From the NCBI RefSeq assembly GCF_001404515.1, contig NZ_CXWE01000003.1, positions 372,001 to 436,000 on the forward strand: a stretch of 64,000 nt of DNA, given 5' to 3'. Shown piece after piece: positions 1-64,000 of the stretch (its first letter is position 1; the number at the start of each line of letters is the position of its first letter). The translations under genes were made by a program, and so were the position numbers. The notes under the pieces are model-generated. The model ran no database searches. It was not told the origin of the DNA and saw nothing but the letters and a program-made list of their open reading frames with translations. The DNA comes from Roseibium album. GTDB lineage: Bacteria; Pseudomonadota; Alphaproteobacteria; Rhizobiales; Stappiaceae.

Positions 1-282
1 CGAAAAACGCGTTCGCGGGCCGATCGGATAGCTGAGAGGTGCGGAGGCAACAAATGTGCCGCGGCCCTGATCTGCCCTCAGGATACCCTCCGACGTCAGC
101 GCCGCAATGGCGCGTCGCACGGTGTGACGGTTCACACCGAAACGCTTTGCAAGATCCGATTCCGGCGGCAGACGGCTGCCTTCTTCGAAGGCACCACTGA
201 CTATTTCAGCCTTCAGGGTTTCCATGATTTGCCGCCAGACGGCAATGCCTGCACTGCGATCAAGAATGGTGTGGTTTGTCAT
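1..282 (-). CDS. phnF: PhnF, GntR/HutC-family repressor (partial, C-terminus beyond left edge)
   Basis: Only the N-terminal 94 residues are in the window. They form a GntR-type winged helix: a stretch around residues 28-75 contains LPPESDLAKRFGVNRHTVRR and then GILRADQGRGTF, the typical recognition helix and wing. The ATG at 282 is the start, because an upstream ATG at 293 is out of frame. The gene is divergent from phnG, and a perfect inverted repeat in the shared intergenic region fits a GntR operator. Family members repress C-P lyase or phosphonate uptake operons. The effector-binding UTRA domain should lie to the left and cannot be seen, so the assignment to PhnF rests on the wing-helix sequence and position. 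Confidence 0.85.
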   Translation of the reverse strand, partial: MTNHTILDRSAGIAVWRQIMETLKAEIVSGAFEEGSRLPPESDLAKRFGVNRHTVRRAIAALTSEGILRADQGRGTFVASAPLSYPIGPRTRFS

Positions 283-324
283 GCGCTCGTCATCAAATTT
301 CGATACCAAAGAGTCAACTCTAAT

Positions 325-340
325 ATTTGTATAGACAAAT
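325..340. promoter_or_regulatory. Probable PhnF operator
   Basis: ATTTGT-ATAG-ACAAAT is a perfect 6-bp inverted repeat with a 4-bp centre, midway between divergent phnF and phnG. The half site AGACAAAT is repeated directly downstream (341-348). The GT-N4-AC core is that expected for GntR/HutC regulators, and from memory it resembles the TGGTATAGACCA operator reported for mycobacterial PhnF. Binding is inferred. Confidence 0.65.
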
Positions 341-412
341 AGACAAATTCTCGATAGAAAAATCCCGATTTCGATTTTCTCTCCAATGATCGCCAACCCG
401 AAGGCGCGACTC

Positions 413-886
413 ATGACCGAAACCACCCCGACAAACCTGCCTGAGGACGGACACTCCGCCCGTCAGAAAAACATGGCAACCCTTGCGGCCGCAACGCCTG
501 CGGACATTGCCGAAAATTTTCGGAAGCTGGATGCTCCGGCCTATGAATTGGTGCGCCAGCCCGAGACCGGCCTCGTCATGGTACGTGGCCGCATGGGCGG
601 CACCGGAAGTCCGTTCAATCTTGGTGAAGTCACTGTCACCCGTTGCGTCGTTCGTCTGGCATCCGGAGAAACCGGCAGCGCCTACAGTCTTGGTCGCAAC
701 AAGGAAAAGGCGCTTCAATCAGCTGTGATCGACGCCCTATGGCAACGCGCCGATGCGCGAGAACAGATCGAGGAGATGATCATCGCTCCGCTTGCTGCCG
801 CTCAGGAGACCACGACCGAAACCGTCCGGGAGGAAACCGAGGCCACCAGGGTCAATTTCTTCACTATGGTCCGGGGAGACAACTGA
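413..886 (+). CDS. phnG: PhnG, C-P lyase core complex subunit
   Basis: This is a small subunit of the PhnGHIJ carbon-phosphorus lyase core, needed with PhnH, PhnI and PhnL to make 5-triphosphoribosyl-1-phosphonate from ATP and phosphonate. The protein (157 aa) has the family pattern of an N-terminal RQKNMATLA stretch, a central LVMVRGRMGGTGSPFNLGE block and a YSLGRNKEKA block. An ATG at 386 is also open, but 413 has GAAGG eight bases upstream and gives the usual family length, so it is preferred. The stop overlaps the phnH start (TGATG), which points to translational coupling at the head of the operon. Confidence 0.9.
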   Translation: MTETTPTNLPEDGHSARQKNMATLAAATPADIAENFRKLDAPAYELVRQPETGLVMVRGRMGGTGSPFNLGEVTVTRCVVRLASGETGSAYSLGRNKEKALQSAVIDALWQRADAREQIEEMIIAPLAAAQETTTETVREETEATRVNFFTMVRGDN

Positions 887-1527
887 TGGAAAGCTCCGCA
901 GCACCACGCGGCAATAACGGCCATGACACTCCGCTCGCAGCCGGTTTCACCGATCCGGTCCACGACGCCCAGGCCTGTTTCCGTACCATCATGCATGTCA
1001 TGGCAAGACCCGGCACTCGTCAGACCCTCCAGGTTGGAGACCTCACTCCGCCGGAGCCGTTGACACCGGTAGCCGCGGCGATCGCCCTGACCCTGTTCGA
1101 CTACGACACGCCGGTCTGGCTCGACCGGGCCTTAATGCAGTCGGAAGCCGTGAAGGCGTTTCTCCGTTTCCACACCGGTGCCTCGATTCTGCCGGAACCC
1201 GTCAACGCGGCTTTTGCGCTTGTCATTGAGCCGCAATCGATGATTTCGCTGGCAAGTTTCAACCAGGGTTCAGCCGAGTATCCTGACCAGTCAACCACGG
1301 TCGTCCTGACGGGCCAGGTTTTCGACAAGGCCCGGACCGTTACCCTGGAAGGTCCCGGCATAAAGACGAAGACATCTTTCAGCACAGGTCCGACCCCACC
1401 GGTCTTCTGGGATCAGGTTATCTCCAACAACCGCCAGTTTCCCCGTGGCATTGACCTGATCTTCGCCGGAAAAACGGAGATCGCTGCACTTCCCCGTTCC
1501 ACCCGCGTCACGCTCACGGAGACCTGA
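886..1527 (+). CDS. phnH: PhnH, C-P lyase core complex subunit
   Basis: PhnH (213 aa) is a structural subunit of the C-P lyase core. It matches the family near its N-terminus (FTDPVHDAQACFRTIMHVMA, then RPGT) and at its C-terminus (WDQVISNNRQFPRGIDLIF), both strongly conserved in PhnH. The ATG at 886 overlaps the phnG stop. The open frame extends upstream of 886 but has no family similarity there, so that part is excluded. phnI follows after 3 bases. Confidence 0.92.
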   Translation: MESSAAPRGNNGHDTPLAAGFTDPVHDAQACFRTIMHVMARPGTRQTLQVGDLTPPEPLTPVAAAIALTLFDYDTPVWLDRALMQSEAVKAFLRFHTGASILPEPVNAAFALVIEPQSMISLASFNQGSAEYPDQSTTVVLTGQVFDKARTVTLEGPGIKTKTSFSTGPTPPVFWDQVISNNRQFPRGIDLIFAGKTEIAALPRSTRVTLTET

Positions 1528-1530
1528 TCT

Positions 1531-2652
1531 ATGTATGTTGCCGTCAAAGGTGGCGAGAAAGCCATCCGCAACGCTCACAAGCTGCTGGCCAAGCGTCGCC
1601 GGGGTGACACGTCAGTCCCCGCGCTGACCCTTGAACAAATCGCCGAACAGCTTTCCCATTCCGTCGCCCGCGTCATGGGCGAAGGCTCTCTTTACGACGA
1701 AAAGCTGGCCGCACTCGCTATCAAGCAGTCTCGAGGCGACCTGATCGAAGCTGCCTTCCTGATGCGGGCTTACCGGACGACGTTGCCGCGTTTCGGCTAC
1801 AGCCAACCCGTCGATACTGCGAAAATGCTGGTCGAGCGGCGAATATCTGCCACATACAAGGATCTGCCCGGTGGACAGGTGCTTGGTCCGACATTCGACT
1901 ACAGCCACCGGCTGCTCGATTTCTCCCTCGCTGCAGAGGACGACGAACGTACGCCTCAGGCTGAAACAGCTGAAACCCGCGACGAACCCGTGCCGCGCGT
2001 CACCGACCTTCTCGGCGACGAGGGCCTGATGGAACCGGACCCCTTGACCGACGAGGACGCACCTGTCGGCGACCTGACTCGCGAACCGCTGTCCTTCCCC
2101 GCTGATCGGGACCTGCGCCTCCAGAACCTTGCACGGGGCGACGAGGGTTTTCTGCTCGCACTCGCCTATTCGACCCAGCGCGGCTATGGCCGAACACACC
2201 CGTTTGCAGGTGAAATTCGTTATGGTGAGGTTGAAGTCGAATTTTACGCGGAGGAACTCGGTTTCGCCGTGACGCTTGGCACGATAAAGGTCACCGAGTG
2301 CCAGATGGTCAACCAGTTCCAGGGGTCTGCAAAGGCGGCACCCACCTTCACGCGTGGTTATGGTCTTGTTTTCGGTCAGGTTGAGCGGAAGGCCATGTCC
2401 ATGGCAATGGTCGACCGCTCGATGCGATGGCAGGAACTGGGAGAAGAACAGACTGCGCCTGCACAGGACATCGAGTTCGTCCTCTCCCACTCCGACAACA
2501 TCCAGGCGACAGGCTTTGTCGAACACCTGAAACTTCCGCATTACGTCGATTTCCAGGCCGAGCTCGACCTCGTCCGCCGCATGCGCGGCGAATGGTTCGA
2601 GAAACGCGCAAGCGCGGAAAGCGATGGAACTTCCCGGGAGGCTGCGGAATGA
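1531..2652 (+). CDS. phnI: PhnI, C-P lyase nucleosidase subunit
   Basis: PhnI (373 aa) replaces the adenine of ATP with the phosphonate, with PhnG, PhnH and PhnL, to give ribose-1-phosphonate triphosphate. The N-terminus MYVAVKGGEKAI and the later segments AFLMRAYRTTLPR and LLDFSLAAE are characteristic, and full length is present. The stop overlaps the next start (ATGA), so translation is probably coupled into fosX. In E. coli phnI is followed directly by phnJ; here fosX is inserted between them. Confidence 0.93.
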   Translation: MYVAVKGGEKAIRNAHKLLAKRRRGDTSVPALTLEQIAEQLSHSVARVMGEGSLYDEKLAALAIKQSRGDLIEAAFLMRAYRTTLPRFGYSQPVDTAKMLVERRISATYKDLPGGQVLGPTFDYSHRLLDFSLAAEDDERTPQAETAETRDEPVPRVTDLLGDEGLMEPDPLTDEDAPVGDLTREPLSFPADRDLRLQNLARGDEGFLLALAYSTQRGYGRTHPFAGEIRYGEVEVEFYAEELGFAVTLGTIKVTECQMVNQFQGSAKAAPTFTRGYGLVFGQVERKAMSMAMVDRSMRWQELGEEQTAPAQDIEFVLSHSDNIQATGFVEHLKLPHYVDFQAELDLVRRMRGEWFEKRASAESDGTSREAAE

Positions 2653-3077
2653 GCAGCGGCCTCAGCCATATCACCTTCATCGTCAGCGACCTCGAAAGGA
2701 TGTCGCAAATACTGACTGATGTGCTGGACGGCCGGGAAGTTTATGCAAGCGGAGAGAATACCTTCTCCCTGTCACCGGAAAAGTTCTTTCTGGTCGGCGA
2801 TATCTGGATTGCGATCATGCAGGGAACGAGCCTGCCCGAACGCAGCTACAATCATGTCGCCTTCAAGATCCAGGAAAGTGAATTCGAGACCCGGCTGGAC
2901 GCTATCGGAAGGCTCGGCCTCGAATGCAAGCCGCCGCGCCATCGCACCGATGGTGAAGGCAGGTCGATCTACTTCTATGACCACGACAATCACCTCTTTG
3001 AGCTGCACACGGGAACCCTGGAAATGCGGCTGGAGAATTATTCCAGGATTCTCCAGAAGCGGAGGGCTACACAATGA
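2649..3077 (+). CDS. fosX: FosX-type fosfomycin epoxide hydrolase (VOC family) inside the phn operon
   Basis: This is a 142-aa vicinal-oxygen-chelate protein. The metal ligands of FosA/FosX are present at H7, H69 and E118, and E44 sits where FosX places the general base that activates water on the fosfomycin epoxide. The mobile FosA/FosB enzymes use a thiol instead. A FosX encoded in the phn operon is known from Mesorhizobium loti, where fosfomycin hydrolysis was modest and possibly incidental, so the native role may be on a phosphonate intermediate. Both ends overlap neighbours by 4 bases (phnI and phnJ), locking its translation to the C-P lyase core. Substrate is inferred from the residues. 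Confidence 0.85.
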   Translation: MSSGLSHITFIVSDLERMSQILTDVLDGREVYASGENTFSLSPEKFFLVGDIWIAIMQGTSLPERSYNHVAFKIQESEFETRLDAIGRLGLECKPPRHRTDGEGRSIYFYDHDNHLFELHTGTLEMRLENYSRILQKRRATQ

Positions 3078-4000
3078 ACGACACAGCCGAGATCTATGAT
3101 CAGGGCGAATACAACTTCGCTTACCTCGACGAGCAGACCAAGCGCATGATCCGCAGGGCGATCCTGAAAGGCATCGCGATACCAGGTTATCAGGTGCCCT
3201 TTGCTTCACGCGAAATGCCGATGCCCTATGGCTGGGGTACGGGTGGGGTTCAGGTCACCGCGTCTATCCTCGGCCGGGACGATTGTCTGAAAATGATCGA
3301 CCAGGGCTCCGACGACACGACCAATGCTGTTTCACTGCGGGGATTCTTCGAAAAGACCGCAGGCATCAGGACGACCTACGAAACGTCCGAGGCAACTGTC
3401 ATCCAGACCCGTCACCGCATCCCGGAAAAAACCCTGACAGAGGACCAGATCCTTGTTTTCCAGGTTCCCATTCCCGAGCCGCTCCGCTTCCTGGAGCCGC
3501 GCGAGACGGAAACCCGCAAGATGCATGCCCTTGAAGACTACGGCCTCATGCATGTGAAGCTCTACGAGGACATTGCCAAGAACGGTCACATCGCCACGAC
3601 CTATGCCTATCCCGTAAAGGTCAATGACCGTTACGTGATGGACCCGTCTCCGACGCCCAAATTCGACAACCCGAAAATTGACGAGATGGCGGCCCTTCAG
3701 CTTTACGGGGCCGGGCGGGAAAAGCGCATCTACGCCATTCCGCCCTACACCAGGGTAAAGAGCCTCGACTTTGAGGATTATCCATTTGAGGTCCAGAAAT
3801 TCGACAAGCCCTGCGGCCTTTGTGGAGCGGAAGACGTTTACCTCGACGAGGTCATTCTGGATGACAGGGGTGGACGCATGTTCGTTTGCTCTGACAGTGA
3901 TTTTTGCGAGGAACGCCGGGCTGCCGGCCATGCAGGGCCGATGGCGGCCGATCCGGCAGCGCTCCAGATCGGCGGAAATACTCAAGGGGAGACGGCCTGA
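3074..4000 (+). CDS. phnJ: PhnJ, radical SAM C-P lyase
   Basis: PhnJ (308 aa) is the catalytic subunit that cleaves the C-P bond of 5-phosphoribosyl-1-phosphonate to give the 1,2-cyclic phosphate and an alkane, using an iron-sulfur cluster and SAM. The cysteine cluster is seen near the C-terminus as CGLCGAEDVYLDEV followed by VCSDSDFCEER. The glycine-rich N-terminal region (KGIAIPGYQVPFASREMPMP) that carries the catalytic glycyl radical is also intact. The gene overlaps fosX (ATGA) upstream and phnK (TGATG) downstream. Confidence 0.95.
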   Translation: MNDTAEIYDQGEYNFAYLDEQTKRMIRRAILKGIAIPGYQVPFASREMPMPYGWGTGGVQVTASILGRDDCLKMIDQGSDDTTNAVSLRGFFEKTAGIRTTYETSEATVIQTRHRIPEKTLTEDQILVFQVPIPEPLRFLEPRETETRKMHALEDYGLMHVKLYEDIAKNGHIATTYAYPVKVNDRYVMDPSPTPKFDNPKIDEMAALQLYGAGREKRIYAIPPYTRVKSLDFEDYPFEVQKFDKPCGLCGAEDVYLDEVILDDRGGRMFVCSDSDFCEERRAAGHAGPMAADPAALQIGGNTQGETA

Positions 4001-4788
4001 TGAGCCTGTTTCAAGCCGACGAACCGCTGCTGCAGGTTCACAACGTCACCCGCTATTATGGCGACCGGGTCGGTTGCGCCGACGTTTCGTTCGATTTGTG
4101 GCCGGGCGAAGTGCTTGCCATTGTCGGTGAAAGCGGTTCGGGCAAGACAACCCTGCTCAACTGCCTTTCAACGCGGCTGGCACCGACGGCAGGCGCCATT
4201 GAATACCGCATGCGTGACGGTTCCATGCGCAACCTCTATCAGCTCTCGGAGGCCGAACGCCGGCTCCTGATGCGCACCGACTGGGGCTTTGTCCACCAGA
4301 ACGCAGCCGACGGACTTCGCATGAATGTGTCTGCCGGCGCCAATGTGGGTGAACGGCTGATGGCCGTAGGCGACAGGCACTACGGCAACATTCGTTCCAC
4401 TGCCGACGCCTGGCTGGGCCGGGTTGAAATCGACAGCGACCGGATCGACGATGATCCCCGCTCGTTTTCCGGCGGCATGCGCCAGCGTCTGCAGATTGCC
4501 CGAAATCTGGTGACACGCCCCCGGCTCGTCTTCATGGATGAGCCGACGGGAGGTCTCGACGTCTCCGTTCAGGCGCGCCTTCTCGATCTGCTGCGCCGCC
4601 TCGTCGCCGATCTGGGCCTGTCGGTCGTGATCGTCACGCACGATCTGGCAGTTGCACGTCTGCTGTCTCACCGCATCATGGTGATGCGACACGGCAACGT
4701 CATCGAGGCCGGTCTGACCGACCAGGTTCTGGACGATCCGCGAGAGCCGTATTCACAACTGCTCGTTTCCTCGATTTTACAGGTGTGA
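4000..4788 (+). CDS. phnK: PhnK, ABC-type ATPase of the C-P lyase complex
   Basis: PhnK (262 aa) is an ABC ATPase that docks on the PhnGHIJ core rather than on a membrane permease. It shows Walker A GESGSGKTT, the signature SFSGGMRQRLQIA, Walker B LVFMDEP and the switch histidine in VTHDLA. The ATG at 4000 overlaps the phnJ stop. The open frame upstream of it is only an overlap with phnJ. phnL begins within 10 bases downstream. Confidence 0.94.
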   Translation: MSLFQADEPLLQVHNVTRYYGDRVGCADVSFDLWPGEVLAIVGESGSGKTTLLNCLSTRLAPTAGAIEYRMRDGSMRNLYQLSEAERRLLMRTDWGFVHQNAADGLRMNVSAGANVGERLMAVGDRHYGNIRSTADAWLGRVEIDSDRIDDDPRSFSGGMRQRLQIARNLVTRPRLVFMDEPTGGLDVSVQARLLDLLRRLVADLGLSVVIVTHDLAVARLLSHRIMVMRHGNVIEAGLTDQVLDDPREPYSQLLVSSILQV

Positions 4789-4796
4789 GGTCTGAA

Positions 4797-5501
4797 ATGC
4801 CCGTCCGTCTTTATCTCAACAATGTCGGCAAATCCTTCACAATGCACTTGCAGGGCGGCTCGGTCATTCCCGTCGTCGACAAGGTCGAATTTTCGGTCAA
4901 TGCAGGAGAATGCGCCGTGCTTGGTGGCCCGTCGGGTGCTGGCAAGAGCTCCATCCTGAAAATGATCTACGGCAACTACCGTTGTGATCAGGGCCAGATC
5001 CTGGTCACCATCGGCGACGAAATCATCAACGTCGCAGGTGCCGAACCCCGCCGTATTCTGAAATTGCGTGAGGATACTATCGGCTATGTCAGCCAGTTTC
5101 TGCGGACAATCCCGCGCGTGTCCGCAGAAGACGTCGTCGCAGAGCCGCTGGTCGCACAAGGCACAAGTGAAGAAGAAGCAGTTGAAAAGGCGCGCTCGCT
5201 GCTGACGCGGCTGAACGTTCCCGAGCGCCTCTGGACCCTTCCTCCTGCGACATTCTCCGGCGGCGAGCAGCAGCGGGTCAACATCGCCCGCGGGTTCATA
5301 GCCCACTATCCGATTCTGCTGCTCGATGAACCGACTGCCTCGCTTGACGCGGCCAACCGGGCGGTCGTCGTCCGCCTGGTGCAGGAGAAAAAGGAACAGG
5401 GTGTTGCGATGGTCGGCATTCTTCACGATCAGGACGTCCGTGAGGAAATTGCCGACCGCATCATCGACGTCACCGGGTTTGCCGCAGAAGTGGCCGCCTG
5501 A
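4797..5501 (+). CDS. phnL: PhnL, ABC-type ATPase of the C-P lyase pathway
   Basis: PhnL (234 aa) works with PhnG, H and I in making the ribosyl phosphonate and has been seen stacked on PhnK. It has Walker A GPSGAGKSS, signature FSGGEQQRVNIARGF, Walker B ILLLDEP and an H-loop in ILHDQD. A GTG at 4785 that overlaps the phnK stop could also serve as start, adding four residues; ATG 4797 matches family N-termini better. This is the last gene of the first transcriptional block, before a 111-base gap. Confidence 0.92.
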   Translation: MPVRLYLNNVGKSFTMHLQGGSVIPVVDKVEFSVNAGECAVLGGPSGAGKSSILKMIYGNYRCDQGQILVTIGDEIINVAGAEPRRILKLREDTIGYVSQFLRTIPRVSAEDVVAEPLVAQGTSEEEAVEKARSLLTRLNVPERLWTLPPATFSGGEQQRVNIARGFIAHYPILLLDEPTASLDAANRAVVVRLVQEKKEQGVAMVGILHDQDVREEIADRIIDVTGFAAEVAA

Positions 5502-5539
5502 CGTTCTTGGCCAAGGAAACAGTTGCAGGTGGGGGAAAA

Positions 5540-5557
5540 CTGTCACAGAAAGGTCAT
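5540..5557 (+). promoter_or_regulatory. Pho-box-like PhoB site before the DUF1045-phnM-phnN block
   Basis: CTGTCAC-AGAA-AGGTCAT matches the direct-repeat Pho box (CTGTCAT-N4-CTGTCAT) at 6 of 7 and 5 of 7 positions. A TATAGG sequence about 10 bases downstream could be the -10. It lies in the 111-base gap after phnL, so the second half of the cluster may have its own phosphate-controlled promoter. Score and activity are untested. Confidence 0.5.
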
Positions 5558-5612
5558 CCCCCTCCTATAGGCCGGGCTTCCCGGCCACCACGAAAACGAC
5601 CGTGATTCTGAT

Positions 5613-6362
5613 ATGCGCTACGCCATCTATTTTGCCGCCGACGCAGACGATCGTTTGATGCAGCTCGGCAATACCTGGTTGGGAAGGGACCCGTTCTCCG
5701 GGTCGGATCTCTGCCAGCCGGCGCTTGACGGCATCGACAGAGAACGTTTCCTGCACCTGACCAGCAGCCCGCGTCGCTACGGGTTTCACGGGACGTTGAA
5801 GGCACCGTTCCATCTAGATCCCGAACGGAGCGAGTCTGCCCTTCTGGAGGCCTGCCGGGATTTTTCAGGTGACCTTGCACCGTTCGAGATCCAGGCTCTC
5901 AGTGTAAACAGGCTCGGCAGGTTTCTCGCCCTGACACCGGATAATGCCGAGCCGGACCTCGCAGCCTTCGCAGCCTTGTGCGTGCATCGGTTCGAGAGGT
6001 TTCGAGCGCCGCTTTCCGGGGCTGATCTGGAGCGCCGCCGCAAAAGTGGCCTGACACCAAAACAGGATTCCTATCTGACCGGTTGGGGCTATCCATACAT
6101 CTTCGATGAATTCCGCTTCCACATGACCTTGTCCAGCAAGCTGGAAAATGATGCCGAAGCCACTGCCCTGGCAGCGGCGGCCAGGAATTACTTTGCAGCG
6201 GTAACGGGGCAGTCACGCACTTGCAGCTCATTCGCTCTCTATGTCGAGCCCGAGAGAAACGCTCCATTCGAGGTTCACACGGTGTTCGAGCTGACCGGAA
6301 GCACATCAGCGCAAACGGCCGAGTCCCTTGCCGCCCCTTTGACCCGCAAGGAGAACGCATGA
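5613..6362 (+). CDS. DUF1045 phosphonate-operon protein, 2H phosphoesterase-like
   Basis: This 249-aa protein belongs to the DUF1045 family that is regularly found in phn operons. It carries two HxT motifs, HGT at 59-61 (YGFHGTLKAPFHL) and HMT at 170-172 (FRFHMTLSSKL), the active-site pair of 2H phosphoesterases, which open cyclic phosphodiesters. The C-P lyase product is a ribose 1,2-cyclic phosphate, normally opened by PhnP, and no phnP is in this window. A PhnP-like role is therefore attractive but is inference. The stop overlaps phnM. Confidence 0.85.
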   Translation: MRYAIYFAADADDRLMQLGNTWLGRDPFSGSDLCQPALDGIDRERFLHLTSSPRRYGFHGTLKAPFHLDPERSESALLEACRDFSGDLAPFEIQALSVNRLGRFLALTPDNAEPDLAAFAALCVHRFERFRAPLSGADLERRRKSGLTPKQDSYLTGWGYPYIFDEFRFHMTLSSKLENDAEATALAAAARNYFAAVTGQSRTCSSFALYVEPERNAPFEVHTVFELTGSTSAQTAESLAAPLTRKENA

Positions 6363-7504
6363 GTACGGATCTGAAAATCTTCAAGAACGCCAGGCTCATT
6401 CTGGCCGATGAAGTGAAAGATGGCTCTCTTTCGGTTTCCGGCTCGGGTCTGATCAATGCCATCGACGCGCCCACCAGCGCAAACGGGCATGATTGCGAAG
6501 GGGACTATCTCCTGCCGGGCCTCGTCGAGCTGCACACCGATCACCTTGAGACACATTACGCACCACGGCCCATGGTCCGCTGGAACCCCGTAGCTGCCGT
6601 TCAGGCACATGACGCGCAGATCGCCTGTTCCGGCATCACCACAGTCTTTGATGCTCTGCGTGTCGGCATGGATCAGGACGCAAATCTGCGCTATCGCGAC
6701 ATGCGCATCCTCGCCGACGCAATTGAGACCGGCAAGAAAGAGGGCAGACTGCGGGCGGATCACTTCATTCATCTGCGCTGTGAGGTCTCCGCATCCGATG
6801 TCATGAACGCCTTCAGTGTGTTCGAGGACGATGACAGTATCCGGCTGATTTCGCTGATGGACCATACGCCGGGTCAGCGGCAGTTCGTTTCCCTGGACGC
6901 CTACAAGGTTTATTTCCAGGGCAAAAAGGGCTTTTCCGACACCGAGATGGAAGATTTCATCAGGCACCGGCAGGAAAGTGCCTGCGCGCTTGCGCCGGAA
7001 AATCGCAAACGCCTTTCTGCCATAGCGCGGGCTCGCGGCATTTCCATTGCAAGCCACGACGATGCCACCAGGGAACATGTTGACGAAGCGATCGAACTGA
7101 ACACCAGAATTGCGGAATTTCCGACCACGAGGGAAGCAGCAAAGGCCTCTCACGACGCGGGCATGGCTGTTCTGATGGGTGCTCCCAATGTCGTGCGCGG
7201 CGGGTCCCACTCCGGAAACGTTTCTGCAAGGGAACTGGCGGAGGCAGGTCACCTGGATGTGCTTTCCTCGGACTATATTCCGGCGTCCCTCATTCAGGCA
7301 GCTTTCCATCTTGCCAATGAAGTCGAGAAAATTTCCTTGCCCCAGGCCGTCAAGATGGTGACCGAAACGCCCGCAAGATCCATCGGACTTTCGGATCGGG
7401 GCGCATTGGAATGCGGACTGCGCGCCGATCTTATCCAGGTGAAACTGGTCGGCAATGTTCCGATCGTGCGCGGTGTCTGGCGCGAGGGACGGCGGGTTGC
7501 CTGA
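6359..7504 (+). CDS. phnM: PhnM, ribosyl phosphonate triphosphate diphosphatase
   Basis: PhnM (381 aa) is an amidohydrolase-fold enzyme that releases diphosphate from 5-triphosphoribosyl-1-phosphonate to make the PhnJ substrate. Metal-site motifs are seen in LVELHTDHLETH near the N-terminus, in IASHDDATREH, and in LSSDYIPASLI towards the C-terminus. The ATG at 6359 overlaps the DUF1045 stop (ATGA), and the further upstream open frame is an overlap. The amino acid sequence is full length without interruption. Confidence 0.94.
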   Translation: MSTDLKIFKNARLILADEVKDGSLSVSGSGLINAIDAPTSANGHDCEGDYLLPGLVELHTDHLETHYAPRPMVRWNPVAAVQAHDAQIACSGITTVFDALRVGMDQDANLRYRDMRILADAIETGKKEGRLRADHFIHLRCEVSASDVMNAFSVFEDDDSIRLISLMDHTPGQRQFVSLDAYKVYFQGKKGFSDTEMEDFIRHRQESACALAPENRKRLSAIARARGISIASHDDATREHVDEAIELNTRIAEFPTTREAAKASHDAGMAVLMGAPNVVRGGSHSGNVSARELAEAGHLDVLSSDYIPASLIQAAFHLANEVEKISLPQAVKMVTETPARSIGLSDRGALECGLRADLIQVKLVGNVPIVRGVWREGRRVA

Positions 7505-8081
7505 AGCAGATACAGCAAACAAGCCGAAACTCGGCCCCGGTAGAATGGTTCTTGTGGTCGGTCCGAGTGGTGCCGGCAAGGACACGCTGATGTCCGCGCT
7601 CAGGGAAAAACTCGAGGGTCATGCGAATATTCACTTTGCCCGGCGCGCCATCACTCGCGAAGCAGATACCGGCGCGGAAGATCACGAGACGCTGACACGT
7701 CCGCAATTCGACCGGCTCGTGAGCCATGAAGAAACAGCCCTTTCCTGGGAAGCCCATGGACTTGGCTATGTCATCCCCAAGGTCTACGACGCTCACATCA
7801 GCGCAGGCGATACGGTGATCGCCAACGGGTCGCGCCGCATTCTGCAAAGAGCGGCGGACAAATACGAAACCGCGATCGTTCTCCTGATCACGGCGCCTGT
7901 CCCCGTTCTCGCCGAGCGCCTGGCCGCGCGCGGCCGGGAAAGCAGACAGGACATCGAAAGACGCTTGCAAAGAGCAGATCTCGAGCCTGAAAACGTACCG
8001 AACCTTGTTCGCATCGAAAACACCGGACCGGTGGAGAACAGCGTATCGAGGATGATGGTGGCCTTGTCGCTTCAGGACTGA
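7497..8081 (+). CDS. phnN: PhnN, ribose 1,5-bisphosphokinase
   Basis: PhnN phosphorylates ribose 1,5-bisphosphate to PRPP, closing the C-P lyase route. It has a guanylate-kinase-like P-loop (VGPSGAGKDTL) and a basic lid region ending in ARGRESRQDIERRL. The start is uncertain. TTG 7497 has GAGGGAC a few bases upstream, overlaps phnM, and gives 194 aa, near the family norm. ATG 7545 sits directly before the P-loop strand and ATG 7455 lies deep inside phnM. No further phn gene follows. Confidence 0.88.
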   Translation: MPEADTANKPKLGPGRMVLVVGPSGAGKDTLMSALREKLEGHANIHFARRAITREADTGAEDHETLTRPQFDRLVSHEETALSWEAHGLGYVIPKVYDAHISAGDTVIANGSRRILQRAADKYETAIVLLITAPVPVLAERLAARGRESRQDIERRLQRADLEPENVPNLVRIENTGPVENSVSRMMVALSLQD

Positions 8082-8196
8082 CCCGTCGCACATTGTCTGA
8101 CGCAATCCTTCGGATCTGAAATATTCTGCAAGGTACCCTGTAACGCTTCGACAGCGATTGTGGTACGATCCGTTCATTGATTGAGAAAATATTACA

Positions 8197-8216
8197 AGAG
8201 GCCGATTGAAGCCTCT
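8197..8216 (+). terminator. Hairpin after phnN (weak terminator candidate)
   Basis: AGAGGC and GCCTCT form a 6-bp stem with an 8-base loop, 115 bases past phnN. There is no T tract on the plus strand, so termination is uncertain. Confidence 0.3.
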
Positions 8217-8316
8217 GAAAAATGTGTTGTTTCACAGCCGGCTAATTCCACAGTTGTGAACAGATGCAGCAGACCCAAGCAGTCCGATCAGAACGCCTTT
8301 TTGATGGAGAGTGATT

Positions 8317-9150
8317 TTGGCCGAAGCTTTTAATTTGCCGTTTGAATACGTGAACCGCCTTACCAATCCCGGTCTTCCGACCAGCGCAGGACCTGTCAAG
8401 CTCAACCAGTATCTTTGCAAGGACCGCGGAAACGGGGGCAACGACAGCGCGCACAGTTTTTACAAGAACTTCCGCTGGATCAAGAACGAATTCGGTGAAA
8501 ACCTGAACCGGCATGTCGGTGGAAGTGCGATCGACCTCGCGCTGAAGGGACAGGGCAATGATCAGACCTTCGTCAAGATCTGGAATTTCATGCTGAAACA
8601 CAAGGACCTGCTCGACAAGTACAAGGTCGATGTTTGCGGACGTGCCAACAAGGATGGCTCCAAGGATGTCGAGCAAAGGGGCAAGATCAAGAAAATCTAC
8701 TTCGACAAGATGTCGGATCGCGGCGCGCTGCAGGAGATGGTGCAGGACCGTTTCTTTGGCATGGACTGCATCGGCTTTGTCGCCAATTTCCTGATCTGGG
8801 TCGGGGAATGGGACAAGTATTATGGCGTTTCGCCACGGAAGTATCCCGAACGGGTCTGCAAGATCAACATCGACGAAGTCAGCGAAGTCAAACCGCTGGA
8901 CTTCATGGTCTGGAACGGTCACGTCGCCCTTGTCGACTGGGTCTGGCAGCAGATCGACGACAAGAAGGCGCGGATAGACATGTGCCAGAGTTCCAGCGGT
9001 GGGCCTCAATGCAACCAGTGGGTAATCCTGCGGCAGACCGGCGGCAGAGGCATCAACGGGGGACGGGAATTCACGATCGACGGCGGAACGCCCGCTCCTC
9101 CCGTGCGGGGCCACTTCACGATCTGGCGTCGTGAAGGTTTCTGGTACTGA
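8317..9150 (+). CDS. NlpC/P60-like hypothetical protein with Cys/His dyad
   Basis: This 277-aa protein shows the NlpC/P60 order of catalytic elements: C151 at the start of a helix (FFGMDCIGFVANFL) and H202 in a strand (WNGHVALVDWV). These are the Cys and His expected for a papain-like amidase or peptidase. The N-terminal 140 residues are not recognised and there is no signal peptide. TTG 8317 is chosen because GGAGAG lies five bases upstream; GTG 8311 is the alternative. The gene stands alone, with 235 bases upstream free of genes. It may be a cytoplasmic or effector-like enzyme; the target is unknown. Confidence 0.65.
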   Translation: MAEAFNLPFEYVNRLTNPGLPTSAGPVKLNQYLCKDRGNGGNDSAHSFYKNFRWIKNEFGENLNRHVGGSAIDLALKGQGNDQTFVKIWNFMLKHKDLLDKYKVDVCGRANKDGSKDVEQRGKIKKIYFDKMSDRGALQEMVQDRFFGMDCIGFVANFLIWVGEWDKYYGVSPRKYPERVCKINIDEVSEVKPLDFMVWNGHVALVDWVWQQIDDKKARIDMCQSSSGGPQCNQWVILRQTGGRGINGGREFTIDGGTPAPPVRGHFTIWRREGFWY

Positions 9151-9195
9151 TCGCGCAAACTGGCAAGCGCATCGCGCAGTCGGTGACCATACACA

Positions 9196-9231
9196 TGAGG
9201 CCCACTGGCCGGCATTCGCCGTGGGCTCTCA
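9196..9231. terminator. Hairpin between convergent genes
   Basis: Arms around 9196-9205 and 9221-9231 (CCCAC pairing with GTGGG, with partly paired flanks) lie between the NlpC-like gene and the oppositely oriented arsR-type gene. The position suits a bidirectional terminator, but no T tract is seen. Confidence 0.3.
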
Positions 9232-9549
9232 TGCGGTCCTGATATTCAGACTCGATTTCAACCAATTGGCATAGTCTGCAAGCGCGGTTTCGTCCCTGGA
9301 ACAATAAGTCCATTTTTGCTTGCGCTGCGCCCGGATGAACCCGGCGCGTTTCAGCAGTTCGATGTGCCGGCTCATCGTCGGCTGGCTTATCCCGAAATGC
9401 TCCGCGAGCATCTGGACACAGACCCCCGTTTCTACAGGATCCGCTGATTCCTGGTGTGCAAAGTGTTCCATGGGCCTGTCCAGCAGTCGCAGGACTTCTA
9501 TCCGGGTCTCATTTGCAAGTGCCTTGACTTGGTCTTCTCGATTCGACAT
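9229..9549 (-). CDS. ArsR/SmtB-family transcriptional regulator
   Basis: This 106-aa winged-helix protein has the ArsR-family DNA-binding signature LAEHFGISQPTMSRHIELLKRAGF. ATG 9549 is the start; a TTG 18 bases upstream is also open. Two cysteines (one in VETGVCVQM, one near the C-terminus in TYCSRD) are present, but there is no classical CxCxxC metal site, so a metal-independent sensor is likely. The gene is divergent from an alpha/beta hydrolase with a palindrome between them, so the regulator probably controls itself and the hydrolase. Confidence 0.85.
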   Translation of the reverse strand: MSNREDQVKALANETRIEVLRLLDRPMEHFAHQESADPVETGVCVQMLAEHFGISQPTMSRHIELLKRAGFIRAQRKQKWTYCSRDETALADYANWLKSSLNIRTA

Positions 9550-9561
9550 AACATAGTTATA

Positions 9562-9575
9562 TAGCAATTTTGCTA
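9562..9575. promoter_or_regulatory. Probable ArsR operator
   Basis: TAGCAA-TT-TTGCTA is a perfect inverted repeat in the 51-base space between divergent arsR-type and hydrolase genes. It lies 13 bases upstream of the regulator start, where a bound dimer would cover both promoters. Confidence 0.55.
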
Positions 9576-9600
9576 ATTGTCAATGCGAAGGAAAAGACCG

Positions 9601-10410
9601 ATGCTGCATCTCAACGAACGATTTTCCTTTGAAGGTCAGTCCATAGCATGGGGTTCGCTGGGTGAGGGCGACCCGATCGTGCTTGTGCATGGTTTTCCCT
9701 GGTCTGCCCAGTCCTGGAGGGCAATCGCACCCTGGTTGGCAAAGACCCACAAGGTCTATTTTTTCGACATGCTCGGGACCGGTCTGTCGGAAAATAATGC
9801 AGCTCAGAATGTCACCGAATATGTTCAAAGCGACCTGCTGGAAGCGTTGATCGGACACTGGGAACTGAAAAGACCGCAGGTCATCGGCCATGATTTTGGT
9901 GGCCTCGCCGCTTTGCGGGGACACTTCGTCAACGGCATTGACTACGGCAAGCTTCATCTCGTGAACGCGGTTGCCGTCCTGCCGTCCGGGTCGCCGTTTT
10001 ATGCCCATGTTGCAAATCACGAGCCCGCATTTGCAGGCTTGCCCGACTATGCCCATGAAGCTCTTTTTCGGGCCTATATCCAGGCTGCAGCTCATTATCC
10101 GCTCCGGGAAGAGGCGACCAGGATATATTTCGATCCCTGGTCTGGAGAGGCTGGCAAGGCGGCGTTCTACCGCCAGATCGCGCAGGCTGATATCACCAAC
10201 ATAAAAGAGGCGCAAAAACGCTACGGTCCTACCGATTTTGATGTTCACCTCACCTGGGGAATGCGAGACACTTTCATTCCGCCGGCACAAGGCCGCGAGC
10301 TTCAGGACCTTCTGCAGGCCAAGAGCTTCACACCGATCGAGGACGCTGCCCATCTGGTGCATGAAGATGCGCCGGCAGCCTTGCTGGGATCGTTGGCAGG
10401 GCGTGTTTGA
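9601..10410 (+). CDS. Alpha/beta hydrolase with Asp nucleophile (dehalogenase or epoxide hydrolase type)
   Basis: This 269-aa enzyme has the oxyanion motif HGFPW, a nucleophile elbow GHDFGG, a probable acid residue in WGMRDTFIP and the catalytic His in AAHLVHED. An Asp in the elbow, in place of Ser, is typical of haloalkane and fluoroacetate dehalogenases and of epoxide hydrolases. ATG 9601 is chosen because AAGGAAA lies eight bases upstream; ATG 9583 is also in frame. It is divergent from the ArsR-type regulator and is likely induced by its own substrate, which cannot be deduced here. Confidence 0.82.
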   Translation: MLHLNERFSFEGQSIAWGSLGEGDPIVLVHGFPWSAQSWRAIAPWLAKTHKVYFFDMLGTGLSENNAAQNVTEYVQSDLLEALIGHWELKRPQVIGHDFGGLAALRGHFVNGIDYGKLHLVNAVAVLPSGSPFYAHVANHEPAFAGLPDYAHEALFRAYIQAAAHYPLREEATRIYFDPWSGEAGKAAFYRQIAQADITNIKEAQKRYGPTDFDVHLTWGMRDTFIPPAQGRELQDLLQAKSFTPIEDAAHLVHEDAPAALLGSLAGRV

Positions 10411-10618
10411 CAAGGTCGTCAAAATCGATCGCTGCTGACCTGAAGACAGTGACGTAATGTCACTTTCTTCAAAGTGAAACAAATATAACCAAGCTCTGAA
10501 TAAATTCACAGGATCAAAAAATTAATTGGGAAATTTCCAAAAAACTTTTCTTTAAGTCCGCAGTCGCCTACTCTGTTTCTACTGCATTGAAATCAGCTGT
10601 TAATCGAGTATCCCAGGT

Positions 10619-10987
10619 ATGTCCAAGGCCCTTTTTGACAAATACGGTGGCTTCAAATCCGTAAGCCGCGTTGTAATGGCTTTTTATGACAAGATTCTCG
10701 ATTCCGATCAGGTCGGCGACTACTTCGACGACATCGACATGCCGAAATTGATTGATCATCAGACCAAGTTCATTTCATCTCTTCTCGGTGGTCCGGTTTC
10801 CTATTCCGATGAGCGGCTCAGGAGAGCACATGCCTCGCTTGACCTGACACACGAAGATTTCGATGAGGTGAGCAGGCTCCTGAGCGAAACGCTCGCGGAA
10901 CATGACTTTACGCCCCAGGACATCGACACGGTCATTTCGGAAATCGAAGCCCGCCGGACCTGTATTCTTTCGACGGGCCGCTCATGA
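10619..10987 (+). CDS. Group 1 truncated hemoglobin
   Basis: This 122-aa protein has the trHbN pattern: a B10 Tyr (Y23 in MAFYDKIL), a CD1 Phe region (YFDDID), an E-helix LIDHQTKFISSLLGGP and the proximal His at about H71 (RRAHASLDLT). The family binds O2 and NO. The stop overlaps the start of an adenylate cyclase (ATGA), so the two proteins should be made together. The pairing suggests a gas-sensing input to the cyclase, split into two polypeptides; this is inference from the overlap. Confidence 0.88.
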   Translation: MSKALFDKYGGFKSVSRVVMAFYDKILDSDQVGDYFDDIDMPKLIDHQTKFISSLLGGPVSYSDERLRRAHASLDLTHEDFDEVSRLLSETLAEHDFTPQDIDTVISEIEARRTCILSTGRS

Positions 10988-12042
10988 GTATCACGGCCAT
11001 CAATCAACAGCTTCTGCGCGCCATCGGCGTTGGTATCGCCGTTGTCCGGGGAGATGACTTCCAGTTCGTTTTCAGCAACGCCCCCTTCGCGGACTGGTTC
11101 GGAAAACCCGATCCCGGGTCTCCGTTGCAGGACGTTCTTCATGATATCGACATGGATGGTGTACGCGCAGCGCTGGACCAGACCGGCCGCTATTCCGGTG
11201 AGATCTCTGTAAAGCTGAAACGCCGCACGCTGGTGATCGCCCTTTCGATATCCGGAGCGGACGAAGAGACAAACGACCTGTTCGTCGTCGAATGTCAGAA
11301 CATCACCCGGATCCGTGAACTGGAGTCGATGATCGACAGTTACTCGTCCATGGTCGAGCGTAACACCCGCGAACTGGAACGGGAAAAGGAACGCGTGGAA
11401 CGCCTGTTACTGAACCTCATGCCCCGCACTGTCTATGAGGAGTTCAAGACATTCGGTGTCGTGACGCCCCAGCTTTACGAAAGCGTCTCCGTTGTCATGC
11501 TGGATTTTGTCGATTTCACTCGTTTTTCGACCAATCATGACCCCACGGTCACACTCGGCGAGTTGAACGACATTTTCACGGCGTTCGACCGGATTGCCGA
11601 ACAATTCGGTTGCGAAAGGATCAAGACCATCGGCGATGCCTATCTTGCGGTCGCCGGGATGCCCGAACCTTCTCCTGACCACATGCGGGCGGTTGCAAAT
11701 TGTGCGGTGCGCTTCATCCGCTATCTCGAGCGTCGCAATCAGAGCCACCAGTACAAGTGGGAAGCACGCATAGGCCTTGGCACCGGGTCAGCCGTGGGCT
11801 CGGTCGTCGGCATCCAGAAATACGTATATGACGTTTTCGGATCAGCCGTGAACCTTGCCGCGCGCCTGCAGGCATTTGCCAATCCCATGTGCGTCGTTGC
11901 CCCCGATTCGATGAAGGAATTCCTCGTTGAGGAATTTCATCTTGACGATCTCGGGAAACAGGAAATACGCAGTTTCGGCGAAATGCGCCTGATGCGGATC
12001 AGCCCGGGTATCGAACTGGCCCGCAAAGCCGGCAGGTTTTGA
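10984..12042 (+). CDS. PAS-domain class III adenylate cyclase
   Basis: This 352-aa protein has an N-terminal PAS-like domain (about 1-110), a short coiled linker (115-145) of the kind that joins sensors to cyclases, and a class III catalytic domain. Metal aspartates are at D174 (VVMLDFVDFTRFS) and D218 (KTIGDAY), and the transition-state Asn and Arg at N290 and R294 (GSAVNLAARL). K214 and D283 are the residues that select adenine, so cAMP is the likely product. There is no membrane segment. The gene overlaps the truncated globin upstream by 4 bases. Confidence 0.9.
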   Translation: MSITAINQQLLRAIGVGIAVVRGDDFQFVFSNAPFADWFGKPDPGSPLQDVLHDIDMDGVRAALDQTGRYSGEISVKLKRRTLVIALSISGADEETNDLFVVECQNITRIRELESMIDSYSSMVERNTRELEREKERVERLLLNLMPRTVYEEFKTFGVVTPQLYESVSVVMLDFVDFTRFSTNHDPTVTLGELNDIFTAFDRIAEQFGCERIKTIGDAYLAVAGMPEPSPDHMRAVANCAVRFIRYLERRNQSHQYKWEARIGLGTGSAVGSVVGIQKYVYDVFGSAVNLAARLQAFANPMCVVAPDSMKEFLVEEFHLDDLGKQEIRSFGEMRLMRISPGIELARKAGRF

Positions 12043-12091
12043 GGCGACCCTGCCGGACAGAAGGTAAAGCCCACGCCCTGATCTTGAGGCA

Positions 12092-14116
12092 CTATTCCGC
12101 GGCCTCGCGATGTTTTTCGGTCCAGTCGAGACAGGAGCGCAACAGGCGCAGGTACAGTTTTGGCGGGTAGTAGTCGTGGGTCGACTTCGGATACCCGACC
12201 AGATGTGCATCCGCACCCTCTCGCTTCAACGCACGATAAAACTCCTCCAGTTGCGTAAAGGGAACATTGTCGTCCAGTAGTCCGCCTTGAATGAGCACAG
12301 GGGTCTGCACATTCTTCACATGGAAGATCGGTGAGCGATCCAGAAACATCTGCAGATTGTCGATGAAACTGCCCCCCAGGTACCAGCTTGTCTGAAAATA
12401 GCCGTTGGTGCCCTCCAGACTGATATAGTCCGTTTCTCCGGCAACCGGGCATGCAGACCTGAACCGGTCGGTCTGGGTGATGATCCAGCTGGTCAGCGTA
12501 CCACCATTGCTCTGGCCGATCACGAACAGCTTCTCGGGATCCGCCAATCCCTGGGCGATGACGTGGTTTACGCCCGTCATGACGTCGTGAAAGTCCGGGC
12601 CACCGAAATTGCCGATCAGGTCTTCCCGGAAATTCCGGCCATATCCGAGTGTACCGCGATAATTGATGCGCAGAACGAAATACCCGTTTTCCAGATAGGC
12701 CGCCGTCGCAAAGAATCTCATCAGCGGCAGGTATTCGTTGAAGTCAACGCCATTCGGACCGCCGTGTATCTGCACGACCAATGGATATGTCTCGCCTTCC
12801 CGGTAGTCCTCCGGATAGCTCAAAAGACCCTCGACAGGCGTTGTGTCGAGCGACGTCCACTCGATCAGCTCGGTCCTGAGTGCCCCGATCCCATCGAACT
12901 CGCTGTTCACCTGCGTGACCCTTGAAGGATCGAACTGGGCGACATCGGTGACATACGCCTCGGGGGGTTTTGCGTGTGTCTGTCCGATGAAGGTGAGTGT
13001 CTGTCCGTCTGAACTAACGTCGACAAAGGACGACGTCAGATAGGTATTGAGGCCCGGCACATCCAGATCTCGTGGAGATCCGAACACTTTCAAGTACGAG
13101 GATCCGTCGATCGGCATCTCGTAGAAGGAATAGCTGACACGGTCATTCTCTATGTAGTAGAGGCTCTTGGAATCGGCCGCCCACTCCCACGGAAACGGAA
13201 GCCGGTTCTTGCTGTTGGGGAGATTGATGATATCGCCGCCATCGACCGGGAGAAGTTTGATATCCCAAAGGAAAGACCATTTGAAGGGGCCCGGTGCGTT
13301 TATGAATGCAATCCATTTGCCGTCCGGCGAGAATTTTGGAAAATATTTCCAGTGCTCATTTCCTGCATCGATACGACTGAATTCCCTGGTTCCGACATCG
13401 GCAATTGAGAGCTGCGCCCTCGTCCAGTAGTCGAGGCCGGGTCGTTCCTGATGCGCAAACACGATCCGGCGGCTGTCGGGAGCCCAGTCATACGACCAGT
13501 TGCCGCCCCATTCGCTAACCGAGAATTCTGCATCCCGCGTCAGGTTGATCACGTTTCCGTCCGGTTTGACACCCTTCAGTTTTTGCAGCCAAAGGTGATT
13601 TTTGACGAAGACATCTGAATCTTTCACATCCGGCGGAACCAAATCCGGATCTGCCATGACAAATGCAATTGAATTGCCGTCCGGCGCCCATTTGAAACTC
13701 GAAATATCCCGCGAAACGCGGGTAATCTGCTGGCCGTCACCCCCAGCGGCCTCGACGACCCAAATATTGTTTATCCCCGTTTCGGTAGACAGATAGGCAA
13801 CGAAGCGCCCGTCCGGTGACCACTGCGGCGCGGATTTTTCAGCAGACCGCTCCAGCAACGTTCGCACGTTGCCACCATCGGTGTCGGACACGAAGAATTC
13901 GACCGGATATTCGTCCTTGACCAGATCGACGCTGTTCACACCGTAAAGCAGCTTTGAATCGTCGGGAGAAAACGAGAGGTCTGAAAGACGTTTTACATTG
14001 AGACTGGTTTCGGGGCTCCAGGAGCCTTGTGCGAAGGATTCTCGCGCCGGCAACGCAAGACAAAGCGTGACACACAAGAGGATGAATTTCTGCGAAACGG
14101 TGCCCCGCATGGACAT
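12092..14116 (-). CDS. Secreted S9-family prolyl oligopeptidase-like peptidase
   Basis: This 674-aa protein has a signal peptide (cleavage after about ESFA), a seven-bladed propeller with repeated Asp-Gly turns (SPDGRF, APDGNS, SPDGKW), and a C-terminal alpha/beta hydrolase domain. The catalytic triad is visible as Ser in GQSNGG, Asp in LLDDNVPF and His in KSTHDYY. It resembles acylaminoacyl peptidases and DPP-IV relatives exported to the periplasm. ATG 14116 is used; ATG 14110 is equally possible. It stands alone, converging on the cyclase gene. Confidence 0.88.
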   Translation of the reverse strand: MSMRGTVSQKFILLCVTLCLALPARESFAQGSWSPETSLNVKRLSDLSFSPDDSKLLYGVNSVDLVKDEYPVEFFVSDTDGGNVRTLLERSAEKSAPQWSPDGRFVAYLSTETGINNIWVVEAAGGDGQQITRVSRDISSFKWAPDGNSIAFVMADPDLVPPDVKDSDVFVKNHLWLQKLKGVKPDGNVINLTRDAEFSVSEWGGNWSYDWAPDSRRIVFAHQERPGLDYWTRAQLSIADVGTREFSRIDAGNEHWKYFPKFSPDGKWIAFINAPGPFKWSFLWDIKLLPVDGGDIINLPNSKNRLPFPWEWAADSKSLYYIENDRVSYSFYEMPIDGSSYLKVFGSPRDLDVPGLNTYLTSSFVDVSSDGQTLTFIGQTHAKPPEAYVTDVAQFDPSRVTQVNSEFDGIGALRTELIEWTSLDTTPVEGLLSYPEDYREGETYPLVVQIHGGPNGVDFNEYLPLMRFFATAAYLENGYFVLRINYRGTLGYGRNFREDLIGNFGGPDFHDVMTGVNHVIAQGLADPEKLFVIGQSNGGTLTSWIITQTDRFRSACPVAGETDYISLEGTNGYFQTSWYLGGSFIDNLQMFLDRSPIFHVKNVQTPVLIQGGLLDDNVPFTQLEEFYRALKREGADAHLVGYPKSTHDYYPPKLYLRLLRSCLDWTEKHREAAE

Positions 14117-14322
14117 GACGATACTCCAATCAACAACGAAAGGTGGTGTCTTTGTCCAACACTATACCGCAAATGCTATTGTTGATTTTCACAAGGTCGG
14201 GATTTGCGGCCCAAGTGCTCAGGCAGCGCGGAAACATGACTTGCCGACCGGTCTCGCACGACGATGGCACCGCTCGTCCTGTCTGGCAGGTCACCTGGCC
14301 CGACACGGCAGGACGCGCGGTG

Positions 14323-17211
14323 TCAGTTACTGTCTTCTTTCTTTTTCTTGCCCAGAACGCTTCCAAGCAATCCGGGAGGAAGGCCGAAGCCCTCTTCAAC
14401 GGCTTTCAGCACTTCTTCGTCATCGACATCGCCGTCGATAACCTTCTGGACATCGATCTGGGTCCGCCCACCGGTCGCGCGTTGAATAACCTCGTTTGCC
14501 GTATCAACCAGCTCCCGCGGAGCGTCCTTGTTTCCCTGGAGTATCGAGATCAGCTCGCCACCCGTTTCCTGAAGCTGCTTGTAGGCCGCCTCCGGGTTTT
14601 GCAGAATACCGGCAATATCGGGATAGATCCGGGGGTCATTCCAGGACCCTTCGATGACAATTGGAACGCCGAGACCCGCCATTTTCTTGTCCTCGCCCTT
14701 CCGGCGCGGCATCGGCGGTTGCCCTTCCAGGGTCGGAACGATATTTGGCTCCACGCGCCAGTTGAGGCTTTGCTGCGGCAAGTCCGTCGTTCCCTTGCCG
14801 TTCATACGCAACAACGGCCCGACCATGGCAAGATCTTCGGTCTTGGCGATCCCGTTGGCAATTTGAAACGAAGCCCCGAGGGTACTGAAGTCGGTCTTCG
14901 CCGAGGGATTTTCCTGCCAGCCGAGCAATGTTTCGACAGAAAGACCCCGCACCATTTTCGGAATATTGATACCCCTGATTGCTCCGTCCACGAATTCATA
15001 GTCGGCCGAACCGTTCAAACCCTGGACCAGCGCTTGCTGCGATCCGCCGCTTGACGTCACATTGAGATTGATCGAGGTGCTGCCTTCAATCCACTCAAAT
15101 TCAGCCGCGTCGCGCAGCAAGGGATAGGCATTGAGCCCGCTCAGCGAAAACTGCGCGGCGACTTCAGGTGTTTCCGAAGCTCCGTTCAACGTGACAGTTC
15201 CCTTGCCCGCGCCTTCGTATAGAGCCAGCTTTTCCAGGTTCGCAGTCAGAACCCCGTTTTGAATGGTCGTGGAAAGCGCACTCTCGTCGATCTTGATCTT
15301 GTTCCAGCGAATCTCGCGCGTCGTGACCTTGAAATCCGCATCGACGGCCCGAAGACCCTTGAAGTCGATCGGATCCGTGTTCCATCCGGATGCCGGCTTT
15401 TTGCTTTCGTTTCCGCCACTTGCATTGCCTGAAGACCCGGACCCGCCAGAGCCGCCACCGGTTCCTGTGCTGGAGCCGTCACTAAGATACGGATCCAGCA
15501 CCAGCTCGCGCAGCGCCAGTCGTGCCGTCACCTTCGGCTTGGCACCAAGTTCGATCCTCCCGTTGGCTTCACCGCTTGTCTCATCAAGTGTAAAGCGGGT
15601 TTCTTCGAACGAAACCGCACCGGGCTGCATACCGAAAATCCCGGAGGCCTTGAAGGTTTTCAGCCCGCCCCCCGAACCAAGCGGCTGACCAAGCCAGCCC
15701 ATCAAACCACGCAGATCAGCCGTATCCACATTGACCGCGCCATCGACATTGCCGCTCATTGCGACCTGTCCGGCAAAGCCCGCACTAACCCTGTTGCCTT
15801 TCAGGGAAACGGATACAGGTGCTGAGTTTCCGCCAAGCAACTTTGCGGTATCGGCCTCGCCTGTCAGGCTGAATGCTTCACCCCGCCATGAAAGCGCGCC
15901 CGAAAGGGAGATCGGTTTTTCAAGGCCCTGAAGATCCACGTCCAGCGCAAGGTCGGTCAGACGGTCCGCCTCCGGGTCACCAACGGTGGAGGACAGGCCG
16001 AGGCCACCAATTTCGCCCTCTGAAATCGAAATCGACCCGTTCATGTCGAGACCGGCAATCAGTTCCGCGCCTGTCAATCCGACGGTATCGAATGCCATAT
16101 CGGCGCTCAGCTTTCCTCTTGCCGGCAAGTCCTGGCCTGCCAGAAGAAGAAGGTCCTTGATCGATCCATCCTTCAGGACCATGCGGCCGGACACTTCCGG
16201 CACGAGACCTGCGAGATCCGCGTCTGCCGCACCACCGAGCGAAAGCTGGCCGAGCACAAGATGCAGATCGGCAACGGAAATCGACGCTTCCGAGCCTGAA
16301 ATCCTGGCGTCGAATGAATAGGCCCCCGGGTCTGCCTCCAGGCTCTGACCGGCGAGCGCTGCCAACGACTTCAATGATGGTCCCGCGGCATTCAGGGTCA
16401 GTTCGGCGCGCGTTGGCTTGAGCCCTGTTTCACCTGACATTGTGATGGAATTTTCACCGGTCGAAATCGTCAGGTTGACCGGCACCTGATCGCCGGATGT
16501 CAGCCCCAGCGGATTATCCAGCCCACCGGCGACATTGAACGGTATGTCCTGAAGCACGAAACTGGAAGTCAGATCGACCTCACCGCCGAGATCCGGAGCA
16601 GTGAGTGCAAGATCCAGATTGCTGATCCGAACCGGCTCGCTTGTTGACGGATCCTTGTAGGTGAGCATGCCACCGTTGATCGTAAGACTGTCGACACCAA
16701 TGCTTTTCAGGTAGTTTCCGGATGCGGTCGCAGGCTTCGATTGGGGCGCTTGCGTTGCCGAGGTCTGATCAGCCTGAGCGGCTTGTCCGGATTGGGCGGC
16801 AAGGTCTTCGCCAAGACCGAGATTCCGGCGCGGTTCCCAGCTGGTCGATCCGTTTTGACCCACTTCAAGATAGATGTCCGGCTTGTCCAGAGTAATGCCG
16901 GTGACCTGGATGTTGCCCGTTATCAACCCACCCCAGGCGAGACCGAACTCCACTCGTTCCGCCTTTGCAAATTCAATACCGTCGGCACCGGCTTCTCCCG
17001 CGACACCGATATCCTGTGCGTCGAGAGCAAACCCGGGAAACAGGGAAAGCGACACGGGACCGTCAAGCCGGACGCGCCAGCCAAGTCGCTTGTCCACCTG
17101 TTCAACCACCTGACGTTTGATTTCGTCCTTGGGCAGGAACAGCGGAACGACCAGAACGATCGTCACCAGCAAGATCACCAGACTGCCCAACCCGATCAAA
17201 AGCCGTCGCAT
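14323..17211 (-). CDS. AsmA-family envelope protein
   Basis: This 962-aa protein has an N-terminal membrane helix (about residues 5-24) followed by the AsmA N-domain (KDEIKRQVVEQVDKRLGWRV, then SLFPGFALDAQDIGV) and a long beta-rich body with a C-terminal AsmA-like region. A Ser/Gly-rich low-complexity stretch lies around residues 575-605. The family forms bridge-like proteins linked to outer-membrane lipid handling. ATG 17211 directly precedes the membrane helix; the frame stays open upstream without similarity. The C-terminus ends in a basic KKKKEDSN tail. Confidence 0.88.
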   Translation of the reverse strand: MRRLLIGLGSLVILLVTIVLVVPLFLPKDEIKRQVVEQVDKRLGWRVRLDGPVSLSLFPGFALDAQDIGVAGEAGADGIEFAKAERVEFGLAWGGLITGNIQVTGITLDKPDIYLEVGQNGSTSWEPRRNLGLGEDLAAQSGQAAQADQTSATQAPQSKPATASGNYLKSIGVDSLTINGGMLTYKDPSTSEPVRISNLDLALTAPDLGGEVDLTSSFVLQDIPFNVAGGLDNPLGLTSGDQVPVNLTISTGENSITMSGETGLKPTRAELTLNAAGPSLKSLAALAGQSLEADPGAYSFDARISGSEASISVADLHLVLGQLSLGGAADADLAGLVPEVSGRMVLKDGSIKDLLLLAGQDLPARGKLSADMAFDTVGLTGAELIAGLDMNGSISISEGEIGGLGLSSTVGDPEADRLTDLALDVDLQGLEKPISLSGALSWRGEAFSLTGEADTAKLLGGNSAPVSVSLKGNRVSAGFAGQVAMSGNVDGAVNVDTADLRGLMGWLGQPLGSGGGLKTFKASGIFGMQPGAVSFEETRFTLDETSGEANGRIELGAKPKVTARLALRELVLDPYLSDGSSTGTGGGSGGSGSSGNASGGNESKKPASGWNTDPIDFKGLRAVDADFKVTTREIRWNKIKIDESALSTTIQNGVLTANLEKLALYEGAGKGTVTLNGASETPEVAAQFSLSGLNAYPLLRDAAEFEWIEGSTSINLNVTSSGGSQQALVQGLNGSADYEFVDGAIRGINIPKMVRGLSVETLLGWQENPSAKTDFSTLGASFQIANGIAKTEDLAMVGPLLRMNGKGTTDLPQQSLNWRVEPNIVPTLEGQPPMPRRKGEDKKMAGLGVPIVIEGSWNDPRIYPDIAGILQNPEAAYKQLQETGGELISILQGNKDAPRELVDTANEVIQRATGGRTQIDVQKVIDGDVDDEEVLKAVEEGFGLPPGLLGSVLGKKKKEDSN

Positions 17212-17353
17212 ATTTGAGCGTCTCCTTTCGCGAATCGGCCCTAATGTAGACCAAACGCACCTTCGTCCACACCCACACTGCACTGTGAATTTGACAAAAG
17301 CAGGAAACAATACGAATTCGCAACCGTCGAGCGCAGAGCTTCCTCGGAAATCG

Positions 17354-18517
17354 TCACGCCTGGGAAAAGGCAACCATGTGATTGTCCCACGAAAAGCCAG
17401 GAGGCCGCGCCAGGATCTCGGCTGGCAGGTCTGGTTCGTTGACCAAAGACAAACCGCCATTTCCGTCAGAAATCAGAAAACTACCCTGATCGATGGGCGC
17501 GACACCGCAGCCATCGGGGATCGCCTGCGCGCCAAGGAAACCGCCTGTTCCTGCGTCCCAGAATAGGGTCTGGCCGCCACGCGGTGCGGATGTGGCAATG
17601 ACATCGCCGGAAATGCTGGCGGTTACGGACCCGATGTAATTGTTCAGATTGCCTGTGAATGACGCTGGTATTTCTGTCGTATAGGGCGCTTCGTCAGGTG
17701 CGAAGACGGCAACGAGCGGCGGCGCATCAGATGCCGGCCCCTCATATTGGCCACCGACCCAGGCCCGCCCCTTTCCGTCCAGGGCCATGTGCCGCAAGGA
17801 TAATTGATGCAGGGACCTGTCCAGTTCATGTTGTCTTGCCAGATCGCCTGTTTGTACATCAACAAAGGCGATCGAGGGCGCCATGGTGGCAAGATTGAGC
17901 TTCTCTCGACCCATGTCCGGGTGCGTTTCAATGCCGCCATTTGCAATCACGAGTGTCCGTCCGTCGGACGATAGCGCGATATCGTGCGGTCCAAGACCAA
18001 AAGAACTGATTTCACCGATCCGTTTCGGCAGGTGGCCACTCACGTCGTAGACGCCCACGACCCCGCGAACGGCTCCAAAATCGTTCTCCACCGCATAAAG
18101 CAGACGGCCATCGGCCGAAAAACAGCCATGGCCATAAAAATGCCTGCCGGGTTCGGAGACAATCACGGAAGGGTCGGAGTTCTGAAAAGGTTGCACAAAC
18201 AGAGCGAACGTCCCGGGACGCCGTGCAAAGGCAACAAAACGCTGCCCGTCCGGAGAAACGGCAATACCATGACCACGTCCGGGGAGCGTTATTCTGGCAA
18301 GGATCTGTCCGTAGTCGTCCAGCAGTCCTATGCCGAAGTCACCATTGGAATTCCGGTAGGCGCTGGCAAAAAGTACAGCATCTTCGCCGTCTTTCCGCTC
18401 CAGCAGGCTTTCTGCCAGTGGCGACCGCGAAAAGGCAGGCAACGTTGCGATACCGCCCAGCGCCGTCAAGAACCCGCGGCGCGAAAACGTGTGTCGTTCA
18501 GTCGCCGTCAAGGGCAT
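17354..18517 (-). CDS. DUF1513 Tat-exported beta-propeller protein
   Basis: This 387-aa protein has a twin-arginine signal (SRRGFLTALGG) and repeated propeller turns (VSPDGQRF, FSADGRLL, LSSDGRTL). DUF1513 proteins are regularly the last member of an imelysin / diheme-oxidoreductase operon, as here. ATG 18517 overlaps the end of the upstream imelysin-like gene by 20 bases; the upstream open frame is not needed. Location is periplasmic. Molecular function is unknown, with a role in iron acquisition or storage inferred from context. Confidence 0.87.
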   Translation of the reverse strand: MPLTATERHTFSRRGFLTALGGIATLPAFSRSPLAESLLERKDGEDAVLFASAYRNSNGDFGIGLLDDYGQILARITLPGRGHGIAVSPDGQRFVAFARRPGTFALFVQPFQNSDPSVIVSEPGRHFYGHGCFSADGRLLYAVENDFGAVRGVVGVYDVSGHLPKRIGEISSFGLGPHDIALSSDGRTLVIANGGIETHPDMGREKLNLATMAPSIAFVDVQTGDLARQHELDRSLHQLSLRHMALDGKGRAWVGGQYEGPASDAPPLVAVFAPDEAPYTTEIPASFTGNLNNYIGSVTASISGDVIATSAPRGGQTLFWDAGTGGFLGAQAIPDGCGVAPIDQGSFLISDGNGGLSLVNEPDLPAEILARPPGFSWDNHMVAFSQA

Positions 18518-19574
18518 TGAACCCTCCGGCAAGTCCCAGGCCACCGGCGACACCCTGGGTCATCAGCTCCTGGATCGAGGAAAGCGTGATCAACAGGGCA
18601 GCAACCTGATTGTAACCATCGTTCTCGCTGAATGTCCTGCGCAAGGGCGGATTGAGTGCATCCAGGAAGTTCCTGGCATTCTTGAATTCAAAACCGAGCG
18701 TATCCAGTGTCCACTGATCGTCGGATGACATCATTGGTTTCAGATCCATGCTGGACAGCGCATCGTCGATACCGGCAAGCTCGCCCGTGAGGTAGACAAC
18801 CGCATTGCCCGAGCGTGAAAAGGGAAACCGGTTCGGTTTTGTTTTGTCCTTCGACTTTCCCATCGCCGGCAAAATATCCTGATCCTTGGTAATCGTGATA
18901 CCGGTTGCCAGCGAATTGAAAACGTCCTCGATGGCTTCCTTCGAAGTACGATAACGGTCATTGTCCGGCCCGGCAGACAGAAGAATTTTGCTGTAACCGT
19001 CCGGGTCGATCCAATCGGCCGAGGTGTCATGCGCAATCTTGGAAACGTTCTGCGCAATGGCGAGAGCGTACCCGCACGTGTAGTCCTTGTTGTCACTGTC
19101 ATTTCCGAGGACGACTTCCGTGTCCTTGTTGAAGGCAATCAGCTCCAGTGCAGTCAGGCTCTGAACCGCGACGCTTTTCTTGCCAAGGCGCACAGGCGAC
19201 AAAACGCTGTTGTCCGCCGCCGCATAGAGTTTTCTGATCTGCTTTTGCGCCCTGCCGCGCGGGTCAGGCCGGAAAGACAGGCGGCTTAGCCTGTCGTCTT
19301 CAAGGAGGGGACCGAACCTCAGAAACTGAATGCGTGAAAAATCACGTATGGTTTCCGAAAAGGCGGTTTGAAATCCAAGGACGTTTGCCTCGGTTGCCTC
19401 GATGCAGATGGCTGAAACGGCATTGGGCAGTTTTCCGGCGCTTTCAGAAAAATCGGCTGCCGCCGGGCGAAAATAGCCCGAAATGATATTTTCAAGCGGT
19501 GCGTTGAAATCAGCTGCTTGCGATGGAACCGCAAGAAGGATCGCAGCAATTCCCAGGACCAGGTTTTTCATCAA
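18498..19574 (-). CDS. Imelysin-family lipoprotein-like protein (second copy)
   Basis: This 358-aa protein has a signal peptide (cleavage after about VPSQAA) and the imelysin-like stretch IQFLRFGPLLEDDRLSRLSF, typical of the second imelysin in diheme oxidase operons. The classical HxxE of M75 enzymes is not evident here, so peptidase activity is doubtful. Its start overlaps the stop of the diheme oxidoreductase (TGATGA), and its end overlaps the DUF1513 gene, so the three are probably co-translated. Confidence 0.85.
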   Translation of the reverse strand: MMKNLVLGIAAILLAVPSQAADFNAPLENIISGYFRPAAADFSESAGKLPNAVSAICIEATEANVLGFQTAFSETIRDFSRIQFLRFGPLLEDDRLSRLSFRPDPRGRAQKQIRKLYAAADNSVLSPVRLGKKSVAVQSLTALELIAFNKDTEVVLGNDSDNKDYTCGYALAIAQNVSKIAHDTSADWIDPDGYSKILLSAGPDNDRYRTSKEAIEDVFNSLATGITITKDQDILPAMGKSKDKTKPNRFPFSRSGNAVVYLTGELAGIDDALSSMDLKPMMSSDDQWTLDTLGFEFKNARNFLDALNPPLRRTFSENDGYNQVAALLITLSSIQELMTQGVAGGLGLAGGFNALDGD

Positions 19575-21109
19575 AGAGACTCCAAGAAACGGATCAGCGC
19601 CTGTCGATTTTCCGGCGGCATTGCAACAACAGTATCACGTGCCGCCTGTGCTTCGCCGCCATGCCACAGAACGGCTTCCAGAAGATTGCGTGCCCGTCCG
19701 TCGTGCAGGAACCTTGTATGGTTGTTTACCGTCTCGGTCAGGCCGATGCCCCAGAGCGGCGGCGTCCGCCATTCCCGTCCGTTTGCATCACCCACAGGGC
19801 GATTGTCAGCAAGACCCTCGCCCATATCATGCAGAAGAAGGTCCGTATATGGCCAGATCAGCTGGAACCTGTGCGCCGGGTTTGCGGCATTTCTTCCTGT
19901 TACATATTTTGGCTGATGGCATTTGGCGCAACCCGTTTCGTAAAAGACCTGCTTGCCCTTCAGGACGACCGGATCGTCAACATCGCGCCGCATCGGCACT
20001 GCGAGGTTTTCCGAATAGAAAGTCACAAGATCCATGACAGGATCAGGGGCCTCGGAAACGCCGAGCGTCACCTGCTCGCCATGCGGCAAGGCTCTGCATT
20101 CGGTTTGCAATTCCGTGCAATCGCCGTAGTTGTCGGGCCGGTCCGGCGTGCTGATGCCGATATCGCCGGAAAATGCACCCGCCGTCTGGGTCCGGATAGA
20201 GGGGTTCGATGCCTTCCAGCCGAACCGGCCAATGGTGAACTCATCGGTTTCCGGATCACGCACGCGGCTGATCCTGCCTGAAACGCCATCCCCATCGAGA
20301 TCCTCCGGATCCGCAAGCCTCTCCAAGTCGCCAGGGTGGATGGCTTGAAGAAGGCCAAGCCCGATCATCGGCGGCGCAACACGGGGGGAAATCATGGTGT
20401 CGGGATGCATGTCACCAAATCCGAGATCGCGGATCTGGTAGACGGGTTTTTGAAGAATGGCTGTCTCACCGCCATTCATGTGAACTTCGATGTCTTGCGT
20501 TCCGATATCGAACCGTCCTTCGCCGGGAAGGCCCTGCACAGCAAAGGCCTGGAACTGACCGCCATAGACCGGTTCCGGAACACGCAGGATTTTCCGCGCC
20601 GACAGGGCCAGTTGCTGTTCTTCCGTCTGAGGCGGAATTGAAAGACGCAGGAACAGCGAAACCGCTTCATCCCCCGGACGTGGCGGACGGCCCCGGCCGT
20701 CCTTCAGATGGCAACCCTGACAGGAGCGCGCATTGTAGAGCGGTCCAAGACCGTCTGAGGCGCGTGTCGACGAGGGCGAAGAAGTCCAGAGTTTCTTGAA
20801 AAGCCCGTTTCCGACCTTGAAATCGTGCTGCTCTTCGAACGTCAGGTTGGCATTCGAGTGCGAAAATGCATCCCGATTTGGGCGGCGGGTAGAGGTGCCG
20901 GCTCCGCCCTGCATCGGCTCGAACGGTTCGGGCGCTTCAAAATCGGCAGGCGCCGAGAGTATGTTCGCGATCCTGGCCCTGTCTTTCTCCGACAGGTCGT
21001 CGCGGTGGGAAAACGGATCCCCTGCAGCGACAGGATTGACTGCAAGAAAAACACACAAAACAGCGCTCTTGGCGGCGTTCGACCGAAGGGCCAGCCTCAT
21101 AAATCGCAT
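19571..21109 (-). CDS. Diheme c-type cytochrome oxidoreductase (DUF1111)
   Basis: This 512-aa periplasmic protein has a signal peptide and two CxxCH haem sites, CQGCH (about residue 130) and CAKCH (about residue 395), in the arrangement of MauG-related 'thiol oxidoreductases'. Homologues occur beside imelysins in iron-regulated operons of many Proteobacteria, and the neighbourhood here is the same. It may handle redox of iron or copper during uptake, which is inference. The 3' end overlaps the second imelysin gene. Confidence 0.9.
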   Translation of the reverse strand: MRFMRLALRSNAAKSAVLCVFLAVNPVAAGDPFSHRDDLSEKDRARIANILSAPADFEAPEPFEPMQGGAGTSTRRPNRDAFSHSNANLTFEEQHDFKVGNGLFKKLWTSSPSSTRASDGLGPLYNARSCQGCHLKDGRGRPPRPGDEAVSLFLRLSIPPQTEEQQLALSARKILRVPEPVYGGQFQAFAVQGLPGEGRFDIGTQDIEVHMNGGETAILQKPVYQIRDLGFGDMHPDTMISPRVAPPMIGLGLLQAIHPGDLERLADPEDLDGDGVSGRISRVRDPETDEFTIGRFGWKASNPSIRTQTAGAFSGDIGISTPDRPDNYGDCTELQTECRALPHGEQVTLGVSEAPDPVMDLVTFYSENLAVPMRRDVDDPVVLKGKQVFYETGCAKCHQPKYVTGRNAANPAHRFQLIWPYTDLLLHDMGEGLADNRPVGDANGREWRTPPLWGIGLTETVNNHTRFLHDGRARNLLEAVLWHGGEAQAARDTVVAMPPENRQALIRFLESL

Positions 21110-21186
21110 CCTGATTGTGACCTGCGAGCCCCAATTCGCAGATAGAAAAGCGTCAGGCGGCCCGAGAGCCGCCTGACGAGATTTGC

Positions 21187-22449
21187 TTATTCGAAAACCG
21201 CGCCCGGGTTGTCAAGGCTGTCGGAACCTTCAAACGCGACTTCGTCCAGACCGAGCACTTTTACGACGCGTTCGATGGACGCCGTCTGATCGACCAGAGC
21301 GTCGACGGCGGCCTGCACAACGGCGTTGCCCTCGTCGTTGCCTTCACCAATCATCTGGTCATAGGCTTCACCACCTTCGGCCCGCGCCTTCATGACCTCG
21401 AACGCAGCCAGCGTCGCGTCGAGCTTTGCCTTCATCTCGTCGGCAAGTGCCGGATCCTTCGCCGCGAGAATGTCAGCGAGCGAAGCACCTGAAACATCGT
21501 TGCCAAGCGGGCTTGAATACGAACCGAAGTAGACGTTTCGGATACCGATGACATCATTGAGGTGCGACATGTGGGTGTTGTCGGCGAAGCAGTCATGCTC
21601 TTCCTCCGGATCATGCAGCAGAAGGCCGAGTTTGATGCGTTCCCCGGCAAGTTCACCGTAGGAAAGCGACCCCATACCGGTCAGGATCGTCGCAAGACCG
21701 CCGTTTTCTCCCTTGGCTGCCAGCTCTTCACGTGCCGCTCCGCCAGGCGCCCAGGCGGCTGCCATTTCTTCAAGATCGGAAATCAGAAGGTCGGTGACTG
21801 CTCGCAGGTATTGGACCCGCCGCTCACAATTCCCGCCGGTGCAGTTGGCCGGATCGAAGTCCGTCGCGGGACGGGAACCGGCCCCGGCGTCGGTGCCGTT
21901 CAGATCCTGACCCCACAGCATGAATTCGACAGCGTGATAACCGGTGACCACGTTGGCCTCGACTTCACCGGCTTCCTGAAGCTGGTCAGCCAGCAAAGAC
22001 GCGGTAATATTGCTCGCATCGATTGTTTCGCCACCGGCCTTGAGGGACGGATTGGCAATCAGGTTGGCCGCATAGAACGGGTTTTCTTCTGAATCTTCAC
22101 CATAGGACGCGTCAACATAGTCGATCAGGCCTTCGTCGAGCGGCCACGCATTTACCTTGCCTTCCCAATCATCGACGATCGCGTTGCCGAAACGGTAGGC
22201 TTCGGTCTGCTGGTAGGGATTGCGCGCTTCGATCCACGCAGAGCGTGCGTCTTCCAGGTTTGCCTCGGTCGGCTCATCGAGGAACTTGTCGATAGCAGCC
22301 TTCAGCGTCTTTGCCGTTGCAAGGGAATCGGCATAGCTCGCCTGGGCAATATCGCCGTAATTCGACAGGACATCAGACGGCGCCGCTGCCATTGCAGGCG
22401 TGACAAACAGGGCCGTAGCCGTCAGCAGGCCAAACTTGAGTGATTTCAT
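21187..22449 (-). CDS. Imelysin / iron-regulated protein A (M75)
   Basis: This 420-aa periplasmic protein has a signal peptide ending at AMAAA and the M75 signature HxxE in GYHAVEFMLWGQDL, plus AYRFGNAIVDDWEGKVNAWP, as in IrpA/ICMP proteins. It is the first gene of a four-gene block (then diheme oxidoreductase, imelysin-like, DUF1513). A sequence close to the Irr-binding ICE lies about 155 bases upstream, which fits iron control. Members bind iron or cleave peptides; the exact role is not settled. Confidence 0.92.
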   Translation of the reverse strand: MKSLKFGLLTATALFVTPAMAAAPSDVLSNYGDIAQASYADSLATAKTLKAAIDKFLDEPTEANLEDARSAWIEARNPYQQTEAYRFGNAIVDDWEGKVNAWPLDEGLIDYVDASYGEDSEENPFYAANLIANPSLKAGGETIDASNITASLLADQLQEAGEVEANVVTGYHAVEFMLWGQDLNGTDAGAGSRPATDFDPANCTGGNCERRVQYLRAVTDLLISDLEEMAAAWAPGGAAREELAAKGENGGLATILTGMGSLSYGELAGERIKLGLLLHDPEEEHDCFADNTHMSHLNDVIGIRNVYFGSYSSPLGNDVSGASLADILAAKDPALADEMKAKLDATLAAFEVMKARAEGGEAYDQMIGEGNDEGNAVVQAAVDALVDQTASIERVVKVLGLDEVAFEGSDSLDNPGAVFE

Positions 22450-22758
22450 GGGTCCACCCCCTTTTCAATGCAATCGGGACCGCGAACGCCACCCCGTTTT
22501 TGCAATTACAAAAATTTAAACAACGCCAGCGGGCGTCGACAGCCTGTCGGTCAAACCATTTCCTGAAGCATAGTGTCAAGTTTAAAATCAAGAAAAATCA
22601 ATAGTTTAGAAAGATTCCAAAAAGTTGACTCGAAAATACCGGATTAAATCCCCACCTGACACGCTTAAAGGTATCAACAACTCTTTGATGCCAAAGTGGG
22701 AATGGTATAGCTATTTAAGGAAGGCAAGCAGGGATGCCGGAAACAGGAAAACCAAGAC
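22450..22758. other. Intergenic control region between imelysin operon and terB-like gene
   Basis: This 309-base region separates divergent genes and holds no coding sequence that I can support. It is AT-rich between 22500 and 22660 and carries the Irr-box-like element. Either neighbour could be controlled from it. Confidence 0.6.
22605..22621. promoter_or_regulatory. Irr-type iron control element (ICE)
   Basis: TTTAGAA-AGA-TTCCAAA differs by one base from the rhizobial ICE consensus TTTAGAA-N3-TTCTAAA, bound by Irr when haem and iron are scarce. It lies 156 bases upstream of the imelysin start and 138 bases upstream of the terB-like gene. The imelysin operon is the likelier target by function. 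Confidence 0.7.
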
Positions 22759-23235
22759 ATGCTGAATGCGCTGAAAAGCTTTGTCCGGGAAATCACATTT
22801 GGTGACGACGGCAAGAAGAAGTTCGCAGAAGACGACAAGCGTTTGGCTGCGGCTGCCCTGTTGTTTCACCTGATCGATATCGACGGCATCATCGAGGAAA
22901 GCGAAAGCACGAAACTTCGCGAGATTCTGCAAAGTCACTACGACCTGTCCGACAAGGAAACGACGGAACTGATCGCCGCTGCCAAGCAGCGAGACGAAGA
23001 GGCCGTCGACCTTTATGGTTTCACGTCCGTATTGAAACGGACGGCCGACGAGACAGAGCGCCTCGCGATCGTCGAGATGATGTGGGAGATCGTTTACGCG
23101 GACGGCCACGTCCACGAGTTTGAAGACAATACAATCTGGCGTGTCGCCGAACTTCTGGGAGTTTCAACGCGAGATCGCATGACGCTCCGGCACAAGGTTG
23201 CGCAAACTGCACCTGAAGAAACGGACAGCGAGTAG
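22759..23235 (+). CDS. TerB-like protein
   Basis: This 158-aa soluble protein belongs to the TerB / DjlA-N-like family: two helical repeats with acidic loops (FHLIDIDGIIEESE and EIVYADGHVHEFED) typical of this fold. There are no tellurite-resistance neighbours. In Alphaproteobacteria such stand-alone proteins are common and uncharacterised. It is divergent from the imelysin operon. Confidence 0.85.
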   Translation: MLNALKSFVREITFGDDGKKKFAEDDKRLAAAALLFHLIDIDGIIEESESTKLREILQSHYDLSDKETTELIAAAKQRDEEAVDLYGFTSVLKRTADETERLAIVEMMWEIVYADGHVHEFEDNTIWRVAELLGVSTRDRMTLRHKVAQTAPEETDSE

Positions 23236-23341
23236 CAATCCGGTCTCGAATCCGGGCGACCAACGATAGCCGGGGAAATTTCATTGAACAGTTGTTGGAG
23301 CGGGGGTCGATTTTTTTGGCGGGCTCCCTCATATTTGTCTT

Positions 23342-24097
23342 ATGAGATTTGAACGCGCTCCAGCCGGTAACTGTCCCAAGGTCCTCATTGTCCTCCACCA
23401 GGAAGCCTCCTCACCCGGCCGTGTCGGAATGGAACTTGTCAAACGCGGCTTCACACTGGATATCCGAAAACCCCGTTTCGGTGACACGCTGCCTGACACC
23501 ATGGCCGGGCATGCCGGTGCTGTGATATTTGGTGGTCCGATGAGCGCCAACGATCCCGATGCTTTCGTTCACAAGGAAATTGACTGGATCAAGGTACCGC
23601 TGAAGGAGGAAAAACCTTTTCTCGGTATCTGTCTCGGGGCCCAGATGATGGTCAGGCACCTGGGTGGCACGGTCGCCGGTCACAGGGACGAACTTGTCGA
23701 GATCGGCTATTACCCCTTGTCGCCGACAAGCACCGGCAAAACAATGATGGACTGGCCGAAAAAGGTTTATCAGTGGCACCGGGAAGGTTTTGACTGTCCG
23801 GGTGGAGCTGAATTGCTGGCTTCTGGCCCGACGTACCCCAATCAGGCCATTCGTGTCGGACCGGCCGCTTACGGCATCCAGTTTCATCCGGAATTGACTC
23901 ACCAGATGATGGTCAAATGGACCACAAAGGCAGCGCCGCGCATGGAACTGCCCGGAGCTCAGCAACGCCGCGATCACTTCGCCGGCCGCTTCATCCACGA
24001 TCCTGCCGTCAGGAAATGGCTCGACGATTTTCTGGATCTCTGGATCGGGACAGCACAAGCGCCGGTTATGCACGCCCAGATGAGAGCGGCGGAATGA
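23342..24097 (+). CDS. Class I glutamine amidotransferase
   Basis: This 251-aa protein has the GATase triad: C97 in LGICLGAQ, H182 and E184 in GIQFHPELT. There is no fused synthetase domain. It resembles stand-alone GMP-synthase-like amidotransferases, some of which are gamma-glutamyl hydrolases. It ends 31 bases before the convergent DUF1254 gene. The acceptor substrate cannot be told from sequence. Confidence 0.88.
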   Translation: MRFERAPAGNCPKVLIVLHQEASSPGRVGMELVKRGFTLDIRKPRFGDTLPDTMAGHAGAVIFGGPMSANDPDAFVHKEIDWIKVPLKEEKPFLGICLGAQMMVRHLGGTVAGHRDELVEIGYYPLSPTSTGKTMMDWPKKVYQWHREGFDCPGGAELLASGPTYPNQAIRVGPAAYGIQFHPELTHQMMVKWTTKAAPRMELPGAQQRRDHFAGRFIHDPAVRKWLDDFLDLWIGTAQAPVMHAQMRAAE

Positions 24098-24128
24098 TCC
24101 GCCACCAACTGGTTGCCGGTCTGCGCAT

Positions 24129-25694
24129 CTAGTCTGCGGAAACGATTTCTCCAGGCCGCCAGGTTTTCTCGAACCAGGGTTCCTCCGGTCCGTACAGACG
24201 CAGGATGGCAAACCATCCCTTGTTCGCGATGGTCTGGATCCAGTTCTGCTGCTTCCCTGACGGCGCTTCGGGACCGAAGTAAAGCGTTACTGATCCGTCG
24301 TCGTTGACGGCCAGATCATCACGTTGATTGTTCTTGCTCGGGAACGGCTGACCGGTCTGAAGCTCGGAGCGGGTCTGAGGGTCATAGATAACGACCGACC
24401 AGAAGTCTTTCGCAGGAACGTCGGCCGGTATGGTGAGCGAGTAGGTTTTGGAGCCATCCAGGAATTCCCCCACGCTATCCGTGACATTCAGGGCGTATTG
24501 CGAACCTTTGCCCGGGAGCTTCAGAACCATTGCCGGCGTGTTGACGGTTGCCATGTAGAAGAACATCGTTCGGGCATCCAGATACCGCCCACCGTTGCCC
24601 TCGTCACGCAGCCACTGCCAGTTACTGCCTATGAAAGCGGTATACCAGCCACTGTTTTCATACAGATAGGCAGTCTTGTCGCGTGGTTTCAGCCAGATCG
24701 ATCGGGCGGTGGCATTTCCTATGGCGACCGCCTCCGTCAGAATTTGCTTCATACGCTCATCAGGATCGAAGGCTTTGCCCCTTTCGATCCCGATCGCGGC
24801 CGCAAGACCACGCAGTTCGGGATCGAATGTCGATATCGGCTCTTTCTGGATTACCGTATTCAGTTCGTTGTAGAACTCGAACGTATTGGCGTGAATGGTA
24901 TTGAACGCCTTCCTGGAAACATTGATGAATTCCATCTCTGGTGGTGCGGATCTGTCACGAAGAGGGTAGATCTTCAGGCCGGTCCGATAGGCTTTGACAG
25001 CCGCATCGGTCTTGCCGTCGACAAGGAACCCGCGGGCGATGAACCAATTGATGTAACTGGTCGATTTCGAAACGAAGTAGGTTTCACCCTCGACCTCCGC
25101 CTTGTATCCGCCGACCGGCGGCGCAAGATCGCCCTCATAGTCGGGCGGCAATATGAGGTATTTCCCGCCCTCTCCCTTGTCGGGGCCCGGCACGCCCATG
25201 TCGGTAACAAATCTGAAATAGGCATCATTGACCGTCGTCGGCCCCTGACCCTTCGGAATCTCGATGACGACCGGACCGTCGCGCTGCAGATCCAGAATGG
25301 TCGAACCATAGACCGTGTCGGTGTTGCCGGTCAGAAACAACGGATTTGAGTCCATCAAATCCTCAAACACCGCAAACTTGTTTGCGGCATCGACACCGAC
25401 TTCGACCATCCCTCTTCGGATACCCTCTATGGAAGTCGCGGGTATGAAATTCAGAAAAACCTCGACACCGCGCATGAAGTCGAGTGTGTCAAACATCAGG
25501 GCACTGGTTTCGGGTGTCGGTCGTCCATCGACGAATTTTAGGGTACCGAAGCGCGTTTCCACTTCATCCGGGGTCAGGATGTCTTCCGGGATCGGCGTAT
25601 TGTAGTTCGGAAGGTCGACTTTGTTTTCAGACGCCAGCCCAAACTGGACTTGAAGGAGAACAAACGCAGTAAAAAACAATAAGGAATTCTTCAT
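24129..25694 (-). CDS. DUF1254/DUF1214 secreted protein
   Basis: This 521-aa protein has a signal peptide (MKNSLLFFTAF to about GLAS), then a DUF1254 domain (NTDTVYGSTILDLQ, VVIEIPKG) and a C-terminal DUF1214 domain (FWSVVIYDPQTRSEL). The family is common in marine bacteria and the function is unknown. ATG 25694 begins the signal peptide; an upstream in-frame ATG lacks one. It is followed on the same strand by the cytochrome P460 gene upstream at 25842, which it may or may not share a transcript with. Confidence 0.88.
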   Translation of the reverse strand: MKNSLLFFTAFVLLQVQFGLASENKVDLPNYNTPIPEDILTPDEVETRFGTLKFVDGRPTPETSALMFDTLDFMRGVEVFLNFIPATSIEGIRRGMVEVGVDAANKFAVFEDLMDSNPLFLTGNTDTVYGSTILDLQRDGPVVIEIPKGQGPTTVNDAYFRFVTDMGVPGPDKGEGGKYLILPPDYEGDLAPPVGGYKAEVEGETYFVSKSTSYINWFIARGFLVDGKTDAAVKAYRTGLKIYPLRDRSAPPEMEFINVSRKAFNTIHANTFEFYNELNTVIQKEPISTFDPELRGLAAAIGIERGKAFDPDERMKQILTEAVAIGNATARSIWLKPRDKTAYLYENSGWYTAFIGSNWQWLRDEGNGGRYLDARTMFFYMATVNTPAMVLKLPGKGSQYALNVTDSVGEFLDGSKTYSLTIPADVPAKDFWSVVIYDPQTRSELQTGQPFPSKNNQRDDLAVNDDGSVTLYFGPEAPSGKQQNWIQTIANKGWFAILRLYGPEEPWFEKTWRPGEIVSAD

Positions 25695-25841
25695 GACGGG
25701 CTCCCGGATCGAGGCGAACACACAAAGGTGTTCACCTCGGAGACTGGAGAGTTTCCCGCAGAAGTCAATCAAAACGCTACGTTAGCTTGCAAGGGCAAGA
25801 TCCTTTGCCTCACCCTTGCGACTGCGTGAAACAGGCCCTGC

Positions 25842-26438
25842 CTATTTGATCCTGGCGTCTTCTACCGGATATCCAAGACCGCCTTGCTCGCCGAAATTCT
25901 CAAGATGGCACTCGCTGCAGGCTGTGAACACGTTGACTGCTTGCGGCGATCCGTTGGGCGCGACCATCATGTAGTACCAGTCATCGGTCTTGGGCGATTT
26001 TCCGGCCGCGACCTTTTCCATGAGGAACAGCGGTCCCTTGGTAACCTTGCCGTCGTCATCGATCGCAAAGGATTCCTTGGCGATTTGGGTTCCCGCCGGA
26101 ATGGAAACATTTTCCGGCTTGTACTTCAGATACTCGTCGGCACCGATGGAATTCACGTAGGTCACCAGAAACCTGCCACCGTGAAAGCCGGGTGCTGCCG
26201 GAAATGCACTTGCTTTGGTCCAGCCCGGATAATCCTTCACGAACGCTTCCGGTATCCAGCGTTTCGAGCCCTTCTGGTATCCGGCCTGCAGATCAGACTT
26301 CAGACAATCATAGACCGCCTCGGCTTCATCGCCGGTCAACTCGTAACCCGGCTTGTTTACATCGCAAGCCGCATAGGCGGATGTCGTGAAAACAAGGGAT
26401 GCGATTGCACCTCCCAGCCAAACAGGTAGCTTCCTCAT
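25842..26438 (-). CDS. Cytochrome P460 family protein
   Basis: This 198-aa periplasmic protein has a signal peptide (cleavage after AYA, near residue 23) and one haem c site, CSECH, at about 174-178. The P460 domain sequence (GFHGGRFLVTYVN) precedes it. Family members oxidise hydroxylamine or detoxify NO, or are dihaem peroxidase partners; the Lys that cross-links haem in true P460s cannot be assigned by eye. It lies upstream of DUF1254 with a 147-base gap. Confidence 0.85.
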   Translation of the reverse strand: MRKLPVWLGGAIASLVFTTSAYAACDVNKPGYELTGDEAEAVYDCLKSDLQAGYQKGSKRWIPEAFVKDYPGWTKASAFPAAPGFHGGRFLVTYVNSIGADEYLKYKPENVSIPAGTQIAKESFAIDDDGKVTKGPLFLMEKVAAGKSPKTDDWYYMMVAPNGSPQAVNVFTACSECHLENFGEQGGLGYPVEDARIK

Positions 26439-26594
26439 TGTTCTCTCCCTAAGCTAACGCCTTTGATCAAAGACGTGGCCACGGAAGCTTCAAGCTTTGG
26501 AGAGCCTGTTTACAACTCACATGAATGGTGATGAGTCGTGATTTGGCGTGATCGACACTGTTTTAGCAATTGATAACAAGTAACTAGAAAGCAA

Positions 26595-26612
26595 ATCGCA
26601 CCAATGTGCGAT
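26595..26612 (-). terminator. Hairpin after pyruvate carboxylase gene
   Basis: ATCGCAC-CAAT-GTGCGAT is a perfect 7-bp stem, 19 bases past the pyc stop on the minus strand. A T-rich stretch (TTTGCTTTCT) follows on that strand. Confidence 0.45.
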
Positions 26613-26630
26613 CTGCTCACCTTTTCTCGA

Positions 26631-29600
26631 TCAACTTTCGAAGACCACGAGAAGGTCTTTTGCGTCAATTTGTGCGCCAGGAGTGACCAGCACTTCTTTG
26701 ACTTTACCGTCTCGCTCCGCATGAAGCGCTGTTTCCATCTTCATGGCCTCGATGGAGACGAGGACATCACCGGCCTTGACGTCCTGCCCGGTCGCAATGG
26801 CAACCGTGGAGATGACGCCCGGCATCGGCGCGCCGACATGCGCGGCGTTTCCGTCTTCGGCCTTGCGCATCGCGGCGGCACCGGTTGCGCCGTGAGCGCG
26901 GTCCGGGACCTTGACATTACGTGGCTGCCCGTTGAGCTCGAAGAATACTTTCTTCTCGCCCTTTTCATCCGTTTCCCCGATCGCCTGACACCGCACGACC
27001 AGTGTCTTGCCGGCCTCAAGATCGACAAAAACCTCTTGGCCTGCTTCCAGCCCGTAAAAATAGACCGGCGTCGGCAGGACCGAAGTCGGTCCGTATTGCT
27101 GCTGTGCCTTGTCGAAATCGGTAAAGACCTTCGGGTACATCAGGTAGGCCGCAAGATCCGTGTCGTTGATATCACCTCCCGTCGCGGCCGCTGCAGTCTT
27201 GCGTTCCGCGTCAAGATCGGCGTCTTCCAGCAGCGACCCCGGACGAACGGAGATGGGCGCACTTCCCTTGAGCACCTTTTCCTGCAACGCGGCCGGCCAG
27301 CCACCCGGCGACTGGCCGAGATCGCCGTGAAGCATCTTGACGACACTGTCCGGGAAGGCGACATCCTTGTCCGGATCCTCGACTTCTTCGACGGAAAGCC
27401 CCTGGCTGACCATCATCAATGCCATGTCGCCGACCACCTTTGAGGACGGTGTCACCTTGACGATATCCCCAAACATCATGTTGACGTCTGCATAGGCCTG
27501 CGCGACTTCATGCCAGCGGGTTTCGAGCCCCAGCGATCTTGCCTGCTCTTTCAGGTTGGTGAATTGACCGCCCGGCATTTCGTGCAGGTACACTTCCGAA
27601 GCGCCAAATCGCAGATCACTTTCGAATGCGCGATACTGCGTCCGAACGGCCTCCCAGTAGAAGGATATCTGACGGATCGTCTTGGCATCGAGCCCCGTTT
27701 CACGCTCGCTTCCACGCAAGGCCTCCACGATCGATCCGAGACAGGGCTGTGACGTCAATCCGGAAAGCGCGTCCATCGCGGCGTCGACGGCATCGGCCCC
27801 TGCTTCGACCGCGGCGAGAATAGTTGCAGCCGCAATTCCGGAAGTATCATGGGTGTGGAAGTGGATCGGCAGATCCGTCTCGTCCTTCAGGGTCTTGATC
27901 AGGACCCGTGCCGCCTCCGGCTTGAGCAGGCCTGCCATGTCCTTGATACCGAGAATGTGCGCACCTGCCGCTTCCAGTTCCTTGGCAAGTCCGACATAAT
28001 ATTTCAGGTCGTATTTCGGTCGCGCACTGTCGAGCATGTCGCCCGTGTAACAAAGCACGCCTTCACAAAGCTTGTTCGCTTCCTGAACCGCGTCCATCGA
28101 GACGCGCATGTTTTCAACCCAGTTGAGGCAATCAAAGACACGGAACAGGTCAATTCCATTTTCCGCGGCTTGCTTGACGAAAAACTTGACGGTGTTGTCA
28201 GGGTAATTCGTGTAACCGACACCGTTGGAGCCGCGCAGCAGCATCTGAAGGAGAATGTTCGGTGCTTTCTCGCGGATGAGATGCAGCCGCTCCCACGGAC
28301 TTTCGGTCAGGAACCGCATTGCGACGTCGAAGGTCGCTCCTCCCCAGCATTCCAGTGAAAACAGCGTCGGAAGGCCGACGGCATAGGCATCGGCGACATT
28401 GACGATATCATGGGTCCGCATGCGTGTTGCCAGCAGCGACTGATGACCATCACGCATCGTGGTGTCTGTGATCAGTGCCCGTTTCTGGCCTTTCATCCAG
28501 TCCGCGAACCCCTTGGGACCGAGTTCATCGAGAAGTTGCCGTGTGCCGGACGGCTTGTCGTCGCCGAAATCCGGAATGGTCGGGGGCGCCACATCCTTGG
28601 GCGGACGCGCCCGGTTTTTGGTCTCCGGATGTCCGTTGACCGAAACGTCCGCGATGTATGTCAACAACTTGGTTGCCCGGTCCTGACGCTTGGTCTGTTC
28701 GAAAAGCGAAGGAGTCTCGTCGATGAAACGGGTGGTGTATTTGTTTGCCCGGAAATCATCGTGATCAATGATGTTCTCCAGGAAGACAAGGTTTGTCGCC
28801 ACGCCGCGGATCCGGAACTCCCGCAAGGCGCGGTCCATGCGCTTGCGCGCGTCTTCCGCCGTCGGCGCCCAGGCCGTGACCTTTTCCAGAAGCGGGTCAT
28901 AAAACCGTGTGATCACCGCGCCCGAATAGGCGGTACCGCCGTCCAGGCGAATGCCGAAGCCCGTCGCGCCGCGATATGCGGTGATCCGGCCATAGTCCGG
29001 AATGAAGTTCTGTTCCGGGTCTTCCGTGGTGATCCGGCACTGAAGTGCATGACCGTTGAGGCGAATGTTCTCCTGCGCCGGAACGCCGCTTTCCGGTGTG
29101 CCGATCCTGGCACCTTCCGCTATATGGATCTGCGCCTGCACGATATCGATGCCGGTCACTTCCTCTGTGACCGTGTGCTCCACCTGAACTCGCGGGTTCA
29201 CCTCGATGAAGTAAACGGCACCCGTGTCGGCATCCATCAGGAATTCGACCGTTCCCGCACCCCGGTAGTTCACCGCACGGCCGATTTTCAGACCGTATTC
29301 GCAGAGCTCCTGGCGTTTCGCTTCTTCCAGATAAGGTGCCGGTGCACGCTCGACGACTTTTTGGTGACGACGCTGGATGGAGCAGTCCCGCTCAAACAGA
29401 TGCACGACGTTCTCGCCATCGCCCAGGATCTGAACTTCGACGTGACGCGCCTGCTGCACGAGTTTTTCAAGATAGATTTCGTCCTTGCCAAAGGCGGCCA
29501 TTGCTTCGCGTTTGGCCGCCAGAACTTCTTTTTCGAGCGTCGCCTCGTCCGGGATGACGCGCATTCCCCGGCCACCGCCACCCCAGGACGCTTTCAGCAT

Positions 29601-30071
29601 CACCGGATATCCGATTTCGAGCGCTTGTCGCTTGATATCACCAATATCGTCCGGAAGCGGGTCGGTCGCCGGCATCACCGGGACACCGGCCTCGATCGCC
29701 AGGTTTCTTGCAGCGACCTTGTTGCCGAGACGCCGCATCGTGTCGGACCTCGGGCCGATGAAAGTGATGCCTGCAGCATCACAGGCATCCACGAATTCGG
29801 GACTTTCCGAGAGCAGGCCGTAACCTGGATGAATGGCATCTGCACCGGCAAGCCTGGCAACACGGATGATTTCGTCGATGGAAAGATAGGCTTCGATCGG
29901 ACCAAGCCCCTTGCCGACCTGATACGCCTCGTCCGCCTTGAAGCGATGAAGCGCCAGTTTGTCCTGTTCGGCATAGATCGCGACGGTCTTCAGACCCAAC
30001 TCATTGGCGGCACGAAATACCCGGATCGCGATTTCAGACCGGTTCGCAACGAGAATTTTTGTTATTGCCAA
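26631..30071 (-). CDS. pyc: Pyruvate carboxylase
   Basis: Pyruvate carboxylase (1146 aa) converts pyruvate and bicarbonate to oxaloacetate with ATP. Domains in order: biotin carboxylase (1-460, with GGGGRGMRV and VQVEHTVTEE), carboxyltransferase (about 540-830, with TMRDGHQSLLATR and FHTHDTSGI), the tetramerisation region, and the C-terminal biotin carrier with the biotin Lys in SIEAMKMET. Length is that of single-chain bacterial enzymes. It stands alone, with a 794-base upstream gap. Confidence 0.97.
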   Translation of the reverse strand: MAITKILVANRSEIAIRVFRAANELGLKTVAIYAEQDKLALHRFKADEAYQVGKGLGPIEAYLSIDEIIRVARLAGADAIHPGYGLLSESPEFVDACDAAGITFIGPRSDTMRRLGNKVAARNLAIEAGVPVMPATDPLPDDIGDIKRQALEIGYPVMLKASWGGGGRGMRVIPDEATLEKEVLAAKREAMAAFGKDEIYLEKLVQQARHVEVQILGDGENVVHLFERDCSIQRRHQKVVERAPAPYLEEAKRQELCEYGLKIGRAVNYRGAGTVEFLMDADTGAVYFIEVNPRVQVEHTVTEEVTGIDIVQAQIHIAEGARIGTPESGVPAQENIRLNGHALQCRITTEDPEQNFIPDYGRITAYRGATGFGIRLDGGTAYSGAVITRFYDPLLEKVTAWAPTAEDARKRMDRALREFRIRGVATNLVFLENIIDHDDFRANKYTTRFIDETPSLFEQTKRQDRATKLLTYIADVSVNGHPETKNRARPPKDVAPPTIPDFGDDKPSGTRQLLDELGPKGFADWMKGQKRALITDTTMRDGHQSLLATRMRTHDIVNVADAYAVGLPTLFSLECWGGATFDVAMRFLTESPWERLHLIREKAPNILLQMLLRGSNGVGYTNYPDNTVKFFVKQAAENGIDLFRVFDCLNWVENMRVSMDAVQEANKLCEGVLCYTGDMLDSARPKYDLKYYVGLAKELEAAGAHILGIKDMAGLLKPEAARVLIKTLKDETDLPIHFHTHDTSGIAAATILAAVEAGADAVDAAMDALSGLTSQPCLGSIVEALRGSERETGLDAKTIRQISFYWEAVRTQYRAFESDLRFGASEVYLHEMPGGQFTNLKEQARSLGLETRWHEVAQAYADVNMMFGDIVKVTPSSKVVGDMALMMVSQGLSVEEVEDPDKDVAFPDSVVKMLHGDLGQSPGGWPAALQEKVLKGSAPISVRPGSLLEDADLDAERKTAAAATGGDINDTDLAAYLMYPKVFTDFDKAQQQYGPTSVLPTPVYFYGLEAGQEVFVDLEAGKTLVVRCQAIGETDEKGEKKVFFELNGQPRNVKVPDRAHGATGAAAMRKAEDGNAAHVGAPMPGVISTVAIATGQDVKAGDVLVSIEAMKMETALHAERDGKVKEVLVTPGAQIDAKDLLVVFES

Positions 30072-30417
30072 AAGCCCATTCCCCTAATTTTTCGCAAAAG
30101 CAAGGCCGATTTTGCGCAAGATTTCTACTTTGGTCGAAGGCACTTGAAAAGGGGCAGAAAGGGTGTCCTTTTCTAAACTTGGAAAATATTTTTGCGCCTG
30201 CACGGGTAACTCATGGAAAACGCGTGCGAATTGCCGAAAGTTACGAGTGTAACTAGACTTATAAAAAATTTGCAGTGCAAAAATTCGGAGCTGATTCAGA
30301 GATTTCTCATCTCAAAAACAGAGTGAATCCCGTGACCCGATTTGAAACAGGTGAGGGATGCGGTTGACGCCGACCATTCCGGCAAACAGGATTTGTCGCT
30401 TTTCGACTAGCGTCCGG

Positions 30418-30496
30418 CAAGTCATCACACACCATATATTGTAAGAACAGACAGGAAACATTCGGGAGTCAGCGATTCGTCCGGGTTTCGTTCTTG
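30418..30496. repeat. Imperfect direct repeat, copy A
   Basis: Shares with copy B an ordered set of blocks: CAC..ACCATAT.TTGTA, AACA, CGG.AGTC.GCGATTCG and TTTCG. The similarity covers about 79 bases with small gaps. Function is unknown. Confidence 0.55.
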
Positions 30497-30639
30497 CTGT
30501 GTCCGTTTATTAACCGGCACATTGACGGCGCCACGTACCCGATTCAGATTAAATTAATCCTTGACACAGTTTCCCGAAATTTCCGCGCGCTGATTGCGAA
30601 GCGACTCAAGTCTTTGACCAGATTCAGGATTTCGTGGGG

Positions 30640-30718
30640 CAAATCAGCGCACGGACCATATCTTGTAGGGAACAAATCCTGAATCGTCCGGAGTCCGCGA
30701 TTCGGTTTCGGTTTGTTC
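30640..30718. repeat. Imperfect direct repeat, copy B
   Basis: The second copy, 222 bases downstream of copy A in the same orientation, contains ACCATATCTTGTAGGGAAC and GTCCGCGATTCGG. It lies 148 bases before the helicase start. It could be a duplicated promoter or sRNA segment. Confidence 0.55.
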
Positions 30719-30865
30719 TGGAGTCGTTCTCCACAAGAATTTTGTTTGCTATGATTCGATAGAATTTCACCAAAAGAAATGGCGACATTGTCGTCCGGCC
30801 TGTGCTAGACACGCGGCACTAGATATAGGCGCAGAGCCCGAAGAAAGCCGATCAAAACCAATTCC

Positions 30866-33800
30866 ATGTCACGCCCACAAACGTTGCCGCTGCCACCGTC
30901 GGCCAGGTCCCGCACCGTCACGGCTGTCCTTGGCCCCACCAACACCGGAAAGACCCATCTCGCCATAGAGCGCATGCTCGCGCAGTCATCCGGCCTGATT
31001 GGACTGCCTTTGCGCCTGCTTGCGCGCGAGGTTTACGGTCGGATCGTCGAACGTTCCGGTTCGGACTCGGTTGCCTTGATCACCGGCGAAGAAAAGATCA
31101 TTCCGGAAAAACCCCGTTTCTGGGTTTCCACCGTCGAAGCCATGCCGCTCGATCTCGATACGGAGTTCGTGGCGATCGATGAGGTGCAGTTGGCCGGTAA
31201 TCTTGACCGCGGACATGTCTTCACCGACCGCATTCTGAACCTTCGCGGCAAATCGGAAACGCTTCTTCTGGGTGCTGCAACTGCGCGTCCGCTGCTGGAA
31301 AGGCTGCTCCCGGGCATAAATGTCGTCACGCGCCCGCGCATGTCCGTCCTGGAATATGCCGGGTCGAAAAAAGTGTCGCGCTTGCCGGCGCGGTCTGCCG
31401 TGGTCGCCTTTTCGTCAGATGAAGTCTATTCGATTGCGGAATTGATCCGGCGACAGCGCGGTGGCGCCGCCGTCGTGCTTGGCTCGCTTAGCCCGCGCAC
31501 GCGCAACGCCCAGGTTGAACTGTTCCAGAACGGTGACGTCGACCATCTCGTTGCAACCGACGCGATTGGCATGGGTCTCAACCTCGACGTACAGCACATT
31601 GCCTTCGCCGGAAATCGCAAATACGACGGCTACCAGTACCGTCAGCTGACTCCATCGGAAATGGGACAGATTGCCGGGCGGGCGGGCCGGCACACAAAGG
31701 ATGGGACCTTCGGCGTGACCGGCCGTGTGGATCCGCTGGACGACAATCTTGTCGAACAGATTGAAAGCCACCACTTCGACAGCCTGAAAGTGCTGCAATG
31801 GCGCAACAGTTCGCTGGATTTTTCATCTGTGCGCACATTGCGGCAAAGCCTCGATACGGTGCCTCAGGAACAAGGACTCGCCCGTGCACCGACGGGTGAT
31901 GACGTGACCGCTCTTGAACTTTTATTGCGTGACACCGCAATTTCCGGCATGGCAAAGGGTGAAAAAGCGATCGAATTGTTATGGGATGTGTGTCAGGTGC
32001 CGGACTATCGCAAGATCGCCCCGGCCAACCATGCAGAGCTTCTGAACACCATTTACACCCATCTGATGCAGGACAACTGCATCGCGGATGACTGGTTCAC
32101 GCGTCAATTGGCCTTCGCAGACCGCACAGATGGTGATATCGACACTCTCGCCAACCGGATTGCTCATATCCGGACCTGGACATATGTTGCCAATCGCCCC
32201 GACTGGCTGGCCGATCCGGCCCACTGGCAGGGTGAAACGAGCAACATTGAAGACAAACTATCAGACGCCCTTCACGAGCGCTTGACGCAACGTTTCGTGG
32301 ACCGGCGGACTAGTGTATTGATGCGACGTTTGAGAGAGAACGCAATGCTGGAAGCAGAAATTACCTCGAGTGGCGATGTGCTCGTAGAAGGTCAGCACAT
32401 CGGAAATTTGCTTGGCTTCCGGTTTGCACCCGATGCGGCAGCTGAAGGCCCGGACGGAAAGACCGTTCGTGCCGCTGCACAAAAGGCCCTGACCACCGAA
32501 ATCGAATCCCGGGCCGAGAAACTCGGCAAATCGGAAAACAGCGATTTCGTGCTGACATCGGAAGCCGCGATCCGTTGGCGTGGTGAACCGGTTGCCAAAC
32601 TGGTCGCCGGCGAAGACGTGCTGACACCGACAGCATTGCTGCTTGCAGACGAGCACCTGACCGGACCGGCGCGCGATACCGTGCAGAACCGGCTTGAGCT
32701 TTGGGTGAAAGCCCAGATCGATACACTTCTGAAACCGCTGGTCGACCTGAAATCCGGCGAAGGACTCGAGGGGCTCGCCCGCGGCATTGCTTTTCGCATA
32801 GTCGAGGGGCTCGGCATTCTCGAACGCCAGGACGCCGCTGACGAAATTCGCCAGCTTGATCAGGACATGCGTGCGTCGCTGCGCAAGCATGGCGTCCGTT
32901 TCGGTGCCTATACGATTTTTGTTCCTGCTCTTTTGAAGCCGGCACCAAGCCAGCTTCTTGCTCAGCTCTGGGCCTTGAAGCACGGTTCGCTGGATATGAA
33001 CGGCATGACCGAACTGCCGCAATTGTCTGCGTCCGGACGAACGTCTATTCCAGTTGACGAGACCATCGACAAGGCACTGTACAAGGTTGTCGGTTTCCGT
33101 GTGTGCGGACCCCGGGCCGTCCGCGTCGACATACTGGAGCGTCTTGCCGACCTGATCCGGCCGTTGATCGCGTGGAAGCCTCTGGATGCTGAAGTTAGCC
33201 CGCCGGAAGGTGCGATCGAACAGGGCGGCGGTTTCATGGTGACCGTCGCCATGACGTCTTTGCTGGGTTGCGCCGGTGACGATTTCTCCGCTGTTTTGAA
33301 GTCGCTTGGTTATCGGGTCGAAAGCAAGGAAATACAACGTCCGGTGACCGCAAAACCAGACGCTTCCCAAGCTGCGGAAACACTTGCAGTCGAACCGGAA
33401 GCGAAGGGTGAAAGCACATCTGCCACGGAAGAATTGGCGGCAGATACCGGGGCGACAGGCGAAGAAACCACCTCTTCAACCGACGATACGACACCTGTCG
33501 AAATGAATGCGGAGCCTTCCTCCGAAGACCTTGTGGGTGTTGCTGAAACTGTCAATTCCGACGCGGCGGCGGCAATGCCGACGGAAGGTGCCACCGGCGA
33601 TACCATTGTGGAAGAGGCACCCGCCATTGCAGCGACGGAGCCCGTCGAAGACGCGGCGCCCTCTGCTCCGGCAGGTGACAACACCGGTAAGGAAGAAACT
33701 GAAGGCGCAGAAGCCGCCCCTTCCGAGGCCACGATTGCCGCGTCGTCCGATGAGGCTGCAGCAGAACCTGCCGAGATGGAAACGGTTACGATCGAGATCT

Positions 33801-34099
33801 GGCGCCCGGGCCGTCAGGACCGGAGACCACGTGGACGTCAGGATCAGCGGCGCGGTGACAACCGCAAGGGCCAGGGACATGGTCCCAAAGGAGGTCATGG
33901 TGAAAAGCGCCACGGCAAGGGAGGTGGCGGAAAGGGTGGACCGAACCGCAATCGGAGCGGCCATCAGGGTGGTAACAGGGGATCTGACGGCGGAAACCGC
34001 CGCAACAATCCGCCAAAGGACAAACCGATCGATCCGAATTCGCCATTTGCCGCTCTCATGGCCCTCAAGGCGGATATGGATAACAAGGACAAGAAGTAA
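30866..34099 (+). CDS. SUV3-like DExH RNA helicase
   Basis: This 1077-aa protein is related to the mitochondrial SUV3 helicase, common in Alphaproteobacteria. It has motif I GPTNTGKT, motif II DEVQ (SUV3-type in place of DEAD/DExH-His), and motif VI QIAGRAGRH. The SUV3 C-domain follows to about residue 830. The last ~240 residues are low complexity: an acidic Ala/Glu/Thr tract, then a basic Gly/Arg/Lys tail that should bind RNA. Role in RNA decay or ribosome biogenesis is inferred. It overlaps a probable S4-protein start. Confidence 0.9.
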   Translation: MSRPQTLPLPPSARSRTVTAVLGPTNTGKTHLAIERMLAQSSGLIGLPLRLLAREVYGRIVERSGSDSVALITGEEKIIPEKPRFWVSTVEAMPLDLDTEFVAIDEVQLAGNLDRGHVFTDRILNLRGKSETLLLGAATARPLLERLLPGINVVTRPRMSVLEYAGSKKVSRLPARSAVVAFSSDEVYSIAELIRRQRGGAAVVLGSLSPRTRNAQVELFQNGDVDHLVATDAIGMGLNLDVQHIAFAGNRKYDGYQYRQLTPSEMGQIAGRAGRHTKDGTFGVTGRVDPLDDNLVEQIESHHFDSLKVLQWRNSSLDFSSVRTLRQSLDTVPQEQGLARAPTGDDVTALELLLRDTAISGMAKGEKAIELLWDVCQVPDYRKIAPANHAELLNTIYTHLMQDNCIADDWFTRQLAFADRTDGDIDTLANRIAHIRTWTYVANRPDWLADPAHWQGETSNIEDKLSDALHERLTQRFVDRRTSVLMRRLRENAMLEAEITSSGDVLVEGQHIGNLLGFRFAPDAAAEGPDGKTVRAAAQKALTTEIESRAEKLGKSENSDFVLTSEAAIRWRGEPVAKLVAGEDVLTPTALLLADEHLTGPARDTVQNRLELWVKAQIDTLLKPLVDLKSGEGLEGLARGIAFRIVEGLGILERQDAADEIRQLDQDMRASLRKHGVRFGAYTIFVPALLKPAPSQLLAQLWALKHGSLDMNGMTELPQLSASGRTSIPVDETIDKALYKVVGFRVCGPRAVRVDILERLADLIRPLIAWKPLDAEVSPPEGAIEQGGGFMVTVAMTSLLGCAGDDFSAVLKSLGYRVESKEIQRPVTAKPDASQAAETLAVEPEAKGESTSATEELAADTGATGEETTSSTDDTTPVEMNAEPSSEDLVGVAETVNSDAAAAMPTEGATGDTIVEEAPAIAATEPVEDAAPSAPAGDNTGKEETEGAEAAPSEATIAASSDEAAAEPAEMETVTIEIWRPGRQDRRPRGRQDQRRGDNRKGQGHGPKGGHGEKRHGKGGGGKGGPNRNRSGHQGGNRGSDGGNRRNNPPKDKPIDPNSPFAALMALKADMDNKDKK

Positions 34100-34512
34100 T
34101 TTCCCCCGGTCGCACACAAGCTGCCGCTGAAACAGACGGTGGCAGTCTGCGCATCGACAAGTGGCTCTGGTACGCCAGGGTCACCAAATCCCGGTCCCTT
34201 GCCCAGAAACTGGCGACAACCGGCCACGTACGGATCAACAGGGACAAGATTTCATCCGCCAGCAAAACCGTCAGGATCGGTGACGTGCTGACCATCGCGT
34301 TGGAACGAAGGGTTCTGGTTCTGAAGATTGCCGGGCTCGGATCTCGGCGCGGTCCGTTCGAGGAAGCCCGCAAACTCTACGAAGACCTTTCACCTCCGCT
34401 GCCGCCCAAAAAGGAATCGCCACCACCGCCACCTGGACAACGGGAGGCCGGTGCCGGGCGGCCGACCAAGCGCGACCGGCGCAAGATGGACGCGTTTCGC
34501 AGTGAAAGTTGA
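34099..34512 (+). CDS. S4-domain RNA-binding protein (Hsp15-like), apparent ATT start
   Basis: This 137-aa protein has an N-terminal S4 domain (LRIDKWLWYARVTKSRSLA, then GHVRINRDKISS) and a Pro-rich basic tail (PPLPPKK, GRPTKRDRRKMDAF), as in Hsp15-like ribosome rescue proteins. No ATG, GTG or TTG lies upstream of the S4 domain before the in-frame stop at 34081. An ATT at 34099 overlaps the helicase stop (TAATT) with AAGGAC nine bases before it, so it is the best start, as in infC. The ATG at 34285 would remove the S4 domain. A non-canonical start or a sequence error are both possible. Confidence 0.75.
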   Translation: MSPGRTQAAAETDGGSLRIDKWLWYARVTKSRSLAQKLATTGHVRINRDKISSASKTVRIGDVLTIALERRVLVLKIAGLGSRRGPFEEARKLYEDLSPPLPPKKESPPPPPGQREAGAGRPTKRDRRKMDAFRSES

Positions 34513-34734
34513 TGCTGAATCCGGTATTTGAAGATAAAACGGAATAACTTTCTATTGTCGGCAAGGATTGCGTCAACCTGTGCGCTTGCGTGTGCCAGGC
34601 AAAAACGATACCCAACACCGATCTATGGATGAATTCGTGCGCACGAAAGGCAAGTGCCGCACGCAAACGACCGCCGGGCGAATGAGGGGCGCAACAGCCA
34701 CGAAAATTCGCGACGGCACGCAGCGAGGATACCG

Positions 34735-35067
34735 ATGACCTACGTCGTCACAGACAATTGCATCAAATGCAAATACACGGACTGTGTTGAAGTCTGCCCG
34801 GTGGATTGCTTCTATGAAGGCGAGAATTTTCTCGTCATCAATCCGGATGAATGTATCGACTGCGGTGTCTGCGAACCGGAGTGTCCGGCAGAAGCCATTC
34901 TACCGGACACGGAACCGGGCCTCGAGAAGTGGATCGAGATAAACGCGGAATACTCGGAAAAATGGCCGAACATTACCGAGAAGAAAGACCCGTTGCCAAC
35001 TGCTGAGGAATTCGACGGTAAAGAAAACAAGTTTGAAGAGCATTTTTCACCGAATCCACCGACTTGA
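34735..35067 (+). CDS. fdxA: Seven-iron ferredoxin FdxA
   Basis: FdxA (110 aa) carries one 3Fe-4S and one 4Fe-4S cluster. Cysteines are in the pattern [18 protein letters not shown] and [12 protein letters not shown], and the family C-terminal extension ([18 protein letters not shown]) is present. It transfers electrons to unknown partners; in Alphaproteobacteria it is usually next to carD and a helicase/S4 pair, as here. ATG 34735 begins directly with MTYVV; an upstream frame is not used. Confidence 0.95.
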
Positions 35068-35523
35068 TTCGTTCAGATATTACCTATGCGGCGGTCTGCC
35101 GCATGCGTGATCTCGGCGATTGCGAATCATATTTGACCATTAATTTCAATACCCTGCACATAATCGGCGGGCACAGCTTTGTGGTGATTGTGCACCACGA
35201 AAGCGCGACACTTTAATTTTCCACAAAAGTATGTTACATATAGGGAACAGTCGTCACCCACGAGAACAACCCCCAAAACGGAGTTTCGAAAACGTGGTCC
35301 GGATCCCTGGGAAACCGGATGCGTCGGCTCCCGACAGCGCTTATCGACTGAACAAGGTTCTATAGTGGAAATCGACGACTGACCAGCCCTGACACGCCGC
35401 ATATCAACAGGCGTTCCATATCGGATCGCTCGGCAGGATGCCGTGTCGCAAAATTAAGGTGACCGTTCAACGGTCCAACACCGGTCCGAACGGATCGAAA
35501 ACTGCGCAGGAGAGAATACGAGT
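35068..35523. other. Gene-free region upstream of carD
   Basis: This 456-base region lies between fdxA and carD. It contains the fdxA hairpin, then an AT-rich stretch around 35200-35250 with ACATATAGGGAACA that may hold the carD promoter, followed by a leader of about 280 bases. No gene is supported. Confidence 0.5.
35086..35104 (+). terminator. Hairpin after fdxA
   Basis: ATGCGGC-GGTCT-GCCGCAT is a perfect 7-bp stem 19 bases past the fdxA stop. No T tract follows. Confidence 0.45.
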
Positions 35524-36120
35524 ATGGCAACGAATCCCAAAAAGGCCGCGCAGCGTCAAGGTTTCAAGACCGGCGAGTACATCGTTTATCCGGCACACGG
35601 TGTCGGCCAGATTACCGCGATCGAAGAGCAGAATGTTGCGGGCCACTCTTTGGAGTTGCTCGTCATCGTTTTCGAGCAGGACAAAATGACCCTCCGCGTT
35701 CCGGTTGCAAAGATCGCATCAGTGGGAATGCGCAAACTCGGCGATCCGGCAGCAGTCAAGAAAGCTCTGGAAACGGTTCGCGGCCGCCCGCGCGTGAAGC
35801 GCACAATGTGGAGCCGCCGTGCACAGGAATACGAAGCAAAGATCAATTCTGGCGACCTGAATGCAATTTCCGAGGTTGTTCGGGATCTCTTCAGATCTGA
35901 CAGTCAGCCGGAACAGTCCTACTCCGAGCGGCAGCTTTATGAAGCGGCTCTCGACCGGATGGCGCGCGAAATCGCTGCTGTTAACAAGTGTTCTGAAACT
36001 GAAGCGGTCAAACAGATCGAACAGAACCTCGCGAAATCACCGAGTCGCTTGAAAGCTGCAGCAGCAGCTGAAGCCGAAGCGGAAGCAGAAGATGATGAAG
36101 ACAAGGAAGAAGCTGCTTGA
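35524..36120 (+). CDS. carD: CarD/CdnL-type RNA polymerase-binding regulator
   Basis: This 198-aa protein has the CarD/TRCF RNA polymerase-interaction domain at the N-terminus (GEYIVYPAHGVGQITAIEEQ) and a helical DNA-binding C-domain (VKRTMWSRRAQEYEAKI). It stabilises open complexes at rRNA and growth promoters. The last 25 residues are a low-complexity Ala/Glu/Asp tail. A strong terminator follows. Confidence 0.94.
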   Translation: MATNPKKAAQRQGFKTGEYIVYPAHGVGQITAIEEQNVAGHSLELLVIVFEQDKMTLRVPVAKIASVGMRKLGDPAAVKKALETVRGRPRVKRTMWSRRAQEYEAKINSGDLNAISEVVRDLFRSDSQPEQSYSERQLYEAALDRMAREIAAVNKCSETEAVKQIEQNLAKSPSRLKAAAAAEAEAEAEDDEDKEEAA

Positions 36121-36152
36121 TATCGAGCAGTTTTTACTGTCACTGACAGTTG

Positions 36153-36183
36153 AAAGGCCCGGCCATTTGCCGGGCCTTTTTTT
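36153..36183 (+). terminator. Rho-independent terminator after carD
   Basis: AAAGGCCCGGC and GCCGGGCCTTT form a perfect 11-bp stem with a 5-base loop, followed by a run of T. This is the clearest intrinsic terminator in the window. Confidence 0.92.
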
Positions 36184-36346
36184 GTTCAGGGCTACTCTTC
36201 AAACCCCGTCAGGCAATGTAGACAAGGGTTTACGCTCGCGCGGCAATCACGCAGAAGTGCACAAAATCTGCGCCATTGCCCCTGCCAAGTGATCTAACCT
36301 ACGCTTCGGTACGTAATTCTCCCGAGATCCCATCGGAGCGCCAATC

Positions 36347-37210
36347 ATGTCAGGAAACGAAAAGCGGCAACTGGTTCAAGCGGCAATGAAAGCCCCTTAC
36401 CTCACACGTGAAGAGGAAAGGGAGCTCGCGGTAAGCTGGCGCGAGCAAAAGGACGAGAAGGCACTGGAAAAGCTGTCGCTGTCGCACATGCGGCTCGTGA
36501 TTGCCGTGGCCTCTCGGTTCCGGAACTTTGGATTGTCGCTCGGCGACCTGATCCAGGAAGGCCATGTTGGTCTGCTCGAAGCAGCCGCCCGGTTTGAACC
36601 GGAGCGGGAAGTCCGTTTTTCGACTTATGCCACCTGGTGGATCCGGGCTTCAATACAGGATTACATTTTGCGCAACTGGTCGATCGTTCGCGGCGGCACG
36701 TCCTCTTCGCAAAAAGCCCTCTTTTTCAATCTGCGCCGCTTGCGTGCGAAACTCTCCAGCAACCAGACACCGCTCACGGACAGCGAACTGCACCAGAAGG
36801 TTGCCGACGCAATCGGCGTCAAGCAGTCCGATGTTGCCTTGATGAGCGCACGTCTGTCGGGGCCCGACACCTCCCTGAATGCACCGGTCGCCGACAGCGA
36901 AGGCTCAAGTGCCGACCGGCAGGATTTCCTGGTGTCCGATGCGCCCCTGCCGGACGAAATCGTCACCGGCAACATCGACTCCGAGCGGCGTCACAAGTGG
37001 CTTTGCTCGGCGCTCAGGGTGTTGAGTGAGCGCGAACTCAGGATTGTGAGGGAGCGCCGCCTTTCCGAAGACGGTGCAACACTCGAGTCGCTTGGTGCAA
37101 AGCTTGGAATTTCCAAGGAGCGGGTGCGCCAGATCGAAAGCCGCGCCATGGAGAAACTGAAATCGGCTCTCCTTGCCGAACAACCCGACAAGGCGGTCTA
37201 CAGCACATAA
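36347..37210 (+). CDS. rpoH: RNA polymerase sigma factor, RpoH family (RpoH2-like)
   Basis: This 287-aa sigma-70 factor has region 2 (LSLGDLIQEGHVGLLEAAARFEP, FSTYATWWIRASIQDYI), the RpoH-box-like QKALFFNLRRLR, and region 4 with SKERVRQIESRAMEKL. It resembles the second RpoH of Rhizobiales/Rhodobacterales, linked to photooxidative and other stress rather than only heat. The distinction between RpoH1 and RpoH2 is a family-level impression. The gene has its own upstream space after the carD terminator. Confidence 0.9.
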   Translation: MSGNEKRQLVQAAMKAPYLTREEERELAVSWREQKDEKALEKLSLSHMRLVIAVASRFRNFGLSLGDLIQEGHVGLLEAAARFEPEREVRFSTYATWWIRASIQDYILRNWSIVRGGTSSSQKALFFNLRRLRAKLSSNQTPLTDSELHQKVADAIGVKQSDVALMSARLSGPDTSLNAPVADSEGSSADRQDFLVSDAPLPDEIVTGNIDSERRHKWLCSALRVLSERELRIVRERRLSEDGATLESLGAKLGISKERVRQIESRAMEKLKSALLAEQPDKAVYST

Positions 37211-37243
37211 CCGGCTGTTTTCAGCCCTCCGCGGCGCAGGAAT

Positions 37244-38269
37244 TTATTTGAGCTGTAACACGAATGCGCTCATCGTATCGGAGATCCTCCCGTGAATGGC
37301 TGCCCTGTCGGTGCCGGCGGGATCATCGCAGATCGGGTCGTCTTGCTCGTCTTTCAGCAACTTGGCGCCCCGATCCGTGCATTCGGCCAGAAACGTGAAA
37401 TGATGCGCCGGAGACAGCGTGACATGGTTCGCGTTTTTCAGTTTCCCGACAAGATTGCTGCCATTCACGCCGACATCCGTCGCCGGCCACAGGTTTTCCC
37501 TGCCCAGACTTATCACTTGTATGGGGATTGAAGTCTCCAACAGGCTGTCGTCGTCGACCGCGTATGTGAAACCGGGGTCAATAGCAATCACGCCTGCGAT
37601 ACGCGTATCCAGACCGCTTTCTTCCAGACCGTCCGCCATGCTGACCAGGTCCACATCTCCCTTGGCGAAAAACAGGCAATCCTGAGCGGTTCCTTCGAAG
37701 CGACTGCAATATTCCGCATAGGCCTTCGCATCAAAAGTAACTCCGGCCAGTGTGAGGGCGCTCGCACCCCCGAGCGAGAAGCCTGCAGCAACAATGCGTT
37801 CCTCGTCGATGAACTGCGAAAAAAATGGATCGGACAGCAGGTGATCGAGAGCAGCACTGAGGTCGGCTGCCCTCTCCGCAGGTTGCAGGGACCGGCGTGG
37901 TGACGAATCTCCGGAAGTTGATCCTGGATGATTGACACCAACAACGATGATGCCTCGTTTGGCCAGCGCTGACGACATCCAGGACAGGGTATCCATGTTG
38001 CCGCCGGACCCATGGGAAAACAACAAAACGGGATAGCGGCCTTTCTTCATACCGGCTCCCACCATTGCCTTGGTACCCTTGAAGAGCGGGTTCTTGCCGA
38101 TAAAACCGGCATAGGTTCTGGTTCCGGCGGGATACCAGATCGATCCCTGCATCAGCGACGGCCTGTGTGTCGCGGATACCGGGAAACGGTCAAAGCCGGC
38201 CAACTCCTGTTCATCGGCATTGGCAACGCTTGCTGACAAAAGAGACAGGGCAAAGAGAAAACGCTTCAT
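37244..38269 (-). CDS. Secreted alpha/beta hydrolase (dienelactone hydrolase / PAF-acetylhydrolase-like)
   Basis: This 341-aa protein has a signal peptide (MKRFLFALSLLSA to about VANA) and a serine hydrolase core: oxyanion HGSGG (86-90), nucleophile S165 in GFSLGGAS, and a C-terminal histidine near HHFTF. Substrate is unknown. ATG 38269 starts the signal peptide; an upstream in-frame ATG does not add family sequence. It is divergent from a membrane AraC regulator 156 bases away, which may control it. Confidence 0.85.
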   Translation of the reverse strand: MKRFLFALSLLSASVANADEQELAGFDRFPVSATHRPSLMQGSIWYPAGTRTYAGFIGKNPLFKGTKAMVGAGMKKGRYPVLLFSHGSGGNMDTLSWMSSALAKRGIIVVGVNHPGSTSGDSSPRRSLQPAERAADLSAALDHLLSDPFFSQFIDEERIVAAGFSLGGASALTLAGVTFDAKAYAEYCSRFEGTAQDCLFFAKGDVDLVSMADGLEESGLDTRIAGVIAIDPGFTYAVDDDSLLETSIPIQVISLGRENLWPATDVGVNGSNLVGKLKNANHVTLSPAHHFTFLAECTDRGAKLLKDEQDDPICDDPAGTDRAAIHGRISDTMSAFVLQLK

Positions 38270-38424
38270 GATCGAACATCCTTTCTTGATCTGCGCTTGG
38301 CTGATTGGATGGTCTTTTTCTGGCACCCGCCTCTCGATCTGGCGTCCTAAAACCGGATTTAGGTCGCCTCGAACCTGTTTTTGTCCTATCGCGTTGTCTC
38401 GTCATTGCATTAACCGAGACGAAG

Positions 38425-39510
38425 ATGATTGTTCTGCCCCTGCCGTTGATCGTTGCCCTCGTGCTTGGCTTTCTGTTCGTCCAGGCAATTCTTGCAGGAA
38501 ACCGGCCTGTGCTGTTTTCCACGCTCTTGCTGTTGTGCGCCCTGCAAAACTTCGTTGTCGCTGCCGGCCAGTATTACGGTCTGCACTTCGCCTTCCAACT
38601 GCAGCCAATCCTGGCTTCGACAATCCCTCCATTGGCCTTTGTCGCCTACATGTCCGCCTCTGTTCGGCAGGTCACACCGGCGCGCGACTGGATACACCTG
38701 TTCGGTCCGGCTTTCGTCTTCTTTTGCGTGCTGTTTGCACCCGTGACCCTCGATATTGTCCTTGCCGCGATCTTCCTGAGCTATGGTTTGGCGCTTCTCC
38801 TCAGCCTGCACGCCCATAAAGATGCACTACCGCTGGTCAAACTTGAATCCGGCGCAGTACCCCAGCGGATCTGGATGGCTATTTCGATTGCGCTGCTGGT
38901 TTCCGCCATGACGGATCTTGTCATCGGCTATGCATTTCAAACCGGCAGTCCGGGTTGGGCCCCAAAAATCATCAGCGCCGGTTCGGTTGCTTCGCTTCTG
39001 GCAATCGGATTGCTGAGCGTTTCTCCGGACCTGCGGACGCCGCCTGCCTGTTTGGACAAATCGAGCGAGGATGAATTCGGGCAGGCACCGGCGAAACCGG
39101 TCACAGAATTGGAAATCGACCTCGTCAGGCGCCTCGATGAGCTGCTTGTTGTCAGAAAATTCTACCTTGATCCGGGCCTGACCCTGGCAATGCTCGCACA
39201 GCGCCTCCACGTTCCCGCAAAAGAGCTTTCAACGGCGATAAACAAGACGACAGGTGAGAATGTATCGCGCTATATCAACAAGTACCGGATCCTGCACGCC
39301 TGCAGCCTTCTTCGGGAGGGCGCATCTGTCACGACCGCAATGCTGGATAGCGGGTTCAACACGAAATCCAACTTCAATCGGGAGTTTGCGCGGGTAACGG
39401 CGAAAACACCAAGCACCTGGGTTCATGTCGACGCCAATTACCAGGCTGAACCGGTAGCCAGCCTTCCATCCGACAAGCCGGGAACGACATCTAGTCCACC
39501 ACAAGCTTGA
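38425..39510 (+). CDS. Membrane-anchored AraC-family regulator
   Basis: This 361-aa protein has about seven hydrophobic helices in residues 1-215 and a C-terminal AraC/XylS DNA-binding domain (LTLAMLAQRLHVPAKELSTA; GFNTKSNFNREFARVTAKTP). Such proteins sense signals at the membrane. ATG 38425 follows AAG and begins the first helix. It is divergent from the secreted hydrolase gene and its 3' end overlaps the convergent M48 gene by 20 bases (39491-39510). Confidence 0.88.
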   Translation: MIVLPLPLIVALVLGFLFVQAILAGNRPVLFSTLLLLCALQNFVVAAGQYYGLHFAFQLQPILASTIPPLAFVAYMSASVRQVTPARDWIHLFGPAFVFFCVLFAPVTLDIVLAAIFLSYGLALLLSLHAHKDALPLVKLESGAVPQRIWMAISIALLVSAMTDLVIGYAFQTGSPGWAPKIISAGSVASLLAIGLLSVSPDLRTPPACLDKSSEDEFGQAPAKPVTELEIDLVRRLDELLVVRKFYLDPGLTLAMLAQRLHVPAKELSTAINKTTGENVSRYINKYRILHACSLLREGASVTTAMLDSGFNTKSNFNREFARVTAKTPSTWVHVDANYQAEPVASLPSDKPGTTSSPPQA

Positions 39511-41011
39511 CCGCGGTTCCTGCTGGAATGACCTTGTTTCGATTGAGGTCGTTCAGGATCGAGAAGAATTCCAGCCTTCGCGACGGTTCCACACCGCTCA
39601 TTCCGATCGCCAGCTTGCGCGGCGTGTCGCCTGCCTTTGTCTTGACCACCTTGATACGCAGCGACTGAAGGCGCGCCCGTTCGGTCGGCGTCAGCTGCCG
39701 GAAACTGTCGACTGTTTCACGAAAATCATCATCGAAGCCCTGGTTTGGCGACCTGCTCGCAAAAATGAACCGGTATCCCGTCCGGCCAATGCGCACGACG
39801 GAAATTCGGAAGGACCAGCCCTGGGTGATTGCAGCGCCGGTGACAGCCGGAAGGCCGTTGATGGTCGTCTCGCGGACACTTTCAGGAAGCAACCCGTTGA
39901 TCCAGCCTGAATTCATGTAGTCCGCCAGGCTTGAGTATCCGCTGACATCGGCACCGTCGAAACGGATCGCCGTGCCGTCGCCGTTGCTTGCCAGCACGGC
40001 CTCTGTGGAGTTTTCCAGAATATAGCCCTTTGGTACGGTAAATCCGATTCCAAGTGCCTTGTGCAGGAAGGATCGCCCTCGCACGAAACCTTCAAGCGGA
40101 TCGTCGCCATACAGCATGCCGTTGATCTGGGTGAGGTATCGGTCCCGATCACGTTCGCCGATACCTGGCGCTCCGATCTGTCGGGCGGACCGGACTGCGA
40201 TCTGCAGGCGCTCCGGGGTCGATGGATGGGACGACAGAAAATCGGGCGCACCGGACGATGACGAATCTGCGGACTGATAACGCGCATAGGCGGCCATGGA
40301 ACGCAGAAAACGAGCAGCTGCATAGGGATCGAAACCTGCTTTGGCCAGCGTCTTCACGCCGATCGCATCCGCCTCCAGTTCCTGAACCTGGCTGAACCTG
40401 GCGAACGACAATTGCGACGAGACGATCGCTTTCCGGGCCTCTTCGGAATCCTGAACAACATCCGTCAGGACCTTGTTGGCAAGCTGCTTTGCTTCTGCCC
40501 GCTGCTGGCGCTTGATCGCGTGGTTGGCGGTAACATGCGCCATTTCATGCGCGAGAACAGCGGCCACTTCCGAGGTGTCGTTCGCGAGCGCCAGCAGACC
40601 GCGAGTGACATAAAGATACCCTCCCGGCAGCGCGAAGGCATTGATTGCCGGAGAATTCAGGATCGTGATCTTGTAGCTCTGGGACGGATCGTCCGAGGCG
40701 GCCACCAGGCGGCCGACGACACTTGCGACAGCCCGTTCCGCGCCGGGATCCTTGTAGACCCCGCCATAGGTGGCAACGACGCGAGGATGTTCACGCGCGC
40801 CGATATCGTTGGTCAGGCCCGGGCGCAAGGTGCCCGGCGTCACAGTGCCAACGCTGGTTCCATCACCCAGAAGCTGGCAGGACGCCAGGGTCAGCGACAA
40901 ACCGGCGACGAAAACAGCGCGCAGCCAGTTGCCTGCGGTGACGCGAAGGTCCGCAGCTAGTGCGCCGAAGCGGTGCTTGCGACGGAAATCAGTTGCTGTA
41001 TCGACCGCCAC
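39491..41011 (-). CDS. M48-family metalloprotease lipoprotein with LysM-like C-terminus
   Basis: This 506-aa protein has a lipobox (LTLASC, Cys45), zinc motif HEMAH with the third ligand Glu in QELEADAIG, and a C-terminal region (VKTKAGDTPRKLAIGM...NKVIPAGTAVKL) that looks like a LysM-type module. It resembles periplasmic LoiP/BepA-type envelope quality-control proteases. No ATG precedes the lipobox; GTG 41011 has AGAAGG eight bases upstream and is chosen. This start lies inside the tail of the upstream SNase-like gene, suggesting coupling. Confidence 0.85.
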   Translation of the reverse strand: MAVDTATDFRRKHRFGALAADLRVTAGNWLRAVFVAGLSLTLASCQLLGDGTSVGTVTPGTLRPGLTNDIGAREHPRVVATYGGVYKDPGAERAVASVVGRLVAASDDPSQSYKITILNSPAINAFALPGGYLYVTRGLLALANDTSEVAAVLAHEMAHVTANHAIKRQQRAEAKQLANKVLTDVVQDSEEARKAIVSSQLSFARFSQVQELEADAIGVKTLAKAGFDPYAAARFLRSMAAYARYQSADSSSSGAPDFLSSHPSTPERLQIAVRSARQIGAPGIGERDRDRYLTQINGMLYGDDPLEGFVRGRSFLHKALGIGFTVPKGYILENSTEAVLASNGDGTAIRFDGADVSGYSSLADYMNSGWINGLLPESVRETTINGLPAVTGAAITQGWSFRISVVRIGRTGYRFIFASRSPNQGFDDDFRETVDSFRQLTPTERARLQSLRIKVVKTKAGDTPRKLAIGMSGVEPSRRLEFFSILNDLNRNKVIPAGTAVKLVVD

Positions 41012-41921
41012 GTTTTGCCCTTCTGCGTTCGAGAACCACCAGTTGCTCGGGATGCCGGAGCGCAATATACGGTCCGTCTTTTTCCTGCAAGACACCTCTT
41101 ACTTCAACGACATGACCGGCCAGATCCTCGATCTGCCATCCGGTCAGGGCGAGAGCTTCGTTGAACCTGTCTTCATCGGAGGATTTGAGCGTTACCGTCA
41201 AATCGGACTTCCAGTGTCTTCCGAAATTGAGATAGCGGGTGCTGCGGGTTTTTCCAAGCGAAACTATGCGGCCCCGCGCGATCACATACTGTCCCGCCCT
41301 GCCGTCGAAGGATTTCGGCGCCGATGTCTGGAAAACCCCGGCGCCAGCCTGGCCTTGCCAAATCCCCGCGTGGGACTTCCTGGCGAACTCTTCCGCGCTT
41401 CGCAGCAGGTCAGCACAAGAGGGCGATGCTCTGTCGGGTGCAAAGATCGCTCCACCGTCCCTGAGTATCTGCACCTGCAGAAGATCAGCATCTTCACCAT
41501 TTTGCATGACGATCCATGAGGGTATCAGGCCCCATCGGTTCGGCTCGTCGATTGGAACCGCCGTAAGACGGGTACCGCTCTTGGCCGAGAGCCGGATTGC
41601 CGATGGTGCGCGCTCGGCTCCGGTCGTGAGCACCTGGAGATCGGTGGCGATGAAGCTGCGCCCCTCCCCGTCCTGAAAAACACCTTCCTTGTCCCATGAG
41701 ACGATCTCGGCATGATTTGCCTGATCGTCGACACAGGATGAGACGCCATCATCAATACCAAACGCCCCGGACACGGGAAGGGATTCACCGTCAGCCTTTG
41801 CTGGCATTGCGACACCAAGGAACAGACTGAACAGGCAAGATATGACCGCGCAGCTTCGGAAAATGACAGCGCCGTTGCCGGCACCTTCCCGAAAAAAATG
41901 TAAACTGCATGTACCGGTCAC
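40989..41921 (-). CDS. SNase-like (thermonuclease fold) exported protein
   Basis: This 310-aa protein has an N-terminal signal region (helix CAVISCLFSLFLGVA, then MPAKA) and an SNase-like domain (FARKSHAGIWQG is the typical C-terminal end), followed by an OB-like region (GQYVIARGRIVSLG). The catalytic Arg/Glu set is not obvious, so it may be inactive. GTG 41921 is chosen because GAGGGG precedes it and it overlaps the stop of a small upstream frame (GTGA); TTG 41924 is an alternative. Its end overlaps the M48 gene. Confidence 0.65.
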   Translation of the reverse strand: MTGTCSLHFFREGAGNGAVIFRSCAVISCLFSLFLGVAMPAKADGESLPVSGAFGIDDGVSSCVDDQANHAEIVSWDKEGVFQDGEGRSFIATDLQVLTTGAERAPSAIRLSAKSGTRLTAVPIDEPNRWGLIPSWIVMQNGEDADLLQVQILRDGGAIFAPDRASPSCADLLRSAEEFARKSHAGIWQGQAGAGVFQTSAPKSFDGRAGQYVIARGRIVSLGKTRSTRYLNFGRHWKSDLTVTLKSSDEDRFNEALALTGWQIEDLAGHVVEVRGVLQEKDGPYIALRHPEQLVVLERRRAKRGGRYSN

Positions 41922-42130
41922 CAATTCCCCTCACGTCCGAACGACGCCTGGCCGCCACAATCTTCCGGCAAAGCCGGTCGCTCCCGCCAGTCGGTCGGCA
42001 GATATCGGTCTGGCTCATCAACCTGCGAGCGGTTCGCACTGATCCAGTTGCTAAGCAGCGAATAAGGCAAGTCCAAGACAAAGCCCTGAAACGGTGCACT
42101 CCTCCATTCAACTCCAGGGCGGAGCAGCAA
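41918..42130 (-). CDS. Possible small protein upstream of the SNase-like gene
   Basis: This open frame of about 70 codons ends with TGA overlapping the GTG of the SNase-like gene. The composition of its last 50 residues (LPYSLLSNWISANRSQVD, YLPTDWRERPALPEDCGG) looks protein-like. No ATG is available; TTG starts are possible. I do not recognise it and coding status is uncertain. Confidence 0.3.
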   Translation of the reverse strand: MLLRPGVEWRSAPFQGFVLDLPYSLLSNWISANRSQVDEPDRYLPTDWRERPALPEDCGGQASFGREGNW

Positions 42131-42215
42131 TCGTGCAACACCGTGTCATTCCGGATTGCCTATCATTCAATGGGGCTCGCAAAGTCGCGCAAATCATGTT
42201 AATCGACCCCGATCA

Positions 42216-42292
42216 GGCCCCGTAGCTCAGCAGGATAGAGCATCAGATTCCTAATCTGAGGGTCACAGGTTCGAATCCTGTCGGGGTCACCA
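42216..42292 (+). tRNA. tRNA-Arg (anticodon CCU)
   Basis: The 77-base cloverleaf is complete: acceptor GGCCCCG pairs with CGGGGTC (one G-U), D arm GCTC..GAGC, anticodon stem TCAGA/TCTGA with loop TTCCTAA (anticodon CCT at 42250-42252), T arm ACAGG TTCGAAT CCTGT, and encoded CCA. It is a known type of integration site for genomic islands, and accessory genes begin directly downstream. Confidence 0.97.
42270..42292 (+). other. Probable island attachment site (tRNA 3' end)
   Basis: The 3' end of tRNA-Arg(CCU), from the T loop to CCA, marks the switch from core genes to accessory DNA. Tyrosine integrases commonly recombine in this part of a tRNA gene. No second copy of the core was found by eye up to 64000, so the other end is presumed outside the window. 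Confidence 0.5.
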
Positions 42293-42891
42293 GCTTTTTC
42301 AATATCTTAGCCTGTGGATGAATTTCACACCCAACGAGTGGCGTCCAAGTGGCGTCCAACAAGGGAACTCAGTTATTTGTTGCTGCAGTTGGGCTTTCGA
42401 CGTGATGACTAGGTTAGTTGCACCGAAGAAATGAGTGGTGAAGCAACGCAACGACCTTTTTGGGGCCGGAAACGGATCGGCAGCTTTAAGCGCTTTGTTG
42501 GTTAAAGCAGACCTTCATGGCAACTAGTTTGGCGTCTGAACCCAGCAAATTTATTGAAATTCATGCAGGCACGATCGAATTCCATATCCGATTCCTCGTC
42601 ACTTGACACTCATTCCTATTCCAATTTGGCATGAAGTCCTTCGATTGATTGCACCGGGGCCGAAGTTTGGAGCGCCGATGTAAGGGCAATTATTGTCAAC
42701 GCACCTCTCTTGTCTTGGTTCGACAAAGCGAAACGATACTACTAACTTTGCGGAGAGGATCTTCCAACGAGTGCTGGAGTCTCGAATAGTGTACTCACAA
42801 GAACGACCTGGGCTATAGTTTGTCGCACAAATCAAAATTCGAAGTAATTTTTTGGCAAGCGGTTTCAACTCCCAAAAAACGCTTTTGTTTC
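42293..42891. other. Gene-free junction region of the island
   Basis: This 599-base region between the tRNA and the first accessory gene has a tandem 11-bp repeat near its start, and short open frames without recognisable sequence. It may contain remnants of an integrase-binding site. No gene is supported. Confidence 0.5.
42338..42359. repeat. Tandem 11-bp repeat next to the attachment site
   Basis: GTGGCGTCCAA occurs twice head to tail, 46 bases after the tRNA. Short direct repeats at this distance are often the arm-type binding sites of tyrosine integrases. That role is inferred. Confidence 0.6.
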
Positions 42892-43533
42892 TTAGTTGGC
42901 GTCGAGGATTTTCTTAAGATTGGTGACCGGGTAGTCCACGCCGCGGGTGGGAACGTTGAGGTTCAACTCGGCGGCGACTTCACGAACGAATGACAGGCAG
43001 TCAGACCAGGTTAACGTATATGTCTTGCCGCGCCATTTCTCCACCTTCCGGAGGACTGCGTCATATTGCGCTGGATCCACCCAAAGCTGGATCGCAACAG
43101 CCGGTTTCTCATCTTCAAGCACAGCTTCCGCGCCACGGTCCTTCAGAACCAGCTTATATCTCAGTAAAGCTGCATCGATGGCGATTTTCTTCGCGTCCTC
43201 AGGGTTCATTCCGAACAAGAGCGGGTGCTGCCAGAACACCGCATTGCCTTGCTGGCGCCACTCGGACAAGATTATATACGCATGGCCTGGTTTTTTCTCG
43301 TTCGGTCCTGACCAGCGGGCAAGCAAGGTAACAGCATAGACCATGACCCCGTCGCCGATATCGGCGGTCATCGGGGAATTGCGAATATCCTTAAAAAGAT
43401 AGTTGCCGGGGCTCACGCCGCCGATGGCGACCGTTTCCGGGCCCTTCTTCCCGACGGCAAGGGCACTGTCTGACAGAGCCAAGAGTAATACAATCAGGGT
43501 GCAGGTCAGACTGTTCAAAAAGGATCTCATCAA
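42892..43533 (-). CDS. Secreted permuted papain-like (NlpC/P60-LRAT type) protein, last gene of the motor operon
   Basis: This 213-aa protein has a signal peptide (cleavage after about SALA). A His lies early in a strand (H84 in KPGHAYIILS) and a Cys late at the start of a helix (C179 in YTLTWSDCLSFVREVAAEL). This order, His before Cys, is that of circularly permuted NlpC/P60 proteins such as LRAT and YiiX types, which act on peptidoglycan, lipids or peptides. It is 55 bases past the ZorB-like gene and is probably co-transcribed. It may be a periplasmic effector of the system. ATG 43530 is an equal start. Catalysis is inferred from two residues only. Confidence 0.6.
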   Translation of the reverse strand: MMRSFLNSLTCTLIVLLLALSDSALAVGKKGPETVAIGGVSPGNYLFKDIRNSPMTADIGDGVMVYAVTLLARWSGPNEKKPGHAYIILSEWRQQGNAVFWQHPLLFGMNPEDAKKIAIDAALLRYKLVLKDRGAEAVLEDEKPAVAIQLWVDPAQYDAVLRKVEKWRGKTYTLTWSDCLSFVREVAAELNLNVPTRGVDYPVTNLKKILDAN

Positions 43534-43588
43534 TACCTCCTATGCGCGTTTTGACGATTTTTTGCACGCGCTGCATCGTTCGATCACG

Positions 43589-44914
43589 CTACTGCCCTTG
43601 TGCAAAAACCAATTGGTTCAATTGCTTAATACAATGGTCGTTTGTTCCTCGGGTCTTGTCACATTCATGTAGGGCCATGACTGCTGCCGCAGTGAACAGG
43701 TGAAAGAGGCCTTTCTGTCCGTTTCCGGCGTGTTCGAGAATTTTATTCGGAACGAAAGCCGGCATCGCCCGGAATTCCACGCGACGATCCCGGGGATCCC
43801 CCGCAGAAGACGTAAGTTTCTCGCCATAGCGAAGGCTGAAACGGCCAAAGTCGCTGAGGGCAAAAATCCGCGGCAGAAAACGGCGGTTGCCATCGGCATT
43901 TGCGGTCTCCAGGCCGAGTATTGCGGTGCACCAATGGGGGGTATCCCCAGTTTCAGCTTCTGCTGCTTCGGGAAAGTCGTCATTGCCACTTCTATACACA
44001 CGGCACTCATGCGCGAGCCGTTCACGCAACGGCACTAAATCGGTCAAAGGGCTCAAAAAAGATCGACCGGCTTTCAGTTTATCGGCGATGCTATCCAGCT
44101 GAACGGCGAGTTTATCGCGTGCCAAGTCATTTACTCCAACAGGATTTGGATCCAAAAGCGCTAGCAACACCATCTGAGCACGGTCTTGAGCGAGCCTCGC
44201 ATTCATTTGCTCGTCAGCAGGTGTCATTTTTCTATTCGTAGGTTTCTGACCGTCCGCATGACCCTCGATGAAAATCTTGTCCAGCCCGGCAAATGCGCGC
44301 CCAGATACGTAGTCGCGGTCACTGGCGTTCTGTGCGCTTTGGCTCTCGAAGAATCCTCGACCGCGCACAAATACAGCGCTTTTGCACGTATCAATCATCT
44401 CCTGAATAGCGTCCGCATCCATCCGGACACTTATGTCAAGCGGTGCAAAACAGGGAAGAACGTCTGTCATCCGTTGGCGTATTTGCTCGATCGCCGCGAT
44501 ACTGCCATCTTCAAGCGTTGGAAGTTCGATTTTTCCCGCAGAAAAAAGTCCCCCGTATCGGTCGGTACGTCTAATTTCGGGTCTTTTTGAAAACTCATTC
44601 GAAGCTTTGTACGTGAGGACAGCGACTGACTCTCCATCTGGAACGGTTATGTGTATTTCGCTTGAGAAAGCTCCCTTATGCCCTGGAAAAGTGTCAACGC
44701 AGTCTTCCTTGTCCGGCCCACATCGCAGCTCGTACAGAAGATAATCAGACCCCAGGCCGGCGGTCCGCAATTGACTGGTTATACTCTGGAGGCTCCCTAG
44801 AGACGCAGCAACTGCCAAGAGTAGGATCGCGACAAGCCCGAACTGGATGTCTACGAACCCAAGAGTTGCTGGGTCCTCCATGCCGCCTTCTTCTTTAGGT
44901 TCTACCAAACGCAT
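43589..44914 (-). CDS. ZorB/MotB-like motor subunit (TM + OmpA-like domain)
   Basis: This 441-aa protein has a short cytoplasmic N-terminus, one membrane helix (about 19-40) that begins GFVDIQFGLVAILLLAVA with D22 at the place of the ion-binding Asp of MotB, ExbD and ZorB, and a periplasmic part. The OmpA-like peptidoglycan-binding domain starts at IFIEGHAD (214-221), continues through NARLAQDRAQMV, and ends at DPRDRRVEFRA (about 373-383), with an insert of about 100 residues between. Six or more cysteines lie in the periplasmic part. It is the partner of the ZorA-like protein encoded eight genes upstream in the same operon. Confidence 0.75.
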   Translation of the reverse strand: MRLVEPKEEGGMEDPATLGFVDIQFGLVAILLLAVAASLGSLQSITSQLRTAGLGSDYLLYELRCGPDKEDCVDTFPGHKGAFSSEIHITVPDGESVAVLTYKASNEFSKRPEIRRTDRYGGLFSAGKIELPTLEDGSIAAIEQIRQRMTDVLPCFAPLDISVRMDADAIQEMIDTCKSAVFVRGRGFFESQSAQNASDRDYVSGRAFAGLDKIFIEGHADGQKPTNRKMTPADEQMNARLAQDRAQMVLLALLDPNPVGVNDLARDKLAVQLDSIADKLKAGRSFLSPLTDLVPLRERLAHECRVYRSGNDDFPEAAEAETGDTPHWCTAILGLETANADGNRRFLPRIFALSDFGRFSLRYGEKLTSSAGDPRDRRVEFRAMPAFVPNKILEHAGNGQKGLFHLFTAAAVMALHECDKTRGTNDHCIKQLNQLVFAQGQ

Positions 44915-44926
44915 AGATTGCCCTTA

Positions 44927-45775
44927 TCAACCAACCGATTTGAGTGCATCTGTGGCGGATTCGACGATTTCAAGTATCTCGCCAGAGGCGCCAGTATTGT
45001 CTTCAAGCAGATCGCTCAACTCCACCCTGCGGTCGGACAGCTCAGCGAACAGCGCAAGGATGGTGGTTTGCAGGCTACGAAACCGGTCGGCAAGTTGCTC
45101 GGCGCGGTTAGCATAATTGGCGGAATGGTTCTCCAGCGTCTCAAGAACACTGTCCGCGCGGTTTTCCCAAGCCTGTGCAAGCGACGCAGTGCGTGCCTCA
45201 AAATCATCGACGCATTGTTCGCCGAGTTCAGAAGCGGCCACCCCCAACGTGTCGTAAGCTTCCGTTGTCTCCTCCCGCGCCGAATTGAAGGCGTCTGAGA
45301 CCTGTTCGACCGTGTCTGTCAGGTTGCCGGCGGTCACCTCCACGCCGTCGGTCACGAGCCGGGAGGCAACCGTGTCCGCAACGCTTTCAGCGCCATTTCG
45401 AGCCCTTTCCGTTAAGTCATCGATTTTTTCTTCAAGGCTGGCTCGGTTCTCTGGCGGTGCAATCTGGCCGACCCGCTCCGGCAAGTCGCGCGCCAGCTCG
45501 GCAAGGTCTCCCAGTTTGCCAGTCACCGCGCCGGCACGCTTTGCAAACGCTGTTTCAAGCGCGTCCACGATCCTATCAGCGTCGAGGTTTTCCAAGGTTG
45601 CGGCACCTACCTCTTCCAGCCGGGCGAGGATTACCACAATGGCGTCAGCTCTTTTTTTGATGCGACCCCGGGCGTCCACCGAGCGCCCGTTCAGCGCCTT
45701 CAGCCTGGCAACAACGTCCTTTGCTTGGGCCTCGGCAGCTTCAAAACGACCCTCAAGCTCCTGTGTTGTTTTCAT
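44927..45775 (-). CDS. Coiled-coil protein 4 of motor operon
   Basis: This 282-aa, acidic, almost wholly helical protein has heptad-like spacing of Leu/Ile/Val/Ala through its length, no membrane segment and no catalytic motif that I recognise. It is the fourth in a run of four similar-sized proteins (255-284 aa) between the ZorA-like and ZorB-like genes. It starts within the end of coiled-coil 3 (4-base overlap) and stops 12 bases before the ZorB-like gene. A scaffold or tail role is inferred from position. Confidence 0.6.
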   Translation of the reverse strand: MKTTQELEGRFEAAEAQAKDVVARLKALNGRSVDARGRIKKRADAIVVILARLEEVGAATLENLDADRIVDALETAFAKRAGAVTGKLGDLAELARDLPERVGQIAPPENRASLEEKIDDLTERARNGAESVADTVASRLVTDGVEVTAGNLTDTVEQVSDAFNSAREETTEAYDTLGVAASELGEQCVDDFEARTASLAQAWENRADSVLETLENHSANYANRAEQLADRFRSLQTTILALFAELSDRRVELSDLLEDNTGASGEILEIVESATDALKSVG

Positions 45776-46626
45776 AAACTCACCCCCACGCTCCTGGCGA
45801 GGCTTTTGAAAGCGGTGAACACTTCTTCAAGCATATCCGTTACGGGTTCCAGACTGTTGATTGCGTTTTCCAGGGTGCTGCGAACTTGACCACTCTGGGC
45901 GCTATCGTCCGTGATCTGGGTCACCAACTGTTCAACCAAATCCTCCAGATAGTCCTTCAAAGTGTTGATCGCGGCTTGCAAGGCTAAGGCGACATCGCTT
46001 GCAAGCCGCTCAAAATACTCTGAGAGCAACTGCTCGATTTGCTTGGCGATGGCGTCGCTGGTTGCCGATACGAAGTCGGAAACGGCCGATTGCATTGGTT
46101 CCAAAAACTCTTCGGACAACGTTTCGTCGAGAGACTGGATCGTCTCGGCGAACGTGGCTTGCGTTGTCTCCAGCAACGTGCCGATTTGTTCGTTTGCCTC
46201 ATCCAGCGCCTCGGAATACACTTCGCGCGCTTGCTGGAGTTCTTCGTTCACGGTGTCGAGCCGCTCCAGTATTTCATCCCGGCACGTTTCCGTTTTTCCA
46301 ATGAGAGCCTGCAATTCGCCGCTGATTTCACCGGTCGGCAAGGCTTCACGAGCGGCGGCGGAGAATGAGGAGAGCTCTTCAGCAGCTTCGCCAAATCCGG
46401 CGTCAAGCGCAGTGAGGTGATTACTAACCCTATTATTCATGCCGTCCAAGACGTCCCCAACAAGATCAAGGTTGCCTTGGAACTGAGTAAGCGCTGTCAA
46501 CGCGGCGGCTTCAGCCGACCGGGCAAGGCGCGATGTACTTTCAATTCCTTCTGTTAGGTCTGACAGAGTTCCGTCGATTAAAAGTACTATGCTTGTAAGA
46601 TTGTCGATACGCTCCTGTGTGACCAT
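45772..46626 (-). CDS. Coiled-coil protein 3 of motor operon
   Basis: This 284-aa acidic helical protein contains long Glu/Gln/Leu-rich stretches (NEELQQAREVYSEALDEANE; EQLLSEYFERLASDV). No membrane helix or enzyme motif is visible. It abuts coiled-coil 2 (stop at 46627, start at 46626) and overlaps coiled-coil 4 by 4 bases. Its C-terminal third has a different periodicity from the N-terminal part and may be a bundle. Confidence 0.6.
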   Translation of the reverse strand: MVTQERIDNLTSIVLLIDGTLSDLTEGIESTSRLARSAEAAALTALTQFQGNLDLVGDVLDGMNNRVSNHLTALDAGFGEAAEELSSFSAAAREALPTGEISGELQALIGKTETCRDEILERLDTVNEELQQAREVYSEALDEANEQIGTLLETTQATFAETIQSLDETLSEEFLEPMQSAVSDFVSATSDAIAKQIEQLLSEYFERLASDVALALQAAINTLKDYLEDLVEQLVTQITDDSAQSGQVRSTLENAINSLEPVTDMLEEVFTAFKSLARSVGVSL

Positions 46627-47442
46627 CTAAAGCCCCCCTGCGAGCAGTTTTTTCACCGTGCTAACCGCCTTTATAGCCGGACCGACATTCGGCGCCATCG
46701 TCGCTAGCGTGGTGTTTAGTTGAAGACAAACCTGAGACACTGCCTGGTCCAACCCCAAATCCATGACGACATCTTCAAGAACCTCGGAGACGATTTTCCG
46801 GGCCGCTTCTTCGATCTGGTCCCGTATCAAACCTTCACAAAGTTCTTTGAACTCCTCTTGGACGTCAGAGACCTTCTCGCCCACCGCGTTGGCGCCGCTC
46901 TCACCGGCGTCCAGAGCGGTTTCCATCAGGTCGTCGATAACGTTCACGAGGGACTCAAGCAGTTCATGCGCCGCCTGTTTGACCCGTGTTTCTAACAATT
47001 CTTCAAAACCATCCCCCAATTCGGCGCCCGCGTCAGAAATGGCGCTTTCGACTTCTGACAGGTGGTCTTCGGTGTCGGTGACAACTTCAACCCAGCTCTC
47101 AGTTTGGGTCTCCACTGTTTCCGAAAGCGCATCGGTGACTTCGGAGAAGCTCGCAGCCGCGATTTCCAACTCGGCTACCTGCTGCGCAAGGCTGTCGCGT
47201 TCTTCTCTAAAGACTTCCGGCAATCCGGTCAGTCGACCCAGTTCTGTGATCAGACCGGTGAGACCATCCAACTCGTCGAGGTCGAGACTGAATTCGGGAA
47301 GCTCAATGGCACCGGCCTCGTCCGCCACATTTTCGGCTATGCTGGCTGTTTCCGTGCCAAAAACTTCAATGGTCTGGCGCAATTCACCTGCCGAGGCCTT
47401 GACCTCTTCAAGGGACGCTTTCAAAGCTCTCAGGTCGGTCAT
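46627..47442 (-). CDS. Coiled-coil protein 2 of motor operon
   Basis: This 271-aa acidic helical protein has helix-forming blocks (LRALKASLEEVKASAGELRQ; EEFKELCEGLIRDQIEEAAR) and a moderately hydrophobic C-terminus (AIKAVSTVKKLLAGGL). No domain is recognised. It overlaps coiled-coil 1 by 4 bases and abuts coiled-coil 3. Similar in size and composition to its three neighbours, which suggests duplication or a shared assembly role, not proven by sequence identity. Confidence 0.6.
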   Translation of the reverse strand: MTDLRALKASLEEVKASAGELRQTIEVFGTETASIAENVADEAGAIELPEFSLDLDELDGLTGLITELGRLTGLPEVFREERDSLAQQVAELEIAAASFSEVTDALSETVETQTESWVEVVTDTEDHLSEVESAISDAGAELGDGFEELLETRVKQAAHELLESLVNVIDDLMETALDAGESGANAVGEKVSDVQEEFKELCEGLIRDQIEEAARKIVSEVLEDVVMDLGLDQAVSQVCLQLNTTLATMAPNVGPAIKAVSTVKKLLAGGL

Positions 47443-48206
47443 GCCATCAATTCCATGATGGGTCTCAGGGCTTTGATCTTCTCCTGGAGGTCGGCAACGG
47501 GCTCAAGGACGTCATTGACTTTGCCAACGCCTTTGTTCAGAACGGATTCTGCTGTGTCCATTGCTTTTTCTGCTTTCGTGAACCATGCGTCGATCGTTTG
47601 TGTGGCATTACTCATGTCTGCTCCAAGCTTGCCGGTGAGCTGGTCCGACAACTCTTGATCCAGACGAGAGAGCTCATCGCCCCGCTCGATCAGAAACGCA
47701 TCAACCGTCTCTTCAAGGCCTTCCTGTGCCGTCGCAATCTGTTCACGCCATTGTTCCAATTCGGCGGTAAACGTGTCACTGCTAGCCGTGATGGCGCCGT
47801 TAAAGAGGTCGTTTGCTTCCAGAATATCGTCGGTCGCATCGTTGACGAGCTCGGCCAACGCGTCGAACTTTTCCTCTACCTCCGATTCCGGGGTGTCAAT
47901 GGGCTCGAGGGGATCAAAACTTGTTTCCAGGACTTCGATCGCCTTATCGATGTGTTCTTCGACAGGCAAAAAGAGAGCTTCCGCGATTTGCCCGAATTCA
48001 TGCTCAAGGGCCTCTTCGTTTGTCACTAGTTGGATGGTGGCCACGGCTGCTAGCACCGCGGATAAGGTACCCGCTGATTGCTGCAACTGATTGGTTACTA
48101 CTTCTTCCAGCGTGCAGACCGCGTTCTCGGCCGCGTTGACCAAGCCTTGCGCATCCTGCAGGTAGCCCTCAATCTGTTCCAATACCGTTTCGAGGTCGTC
48201 CTCCAT
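47439..48206 (-). CDS. Coiled-coil protein 1 of motor operon
   Basis: This 255-aa acidic helical protein has long amphipathic stretches (DDLETVLEQIEGYLQDAQGL; ELSRLDQELSDQLTGKLG) and no recognised domain. Its start lies 38 bases inside the end of the 505-aa gene and its stop overlaps coiled-coil 2, so the order is one continuous translational unit. Function unknown. Confidence 0.6.
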   Translation of the reverse strand: MEDDLETVLEQIEGYLQDAQGLVNAAENAVCTLEEVVTNQLQQSAGTLSAVLAAVATIQLVTNEEALEHEFGQIAEALFLPVEEHIDKAIEVLETSFDPLEPIDTPESEVEEKFDALAELVNDATDDILEANDLFNGAITASSDTFTAELEQWREQIATAQEGLEETVDAFLIERGDELSRLDQELSDQLTGKLGADMSNATQTIDAWFTKAEKAMDTAESVLNKGVGKVNDVLEPVADLQEKIKALRPIMELMA

Positions 48207-49686
48207 CCGTCACCTCTTTTTGCCCTTGGCTGTTAAAACCATAAAAACTTAGAATTCCCTCGAAGTCATGCATGTCCTCCGGAAGACTTTCGATGCATGT
48301 TTCAATCAGTCTGCGGCGGACGGTCTTGGCTCTCTTCTGCAGATCATTGGAGTTGTCGTATAGCGCCCGCGTGCTAGTGCAGTCATGCAAAATGCCCTTC
48401 AGCCGCTCCTCGTTTTGGGGCAGCAACAAATTATTTAAGAGGCGTTCGAAAGCAGCAGTATCGATCAGAAGCGGCTCGACTTCCCGGCCATAAGGCGTGA
48501 TGTCATCGGCCGCGGTCTCACAAGGGCCTCCATTGAACGATGTTGCGGCAATCGTTTGAGGTGCGGTCTCGTCGTAACCTGGAAAAAAAAGATTGGCGAC
48601 GTAGAGCCGGCTCACGCTCTTTTGAGCCGCGCACTTGGTCAGTATAAGCGGTATCGCTCTGCCTTCGTCATCCCTGTATGTCAGGTAAACTCTTCCAAAC
48701 CGGTCGATATCCAGGGTTTGGGTCAATCCCCCACGCGGATTTGCCGACGCGAGCGAAGATTTTGACAACTCGGCGGTTACTTCCGCCCCCCTTTCGCCCA
48801 ATCGACCGGCACGCGGTTTGATCATGATGGTAAGGACGGGGAGGTCGACTAACACAAAACCAGACTTAACGAGGTCATCGCCTTCGGAGACTCTTTGCGA
48901 TAAGATATTGATGCAGTAGTCCTGCGGAGTCTTGTCGATACTGAGCGCTACCTGTGCCCTTAACGGAGGCACTTCTGATTTTGAAACGATCGGAGTTTTT
49001 TTCCCAAAAGCCTCTGTAACGACAGGGTAGGGCACAGGCGTTTCATTAATTCGAAACCACGACGCTAGAAAGAGATTGTCGTCGCGTTCGAGATCAAGCG
49101 CCGGGGCATCGCCGTCGTCAGCCGTCGGGACCTGGTCACGCTGTCCAAGGTCTTTCCAGTTTCCCCTCTCCAGGATTTCACGCCTCGCCCAATCGGAAAG
49201 TTTGGGGGTTGCAGCGGCCCGGCCTTTTACACGCATGCGGCGCAGAGCATATCCAAACCAGGGGGCAATCGCACCTGGCCAAGGGTATTTACCGGAGCCA
49301 TCAACTTGTGCATGAAAATGCTGACCAATGGCCAGGACATCTATGCTATCCAGACGGAACAGGTCCGCGGCCGCCGTCTTAAGGATCTCCAGAACAAGAC
49401 CGGTCATTAGCAGATCTCTATCGATCAGTTGTTTTTTGATCTCTTGATGCTGCGTCACATCCCACTGCACGACCGAGAGACCCTCTGCCTCTTTTCCAAC
49501 CAACCAGGACGATCTGACTGCTGTGTCGTTGGATTTTCTGCGGGCGCCAATAACCGGCAGCGGATCGAATGACCTTGTCCTGCGCGTGCGGCTATCCGCG
49601 CAGACAGTTTTGTCCGCGATGAGGTTCGCCTTAACGGTACTGAACTCGGCATCATACTCAAAAACGAGAAGGTGCGTGCTGCTCAT
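48169..49686 (-). CDS. Unrecognised 505-aa protein of motor operon
   Basis: This 505-aa soluble protein begins MSSTHLLVFEYDAEFSTVKA. I recognise no domain: there is no P-loop, helicase motif or nuclease motif. Its beta-rich N-terminal and C-terminal parts flank a stretch with several Asp/Glu and aromatic residues (KYPWPGAIAPWFGYALRRM). It overlaps the 751-aa gene start-to-stop by 4 bases and overlaps the first coiled-coil gene, so it belongs to the operon. It could be a sensor or effector; this is speculation. Confidence 0.6.
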   Translation of the reverse strand: MSSTHLLVFEYDAEFSTVKANLIADKTVCADSRTRRTRSFDPLPVIGARRKSNDTAVRSSWLVGKEAEGLSVVQWDVTQHQEIKKQLIDRDLLMTGLVLEILKTAAADLFRLDSIDVLAIGQHFHAQVDGSGKYPWPGAIAPWFGYALRRMRVKGRAAATPKLSDWARREILERGNWKDLGQRDQVPTADDGDAPALDLERDDNLFLASWFRINETPVPYPVVTEAFGKKTPIVSKSEVPPLRAQVALSIDKTPQDYCINILSQRVSEGDDLVKSGFVLVDLPVLTIMIKPRAGRLGERGAEVTAELSKSSLASANPRGGLTQTLDIDRFGRVYLTYRDDEGRAIPLILTKCAAQKSVSRLYVANLFFPGYDETAPQTIAATSFNGGPCETAADDITPYGREVEPLLIDTAAFERLLNNLLLPQNEERLKGILHDCTSTRALYDNSNDLQKRAKTVRRRLIETCIESLPEDMHDFEGILSFYGFNSQGQKEVTDGGRPRNGIGTD

Positions 49687-51938
49687 GTCAGCTCCAATCC
49701 TGCAAGACGGATTTTGCTTCTCAGCGATTTTTTGGCATCGGACCGGCTGGATTTCACCACCGCTTCATTTTCCTTGATTTCCGCCAACAAATCATTGATT
49801 GCGGTCTTCGACGCCGACAACGCGTCTTTCAACCGTCCAGTTCCGCGAGCATCGTTGCGCGATTTGTCTGCTTTAAGCCCGGTCGCAATAGCCTTGAGCT
49901 GCGCCCGTAGTATCTCCAAATCCCGTTCTACTGCTTGAAGAAACTCCTGCTTCGCCGGACCGATCAACGTCGTGGCAGCAGCCTCATAGACACGGTGGGT
50001 ATCATCGCGCAACTTATCGAGCTTTTCGCCCTGCATGTCGCGGACCGTCAAGAGCCCCAACCAAACAGGGAGCGCCGCCACGACCAGAAGACCTAACCAG
50101 AAGCCGCCTGCCAAGGCCAGCGACATAAAACACGCCTGCCCGACATCGGTACTACAGGCCGAGATCGACGGTGTGAAACTCAGGAGGTTGCTTAAAAAGC
50201 CGTTGGCAGGTACTCCCTTAAGCAAATTCTCCTTGCTCAGACCTAAGATCGATGCTCCTAATACGAAGACGCCACCGATTTTAAGGCCTTGGCGCACCAG
50301 AGTCCGATAGCTTTTCGACCGAAGTTTAAAGTTTTTCGTCGCCGGCACTTTTTCAATCTCCGGAGGCTTTGCGACCGAAGCCTTGATCTTGGCCGCCGAC
50401 ATGGCGGCGGCGGCCCTGTCTGCGGGAACGGTACTTGTTCTACGCAATGACCTTGGCAACGATCCGTTCGCTGCGACCGCGATTTCGAGATTGGCGATCT
50501 CTCCGCTCAAGATGGTCGCGAAGTAAAGCTCGTATATAAGGCCCGCGGTATGTGCCGTCTGATAGCACCGTTCGGCAAGGGCGTCTGCTATGAATTCCGT
50601 AACCGTTTCCGAAGGTCGAACGGTCTTCAACGCATCCAAGCGGCTTTGAAGAAAATTGCGTTTGCTATCATCTTCCCACTCGACCCAATCTTCTCGCACA
50701 GCGTCGTCGCCCCAGCGCCCCCAATCGCGGCTACCTTGCCCCTTTTTTTTTCCACCGACGCCACTGTAGTTTCCGGCGGCCAGTCTGGATTTTAGATCGG
50801 CAAAGATGTGCTCGACCATCTGGCCAATCCGAATACGGGCGTGATCGATGCGCTCATCGATTTGCTGTTGGAGATCGCCAGCCTCCTTGGCGGTGTCTTC
50901 CGCCTTTCTGTGCTCGGCAACAGTCAAGGCGCCCTCGAAGGCACGTCCTTCAGCTTCGCGCTGCGCAAGCCGTTCTTCCAGTTCGTCCCTGTCGCCAGCC
51001 AACACCGTTGCAAGATTCGCACGCGTTTTATCGCCAAGCTTGTTCACCTGATATCCGAGCGGCACGAACGCCTCATGCGGCAGCCGCGTCAGGTTCAGAT
51101 CCGCGTATTGTTCGGGCAACACTCCGTCGACAATAGACTTGATTTCCGTCTCCGGCTCTGGCAGCAAAACAACGATCTGGCCCTTTACCGCAGCTTCCAA
51201 TTCGGAAAGAGCAAAAATCCGGGTGTTTTGCCAGGCTTCAAACGCCTCATCGTTTTTTTTGCTCGCTGCTTTCGATAACCGCCGTTTCGGCGGTAAAGCC
51301 CAATCGGCGCTAATGTCGAGAATGAGGGGTGCCTCAGGACCTGCAGGATCGGTCTCTTGGGACAGTTCAACTAAATCGACCTCAAAGCCACCGGTCTGGA
51401 GACTCTGCTGCAAAGTCCGCAGCTTCCTTGACATGACTCCGCCAGTTGACAGAACGTTAATGCGGTTCCCGGTGGCCTGCATAGACCACCAGAGCGGGCT
51501 CTGGGTGTCCTTGGATGTTTCGTCCAGGCTGACCCAGCGAAGATTGGCACCGGCATAGTGATGCAACACCAAGGATTCGATTTTCGCGAAGTTCTTTTCA
51601 CCACCATGCAGGCGGGCCAGGACAATGTCCGGGGTCCACGGCAAGCAGGCCAGTTGAGACATAAATGCCGCTTCAGCTTCAGCGTCCCGCGGGGCATTAT
51701 CGGCGGCGATAACCGTCAGCACCGGGTGCGATGCAGGTTGATCGGAGAGGATCCAGCCGTTGCGCGCCTCGTCAAACTGAACCACGCCAAGTGCGTAGCT
51801 GTATCCGCTCAGCGCAGTCATGATTTGAGATTTAAAGTATTCGCCAGTGTTAATCAGTGCTGCAAGCCGGCTTGCAAGGCAGCTCGCTTGCTCAGTCGAG
51901 CAATTGCTGTTGCAAGTTCGGGCAAGAACGACTTCCAT
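49683..51938 (-). CDS. 751-aa membrane protein of motor operon
   Basis: This 751-aa protein has a large soluble N-terminal part (to about 540). It includes a charged helical stretch near 310-380 (ELEERLAQREAEGRAFEGAL) and a Gly/Lys/Trp-rich segment (SGVGGKKKGQGSRDWGRWGD). Two or three hydrophobic segments follow around residues 555-640 (LKIGGVFVLGASILGL; GFWLGLLVVAALPVWLGLL), then a C-terminal coiled coil. No family is recognised. It lies between the ZorA-like gene (3-base gap) and the 505-aa gene (4-base overlap). A role at the inner membrane beside the motor is inferred. Confidence 0.6.
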   Translation of the reverse strand: MEVVLARTCNSNCSTEQASCLASRLAALINTGEYFKSQIMTALSGYSYALGVVQFDEARNGWILSDQPASHPVLTVIAADNAPRDAEAEAAFMSQLACLPWTPDIVLARLHGGEKNFAKIESLVLHHYAGANLRWVSLDETSKDTQSPLWWSMQATGNRINVLSTGGVMSRKLRTLQQSLQTGGFEVDLVELSQETDPAGPEAPLILDISADWALPPKRRLSKAASKKNDEAFEAWQNTRIFALSELEAAVKGQIVVLLPEPETEIKSIVDGVLPEQYADLNLTRLPHEAFVPLGYQVNKLGDKTRANLATVLAGDRDELEERLAQREAEGRAFEGALTVAEHRKAEDTAKEAGDLQQQIDERIDHARIRIGQMVEHIFADLKSRLAAGNYSGVGGKKKGQGSRDWGRWGDDAVREDWVEWEDDSKRNFLQSRLDALKTVRPSETVTEFIADALAERCYQTAHTAGLIYELYFATILSGEIANLEIAVAANGSLPRSLRRTSTVPADRAAAAMSAAKIKASVAKPPEIEKVPATKNFKLRSKSYRTLVRQGLKIGGVFVLGASILGLSKENLLKGVPANGFLSNLLSFTPSISACSTDVGQACFMSLALAGGFWLGLLVVAALPVWLGLLTVRDMQGEKLDKLRDDTHRVYEAAATTLIGPAKQEFLQAVERDLEILRAQLKAIATGLKADKSRNDARGTGRLKDALSASKTAINDLLAEIKENEAVVKSSRSDAKKSLRSKIRLAGLELT

Positions 51939-51941
51939 GGT

Positions 51942-53546
51942 TTAAGTGATCTCATCGGTGGGGGGGATGTCGTTCCCGGGCTCCAATGCACCGGAAAGTT
52001 CGCGTCTTAGCTTCTTCAACTCATCCAATTGGTAATCGAGTGCGCCGATTTTGGCGTTTAGCAGCGTCAGACTTCCTTCACTGTTCTGGTAGACCTTATT
52101 CAGATCGACAATGCCCTGTGCCGCGTTGGTAGTTGTGGTGACAACCCTTTCAAATTTCTCGGCAATCTCCTTACCGATCGGCGCTGCCGCGTCATCGACA
52201 CCCAAGTACCGGTTCCAATCCTCTCGGATATTAGTCCCGGTGGCTTCCAGTTGCCGGGCCGCGTCCATGACTCGCGTTTCAAAGGTTTCGCCAGAGTCAA
52301 GGACCTGCTGACGAAAGGTTTCGGCTGTCGGCGTTGGCAGGTCGCCGCCTTCAAACTGATGTTTGCCGGCGATCAAGACGTGGAAGTTGTTTCCGGTTGC
52401 ATCCACCTTATCCTTGAAATCACTTGATGCGCCGTCGACCGCCCATTTGAACTGATCTCCAGACTCGGAGATTGTTTTTCCAAACTGCTGGGCGAACTTG
52501 ATCGCGGATTCCGCTGCTGTCTGCAAGACTTCCGCTGGGGCGTCTCTGACGGCTTGAAGGGCGCTTTCCAGAGCATGCCTGGCTTCCTTGATTGCGGTTT
52601 CGGCCTGTTCCGCGGAGTGTTTCACAACCTTTTCCGCTTCCTGAGATGCGGTTTTCAGGGTGTGATCCGCCGTCTCGCCGGCGCTTTCAATCACCTGCTT
52701 CGCGTCGGCTAAGGCGTCTTTGAGGGTCCGTGTCGCCGCGTTGTATTCACCAACCGTCGCCTCCAATGTTTTGGTGGTGGTTTCCAAGGACCCGAACAGA
52801 CCAGTAAGCGCAGTGTTGGTCTGGCGTTGCTCCTCAACAAGCGTATACACCTCGGCGCTGACGCCGATCGAACGAACATTGACCTCTACTCTGAGTGCAT
52901 CCTCGAACTCGACGAATCCCCGCGTTGCCCTTTTCAAGTGCCATGCGATCATTACCTGCAAGATGATGCTGCCCGCTAAGCCGACAAAGGTGAAGGAAAA
53001 CTTCCCGGAGATCGAGGCAATCAGTCGTTCCTGAGATCCCGACAAGTCCTGAGAAATGGAGATCAGCGCCAAGGTGATGAAAAAGACGGATGCGGTCAGA
53101 CCAAGCTGAACAAACCGCCGTGACATGGCTGTTGCACCTGGGGCGTCGATGATGCGGGCCGGCAGAGCGCCTGAAAACACGTCGGACAACCGTGCGTGAC
53201 TTACCAGGCCTTCTTTTGTCCGCAGCACCAACTGGTCAGAATAACCTGTCAACGCGTTGGCGATTTCCACCCGTGCAAGGTAATGCACAGGCGGTTTTCT
53301 CTTCTGCAGCACTTGGTTAAAGTCATCGACGGTCGGACCGCTGAATTCGCCTTCGCGCTTCTTCAGGATTTGTGCAATTTCTGCCACCGATTTGGTGAGT
53401 TCATCGATTGATCGACGACCCTCCAAGATCCTGGCGAGCGCGGAAACCATCAGAGCGGTAACCAGCAAAAGAAATACAATCGATGCCCAGAAAGTAAATG
53501 TGGAATCAGCAAAAACACTCAGAGAATCTTCAAACCCGCCCAGCAT
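51942..53546 (-). CDS. ZorA/ExbB/MotA-like motor subunit with long coiled tail
   Basis: This 534-aa protein, first in the operon, has three membrane helices near residues 17-39, 145-167 and 183-205. The last two form a hairpin ending FTFVGLAGSIILQVMIAW, similar to the TxxGLxxSI helix of ZorA, TolQ and ExbB. Residues 215-530 are mostly Ala/Glu/Thr-rich coiled coil, like the cytoplasmic tail of ZorA. ATG 53546 is chosen because TAGGG precedes it; TTG 53555 is too close to that site. With the ZorB-like protein it should make an ion-driven motor. Not identified as a typical ZorA by length or neighbours. Confidence 0.7.
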   Translation of the reverse strand: MLGGFEDSLSVFADSTFTFWASIVFLLLVTALMVSALARILEGRRSIDELTKSVAEIAQILKKREGEFSGPTVDDFNQVLQKRKPPVHYLARVEIANALTGYSDQLVLRTKEGLVSHARLSDVFSGALPARIIDAPGATAMSRRFVQLGLTASVFFITLALISISQDLSGSQERLIASISGKFSFTFVGLAGSIILQVMIAWHLKRATRGFVEFEDALRVEVNVRSIGVSAEVYTLVEEQRQTNTALTGLFGSLETTTKTLEATVGEYNAATRTLKDALADAKQVIESAGETADHTLKTASQEAEKVVKHSAEQAETAIKEARHALESALQAVRDAPAEVLQTAAESAIKFAQQFGKTISESGDQFKWAVDGASSDFKDKVDATGNNFHVLIAGKHQFEGGDLPTPTAETFRQQVLDSGETFETRVMDAARQLEATGTNIREDWNRYLGVDDAAAPIGKEIAEKFERVVTTTTNAAQGIVDLNKVYQNSEGSLTLLNAKIGALDYQLDELKKLRRELSGALEPGNDIPPTDEIT

Positions 53547-54014
53547 CGATGCCAATACCCTACATTGATCTTGAAAAGGAACTATTCAAATTAGTTCCAG
53601 CCCACCTTTAAGTCGCAATAAGATTCAGGTACTTTATAAAAATTGCAAGAAAAAAAATCTTGAGCACGTATGACTTGCATTTGTGGCAGTTTCCTTAGGG
53701 TCAGTTCATGTTGGGACTGCTGGATTCATTCGGCTGCCGTAGTTCCCGTCTTTGCGGGCACCGGATTTGGGTCAGCACAGTTTTCGGCAATCGTTCATGC
53801 TCCGGTCAAACTCCGGTGACACAGGGCGACGTTTTAACAACCGTCATTGCAATCTTTGATACACATCGACAGACTCTTGCACTTTCTCTTAAACTAGCAA
53901 GCGACGCTCGCGGATCGGATCGAACCGTTTCTACCATTTTGGGAAACGGCGGTCAGTCAACCGTCTCGGTACCGACTAAGACTGATTTTTTGGGTTCACA
54001 TCTGGGGTTTTCAA
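53547..54014. other. Divergent promoter region of motor operon and Cys-rich gene
   Basis: This 468-base region separates the motor operon (minus strand) from the Cys-rich gene (plus strand). An AT-rich part at 53620-53660 includes TTATAAA and could hold the operon promoter. Open frames here look accidental. No operator is recognised. Confidence 0.5.
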
Positions 54015-54722
54015 ATGAGATCTATGCTTGCATTACTTGTTATGATGCTTTTTCCAAGCCAATTGGCCTGGGCCCAATCGGCCTGTCAATCCAATGAGAA
54101 GAGTTCCTGCGCGGTCTACTCGGACTGTATCGAAGCCAATTGCAACTGCGCGGCTACTTCCCATAATTATTCCGGGACTTTCGGGCCGAAATACTGCACT
54201 CGGTTTGGCGCGGAGAGCAGCTTTAGCGCAAACGGCTCCGCGTGGCGTGACAAAACGCTCCTCTGCCTGAAGGACCGTATCTCGCAAGCGTATGTTGCTC
54301 ACAGCGATGGCAGCGGAAAGGGCTGCGACTGCGCCGCCATTCAGGCTGCGGCGATAGACTCGCACAGCAGTTGCTATTTGGACACGCCGTCCTTCTGCCA
54401 ACTCTCACAAGCCGACGTTCGCGTGCTCGCCCGAATTGTCGATACGCCCGACATTGCCAAACTCGGATTTCCCGGCCTGCGGGAAATGGGGATTGTACTG
54501 GCAACCTGCTATTGGGAAGAAGGCAAAGACGTGGGGGACGAACTTGCCCGCGCATTTGTCGACGAGACAGTCGCGGAAAATACCGAAATTGCGCAGGATG
54601 TAGCCCTAACCATTATCAGCCACGCAATCGAGTACGCCGTTGAGCGGGCCAAAGCCGAAGCTGCAACCGCCTTGCGCCAACTGTTTGATGATTATTTCCC
54701 GAACGAAATCCCAAGAGGTTGA
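54015..54722 (+). CDS. Cysteine-rich secreted protein, unrecognised
   Basis: This 235-aa protein has a clear signal peptide (MRSMLALLVMML, cleavage after about AWAQ) and at least twelve cysteines in its first 150 residues, including CNCAA, GCDCAA and SSCYLD. The C-terminal 90 residues are helical and acidic. Disulfide-rich, periplasmic or surface localisation is likely. I do not recognise the family. It is divergent from the motor operon and may share its regulation or act as a partner or immunity element; this is inference. Confidence 0.6.
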   Translation: MRSMLALLVMMLFPSQLAWAQSACQSNEKSSCAVYSDCIEANCNCAATSHNYSGTFGPKYCTRFGAESSFSANGSAWRDKTLLCLKDRISQAYVAHSDGSGKGCDCAAIQAAAIDSHSSCYLDTPSFCQLSQADVRVLARIVDTPDIAKLGFPGLREMGIVLATCYWEEGKDVGDELARAFVDETVAENTEIAQDVALTIISHAIEYAVERAKAEAATALRQLFDDYFPNEIPRG

Positions 54723-55450
54723 GAAGGAATTCGACTCAATTGAATCTTGCCGCCTTTACTTCGCTATGTAACTAGCCTGGTGAAATCGAAAAAGCTCGAC
54801 GATAACCAGAGTGCCTTTTTCGCATTCCATCCCCTGAGAGGTTCTGAACAAATTCTCTCCGTGTTGACCTGACCTGACCTGAGACTTAATCCCTCCTGGT
54901 CACCAGAACGTTCGGCGTCTTTGGAATTCGGCACTGCTGCGTATCTATCCTGCTGAAAGCACTGTTAGTTCATGGTCTTTCTCTTGATTTTTTCGCGTGC
55001 GAGCAGGTTGATCTGACCACACACGATCTAGACGTCCTCCGGGTGAATTTGTCTGGTTTTTGTGATAGAACTCATTGCTTTGGTATTCAATAAAGGCGCA
55101 AATAATGGCGGCTCTTGCGACCTGACCGTAGTCACTTGTAGGTCCGAAAAGGCTAAGGGTTTCGGGTGCCGTGAGGCGTACGAAAGCCTCCCATGCAGGA
55201 ACCCGCGGTCGGCACACTCCAGGCTATGGGGTTTTGTTTTTCGCGGCAGGTCTTGGACAGATCCAAACAGCAGCAAATGGTAGATTGAGCCAGGCGGGCA
55301 AGCAGCATAGTAGCGTTGGCTCAACTCTTTTCGCAGTGACCTTGGGCGGGTTTTCGCGGCTGAGATCCTTCCTCTTTTCAAAGCGCGCAAGCCGTCCCTT
55401 TGGCCGGCACCGTTGCAGGGCGACCATATGATCGAATAGTCCATGCCGGG
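54723..55450. other. Gene-free region next to the IS91-type element
   Basis: This 728-base region lies between the Cys-rich gene and the transposase. Several open frames exist on both strands but none looks convincingly coding. The left end (oriIS or terIS) of the IS91-type element should lie here, and I cannot place it. The direct CCTGA repeats near 54867 are noted only. Confidence 0.45.
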
Positions 55451-56641
55451 TCATGGTGCAGTCTCCCGGTATGACGCGGCGCAGTGCGGCGGTGCACGGG
55501 GCTGTTGCCAGCGGGCGAAGGTCTCGATGATGACCATGTGGCCACCGCAGCAAGGGCATGGCGGGCGCGTCTCGGCAGGCTCTGGCGCATCCTTTTCGAG
55601 CTCCGAGGCGACGCTCAGCAACTCGCGAGCGTGATCGAGACTGGCCTTGCGAGAGGTGCCGGCAAGAAGTCCGTAGTGGCGAATGCGATGGAAGCCGCGC
55701 GGCAGGACATGGAGCAGGAAGCTTCGGATGAACTCGTCCGCGGTGAGCGTCATGACCTGCTGCCGGTCGGTGCTGTCACGGCGGTAATCCTTGTAGCGGA
55801 AGGAGACCCCGTTCTCGTCGAAGCGGATGAGACGGCGGTTCGAGATGGCGACCTTGTGAGTGTAGCGGGCCAGATAGGCGAGCACCGCTTGCGGTCCGGC
55901 AAAGGGCGGCTTGGCGTAGACAACCCAGCGTTTGCTGCGGACAGGCTTCAGATGACGCAGAAAGGCCCTGCGATTCGCCAGTTGGCTCATTGATCCGAAG
56001 AAGGCGAGCCGTCCTGCATCGTGGAGTGTTATCAGCCGGGTCAGGAACAGGCGACGGAACAGCTTGCCCAGCACCCGCACTGGCAGGAGGAATGCGGGGT
56101 GTGACGATATCCAGCGCGTTCCGTCGAGCGAGATGCCGCCGCCCGGCACGATCATGTTCACATGTGGATGATGCACTATCGCCGACCCCCAGGTATGCAG
56201 CACCGCGGTGATGCCGATGCGGGCTCCGAGATGCTTCGGGTCGGCGGCGATCGTCAGCATCGTCTCAGACGCCGCCCGGAACAACCGGTCGTAGACCACT
56301 GCCTTGTTCTGGAAGGCAATGGCGGCGACCTCGGCGGGCAGCGTGAAGACGACATGGAAGTAGCCGACGGGCAGGAGGTCGGCCTCCCGCTCGGCCAGCC
56401 ACGTGCGCGCGGCGGCGCCCTGGCACTTGGGGCAGTGCCGGTTGCGGCAGCTGTTATAGGCGATGCGCCAGTGCCCGCAGTCCTCGCAGGCCTCGACGTG
56501 TCCAACCAATGCAGCGGCGCGGCACTGTTCGACCGCCGACTTCACCTTGAGCTGGGCGAGGCTCAGGTGTCCCTCATGGGTTGCCCGGTAGGCTGGCCCG
56601 GCAGCGCGGAAAATATCGGCGACCTCAAGCGAGGCGCGCAC
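55451..56641 (-). CDS. IS91-family HUH (Y1) transposase
   Basis: This 396-aa protein has an N-terminal zinc-binding region (CEDCGHW, SCRNRHCPKC), the HUH motif (HHPHVNMIVPGGG) and the downstream Tyr region (YLARYTHKVAIS) of IS91 transposases. It nicks and replicates DNA by a rolling-circle route. Its 5' end is 4 bases from the recombinase gene, so the pair is co-expressed. The sequence is complete and probably functional. Confidence 0.93.
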   Translation of the reverse strand: MRASLEVADIFRAAGPAYRATHEGHLSLAQLKVKSAVEQCRAAALVGHVEACEDCGHWRIAYNSCRNRHCPKCQGAAARTWLAEREADLLPVGYFHVVFTLPAEVAAIAFQNKAVVYDRLFRAASETMLTIAADPKHLGARIGITAVLHTWGSAIVHHPHVNMIVPGGGISLDGTRWISSHPAFLLPVRVLGKLFRRLFLTRLITLHDAGRLAFFGSMSQLANRRAFLRHLKPVRSKRWVVYAKPPFAGPQAVLAYLARYTHKVAISNRRLIRFDENGVSFRYKDYRRDSTDRQQVMTLTADEFIRSFLLHVLPRGFHRIRHYGLLAGTSRKASLDHARELLSVASELEKDAPEPAETRPPCPCCGGHMVIIETFARWQQPRAPPHCAASYRETAP

Positions 56642-56645
56642 TTGT

Positions 56646-57551
56646 TCACTCGGGCGGCGTCTTGCCTTCCATCAGCGCCATCAGCCGGTCGAGAGGTCCT
56701 GCGACCGCGTGGATCGTCCGGGTCGAGACCTTGGCGTAGAGCGCCGTCGTCTCCAGCTTGCTGTGTCCGAGCAGAACCTGGATGACCCTGATATCGGTAC
56801 CGTCCTCCAGGAGGTGGGTTGCGAAGCTGTGCCGTAATGTATGCGGGCTGACACGCTTGCGAAGACCGGCGACCTCGGCCGCTTCCTGAACGGCACGATG
56901 CAATTGCCGCGACGAGATCGGATCGGTGCAGCTGCGCCCCGGAAACAGCCAGCCATAGGGCAGCATCACGCCGCGCCGCCTGCCTTCGCGCCACCACACA
57001 CGCAAGAGCTCCAGAAGTTGCGGTGAGAGCATGGCGTTGCGGTCCTTGCGTCCCTTGCCCTGTTCGACGCGGATCAGCATGCGGGTCGAGTCGATATCGT
57101 CGACCTTCAGATGCGCGACCTCGGAGACACGCAGGCCCGCGCCATAGGCGACACCGAGTGCCGCCTTGTATTTGATGCCAGGCGCCGCCTCGAGCAAACG
57201 TGCGGCTTCCTCCACGCTCAACACCTCGGGCAGCTTGCGCGGGTTGCGGGTGATCACCAGAGTTCGCGACAAATCCCGCCGGTTCAGCGTTACCGTAAAC
57301 AGAAAGCGCAGCGCCGAAACCGTGCTGTTGATCGTCGCCGGGCCTACGCCGGTCTCGTGCTGGTGCAACTGGTATTGCAGGATGTCCTCGGCGGTCGCTG
57401 TGTCGGGAGGGCGCCCGAGAAACGCGGCGAAGTTCCTGACGTGGCGAACGTAATCATTCTGTGTATGGGAGCCCAGGCCCCGCATCACCATGTCTTGCTG
57501 AATGCGCTGACGCAGCGGTGTGATCGGGGTATCGGTCTGAAAGGTGGTCAT
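56646..57551 (-). CDS. Tyrosine recombinase of IS91-type element
   Basis: This 301-aa protein has an N-terminal SAM-like core-binding domain (SHTQNDYVRHVRNFAAFLGR) and a catalytic domain with Arg in GAGLRVSEVAHL, HTLRHSFATHL, and LGHSKLETTALY, giving the R..HxxR..H..Y set. IS91-associated recombinases of this kind are typically just upstream of the transposase. It is not likely to be the integrase of the tRNA island, because it belongs to the IS unit. Complete. Confidence 0.9.
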   Translation of the reverse strand: MTTFQTDTPITPLRQRIQQDMVMRGLGSHTQNDYVRHVRNFAAFLGRPPDTATAEDILQYQLHQHETGVGPATINSTVSALRFLFTVTLNRRDLSRTLVITRNPRKLPEVLSVEEAARLLEAAPGIKYKAALGVAYGAGLRVSEVAHLKVDDIDSTRMLIRVEQGKGRKDRNAMLSPQLLELLRVWWREGRRRGVMLPYGWLFPGRSCTDPISSRQLHRAVQEAAEVAGLRKRVSPHTLRHSFATHLLEDGTDIRVIQVLLGHSKLETTALYAKVSTRTIHAVAGPLDRLMALMEGKTPPE

Positions 57552-57819
57552 GGCGAGTTCCTCCTGTTGAAAGGAACTCCATGCTCGGACCTCAGCCTCT
57601 ACCTGCCCAGAGCTTCAGACGATTCTTCTAAGCCTCGCCAAGCGTACCTTCCCGCGCAGCGGGTTCGTGCAAGTGGGCGCAAAGCGGCCGTTCGTGAGAC
57701 GCGGTTGGAACAAATGACTGGAGCTACTTACCAATCTCGGTTTTCGGCTTAAACTTGACTGACGAGCCGCCAATGAATTCCAGATAGGGGTATCAGAGCC
57801 GCTCAACGTTTCAATACAA

Positions 57820-58158
57820 CTAGGCAGCAAAGAGTTCCTTGTAACCTTCAACCAACAACCAGTTGGCGCGAGCCAAGTGACTTCCTACGATTTTTTTCGC
57901 AAACTCTGGTGACGCCGCAGGATCAACCCCTAAGATTGCCCGAGCCATTTCCAATTCGTTAGCTCCGTCCGATGAAGCGACAAGCAACTTCATATAGAGC
58001 GTAAAGTGTTCTTTGTCATAACCAGTGACGCGATCTGACCAAGGAACTGTTTCCTGAATTTTCATGTTCGTGGCGGCCTTCAAACCAAGCGTAATAAAGA
58101 CTTTGCTGAAGGCAGCCGGATCGTGCCCAAGCTGCTTCCCGCATTCAATTGCGCACAT
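57820..58158 (-). CDS. Hypothetical protein divergent from XRE regulator
   Basis: This 112-aa, mostly helical protein (KQLGHDPAAFSKVFITLGL; LEMARAILGVDPAASPEFA) is not recognised. ATG 58158 is 12 bases from a double palindrome that lies between it and a small XRE regulator, so it is probably the regulated partner. A toxin-antitoxin or small stress unit is possible but no toxin motif is seen. Confidence 0.5.
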   Translation of the reverse strand: MCAIECGKQLGHDPAAFSKVFITLGLKAATNMKIQETVPWSDRVTGYDKEHFTLYMKLLVASSDGANELEMARAILGVDPAASPEFAKKIVGSHLARANWLLVEGYKELFAA

Positions 58159-58169
58159 TATAACGAATA

Positions 58170-58198
58170 GGAACTATCGTTCCTAGAACGATAGTTCC
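58170..58198. promoter_or_regulatory. Double palindromic XRE operator
   Basis: Arms 58170-58181 and 58187-58198 form a 12-bp perfect inverted repeat (GGAACTATCGTT / AACGATAGTTCC) with 5 bases between. Each half is itself a palindrome of the form GAAC-N4-GTTC. It lies between two divergent genes, 12 bases from one start and 22 from the other. Confidence 0.7.
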
Positions 58199-58219
58199 AG
58201 CTTTGATCCTGATGTCGTC

Positions 58220-58441
58220 ATGGACCTCAATGAGGTTATGGCGATCAACATGCGTCGATTGCGCCATGATCAAAACTTGACGCAAGAGGAACTCGCGGCT
58301 CGAGCTGACGTCAGCATGCGGTATCTGGGTTCGATTGAGCGCGCTCGTGTTTCGGCTAGTGTCACTGTACTGGGCAGGCTTGCAAATGCTCTGAGTGTTG
58401 ATCCGTGTGAATTGATTAAACAGCCGAAACCGAAAACGTAG
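58220..58441 (+). CDS. Small XRE-family HTH regulator
   Basis: This 73-aa protein is little more than a Cro/C1-type helix-turn-helix: LTQEELAARADVSMRYLGSIE with the helix-turn-helix at about residues 23-45. It lacks a sensor domain, like antitoxins and phage or plasmid repressors. Its divergent neighbour and the double palindrome suggest autoregulation of a two-gene module. Confidence 0.85.
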   Translation: MDLNEVMAINMRRLRHDQNLTQEELAARADVSMRYLGSIERARVSASVTVLGRLANALSVDPCELIKQPKPKT

Positions 58442-59112
58442 AACTCGGAGTTCCTGGAGCGAATCCGACCCGATCCATTCGATTTTTGGTTGCGGAAAAG
58501 GTAGTGCGAGAACCTCTCACCCAAACGGGAGGTTCTCACACTACCGATCAACACAATCGACGTTGCTGTCGTGACGCTTTCATTTATGCATTCACAAATA
58601 GCGTGTCCGGTCAGTTAGATTTAACCGCCTGATCACCTAGCCAATCCAACAAAACTGACGAAATCTAGCGTTCCCGGGCGGGAAAAGAGTCCAAGAAGCC
58701 TTCCAGGAAGAGGAAAGAAAATCCATGAAAAATCAACGGAATAGCGATGTATTTAAGAGGGCAAGATAAAAGGAACAGGTGCAAGACCCGCCTAAACATC
58801 AGTCTGCACATCGGGTTTCACCTGCACCAGGCGGCAAGCTTCAAGTGCAGGTAAATGAATTTAAGCGTATGAAATTAATGGCAAAAAGCCGGTGCAAGCA
58901 AAGCACAGGCGCGGTTTCCATTGAAAATGGCCTACTAAGGGGTTTCACCCCTCGCGCCCGCAAGGGAGCCGTGGCTCGCCTGCGGCTGCGCCCGCACCAC
59001 ACCCTTGCACTTGCTACCCCCACGCTCGCCACTTGGCAGGGGTGCAGGGTACCCCACCTTCGAAGGTGAGCCGGAAAGTCACAGTAAGTCGCGGTGTCGG
59101 CCTTCGGTCCGA
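58442..59112. other. Gene-free region with hairpins
   Basis: This 671-base region follows the XRE regulator. It has a long hairpin (58501-58544), a C-rich stretch around 58980-59050 and a 14-base palindrome (CACCTTCGAAGGTG, 59055-59068). No gene is supported. It is probably remnant plasmid- or island-type DNA. Confidence 0.45.
58501..58544 (+). terminator. Long hairpin downstream of XRE regulator
   Basis: Arms 58501-58516 and 58529-58544 pair over 16 bases with one mismatch (GTAGTGCGAGAACCTC against GAGGTTCTCACACTAC), with a 12-base loop. There is no T tract, so it may be a terminator or a structured element. Confidence 0.4.
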
Positions 59113-59343
59113 ATGGACACGACCATAGGTAGGTTCCAAGGGCAGGCATCTGACATGGCGATCCATGCCGAGGAAATCCTGAGAACGAAGCAGCACATGA
59201 CGCGTCTCTACGCCGAACATTGCAATCGGACATATGAGGAGTTCGAAGCTGCAATGGACCGGGACCGGTTTATGACACCGAAAGAAGCTCTAGACTGGGG
59301 ACTAATCGATCGCATCTTGGTCGAACGTGACGACATGGAATGA
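59113..59343 (+). pseudogene. clpP: C-terminal fragment of ClpP protease
   Basis: Translation from ATG 59113 gives 76 aa that match only the end of Clp[21 protein letters not shown], then a [20 protein letters not shown] stretch and GLIDRIL. The catalytic Ser, His and the strand region before GGFQGQASD are absent, so it cannot be an active protease. The lost part is not seen upstream. It looks like a relic of a deletion or transfer event. Confidence 0.8.
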
Positions 59344-59492
59344 TGCTAGCAAAAGCATGTCTAGCTTTCATCGGTTCAAACCAGAATGAACTTTATGCAA
59401 TGTGGATCGGCTACAAAAAACTTTTTCGCCGCAGCGCACAACAGCCACCACATCCGACGGATTGAACTTGGCCCAACGGTAAACCAAAATCG

Positions 59493-59636
59493 ATGACCTG
59501 GCTCCATCGCTTCAAGCAGGAATCCGGTCTCGCCGACTGCGCTTCCCGGCCCTGCCCCACCCATGGCCGCCTCCAGGAATGGACCTTCGAAAACATCGCC
59601 AATGCCTGGGAACGCTACTACATGATGAAATGGTAG
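59493..59636 (+). CDS. Possible 47-aa protein
   Basis: This short frame (MTWLHRFKQE...; FENIANAWERYYMMKW end) has a composition that looks coding, with two Cys in a CASRPCPTHG block, but no homologue is recognised and no strong ribosome binding site precedes it. It may be a fragment. Confidence 0.3.
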   Translation: MTWLHRFKQESGLADCASRPCPTHGRLQEWTFENIANAWERYYMMKW

Positions 59637-59646
59637 TTGTTTAGGA

Positions 59647-59662
59647 GGGGAAGGCCTTCCCC
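59647..59662. repeat. 16-bp perfect palindrome
   Basis: GGGGAAGGCCTTCCCC is a perfect palindrome, with CCGCCAGGGCGG shortly after. It is close to the 3' end of the giant gene and may be a plasmid- or island-type motif. Function unknown. Confidence 0.35.
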
Positions 59663-59740
59663 CGCCTGCAACCCGCCAGGGCGGTTTTCCGTCACCCCTT
59701 CTACAGGGACAATGTTCTCTGAGCCACACAGGTTCTTGAA

Positions 59741-62700
59741 CTATGTTTCGACCCTTAAATCTCTAATAAGGCACCACAAAGGCTGGGCCTGATCTACTAA
59801 AGTTTGGTCGACCAATTTCATTGCTAGCTGATGTAACAAACGGTGTCCCGTTGGCCACTGATCATGAACATGGCGAAGCAGGTCGCATAGCCTAGTAATT
59901 TTATCCTGCGCAGTTGAAGAAACGCTCTGCGCATGTGCACAAACTGCATCGAGCAGCTGAGCAAACAAATTCTCCGTTTCCAGTTTCGCCCAGTCGTCAG
60001 GCAGCTCAGGTGGCCCAGAATAACCAAACCGGAGCGATATCAAATCAGCAATCATTGAGCAGAAGCGCTCTTGTGAATCTAACTCTCCGGTAACCCTTCC
60101 GTACAATCGAAGCAGGACTTTCTCATTGTCAGATAATGGCAATCCCCTTGCACCGCTCAGAACACTCTCAATTTCAGTGGTCAATTCGCCCAAAATCGCT
60201 TCAGGTAACTCTCCAGGTCTCGATAGCAAGAACATTGCAAGAAACTCTGGATTTTTTGACTCTCGGAAATCGGTTAGAAGCTTCTCTGGAAAGTCCGCAC
60301 GCCCTGCAGATTCGAAATCACTATTCTGGGAAATAAGGCCGCGTTCGATCCAGTCTTGGTAAGAAGTGTTGTTACTAAAAAGGCCGTCTGGGGAATCCAC
60401 TTGTTGAAACAGCATGTTCCCGCTTGGACACCAACTATCATCTCGAACAATGCCAATGACGCCTAGCAAATCCGCATCCGCCTTGATGCTCAGTGTTCTT
60501 TCAATTTTCGCTGTCAACCGGTCGAAAATTCTTTGCCGACACCAGTCAGCAGATAAATCTATGCCACCATATCTCAAAGTGGGCGAAGCTGCATCGCCCT
60601 CCAGCACCTGATCCAGACTGGTTCTACGAGATCTCTCAATTATTTTCCGTGCCGCGGCCAAGTCTACACTATTGGTACTAAACACCTTAGTAACCTGAGC
60701 TGACCATACCCAAACAAGCGCCACCAGCTGCCAGTCGGGAACTCCCGAATAATCAATTCGAACACGGGCTTCCCGTATCCCTTTCCGGACTAAAAAAACA
60801 AAAAAATCTATCTGTTGATCAAAAGTAGGCTCACTATCATCCAGCCAAGGAAACTCAGCTTTCTCACGCCCGTTTTTCTTGAGATAAACGAGACAACTCT
60901 CAAATAAAAAGTTTGGGTACTGAGGCTCCCAATCCGCGAGTTTTTCAAGATCTACATCCATCAAAAAGGCCTGGAGAACACTTGTTCTGCCAAGTGCCTC
61001 CTGCTTCCCGAAAACGCTTTCAAGTGCCTCATAGGCCTTGGCTATTGCATCGAGGGGCGTTTCTGCGGCTCCATCAAGCCGCGAATAGTTGGTCAATGTG
61101 TTTTTTGACGGCAAATCCAAGAGCCGGATGTCAAGTTTCCCTCCGTTTTGCAGGTTCTCAGATATGCTGGCCAGTGTTTCGGCAAAGTTGCTCTCGATCA
61201 AAGAACGCCAGTCCTTGATGCGGGCGTTGACTGTAATATCCTTTTTCAGGATATCCTTAGCCCGTTTTGTAAACTCTGGATCAGCGCCGCCCGCATAGGA
61301 AACACTGTCAAAGAGGCTGAGCCTACCGCGAGCATCAGGTGCCGAAAGCATGGCTGTTTCCAGCGCTAAATCACCTGTAACTTTTCCATCGGAAATGACA
61401 ACTTTTTCAACAACGTCGTCCTGCCGCTTCACCGATAAGGTTACTTTGGCCTCGCCCTCAAGGCACGTGATCACAGTTTCACCGGTTTCGGCGCGAATAG
61501 CCCTTTCAATTCCTGCTCCGACTTCCGAGCAGGTGAAGTCACCAAGTGGCGTTTTTATTAAGAATTCGCGGCGAACAAGTAGCTTTTCTGAAAACCCTTT
61601 AATCGAATATATCTCGTCCTGAAGAGATTCAGGCAGCAAATCGATCAATTTGTTGACTTCTTGTACGAACAATCTTGTTACGATCGCAGCGGACTCATCA
61701 TCCTCTTCGACCACCAAGCGTGGCGACAGTATTTCTACAAATAGTTTTGCTACACGCTCTCTGAGAAGAGGGTCACACAAAAAACGAGCAGTTAAATGGC
61801 GTTTGAATAGCCAATTGAAAAACCCAGAAAACTGGTCAATGCTCTTCTCTTTATTCAAGAAGGTGTCTAACAGCGGCTGAGCAAAGCATTCCATAATAAC
61901 AACGCTGGCAACCGAATAGTAATGTTCAGCTGGCAGGTCTGAATCTAGTCGGGCTATTTCCAAGCGCAGGTTTTCCCACACCCAATTACTCGCTGCAACG
62001 CGATGATCTTCCGATCTCTCTTTCTGAGACCAAATTGCATTAAGCATCCGAGGAACAAAAAGAATATTGCTCTTTGCTAATCTGGGTTCTCCAACTGGAA
62101 TCCCATCCTCATCAACACGATTTTCCGCCCAATCAATAAACTGCAGCAACCTCAATTGGCGACCGAAAGCAAGACGTAATTCCTTCAACGTCTTGGTTTC
62201 TTTTACAACTCCATCCGCCAACCTCGCATTGATCAAAGCATCTACACAGCGCTCAACTTCTATTTTAGAAAAACCTACTCCTGCGACAAGAATTTTCCGA
62301 CGAACGTCCGCAACTCTCTCAGATTTCACTAAACCTGAGGTCTCAAGGCCGCAAAGTGTCTCGTGATGCGTCACGATGTTTGATGAGTTGTAGCGGCTTA
62401 AAAACCTGTCTTCGATCCAAACCAGCGGTTGTTCCTTACTGCCCGCGTAATGTAGGCATTCCCACAGAGAACCGAGTAGTGCATTTTGCTCCGGATAACT
62501 CTGAATATCGCACTTGCTGCGATCTGGTTCTGGCGGCCATGGAATAGATTTCCATTGGTCTACTCTCAACCGCTTTGCCACAAAGGTGTGCAAATTCTCC
62601 AATTCACTAAGAAGTTGGGATCTGCGCTCTGATTGACTGACAACATTTCGAAGTTCGGCCACTTGAGCAGAAGTGGTTGTCAATTCGCATACCTGCTGTA

Positions 62701-64000
62701 CTTCTTCCAGAACGTCACAGCGCATTAGCGACCAAAGCAGTGGCCCTGAAGCGCAAAAGTATTCTTTAGTCGGCCCTTGGATCTCGCCGGGAAGCCGCTC
62801 CGCATGAAGATCCTGAAAAAGAGCTTCTTGCTGTGCTTCGGAAAGTAAACCTTCAGAAATAAGTTGCGCCAACATGCGGTCCAAATCTACTGACCGGCTT
62901 TCGTTTGAGTGGGGTTTTGGCACGAGAGTCGTATTTCCCGGTAGAAGCGGGATTTTTGAAAGAAAATTGCGTTCAAATTCCCAAAACCTACGGCAATCAT
63001 CTGAATCCAATACAGGTGAATATTTATTCTGGATTTCATTTAGGAAGCCGGGCACACTTCTCGGCAGTATTATCTGGAATGCTTTTTCAAGCTCGGGGAG
63101 AAGTCCAAATCTCATTGCAAAAAGCAACGCTGAAACATCAAGCACCAGCGGATTCTTTCCACTCTCACTCAGCTGAATTTTTCTGGCAGGAAGTCCCGCT
63201 GTCTTATGGAGTGGCGGAAGGAGGGTACCGGTATCCGATTCTGCCCAATGAGGCCCAGAAAACATGACCTCCGCGAACAGACCATAGTCGTTTTCAAATG
63301 CTTGGTGGGCAATCAAACCACCGGACAACCATTTTTCATGAGATTGTTTTGCATGGTCTAGAATGCGCTGCAGCTGCGCAATCACTTCTTCGGCTGAGTC
63401 AAACTGTGTGACATGATCCGAAGAGAAAAATTCTTGAGCTAACGCGCGATACTTATGCGATAAATCGACCCGGAAAGAACCAACCTTTCGCTCAAGTTCC
63501 ATCAAATGGGGCACCGCTAACAGGTCGACTTCATCCTGTGACAAATACCGTTCAGCCGCTATACGTGAGAACTCTGGATCTTTGTCGGAACTAATCTGTG
63601 CAGCGATGAGATAATCGCGCGGCTCTGCGTCGTCAGCATCCACCAACTGCCGAACGAAAGGCAAAGCCTCTTGAGTTTGTCCCAGCGCAACGAGTCTGTG
63701 AATTATGTTGCGCTGAATTTCAGCGTTCGGTGCCCGCCGATTTAGATCAACCAGCTGGCTTAAAGACCGGCCACCCTGACCGCTTTGATCAAGAGCCCGT
63801 GCCTTTAAATACTCCATATTTGGCGGGAGCTCACGGTCATATTGAATAGGAATTGAAGCATCAATGATCTCAATGCATCGATCTGGATCATTACACTCGA
63901 GCGCTGCTAAAGCCGCTAAATGGTGAAGCCTCGGAATTTGAAACTTGAGGAGTTGCTCCTGAGCTTCATTTAAGAATACCCAGGCATTACCGGACGCTAA
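59741..64000 (-). CDS. Giant TPR protein with PIN-like domain (partial, N-terminus beyond right edge)
   Basis: The minus-strand frame stays open from the stop at 59741 to the window end, at least 1419 residues. The N-terminal part is TPR-like helical (HLAALAALECNDPDRCIEII; NIIHRLVALGQTQEALPFVR). A PIN-like strand (PLVLDVSALLFAMRFGLLPE) begins a possible nuclease domain of about 100 residues; the rest is helical and unrecognised. Base composition is clearly AT-richer than the core genes, a sign of transfer. Combinations of TPR and PIN are described computationally in conflict systems, but I cannot confirm the family here. ATG 63817 is internal and not the true start. Confidence 0.6.
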   Translation of the reverse strand, partial: LASGNAWVFLNEAQEQLLKFQIPRLHHLAALAALECNDPDRCIEIIDASIPIQYDRELPPNMEYLKARALDQSGQGGRSLSQLVDLNRRAPNAEIQRNIIHRLVALGQTQEALPFVRQLVDADDAEPRDYLIAAQISSDKDPEFSRIAAERYLSQDEVDLLAVPHLMELERKVGSFRVDLSHKYRALAQEFFSSDHVTQFDSAEEVIAQLQRILDHAKQSHEKWLSGGLIAHQAFENDYGLFAEVMFSGPHWAESDTGTLLPPLHKTAGLPARKIQLSESGKNPLVLDVSALLFAMRFGLLPELEKAFQIILPRSVPGFLNEIQNKYSPVLDSDDCRRFWEFERNFLSKIPLLPGNTTLVPKPHSNESRSVDLDRMLAQLISEGLLSEAQQEALFQDLHAERLPGEIQGPTKEYFCASGPLLWSLMRCDVLEEVQQVCELTTTSAQVAELRNVVSQSERRSQLLSELENLHTFVAKRLRVDQWKSIPWPPEPDRSKCDIQSYPEQNALLGSLWECLHYAGSKEQPLVWIEDRFLSRYNSSNIVTHHETLCGLETSGLVKSERVADVRRKILVAGVGFSKIEVERCVDALINARLADGVVKETKTLKELRLAFGRQLRLLQFIDWAENRVDEDGIPVGEPRLAKSNILFVPRMLNAIWSQKERSEDHRVAASNWVWENLRLEIARLDSDLPAEHYYSVASVVIMECFAQPLLDTFLNKEKSIDQFSGFFNWLFKRHLTARFLCDPLLRERVAKLFVEILSPRLVVEEDDESAAIVTRLFVQEVNKLIDLLPESLQDEIYSIKGFSEKLLVRREFLIKTPLGDFTCSEVGAGIERAIRAETGETVITCLEGEAKVTLSVKRQDDVVEKVVISDGKVTGDLALETAMLSAPDARGRLSLFDSVSYAGGADPEFTKRAKDILKKDITVNARIKDWRSLIESNFAETLASISENLQNGGKLDIRLLDLPSKNTLTNYSRLDGAAETPLDAIAKAYEALESVFGKQEALGRTSVLQAFLMDVDLEKLADWEPQYPNFLFESCLVYLKKNGREKAEFPWLDDSEPTFDQQIDFFVFLVRKGIREARVRIDYSGVPDWQLVALVWVWSAQVTKVFSTNSVDLAAARKIIERSRRTSLDQVLEGDAASPTLRYGGIDLSADWCRQRIFDRLTAKIERTLSIKADADLLGVIGIVRDDSWCPSGNMLFQQVDSPDGLFSNNTSYQDWIERGLISQNSDFESAGRADFPEKLLTDFRESKNPEFLAMFLLSRPGELPEAILGELTTEIESVLSGARGLPLSDNEKVLLRLYGRVTGELDSQERFCSMIADLISLRFGYSGPPELPDDWAKLETENLFAQLLDAVCAHAQSVSSTAQDKITRLCDLLRHVHDQWPTGHRLLHQLAMKLVDQTLVDQAQPLWCLIRDLRVET

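Follow-up and report, generated by a model that had tools for sequence, protein, structure and literature searches.

A ZorAB-like motor operon with mostly unrecognised partners on a Roseibium album island: a candidate undescribed system

The window analysed here is a stretch of 64,000 nt from Roseibium album, and "extended" coordinates continue the same numbering beyond it. On the minus strand, nine ORFs (A to I) form one tight gene row at 42892-53555, in which the motor genes A and H enclose the six genes B-G. The original prediction had described nine minus-strand genes that overlap or lie less than 60 bases apart, and this is borne out: all ORFs are present, and the successive junctions from A to I are +3, -4, -38, -4, 0, -4, +12 and +55 bases, which makes four overlaps and a widest gap of 55 bases. 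In all nine ORFs, GC is lowest at the second codon position. We infer that A-I form one operon with translational coupling. Because operon relatives were not found (see below), it is this layout that argues for a joint function.

Gene A (51942..53555, minus strand) has a TTG start and encodes 537 aa, with hydrophobic regions at about 12-46, 147-171 and 185-207 followed by a helical tail of about 300 aa, the hydropathy of which has a period of 3.5-3.67 residues that was equalled by none of 200 shuffles. The end placed earlier at 53546 is an in-frame ATG three codons after the TTG. Among 5027 PADLOC models, the motor part (residues 1-233) matched two, both ZorA, the best with E 1.7e-4 and collinear. 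Searches of A against Pfam and NCBIfam did not reach the ZorA or MotA cut-offs. The sole Pfam match of the motor part was FtsL_2 (E 0.0011, under the family cut-off), and the Pfam MotA_ExbB model detects three genes elsewhere in this genome, A not among them. The PDB, searched with A alone and then with H alone, did not return ZorA or ZorB. PADLOC and NCBIfam ZorA matches of the A tail and of D-G fall in coiled-coil parts and were excluded as homology evidence.

Residues 1-240 of A were compared by hhalign with three sets of rows. Eight neighbourhoods were taken from 11 genomes with long ZorA matches, and all eight gave a ZorA row; locus L111 was omitted from ZorA alignment A1. The ExbB/TolQ rows (25 ORFs) and MotA rows (5 ORFs) were sorted by script. 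Against 19 ZorA and ZorA-like rows, A scored 88.5% (E 2.8e-6, 135 columns), compared with 8.9% against ExbB/TolQ and 0.3% against MotA, the latter set being only five rows; five shuffles gave at most 0.3%. The score of A varies with the ZorA rows used: the first 8 give 38%, the 11 distant ZorA-like rows by themselves 17.4%, and all 19 together 88.5%. On these same 19 rows, a true MotA scores 27.1%, and the ExbB of this genome scores 15.5%. Eight residues of A (F148, V149, L153, K185, F186, G192, L193 and S196) are common to seven of seven ZorA rows, and the identity of A and H to the ZorA and ZorB rows is 18-23%. A has the MotA/ExbB-type TM core and long cytoplasmic helical tail that characterize ZorA of Zorya, albeit below curated cut-offs. 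It is nearest neither to TolQ/ExbB, as the motor subunit of a TolQR/ExbBD system would be, nor to MotA, as that of a flagellar MotAB would be. The comparison favours the ZorA-like motor that had been proposed, and it supports, at the level of sequence, the reading of A as a very divergent ZorA-type motor subunit.

Gene H (43589..44914, minus strand; 441 aa) carries D22 within a hydrophobic segment, an OmpA-type domain and insertions relative to ZorB. All five of its PADLOC matches are ZorB (best E 2.6e-6), and hhalign against ZorB gave 89.8% with five ZorB rows, L109, L111 and L113 being omitted for lack of a whole ZorB ORF (in L113 that ORF comes in two pieces). By motif and spacing, D22, H219, L241, R245, R377 and R382 of H correspond to D24, H186, L199, R203, R254 and R259 of ZorB I. 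D24 of ZorB I is required for defence, and the other five residues are required for peptidoglycan binding and defence (PMC11890865). The OmpA-type residues of H are common to many peptidoglycan-binding proteins, stators included. H has the single TM with an ion Asp and the peptidoglycan-binding OmpA-type domain expected of a Zorya ZorB, and the ZorB-like assignment made for it, with its Asp at position 22, agrees with both searches; they support H as ZorB-type, with a predicted ion Asp and a predicted peptidoglycan site. Overall, the profile comparisons that the original prediction called for, with ZorA, ZorB, ExbB and MotA, do not place A or H in TolQR/ExbBD or flagellar families.

Next to A lie the two largest partners, described earlier as a membrane protein of 751 aa and a protein of 505 aa of no evident kind, and both descriptions hold. 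Gene B (49683..51938, minus strand; 751 aa) has a hydrophobic segment at 601-635, perhaps with another preceding it, and a helical C-terminus. Gene C (48169..49686, minus strand) is an ORF of 505 aa whose hydropathy periodicity was equalled by 119 of 200 shuffles. Neither protein matched a recognised family in Pfam, NCBIfam and PADLOC searches, and a nuclease signature or effector domain was found in neither; their predicted structures are of low confidence (mean pLDDT 40 for B, 35 for C). The equations of C with ZorC and of B with ZorD were rejected, as hhalign of B and C to the ZorC/ZorD profiles stayed at noise (0.1-0.2%). The look of the secondary structure of C and one sequence stretch had raised the idea of Hsp70. 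It was likewise rejected for both proteins, with hhalign at 0.1% each and with 140 of 200 shuffles (C) and 149 of 200 (N-terminus of B) scoring as high.

The next four minus-strand genes encode coiled-coil-like acidic proteins, D (47439..48206; 255 aa, pI 4.1), E (46627..47442; 271 aa, pI 4.1), F (45772..46626; 284 aa, pI 4.1) and G (44927..45775; 282 aa, pI 4.5). For each of them the hydropathy period of 3.5-3.67 residues was reached by none of 200 shuffles, and no recognised family was matched. The claim of four acidic coiled-coil proteins is in line with the pI range of 4.1-4.5 and the strong periodicity, and D-G are probably long coiled rods, as judged from sequence. Their mutual similarity by hhalign is at most 15.3%; F matches D by phmmer at E 4.7e-4 (best stretch 0.0063), and the A tail matches E by blastp at E 0.009. 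D-G were not established as paralogues, since coiled coils yield such scores without kinship.

The last gene of the row, I (42892..43533, minus strand; 213 aa), is an accessory gene with a signal-peptide-like N-terminus and His...Cys motifs. It has a weak PPPDE match below the cut-off and looks like a putative permuted papain/NlpC-like hydrolase of a periplasmic thiol type. A relative on a Phaeobacter plasmid (25% identity, E 6e-3) sits in a different gene setting, and I is therefore not diagnostic of the system.

The operon lies in an integrative island of about 25.3 kb. A tRNA-Arg (CCT) gene at 42216..42292 on the plus strand is the integration site; its 3' end plus one base forms a 46-bp attL (42248..42293) that is repeated exactly at extended 67524-67569, beyond the window. 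The two repeats are 25,276 bp apart, with a tyrosine integrase beside the distal one. Thus, the island that had been proposed is real, but it is bordered by a single tRNA gene, its other border being the repeat of the tRNA 3' end. Divergent from the operon is a companion ORF of 235 aa (54015..54722, plus strand), Cys-rich and with a signal-peptide-like start, whose link to the motor is a candidate only. A separate minus-strand gene (59741..64000 in the window, ending at extended 65827) encodes a companion of 2028 aa with a PD-(D/E)xK-like N-terminus and TPR, in which E37, D67, E69 and K84 are invariant across all five aligned proteins, itself counted. In three of the four neighbourhoods viewed (10 records), homologues of this protein lie with conflict-type genes. 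In the close relative G030, the same site is occupied by an integrase 92.6% identical to this one with other neighbouring genes. Beside the G030 integrase lie an HTH-HipA pair and a protein of 1599 aa that weakly matches STAND-NTPase and HEAT; the genes at the shared site appear partly defence-like. The far end of the G030 island was not found; both flanks of the site lie 53 kb apart on opposite strands, and no clean empty site was recovered.

Relatives of the operon were sought with the organism's own genome excluded, in genome samples that overlap, and none was found in the samples searched. B gave only two weak matches in 150 relatives including 44 congeners, one of them coiled-coil and one with internal stops. 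C had no match in 384 genomes of the class and H none in 189 genomes of the phylum, and A (up to 3 candidates scored per genome) had one match in 397 genomes of the phylum, in its coiled-coil tail. A search of 396 genomes of the order with C and parts of B (up to 2 scored per genome) gave 22 genomes with E of 0.1 or below. Only G143 among these attains 1e-3, and its match has internal stops; the remainder span about 40-150 residues, and none of those re-scored by script exceeded 19 bits. We judged these 22 matches to be chance. There was no match in plasmids searched with A, B, C and H or in phages searched with C, and no confirmed match in viral_contigs (A, B, C, H and alignment A2) or in pattern scans of genome_contigs with B and C, whose reach is close relatives only.

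How does the operon compare with known systems? Like Zorya type I (ZorABCD), it has a ZorA-type motor with a helical tail and a ZorB-type subunit in which the ion Asp and the five peptidoglycan residues tested in ZorB have counterparts. Unlike type I, it lacks a ZorC or ZorD match, its A and H are non-adjacent with six genes between them, H has insertions, and there are four additional coiled-coil proteins. PADLOC includes models for ZorF and ZorG. Models for ZorC, ZorD, ZorE, ZorF and ZorG are all absent among the matches listed for the nine proteins, which accords with the earlier observation that ZorC, ZorD and ZorE are missing. The ZorAB core is shared with types II (ZorABE) and III (ZorABFG), but the HNH nuclease ZorE of type II and the ZorF (DUF3348) and ZorG (DUF2894) of type III are absent among the operon matches listed, which for gene F are the best 25 of 67 Pfam families. 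The A tail, at about 300 aa, is near in length to the extension that PMC11890865 gives for a ZorA II (residues 100-378), and types I-III, as that paper sets them out, offer no place for D-G. The cytoplasmic domain of ZorA in Zorya also carries an extra beta-sheet (PMC12505986).

We favour, with rather more confidence than doubt, a peptidoglycan-anchored, ion-driven motor of ZorAB type to which a new cytoplasmic module is joined; the system, of unassigned type, is borne on an island and probably protective against phage or other invaders. The seven operon partners of the motor pair, mostly unrecognised, suggest an undescribed motor-based and probably defensive machine. The original prediction of a separate, likely defensive system stands in part: the ZorAB-like motor, the lack of matches to known partners and the hot-spot island with its nuclease-like gene speak for it, but the presence of the motor is not in itself proof of defence, because ZorA-like genes also occur in surroundings that do not resemble Zorya. 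Among 12 neighbourhoods, a ZorA-like gene adjoins a ParA-type ATPase in L181, and an adjacent ZorA/ZorB-like pair occurs in L183 with no profile match to ZorC or ZorD; both ZorA-like proteins are about 470 aa. Such loci would suit a house-keeping or envelope role for the motor (peptidoglycan, trafficking or positioning), with the island position reflecting recent transfer only, and so would the resemblance of I to a periplasmic thiol hydrolase and the lack of a nuclease signature in B and C. We regard this role as possible but doubtful: L181 and L183 lie outside the type I layout, but the 12 neighbourhoods gave no match to any of the nine proteins at E 0.01, the search of the congeners did not turn up B, and the integrase island holds a nuclease-like giant gene at a site where G030 has defence-like genes.

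It is very unlikely that the operon is a canonical Zorya of types I-III with partners that have diverged past recognition, C taking the place of ZorC and B that of ZorD. Gene lengths are vaguely alike, and loci of ZorABCD-like layout occur in the same genus (L112-L114, where ZorC and ZorD are named by gene order and length), but the noise-level hhalign of B and C, the PADLOC matches and the four coiled-coil genes all argue against it. A chance joining of two or more unrelated gene sets, the motor genes on one side and B-C and D-G on the other, would fit with the lack of a relative that has the sets together; it is nevertheless improbable with the motor genes enclosing the rest on one strand, with four overlaps and gaps of 55 bases or less. 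Least credible, and already disfavoured, is a kinship of the motor with TolQR/ExbBD or flagellar stators, its neighbours being incidental. TolQR, ExbBD and MotAB belong to the same ion-driven rotary motor superfamily and general fold family, and the OmpA-type residues of H are usual in stators, but the profiles do not place A there, and the MotA_ExbB model passes it over.

For the favoured ZorAB-type system, a mechanism can be outlined. Five A would surround two H, with H gripping peptidoglycan. An invader that disturbs the envelope would open the ion path, and A would rotate and move its tail. In Zorya, the signal from the rotating ZorAB to the effector is modelled as a conformational change of the tail with nuclease recruitment (PMC11890865). 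Here, D-G may make up, or lengthen, a segmented rod on the A tail in place of one long ZorA tail, and the rod may reach membrane-bound B, and C, which could serve as relay or effector instead of ZorCD, ZorE or ZorFG; I would work in the periplasm. Only tentatively do we go further and propose a new motor-driven defence class in which separate D-G proteins make up a rotor rod of interchangeable shaft segments, B is a membrane relay and C a cytosolic effector. If the motor and peptidoglycan sensor are kept while the cytoplasmic part consists of separate, deletable genes, then tail, relay and effector could be tested singly. If this reading is true, the ZorAB motor would be a module that serves more partner sets than those of types I-III.

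The nine minus-strand open reading frames of the original prediction (42892-53555) were present in our ORF listing as it had described them. From gene A to gene I the successive junctions measure +3, -4, -38, -4, 0, -4, +12 and +55 bases, and GC content is lowest at the second codon position in 9 of 9 genes, the pattern expected of coding DNA.

The first product, A (537 aa; 51942-53555), has hydrophobic regions patterned like those of ExbB/ZorA and a tail of 304 residues whose helical periodicity was matched by 0 of 200 shuffles. Whole-protein profile searches returned many matches of little meaning to coiled-coil models, and trimming A to residues 1-233 removes them. The trimmed query matched only 2 of 5027 PADLOC models, both of them ZorA (E 1.7e-4 and 0.0048); in Pfam it did not match MotA_ExbB, and FtsL_2 alone appeared, under its cut-off. 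The MotA_ExbB model picks up three other genes of the same genome, not A. ZorA and ZorB comparison genes were gathered from relatives. In hhalign, residues 1-240 of A gave 38% against 8 ZorA rows, 17.4% when only 11 more distant ZorA-like domains were used and 88.5% (E 2.8e-6) against all 19 rows, as against 8.9% for 25 ExbB/TolQ sequences and 0.3% each for 5 MotA and for Hsp70; five shuffles of the query reached at most 0.3% against the 19 rows. The ZorA signal is partly superfamily-wide, since the same genome's own ExbB (15.5%) and a MotA (27.1%) also scored against these 19 rows. Residues F148, V149, L153, K185, F186, G192, L193 and S196 are invariant in alignment with seven ZorA rows. The predicted ZorAB-like motor, rather than ExbB/TolQ or MotA, is supported for A by hhalign and PADLOC with their controls.

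The second subunit, H (441 aa; 43589-44914), has a single hydrophobic segment close to its N-terminus. All 5 of its 5 PADLOC matches were to ZorB (best E 2.6e-6), and hhalign against five ZorB rows gave 89.8%. Invariant with these rows are D22, E217, G218, H219, D221, N238, L241, R245, R377, R378 and R382. The peptidoglycan-site residues occur in other OmpA-type proteins too and therefore argue for domain function more than for ZorB membership. According to PMC11890865, ZorB mutants of Zorya I at H186, L199, R203, R254 and R259 are broken in peptidoglycan binding and defence. H has counterparts of these five residues and of the ion Asp, matched by motif and spacing in our own alignment rather than to the sequence in that paper. 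With the controls described, assignment of A and H to a ZorAB-type motor is supported at the sequence level.

Between the motor genes, B (751 aa) is hydrophobic over a long run of residues, 601-635, and has nothing above cut-off in Pfam, PADLOC, NCBIfam or PHROGs; C (505 aa) gave zero matches in the same four collections, and neither matched in a PDB sequence search. Single-sequence AlphaFold2 gave low mean pLDDT (C 35.1, B 40.0), at which no fold can be named, and low-confidence secondary-structure prediction points to an N-terminal alpha/beta region in B. B or C as ZorC, ZorD or Hsp70 was rejected, with no resemblance in profile comparison and, for Hsp70, in shuffle tests too. D to G are acidic without hydrophobic stretches, and none of 200 shuffles per protein equalled their helical periodicity; for C, the negative control, 119 of 200 did. 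Sequence comparison does not establish kinship of D to G to one another. The last product, I (213 aa), has an N-terminus resembling a signal peptide and shares the motifs GHAY...DC.(S/T)FV with a Phaeobacter plasmid gene; we take these to mark a periplasmic permuted papain-like hydrolase, and the match to Pfam PPPDE is weak (E 0.034). Because the partner genes that define Zorya I, II and III were sought in the operon and not found, the operon is filed as a ZorAB-type motor system of unassigned type rather than as one of these three.

No relatives of the operon outside its own genome were found in samples of genomes, plasmids and phage/viral sequences. These searches used A, B, C and H, scored at most two to seven candidates per genome and, in the collection scans, hinge on exact short-peptide identity; given this depth, we take the operon to be rare or strongly diverged rather than unique. 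When A and the ZorA rows were combined into one profile, 64 of 200 genomes, the operon's own included, had ZorA-like genes (E <=0.01), and 12 fetched neighbourhoods of such genes held no match to any of the nine operon proteins at E 0.01. Two loci (L185:6477-10403 and L186:10125-13880) encode ZorA-like proteins 1308 and 1251 aa long, then ZorB-like and ZorC-like genes, and many further matching frames were of at least 1000 aa; all are longer than the ZorA proteins of 696 and 378 aa in PMC11890865. At a third locus (L181:8840-11308), a ZorA-like gene adjoins a ParA/MipZ-type ATPase (Pfam AAA_31, E 6.7e-17). Its 242-aa neighbour recurs in L178, L179 and L182, and L179 and L182 resemble L181 by eye. 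Here ZorA-type genes stand in an arrangement other than that of Zorya I.

The operon lies beside a tRNA-Arg(CCT) gene (42216-42292). A 46-base exact repeat occurs at 42248-42293 and at 67524-67569 in coordinates extended beyond the window, where a tyrosine integrase adjoins it (L033:8118-9338; Pfam E 6.3e-18). The island carries the operon, a divergent Cys-rich 235-aa ORF with a signal-peptide-like start (54015-54722), an IS91-type Y2 transposase with a neighbouring tyrosine recombinase (55451-57551; GC up to 0.62-0.63) and a 2028-aa PD-(D/E)xK-like and TPR protein (59741-64000, continuing at L033:1741-7827). An Alisedimentitalea plasmid carries a partial relative of the 235-aa ORF (39.8% identical), with restriction-modification and helicase genes some kilobases away. 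Both flanks are 92-93% identical in G030, the nearest relative, and there the same 46-bp site adjoins an integrase 92.6% identical and then different genes (L195:305-13800): an 838-aa SEC-C protein, a 1599-aa STAND/HEAT-like protein whose STAND-NTPase and HEAT matches are weak and under cut-off, and an HTH-HipA pair. Neither A to I nor the 2028-aa protein had a match in the two loci fetched there (L195-L196), nor was a second site copy found in them. The shared site and similar integrase with other genes make the tRNA-Arg site look like a hot-spot whose cargo is exchangeable and in part defence-like. A different species of the genus (G008:C22; 229220-229327, 357115-357160) has a perfect copy of the site, with the matching tRNA-Arg ~128 kb away; this is probably a further island at that site.

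Relatives of the 2028-aa protein occur in 10 plasmid records; 4 of the 10 span at least 80% of it, and those of similar length are on rhizobial plasmids. Near the N-terminus, E37, D67, E69 and K84 are common to five aligned family members, a layout we read as a PD-(D/E)xK nuclease; Pfam gave no nuclease match. Conflict-type genes stand in 3 of 4 viewed neighbourhoods (a GASH protein; a kinase, PP2C, VapC and HNH; PLD and AAA) and in the fourth there are none. The protein is a candidate defence protein in its own right.

In the literature searched, PMC11890865, PMC12505986 and PMC8565338 among it, no description of a ZorAB motor combined with these genes was recognised; subscription papers fell mostly outside the search, so this absence is a weak sign of novelty. 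With the Zorya model in the discussion of PMC11890865 for a template, a similar scheme is likely here. H would grip or sense disturbed peptidoglycan, ions would pass D22 of H, A would rotate or shift, and the A tail would recruit an effector. Since a medium-sized A tail and four separate coiled-coil proteins share one gene row, we propose, solely from gene layout and composition, that D to G may form or extend a rod on that tail and that B and C may serve as its relay and effector. Its setting and motor type make a putative defence role for the operon likely.
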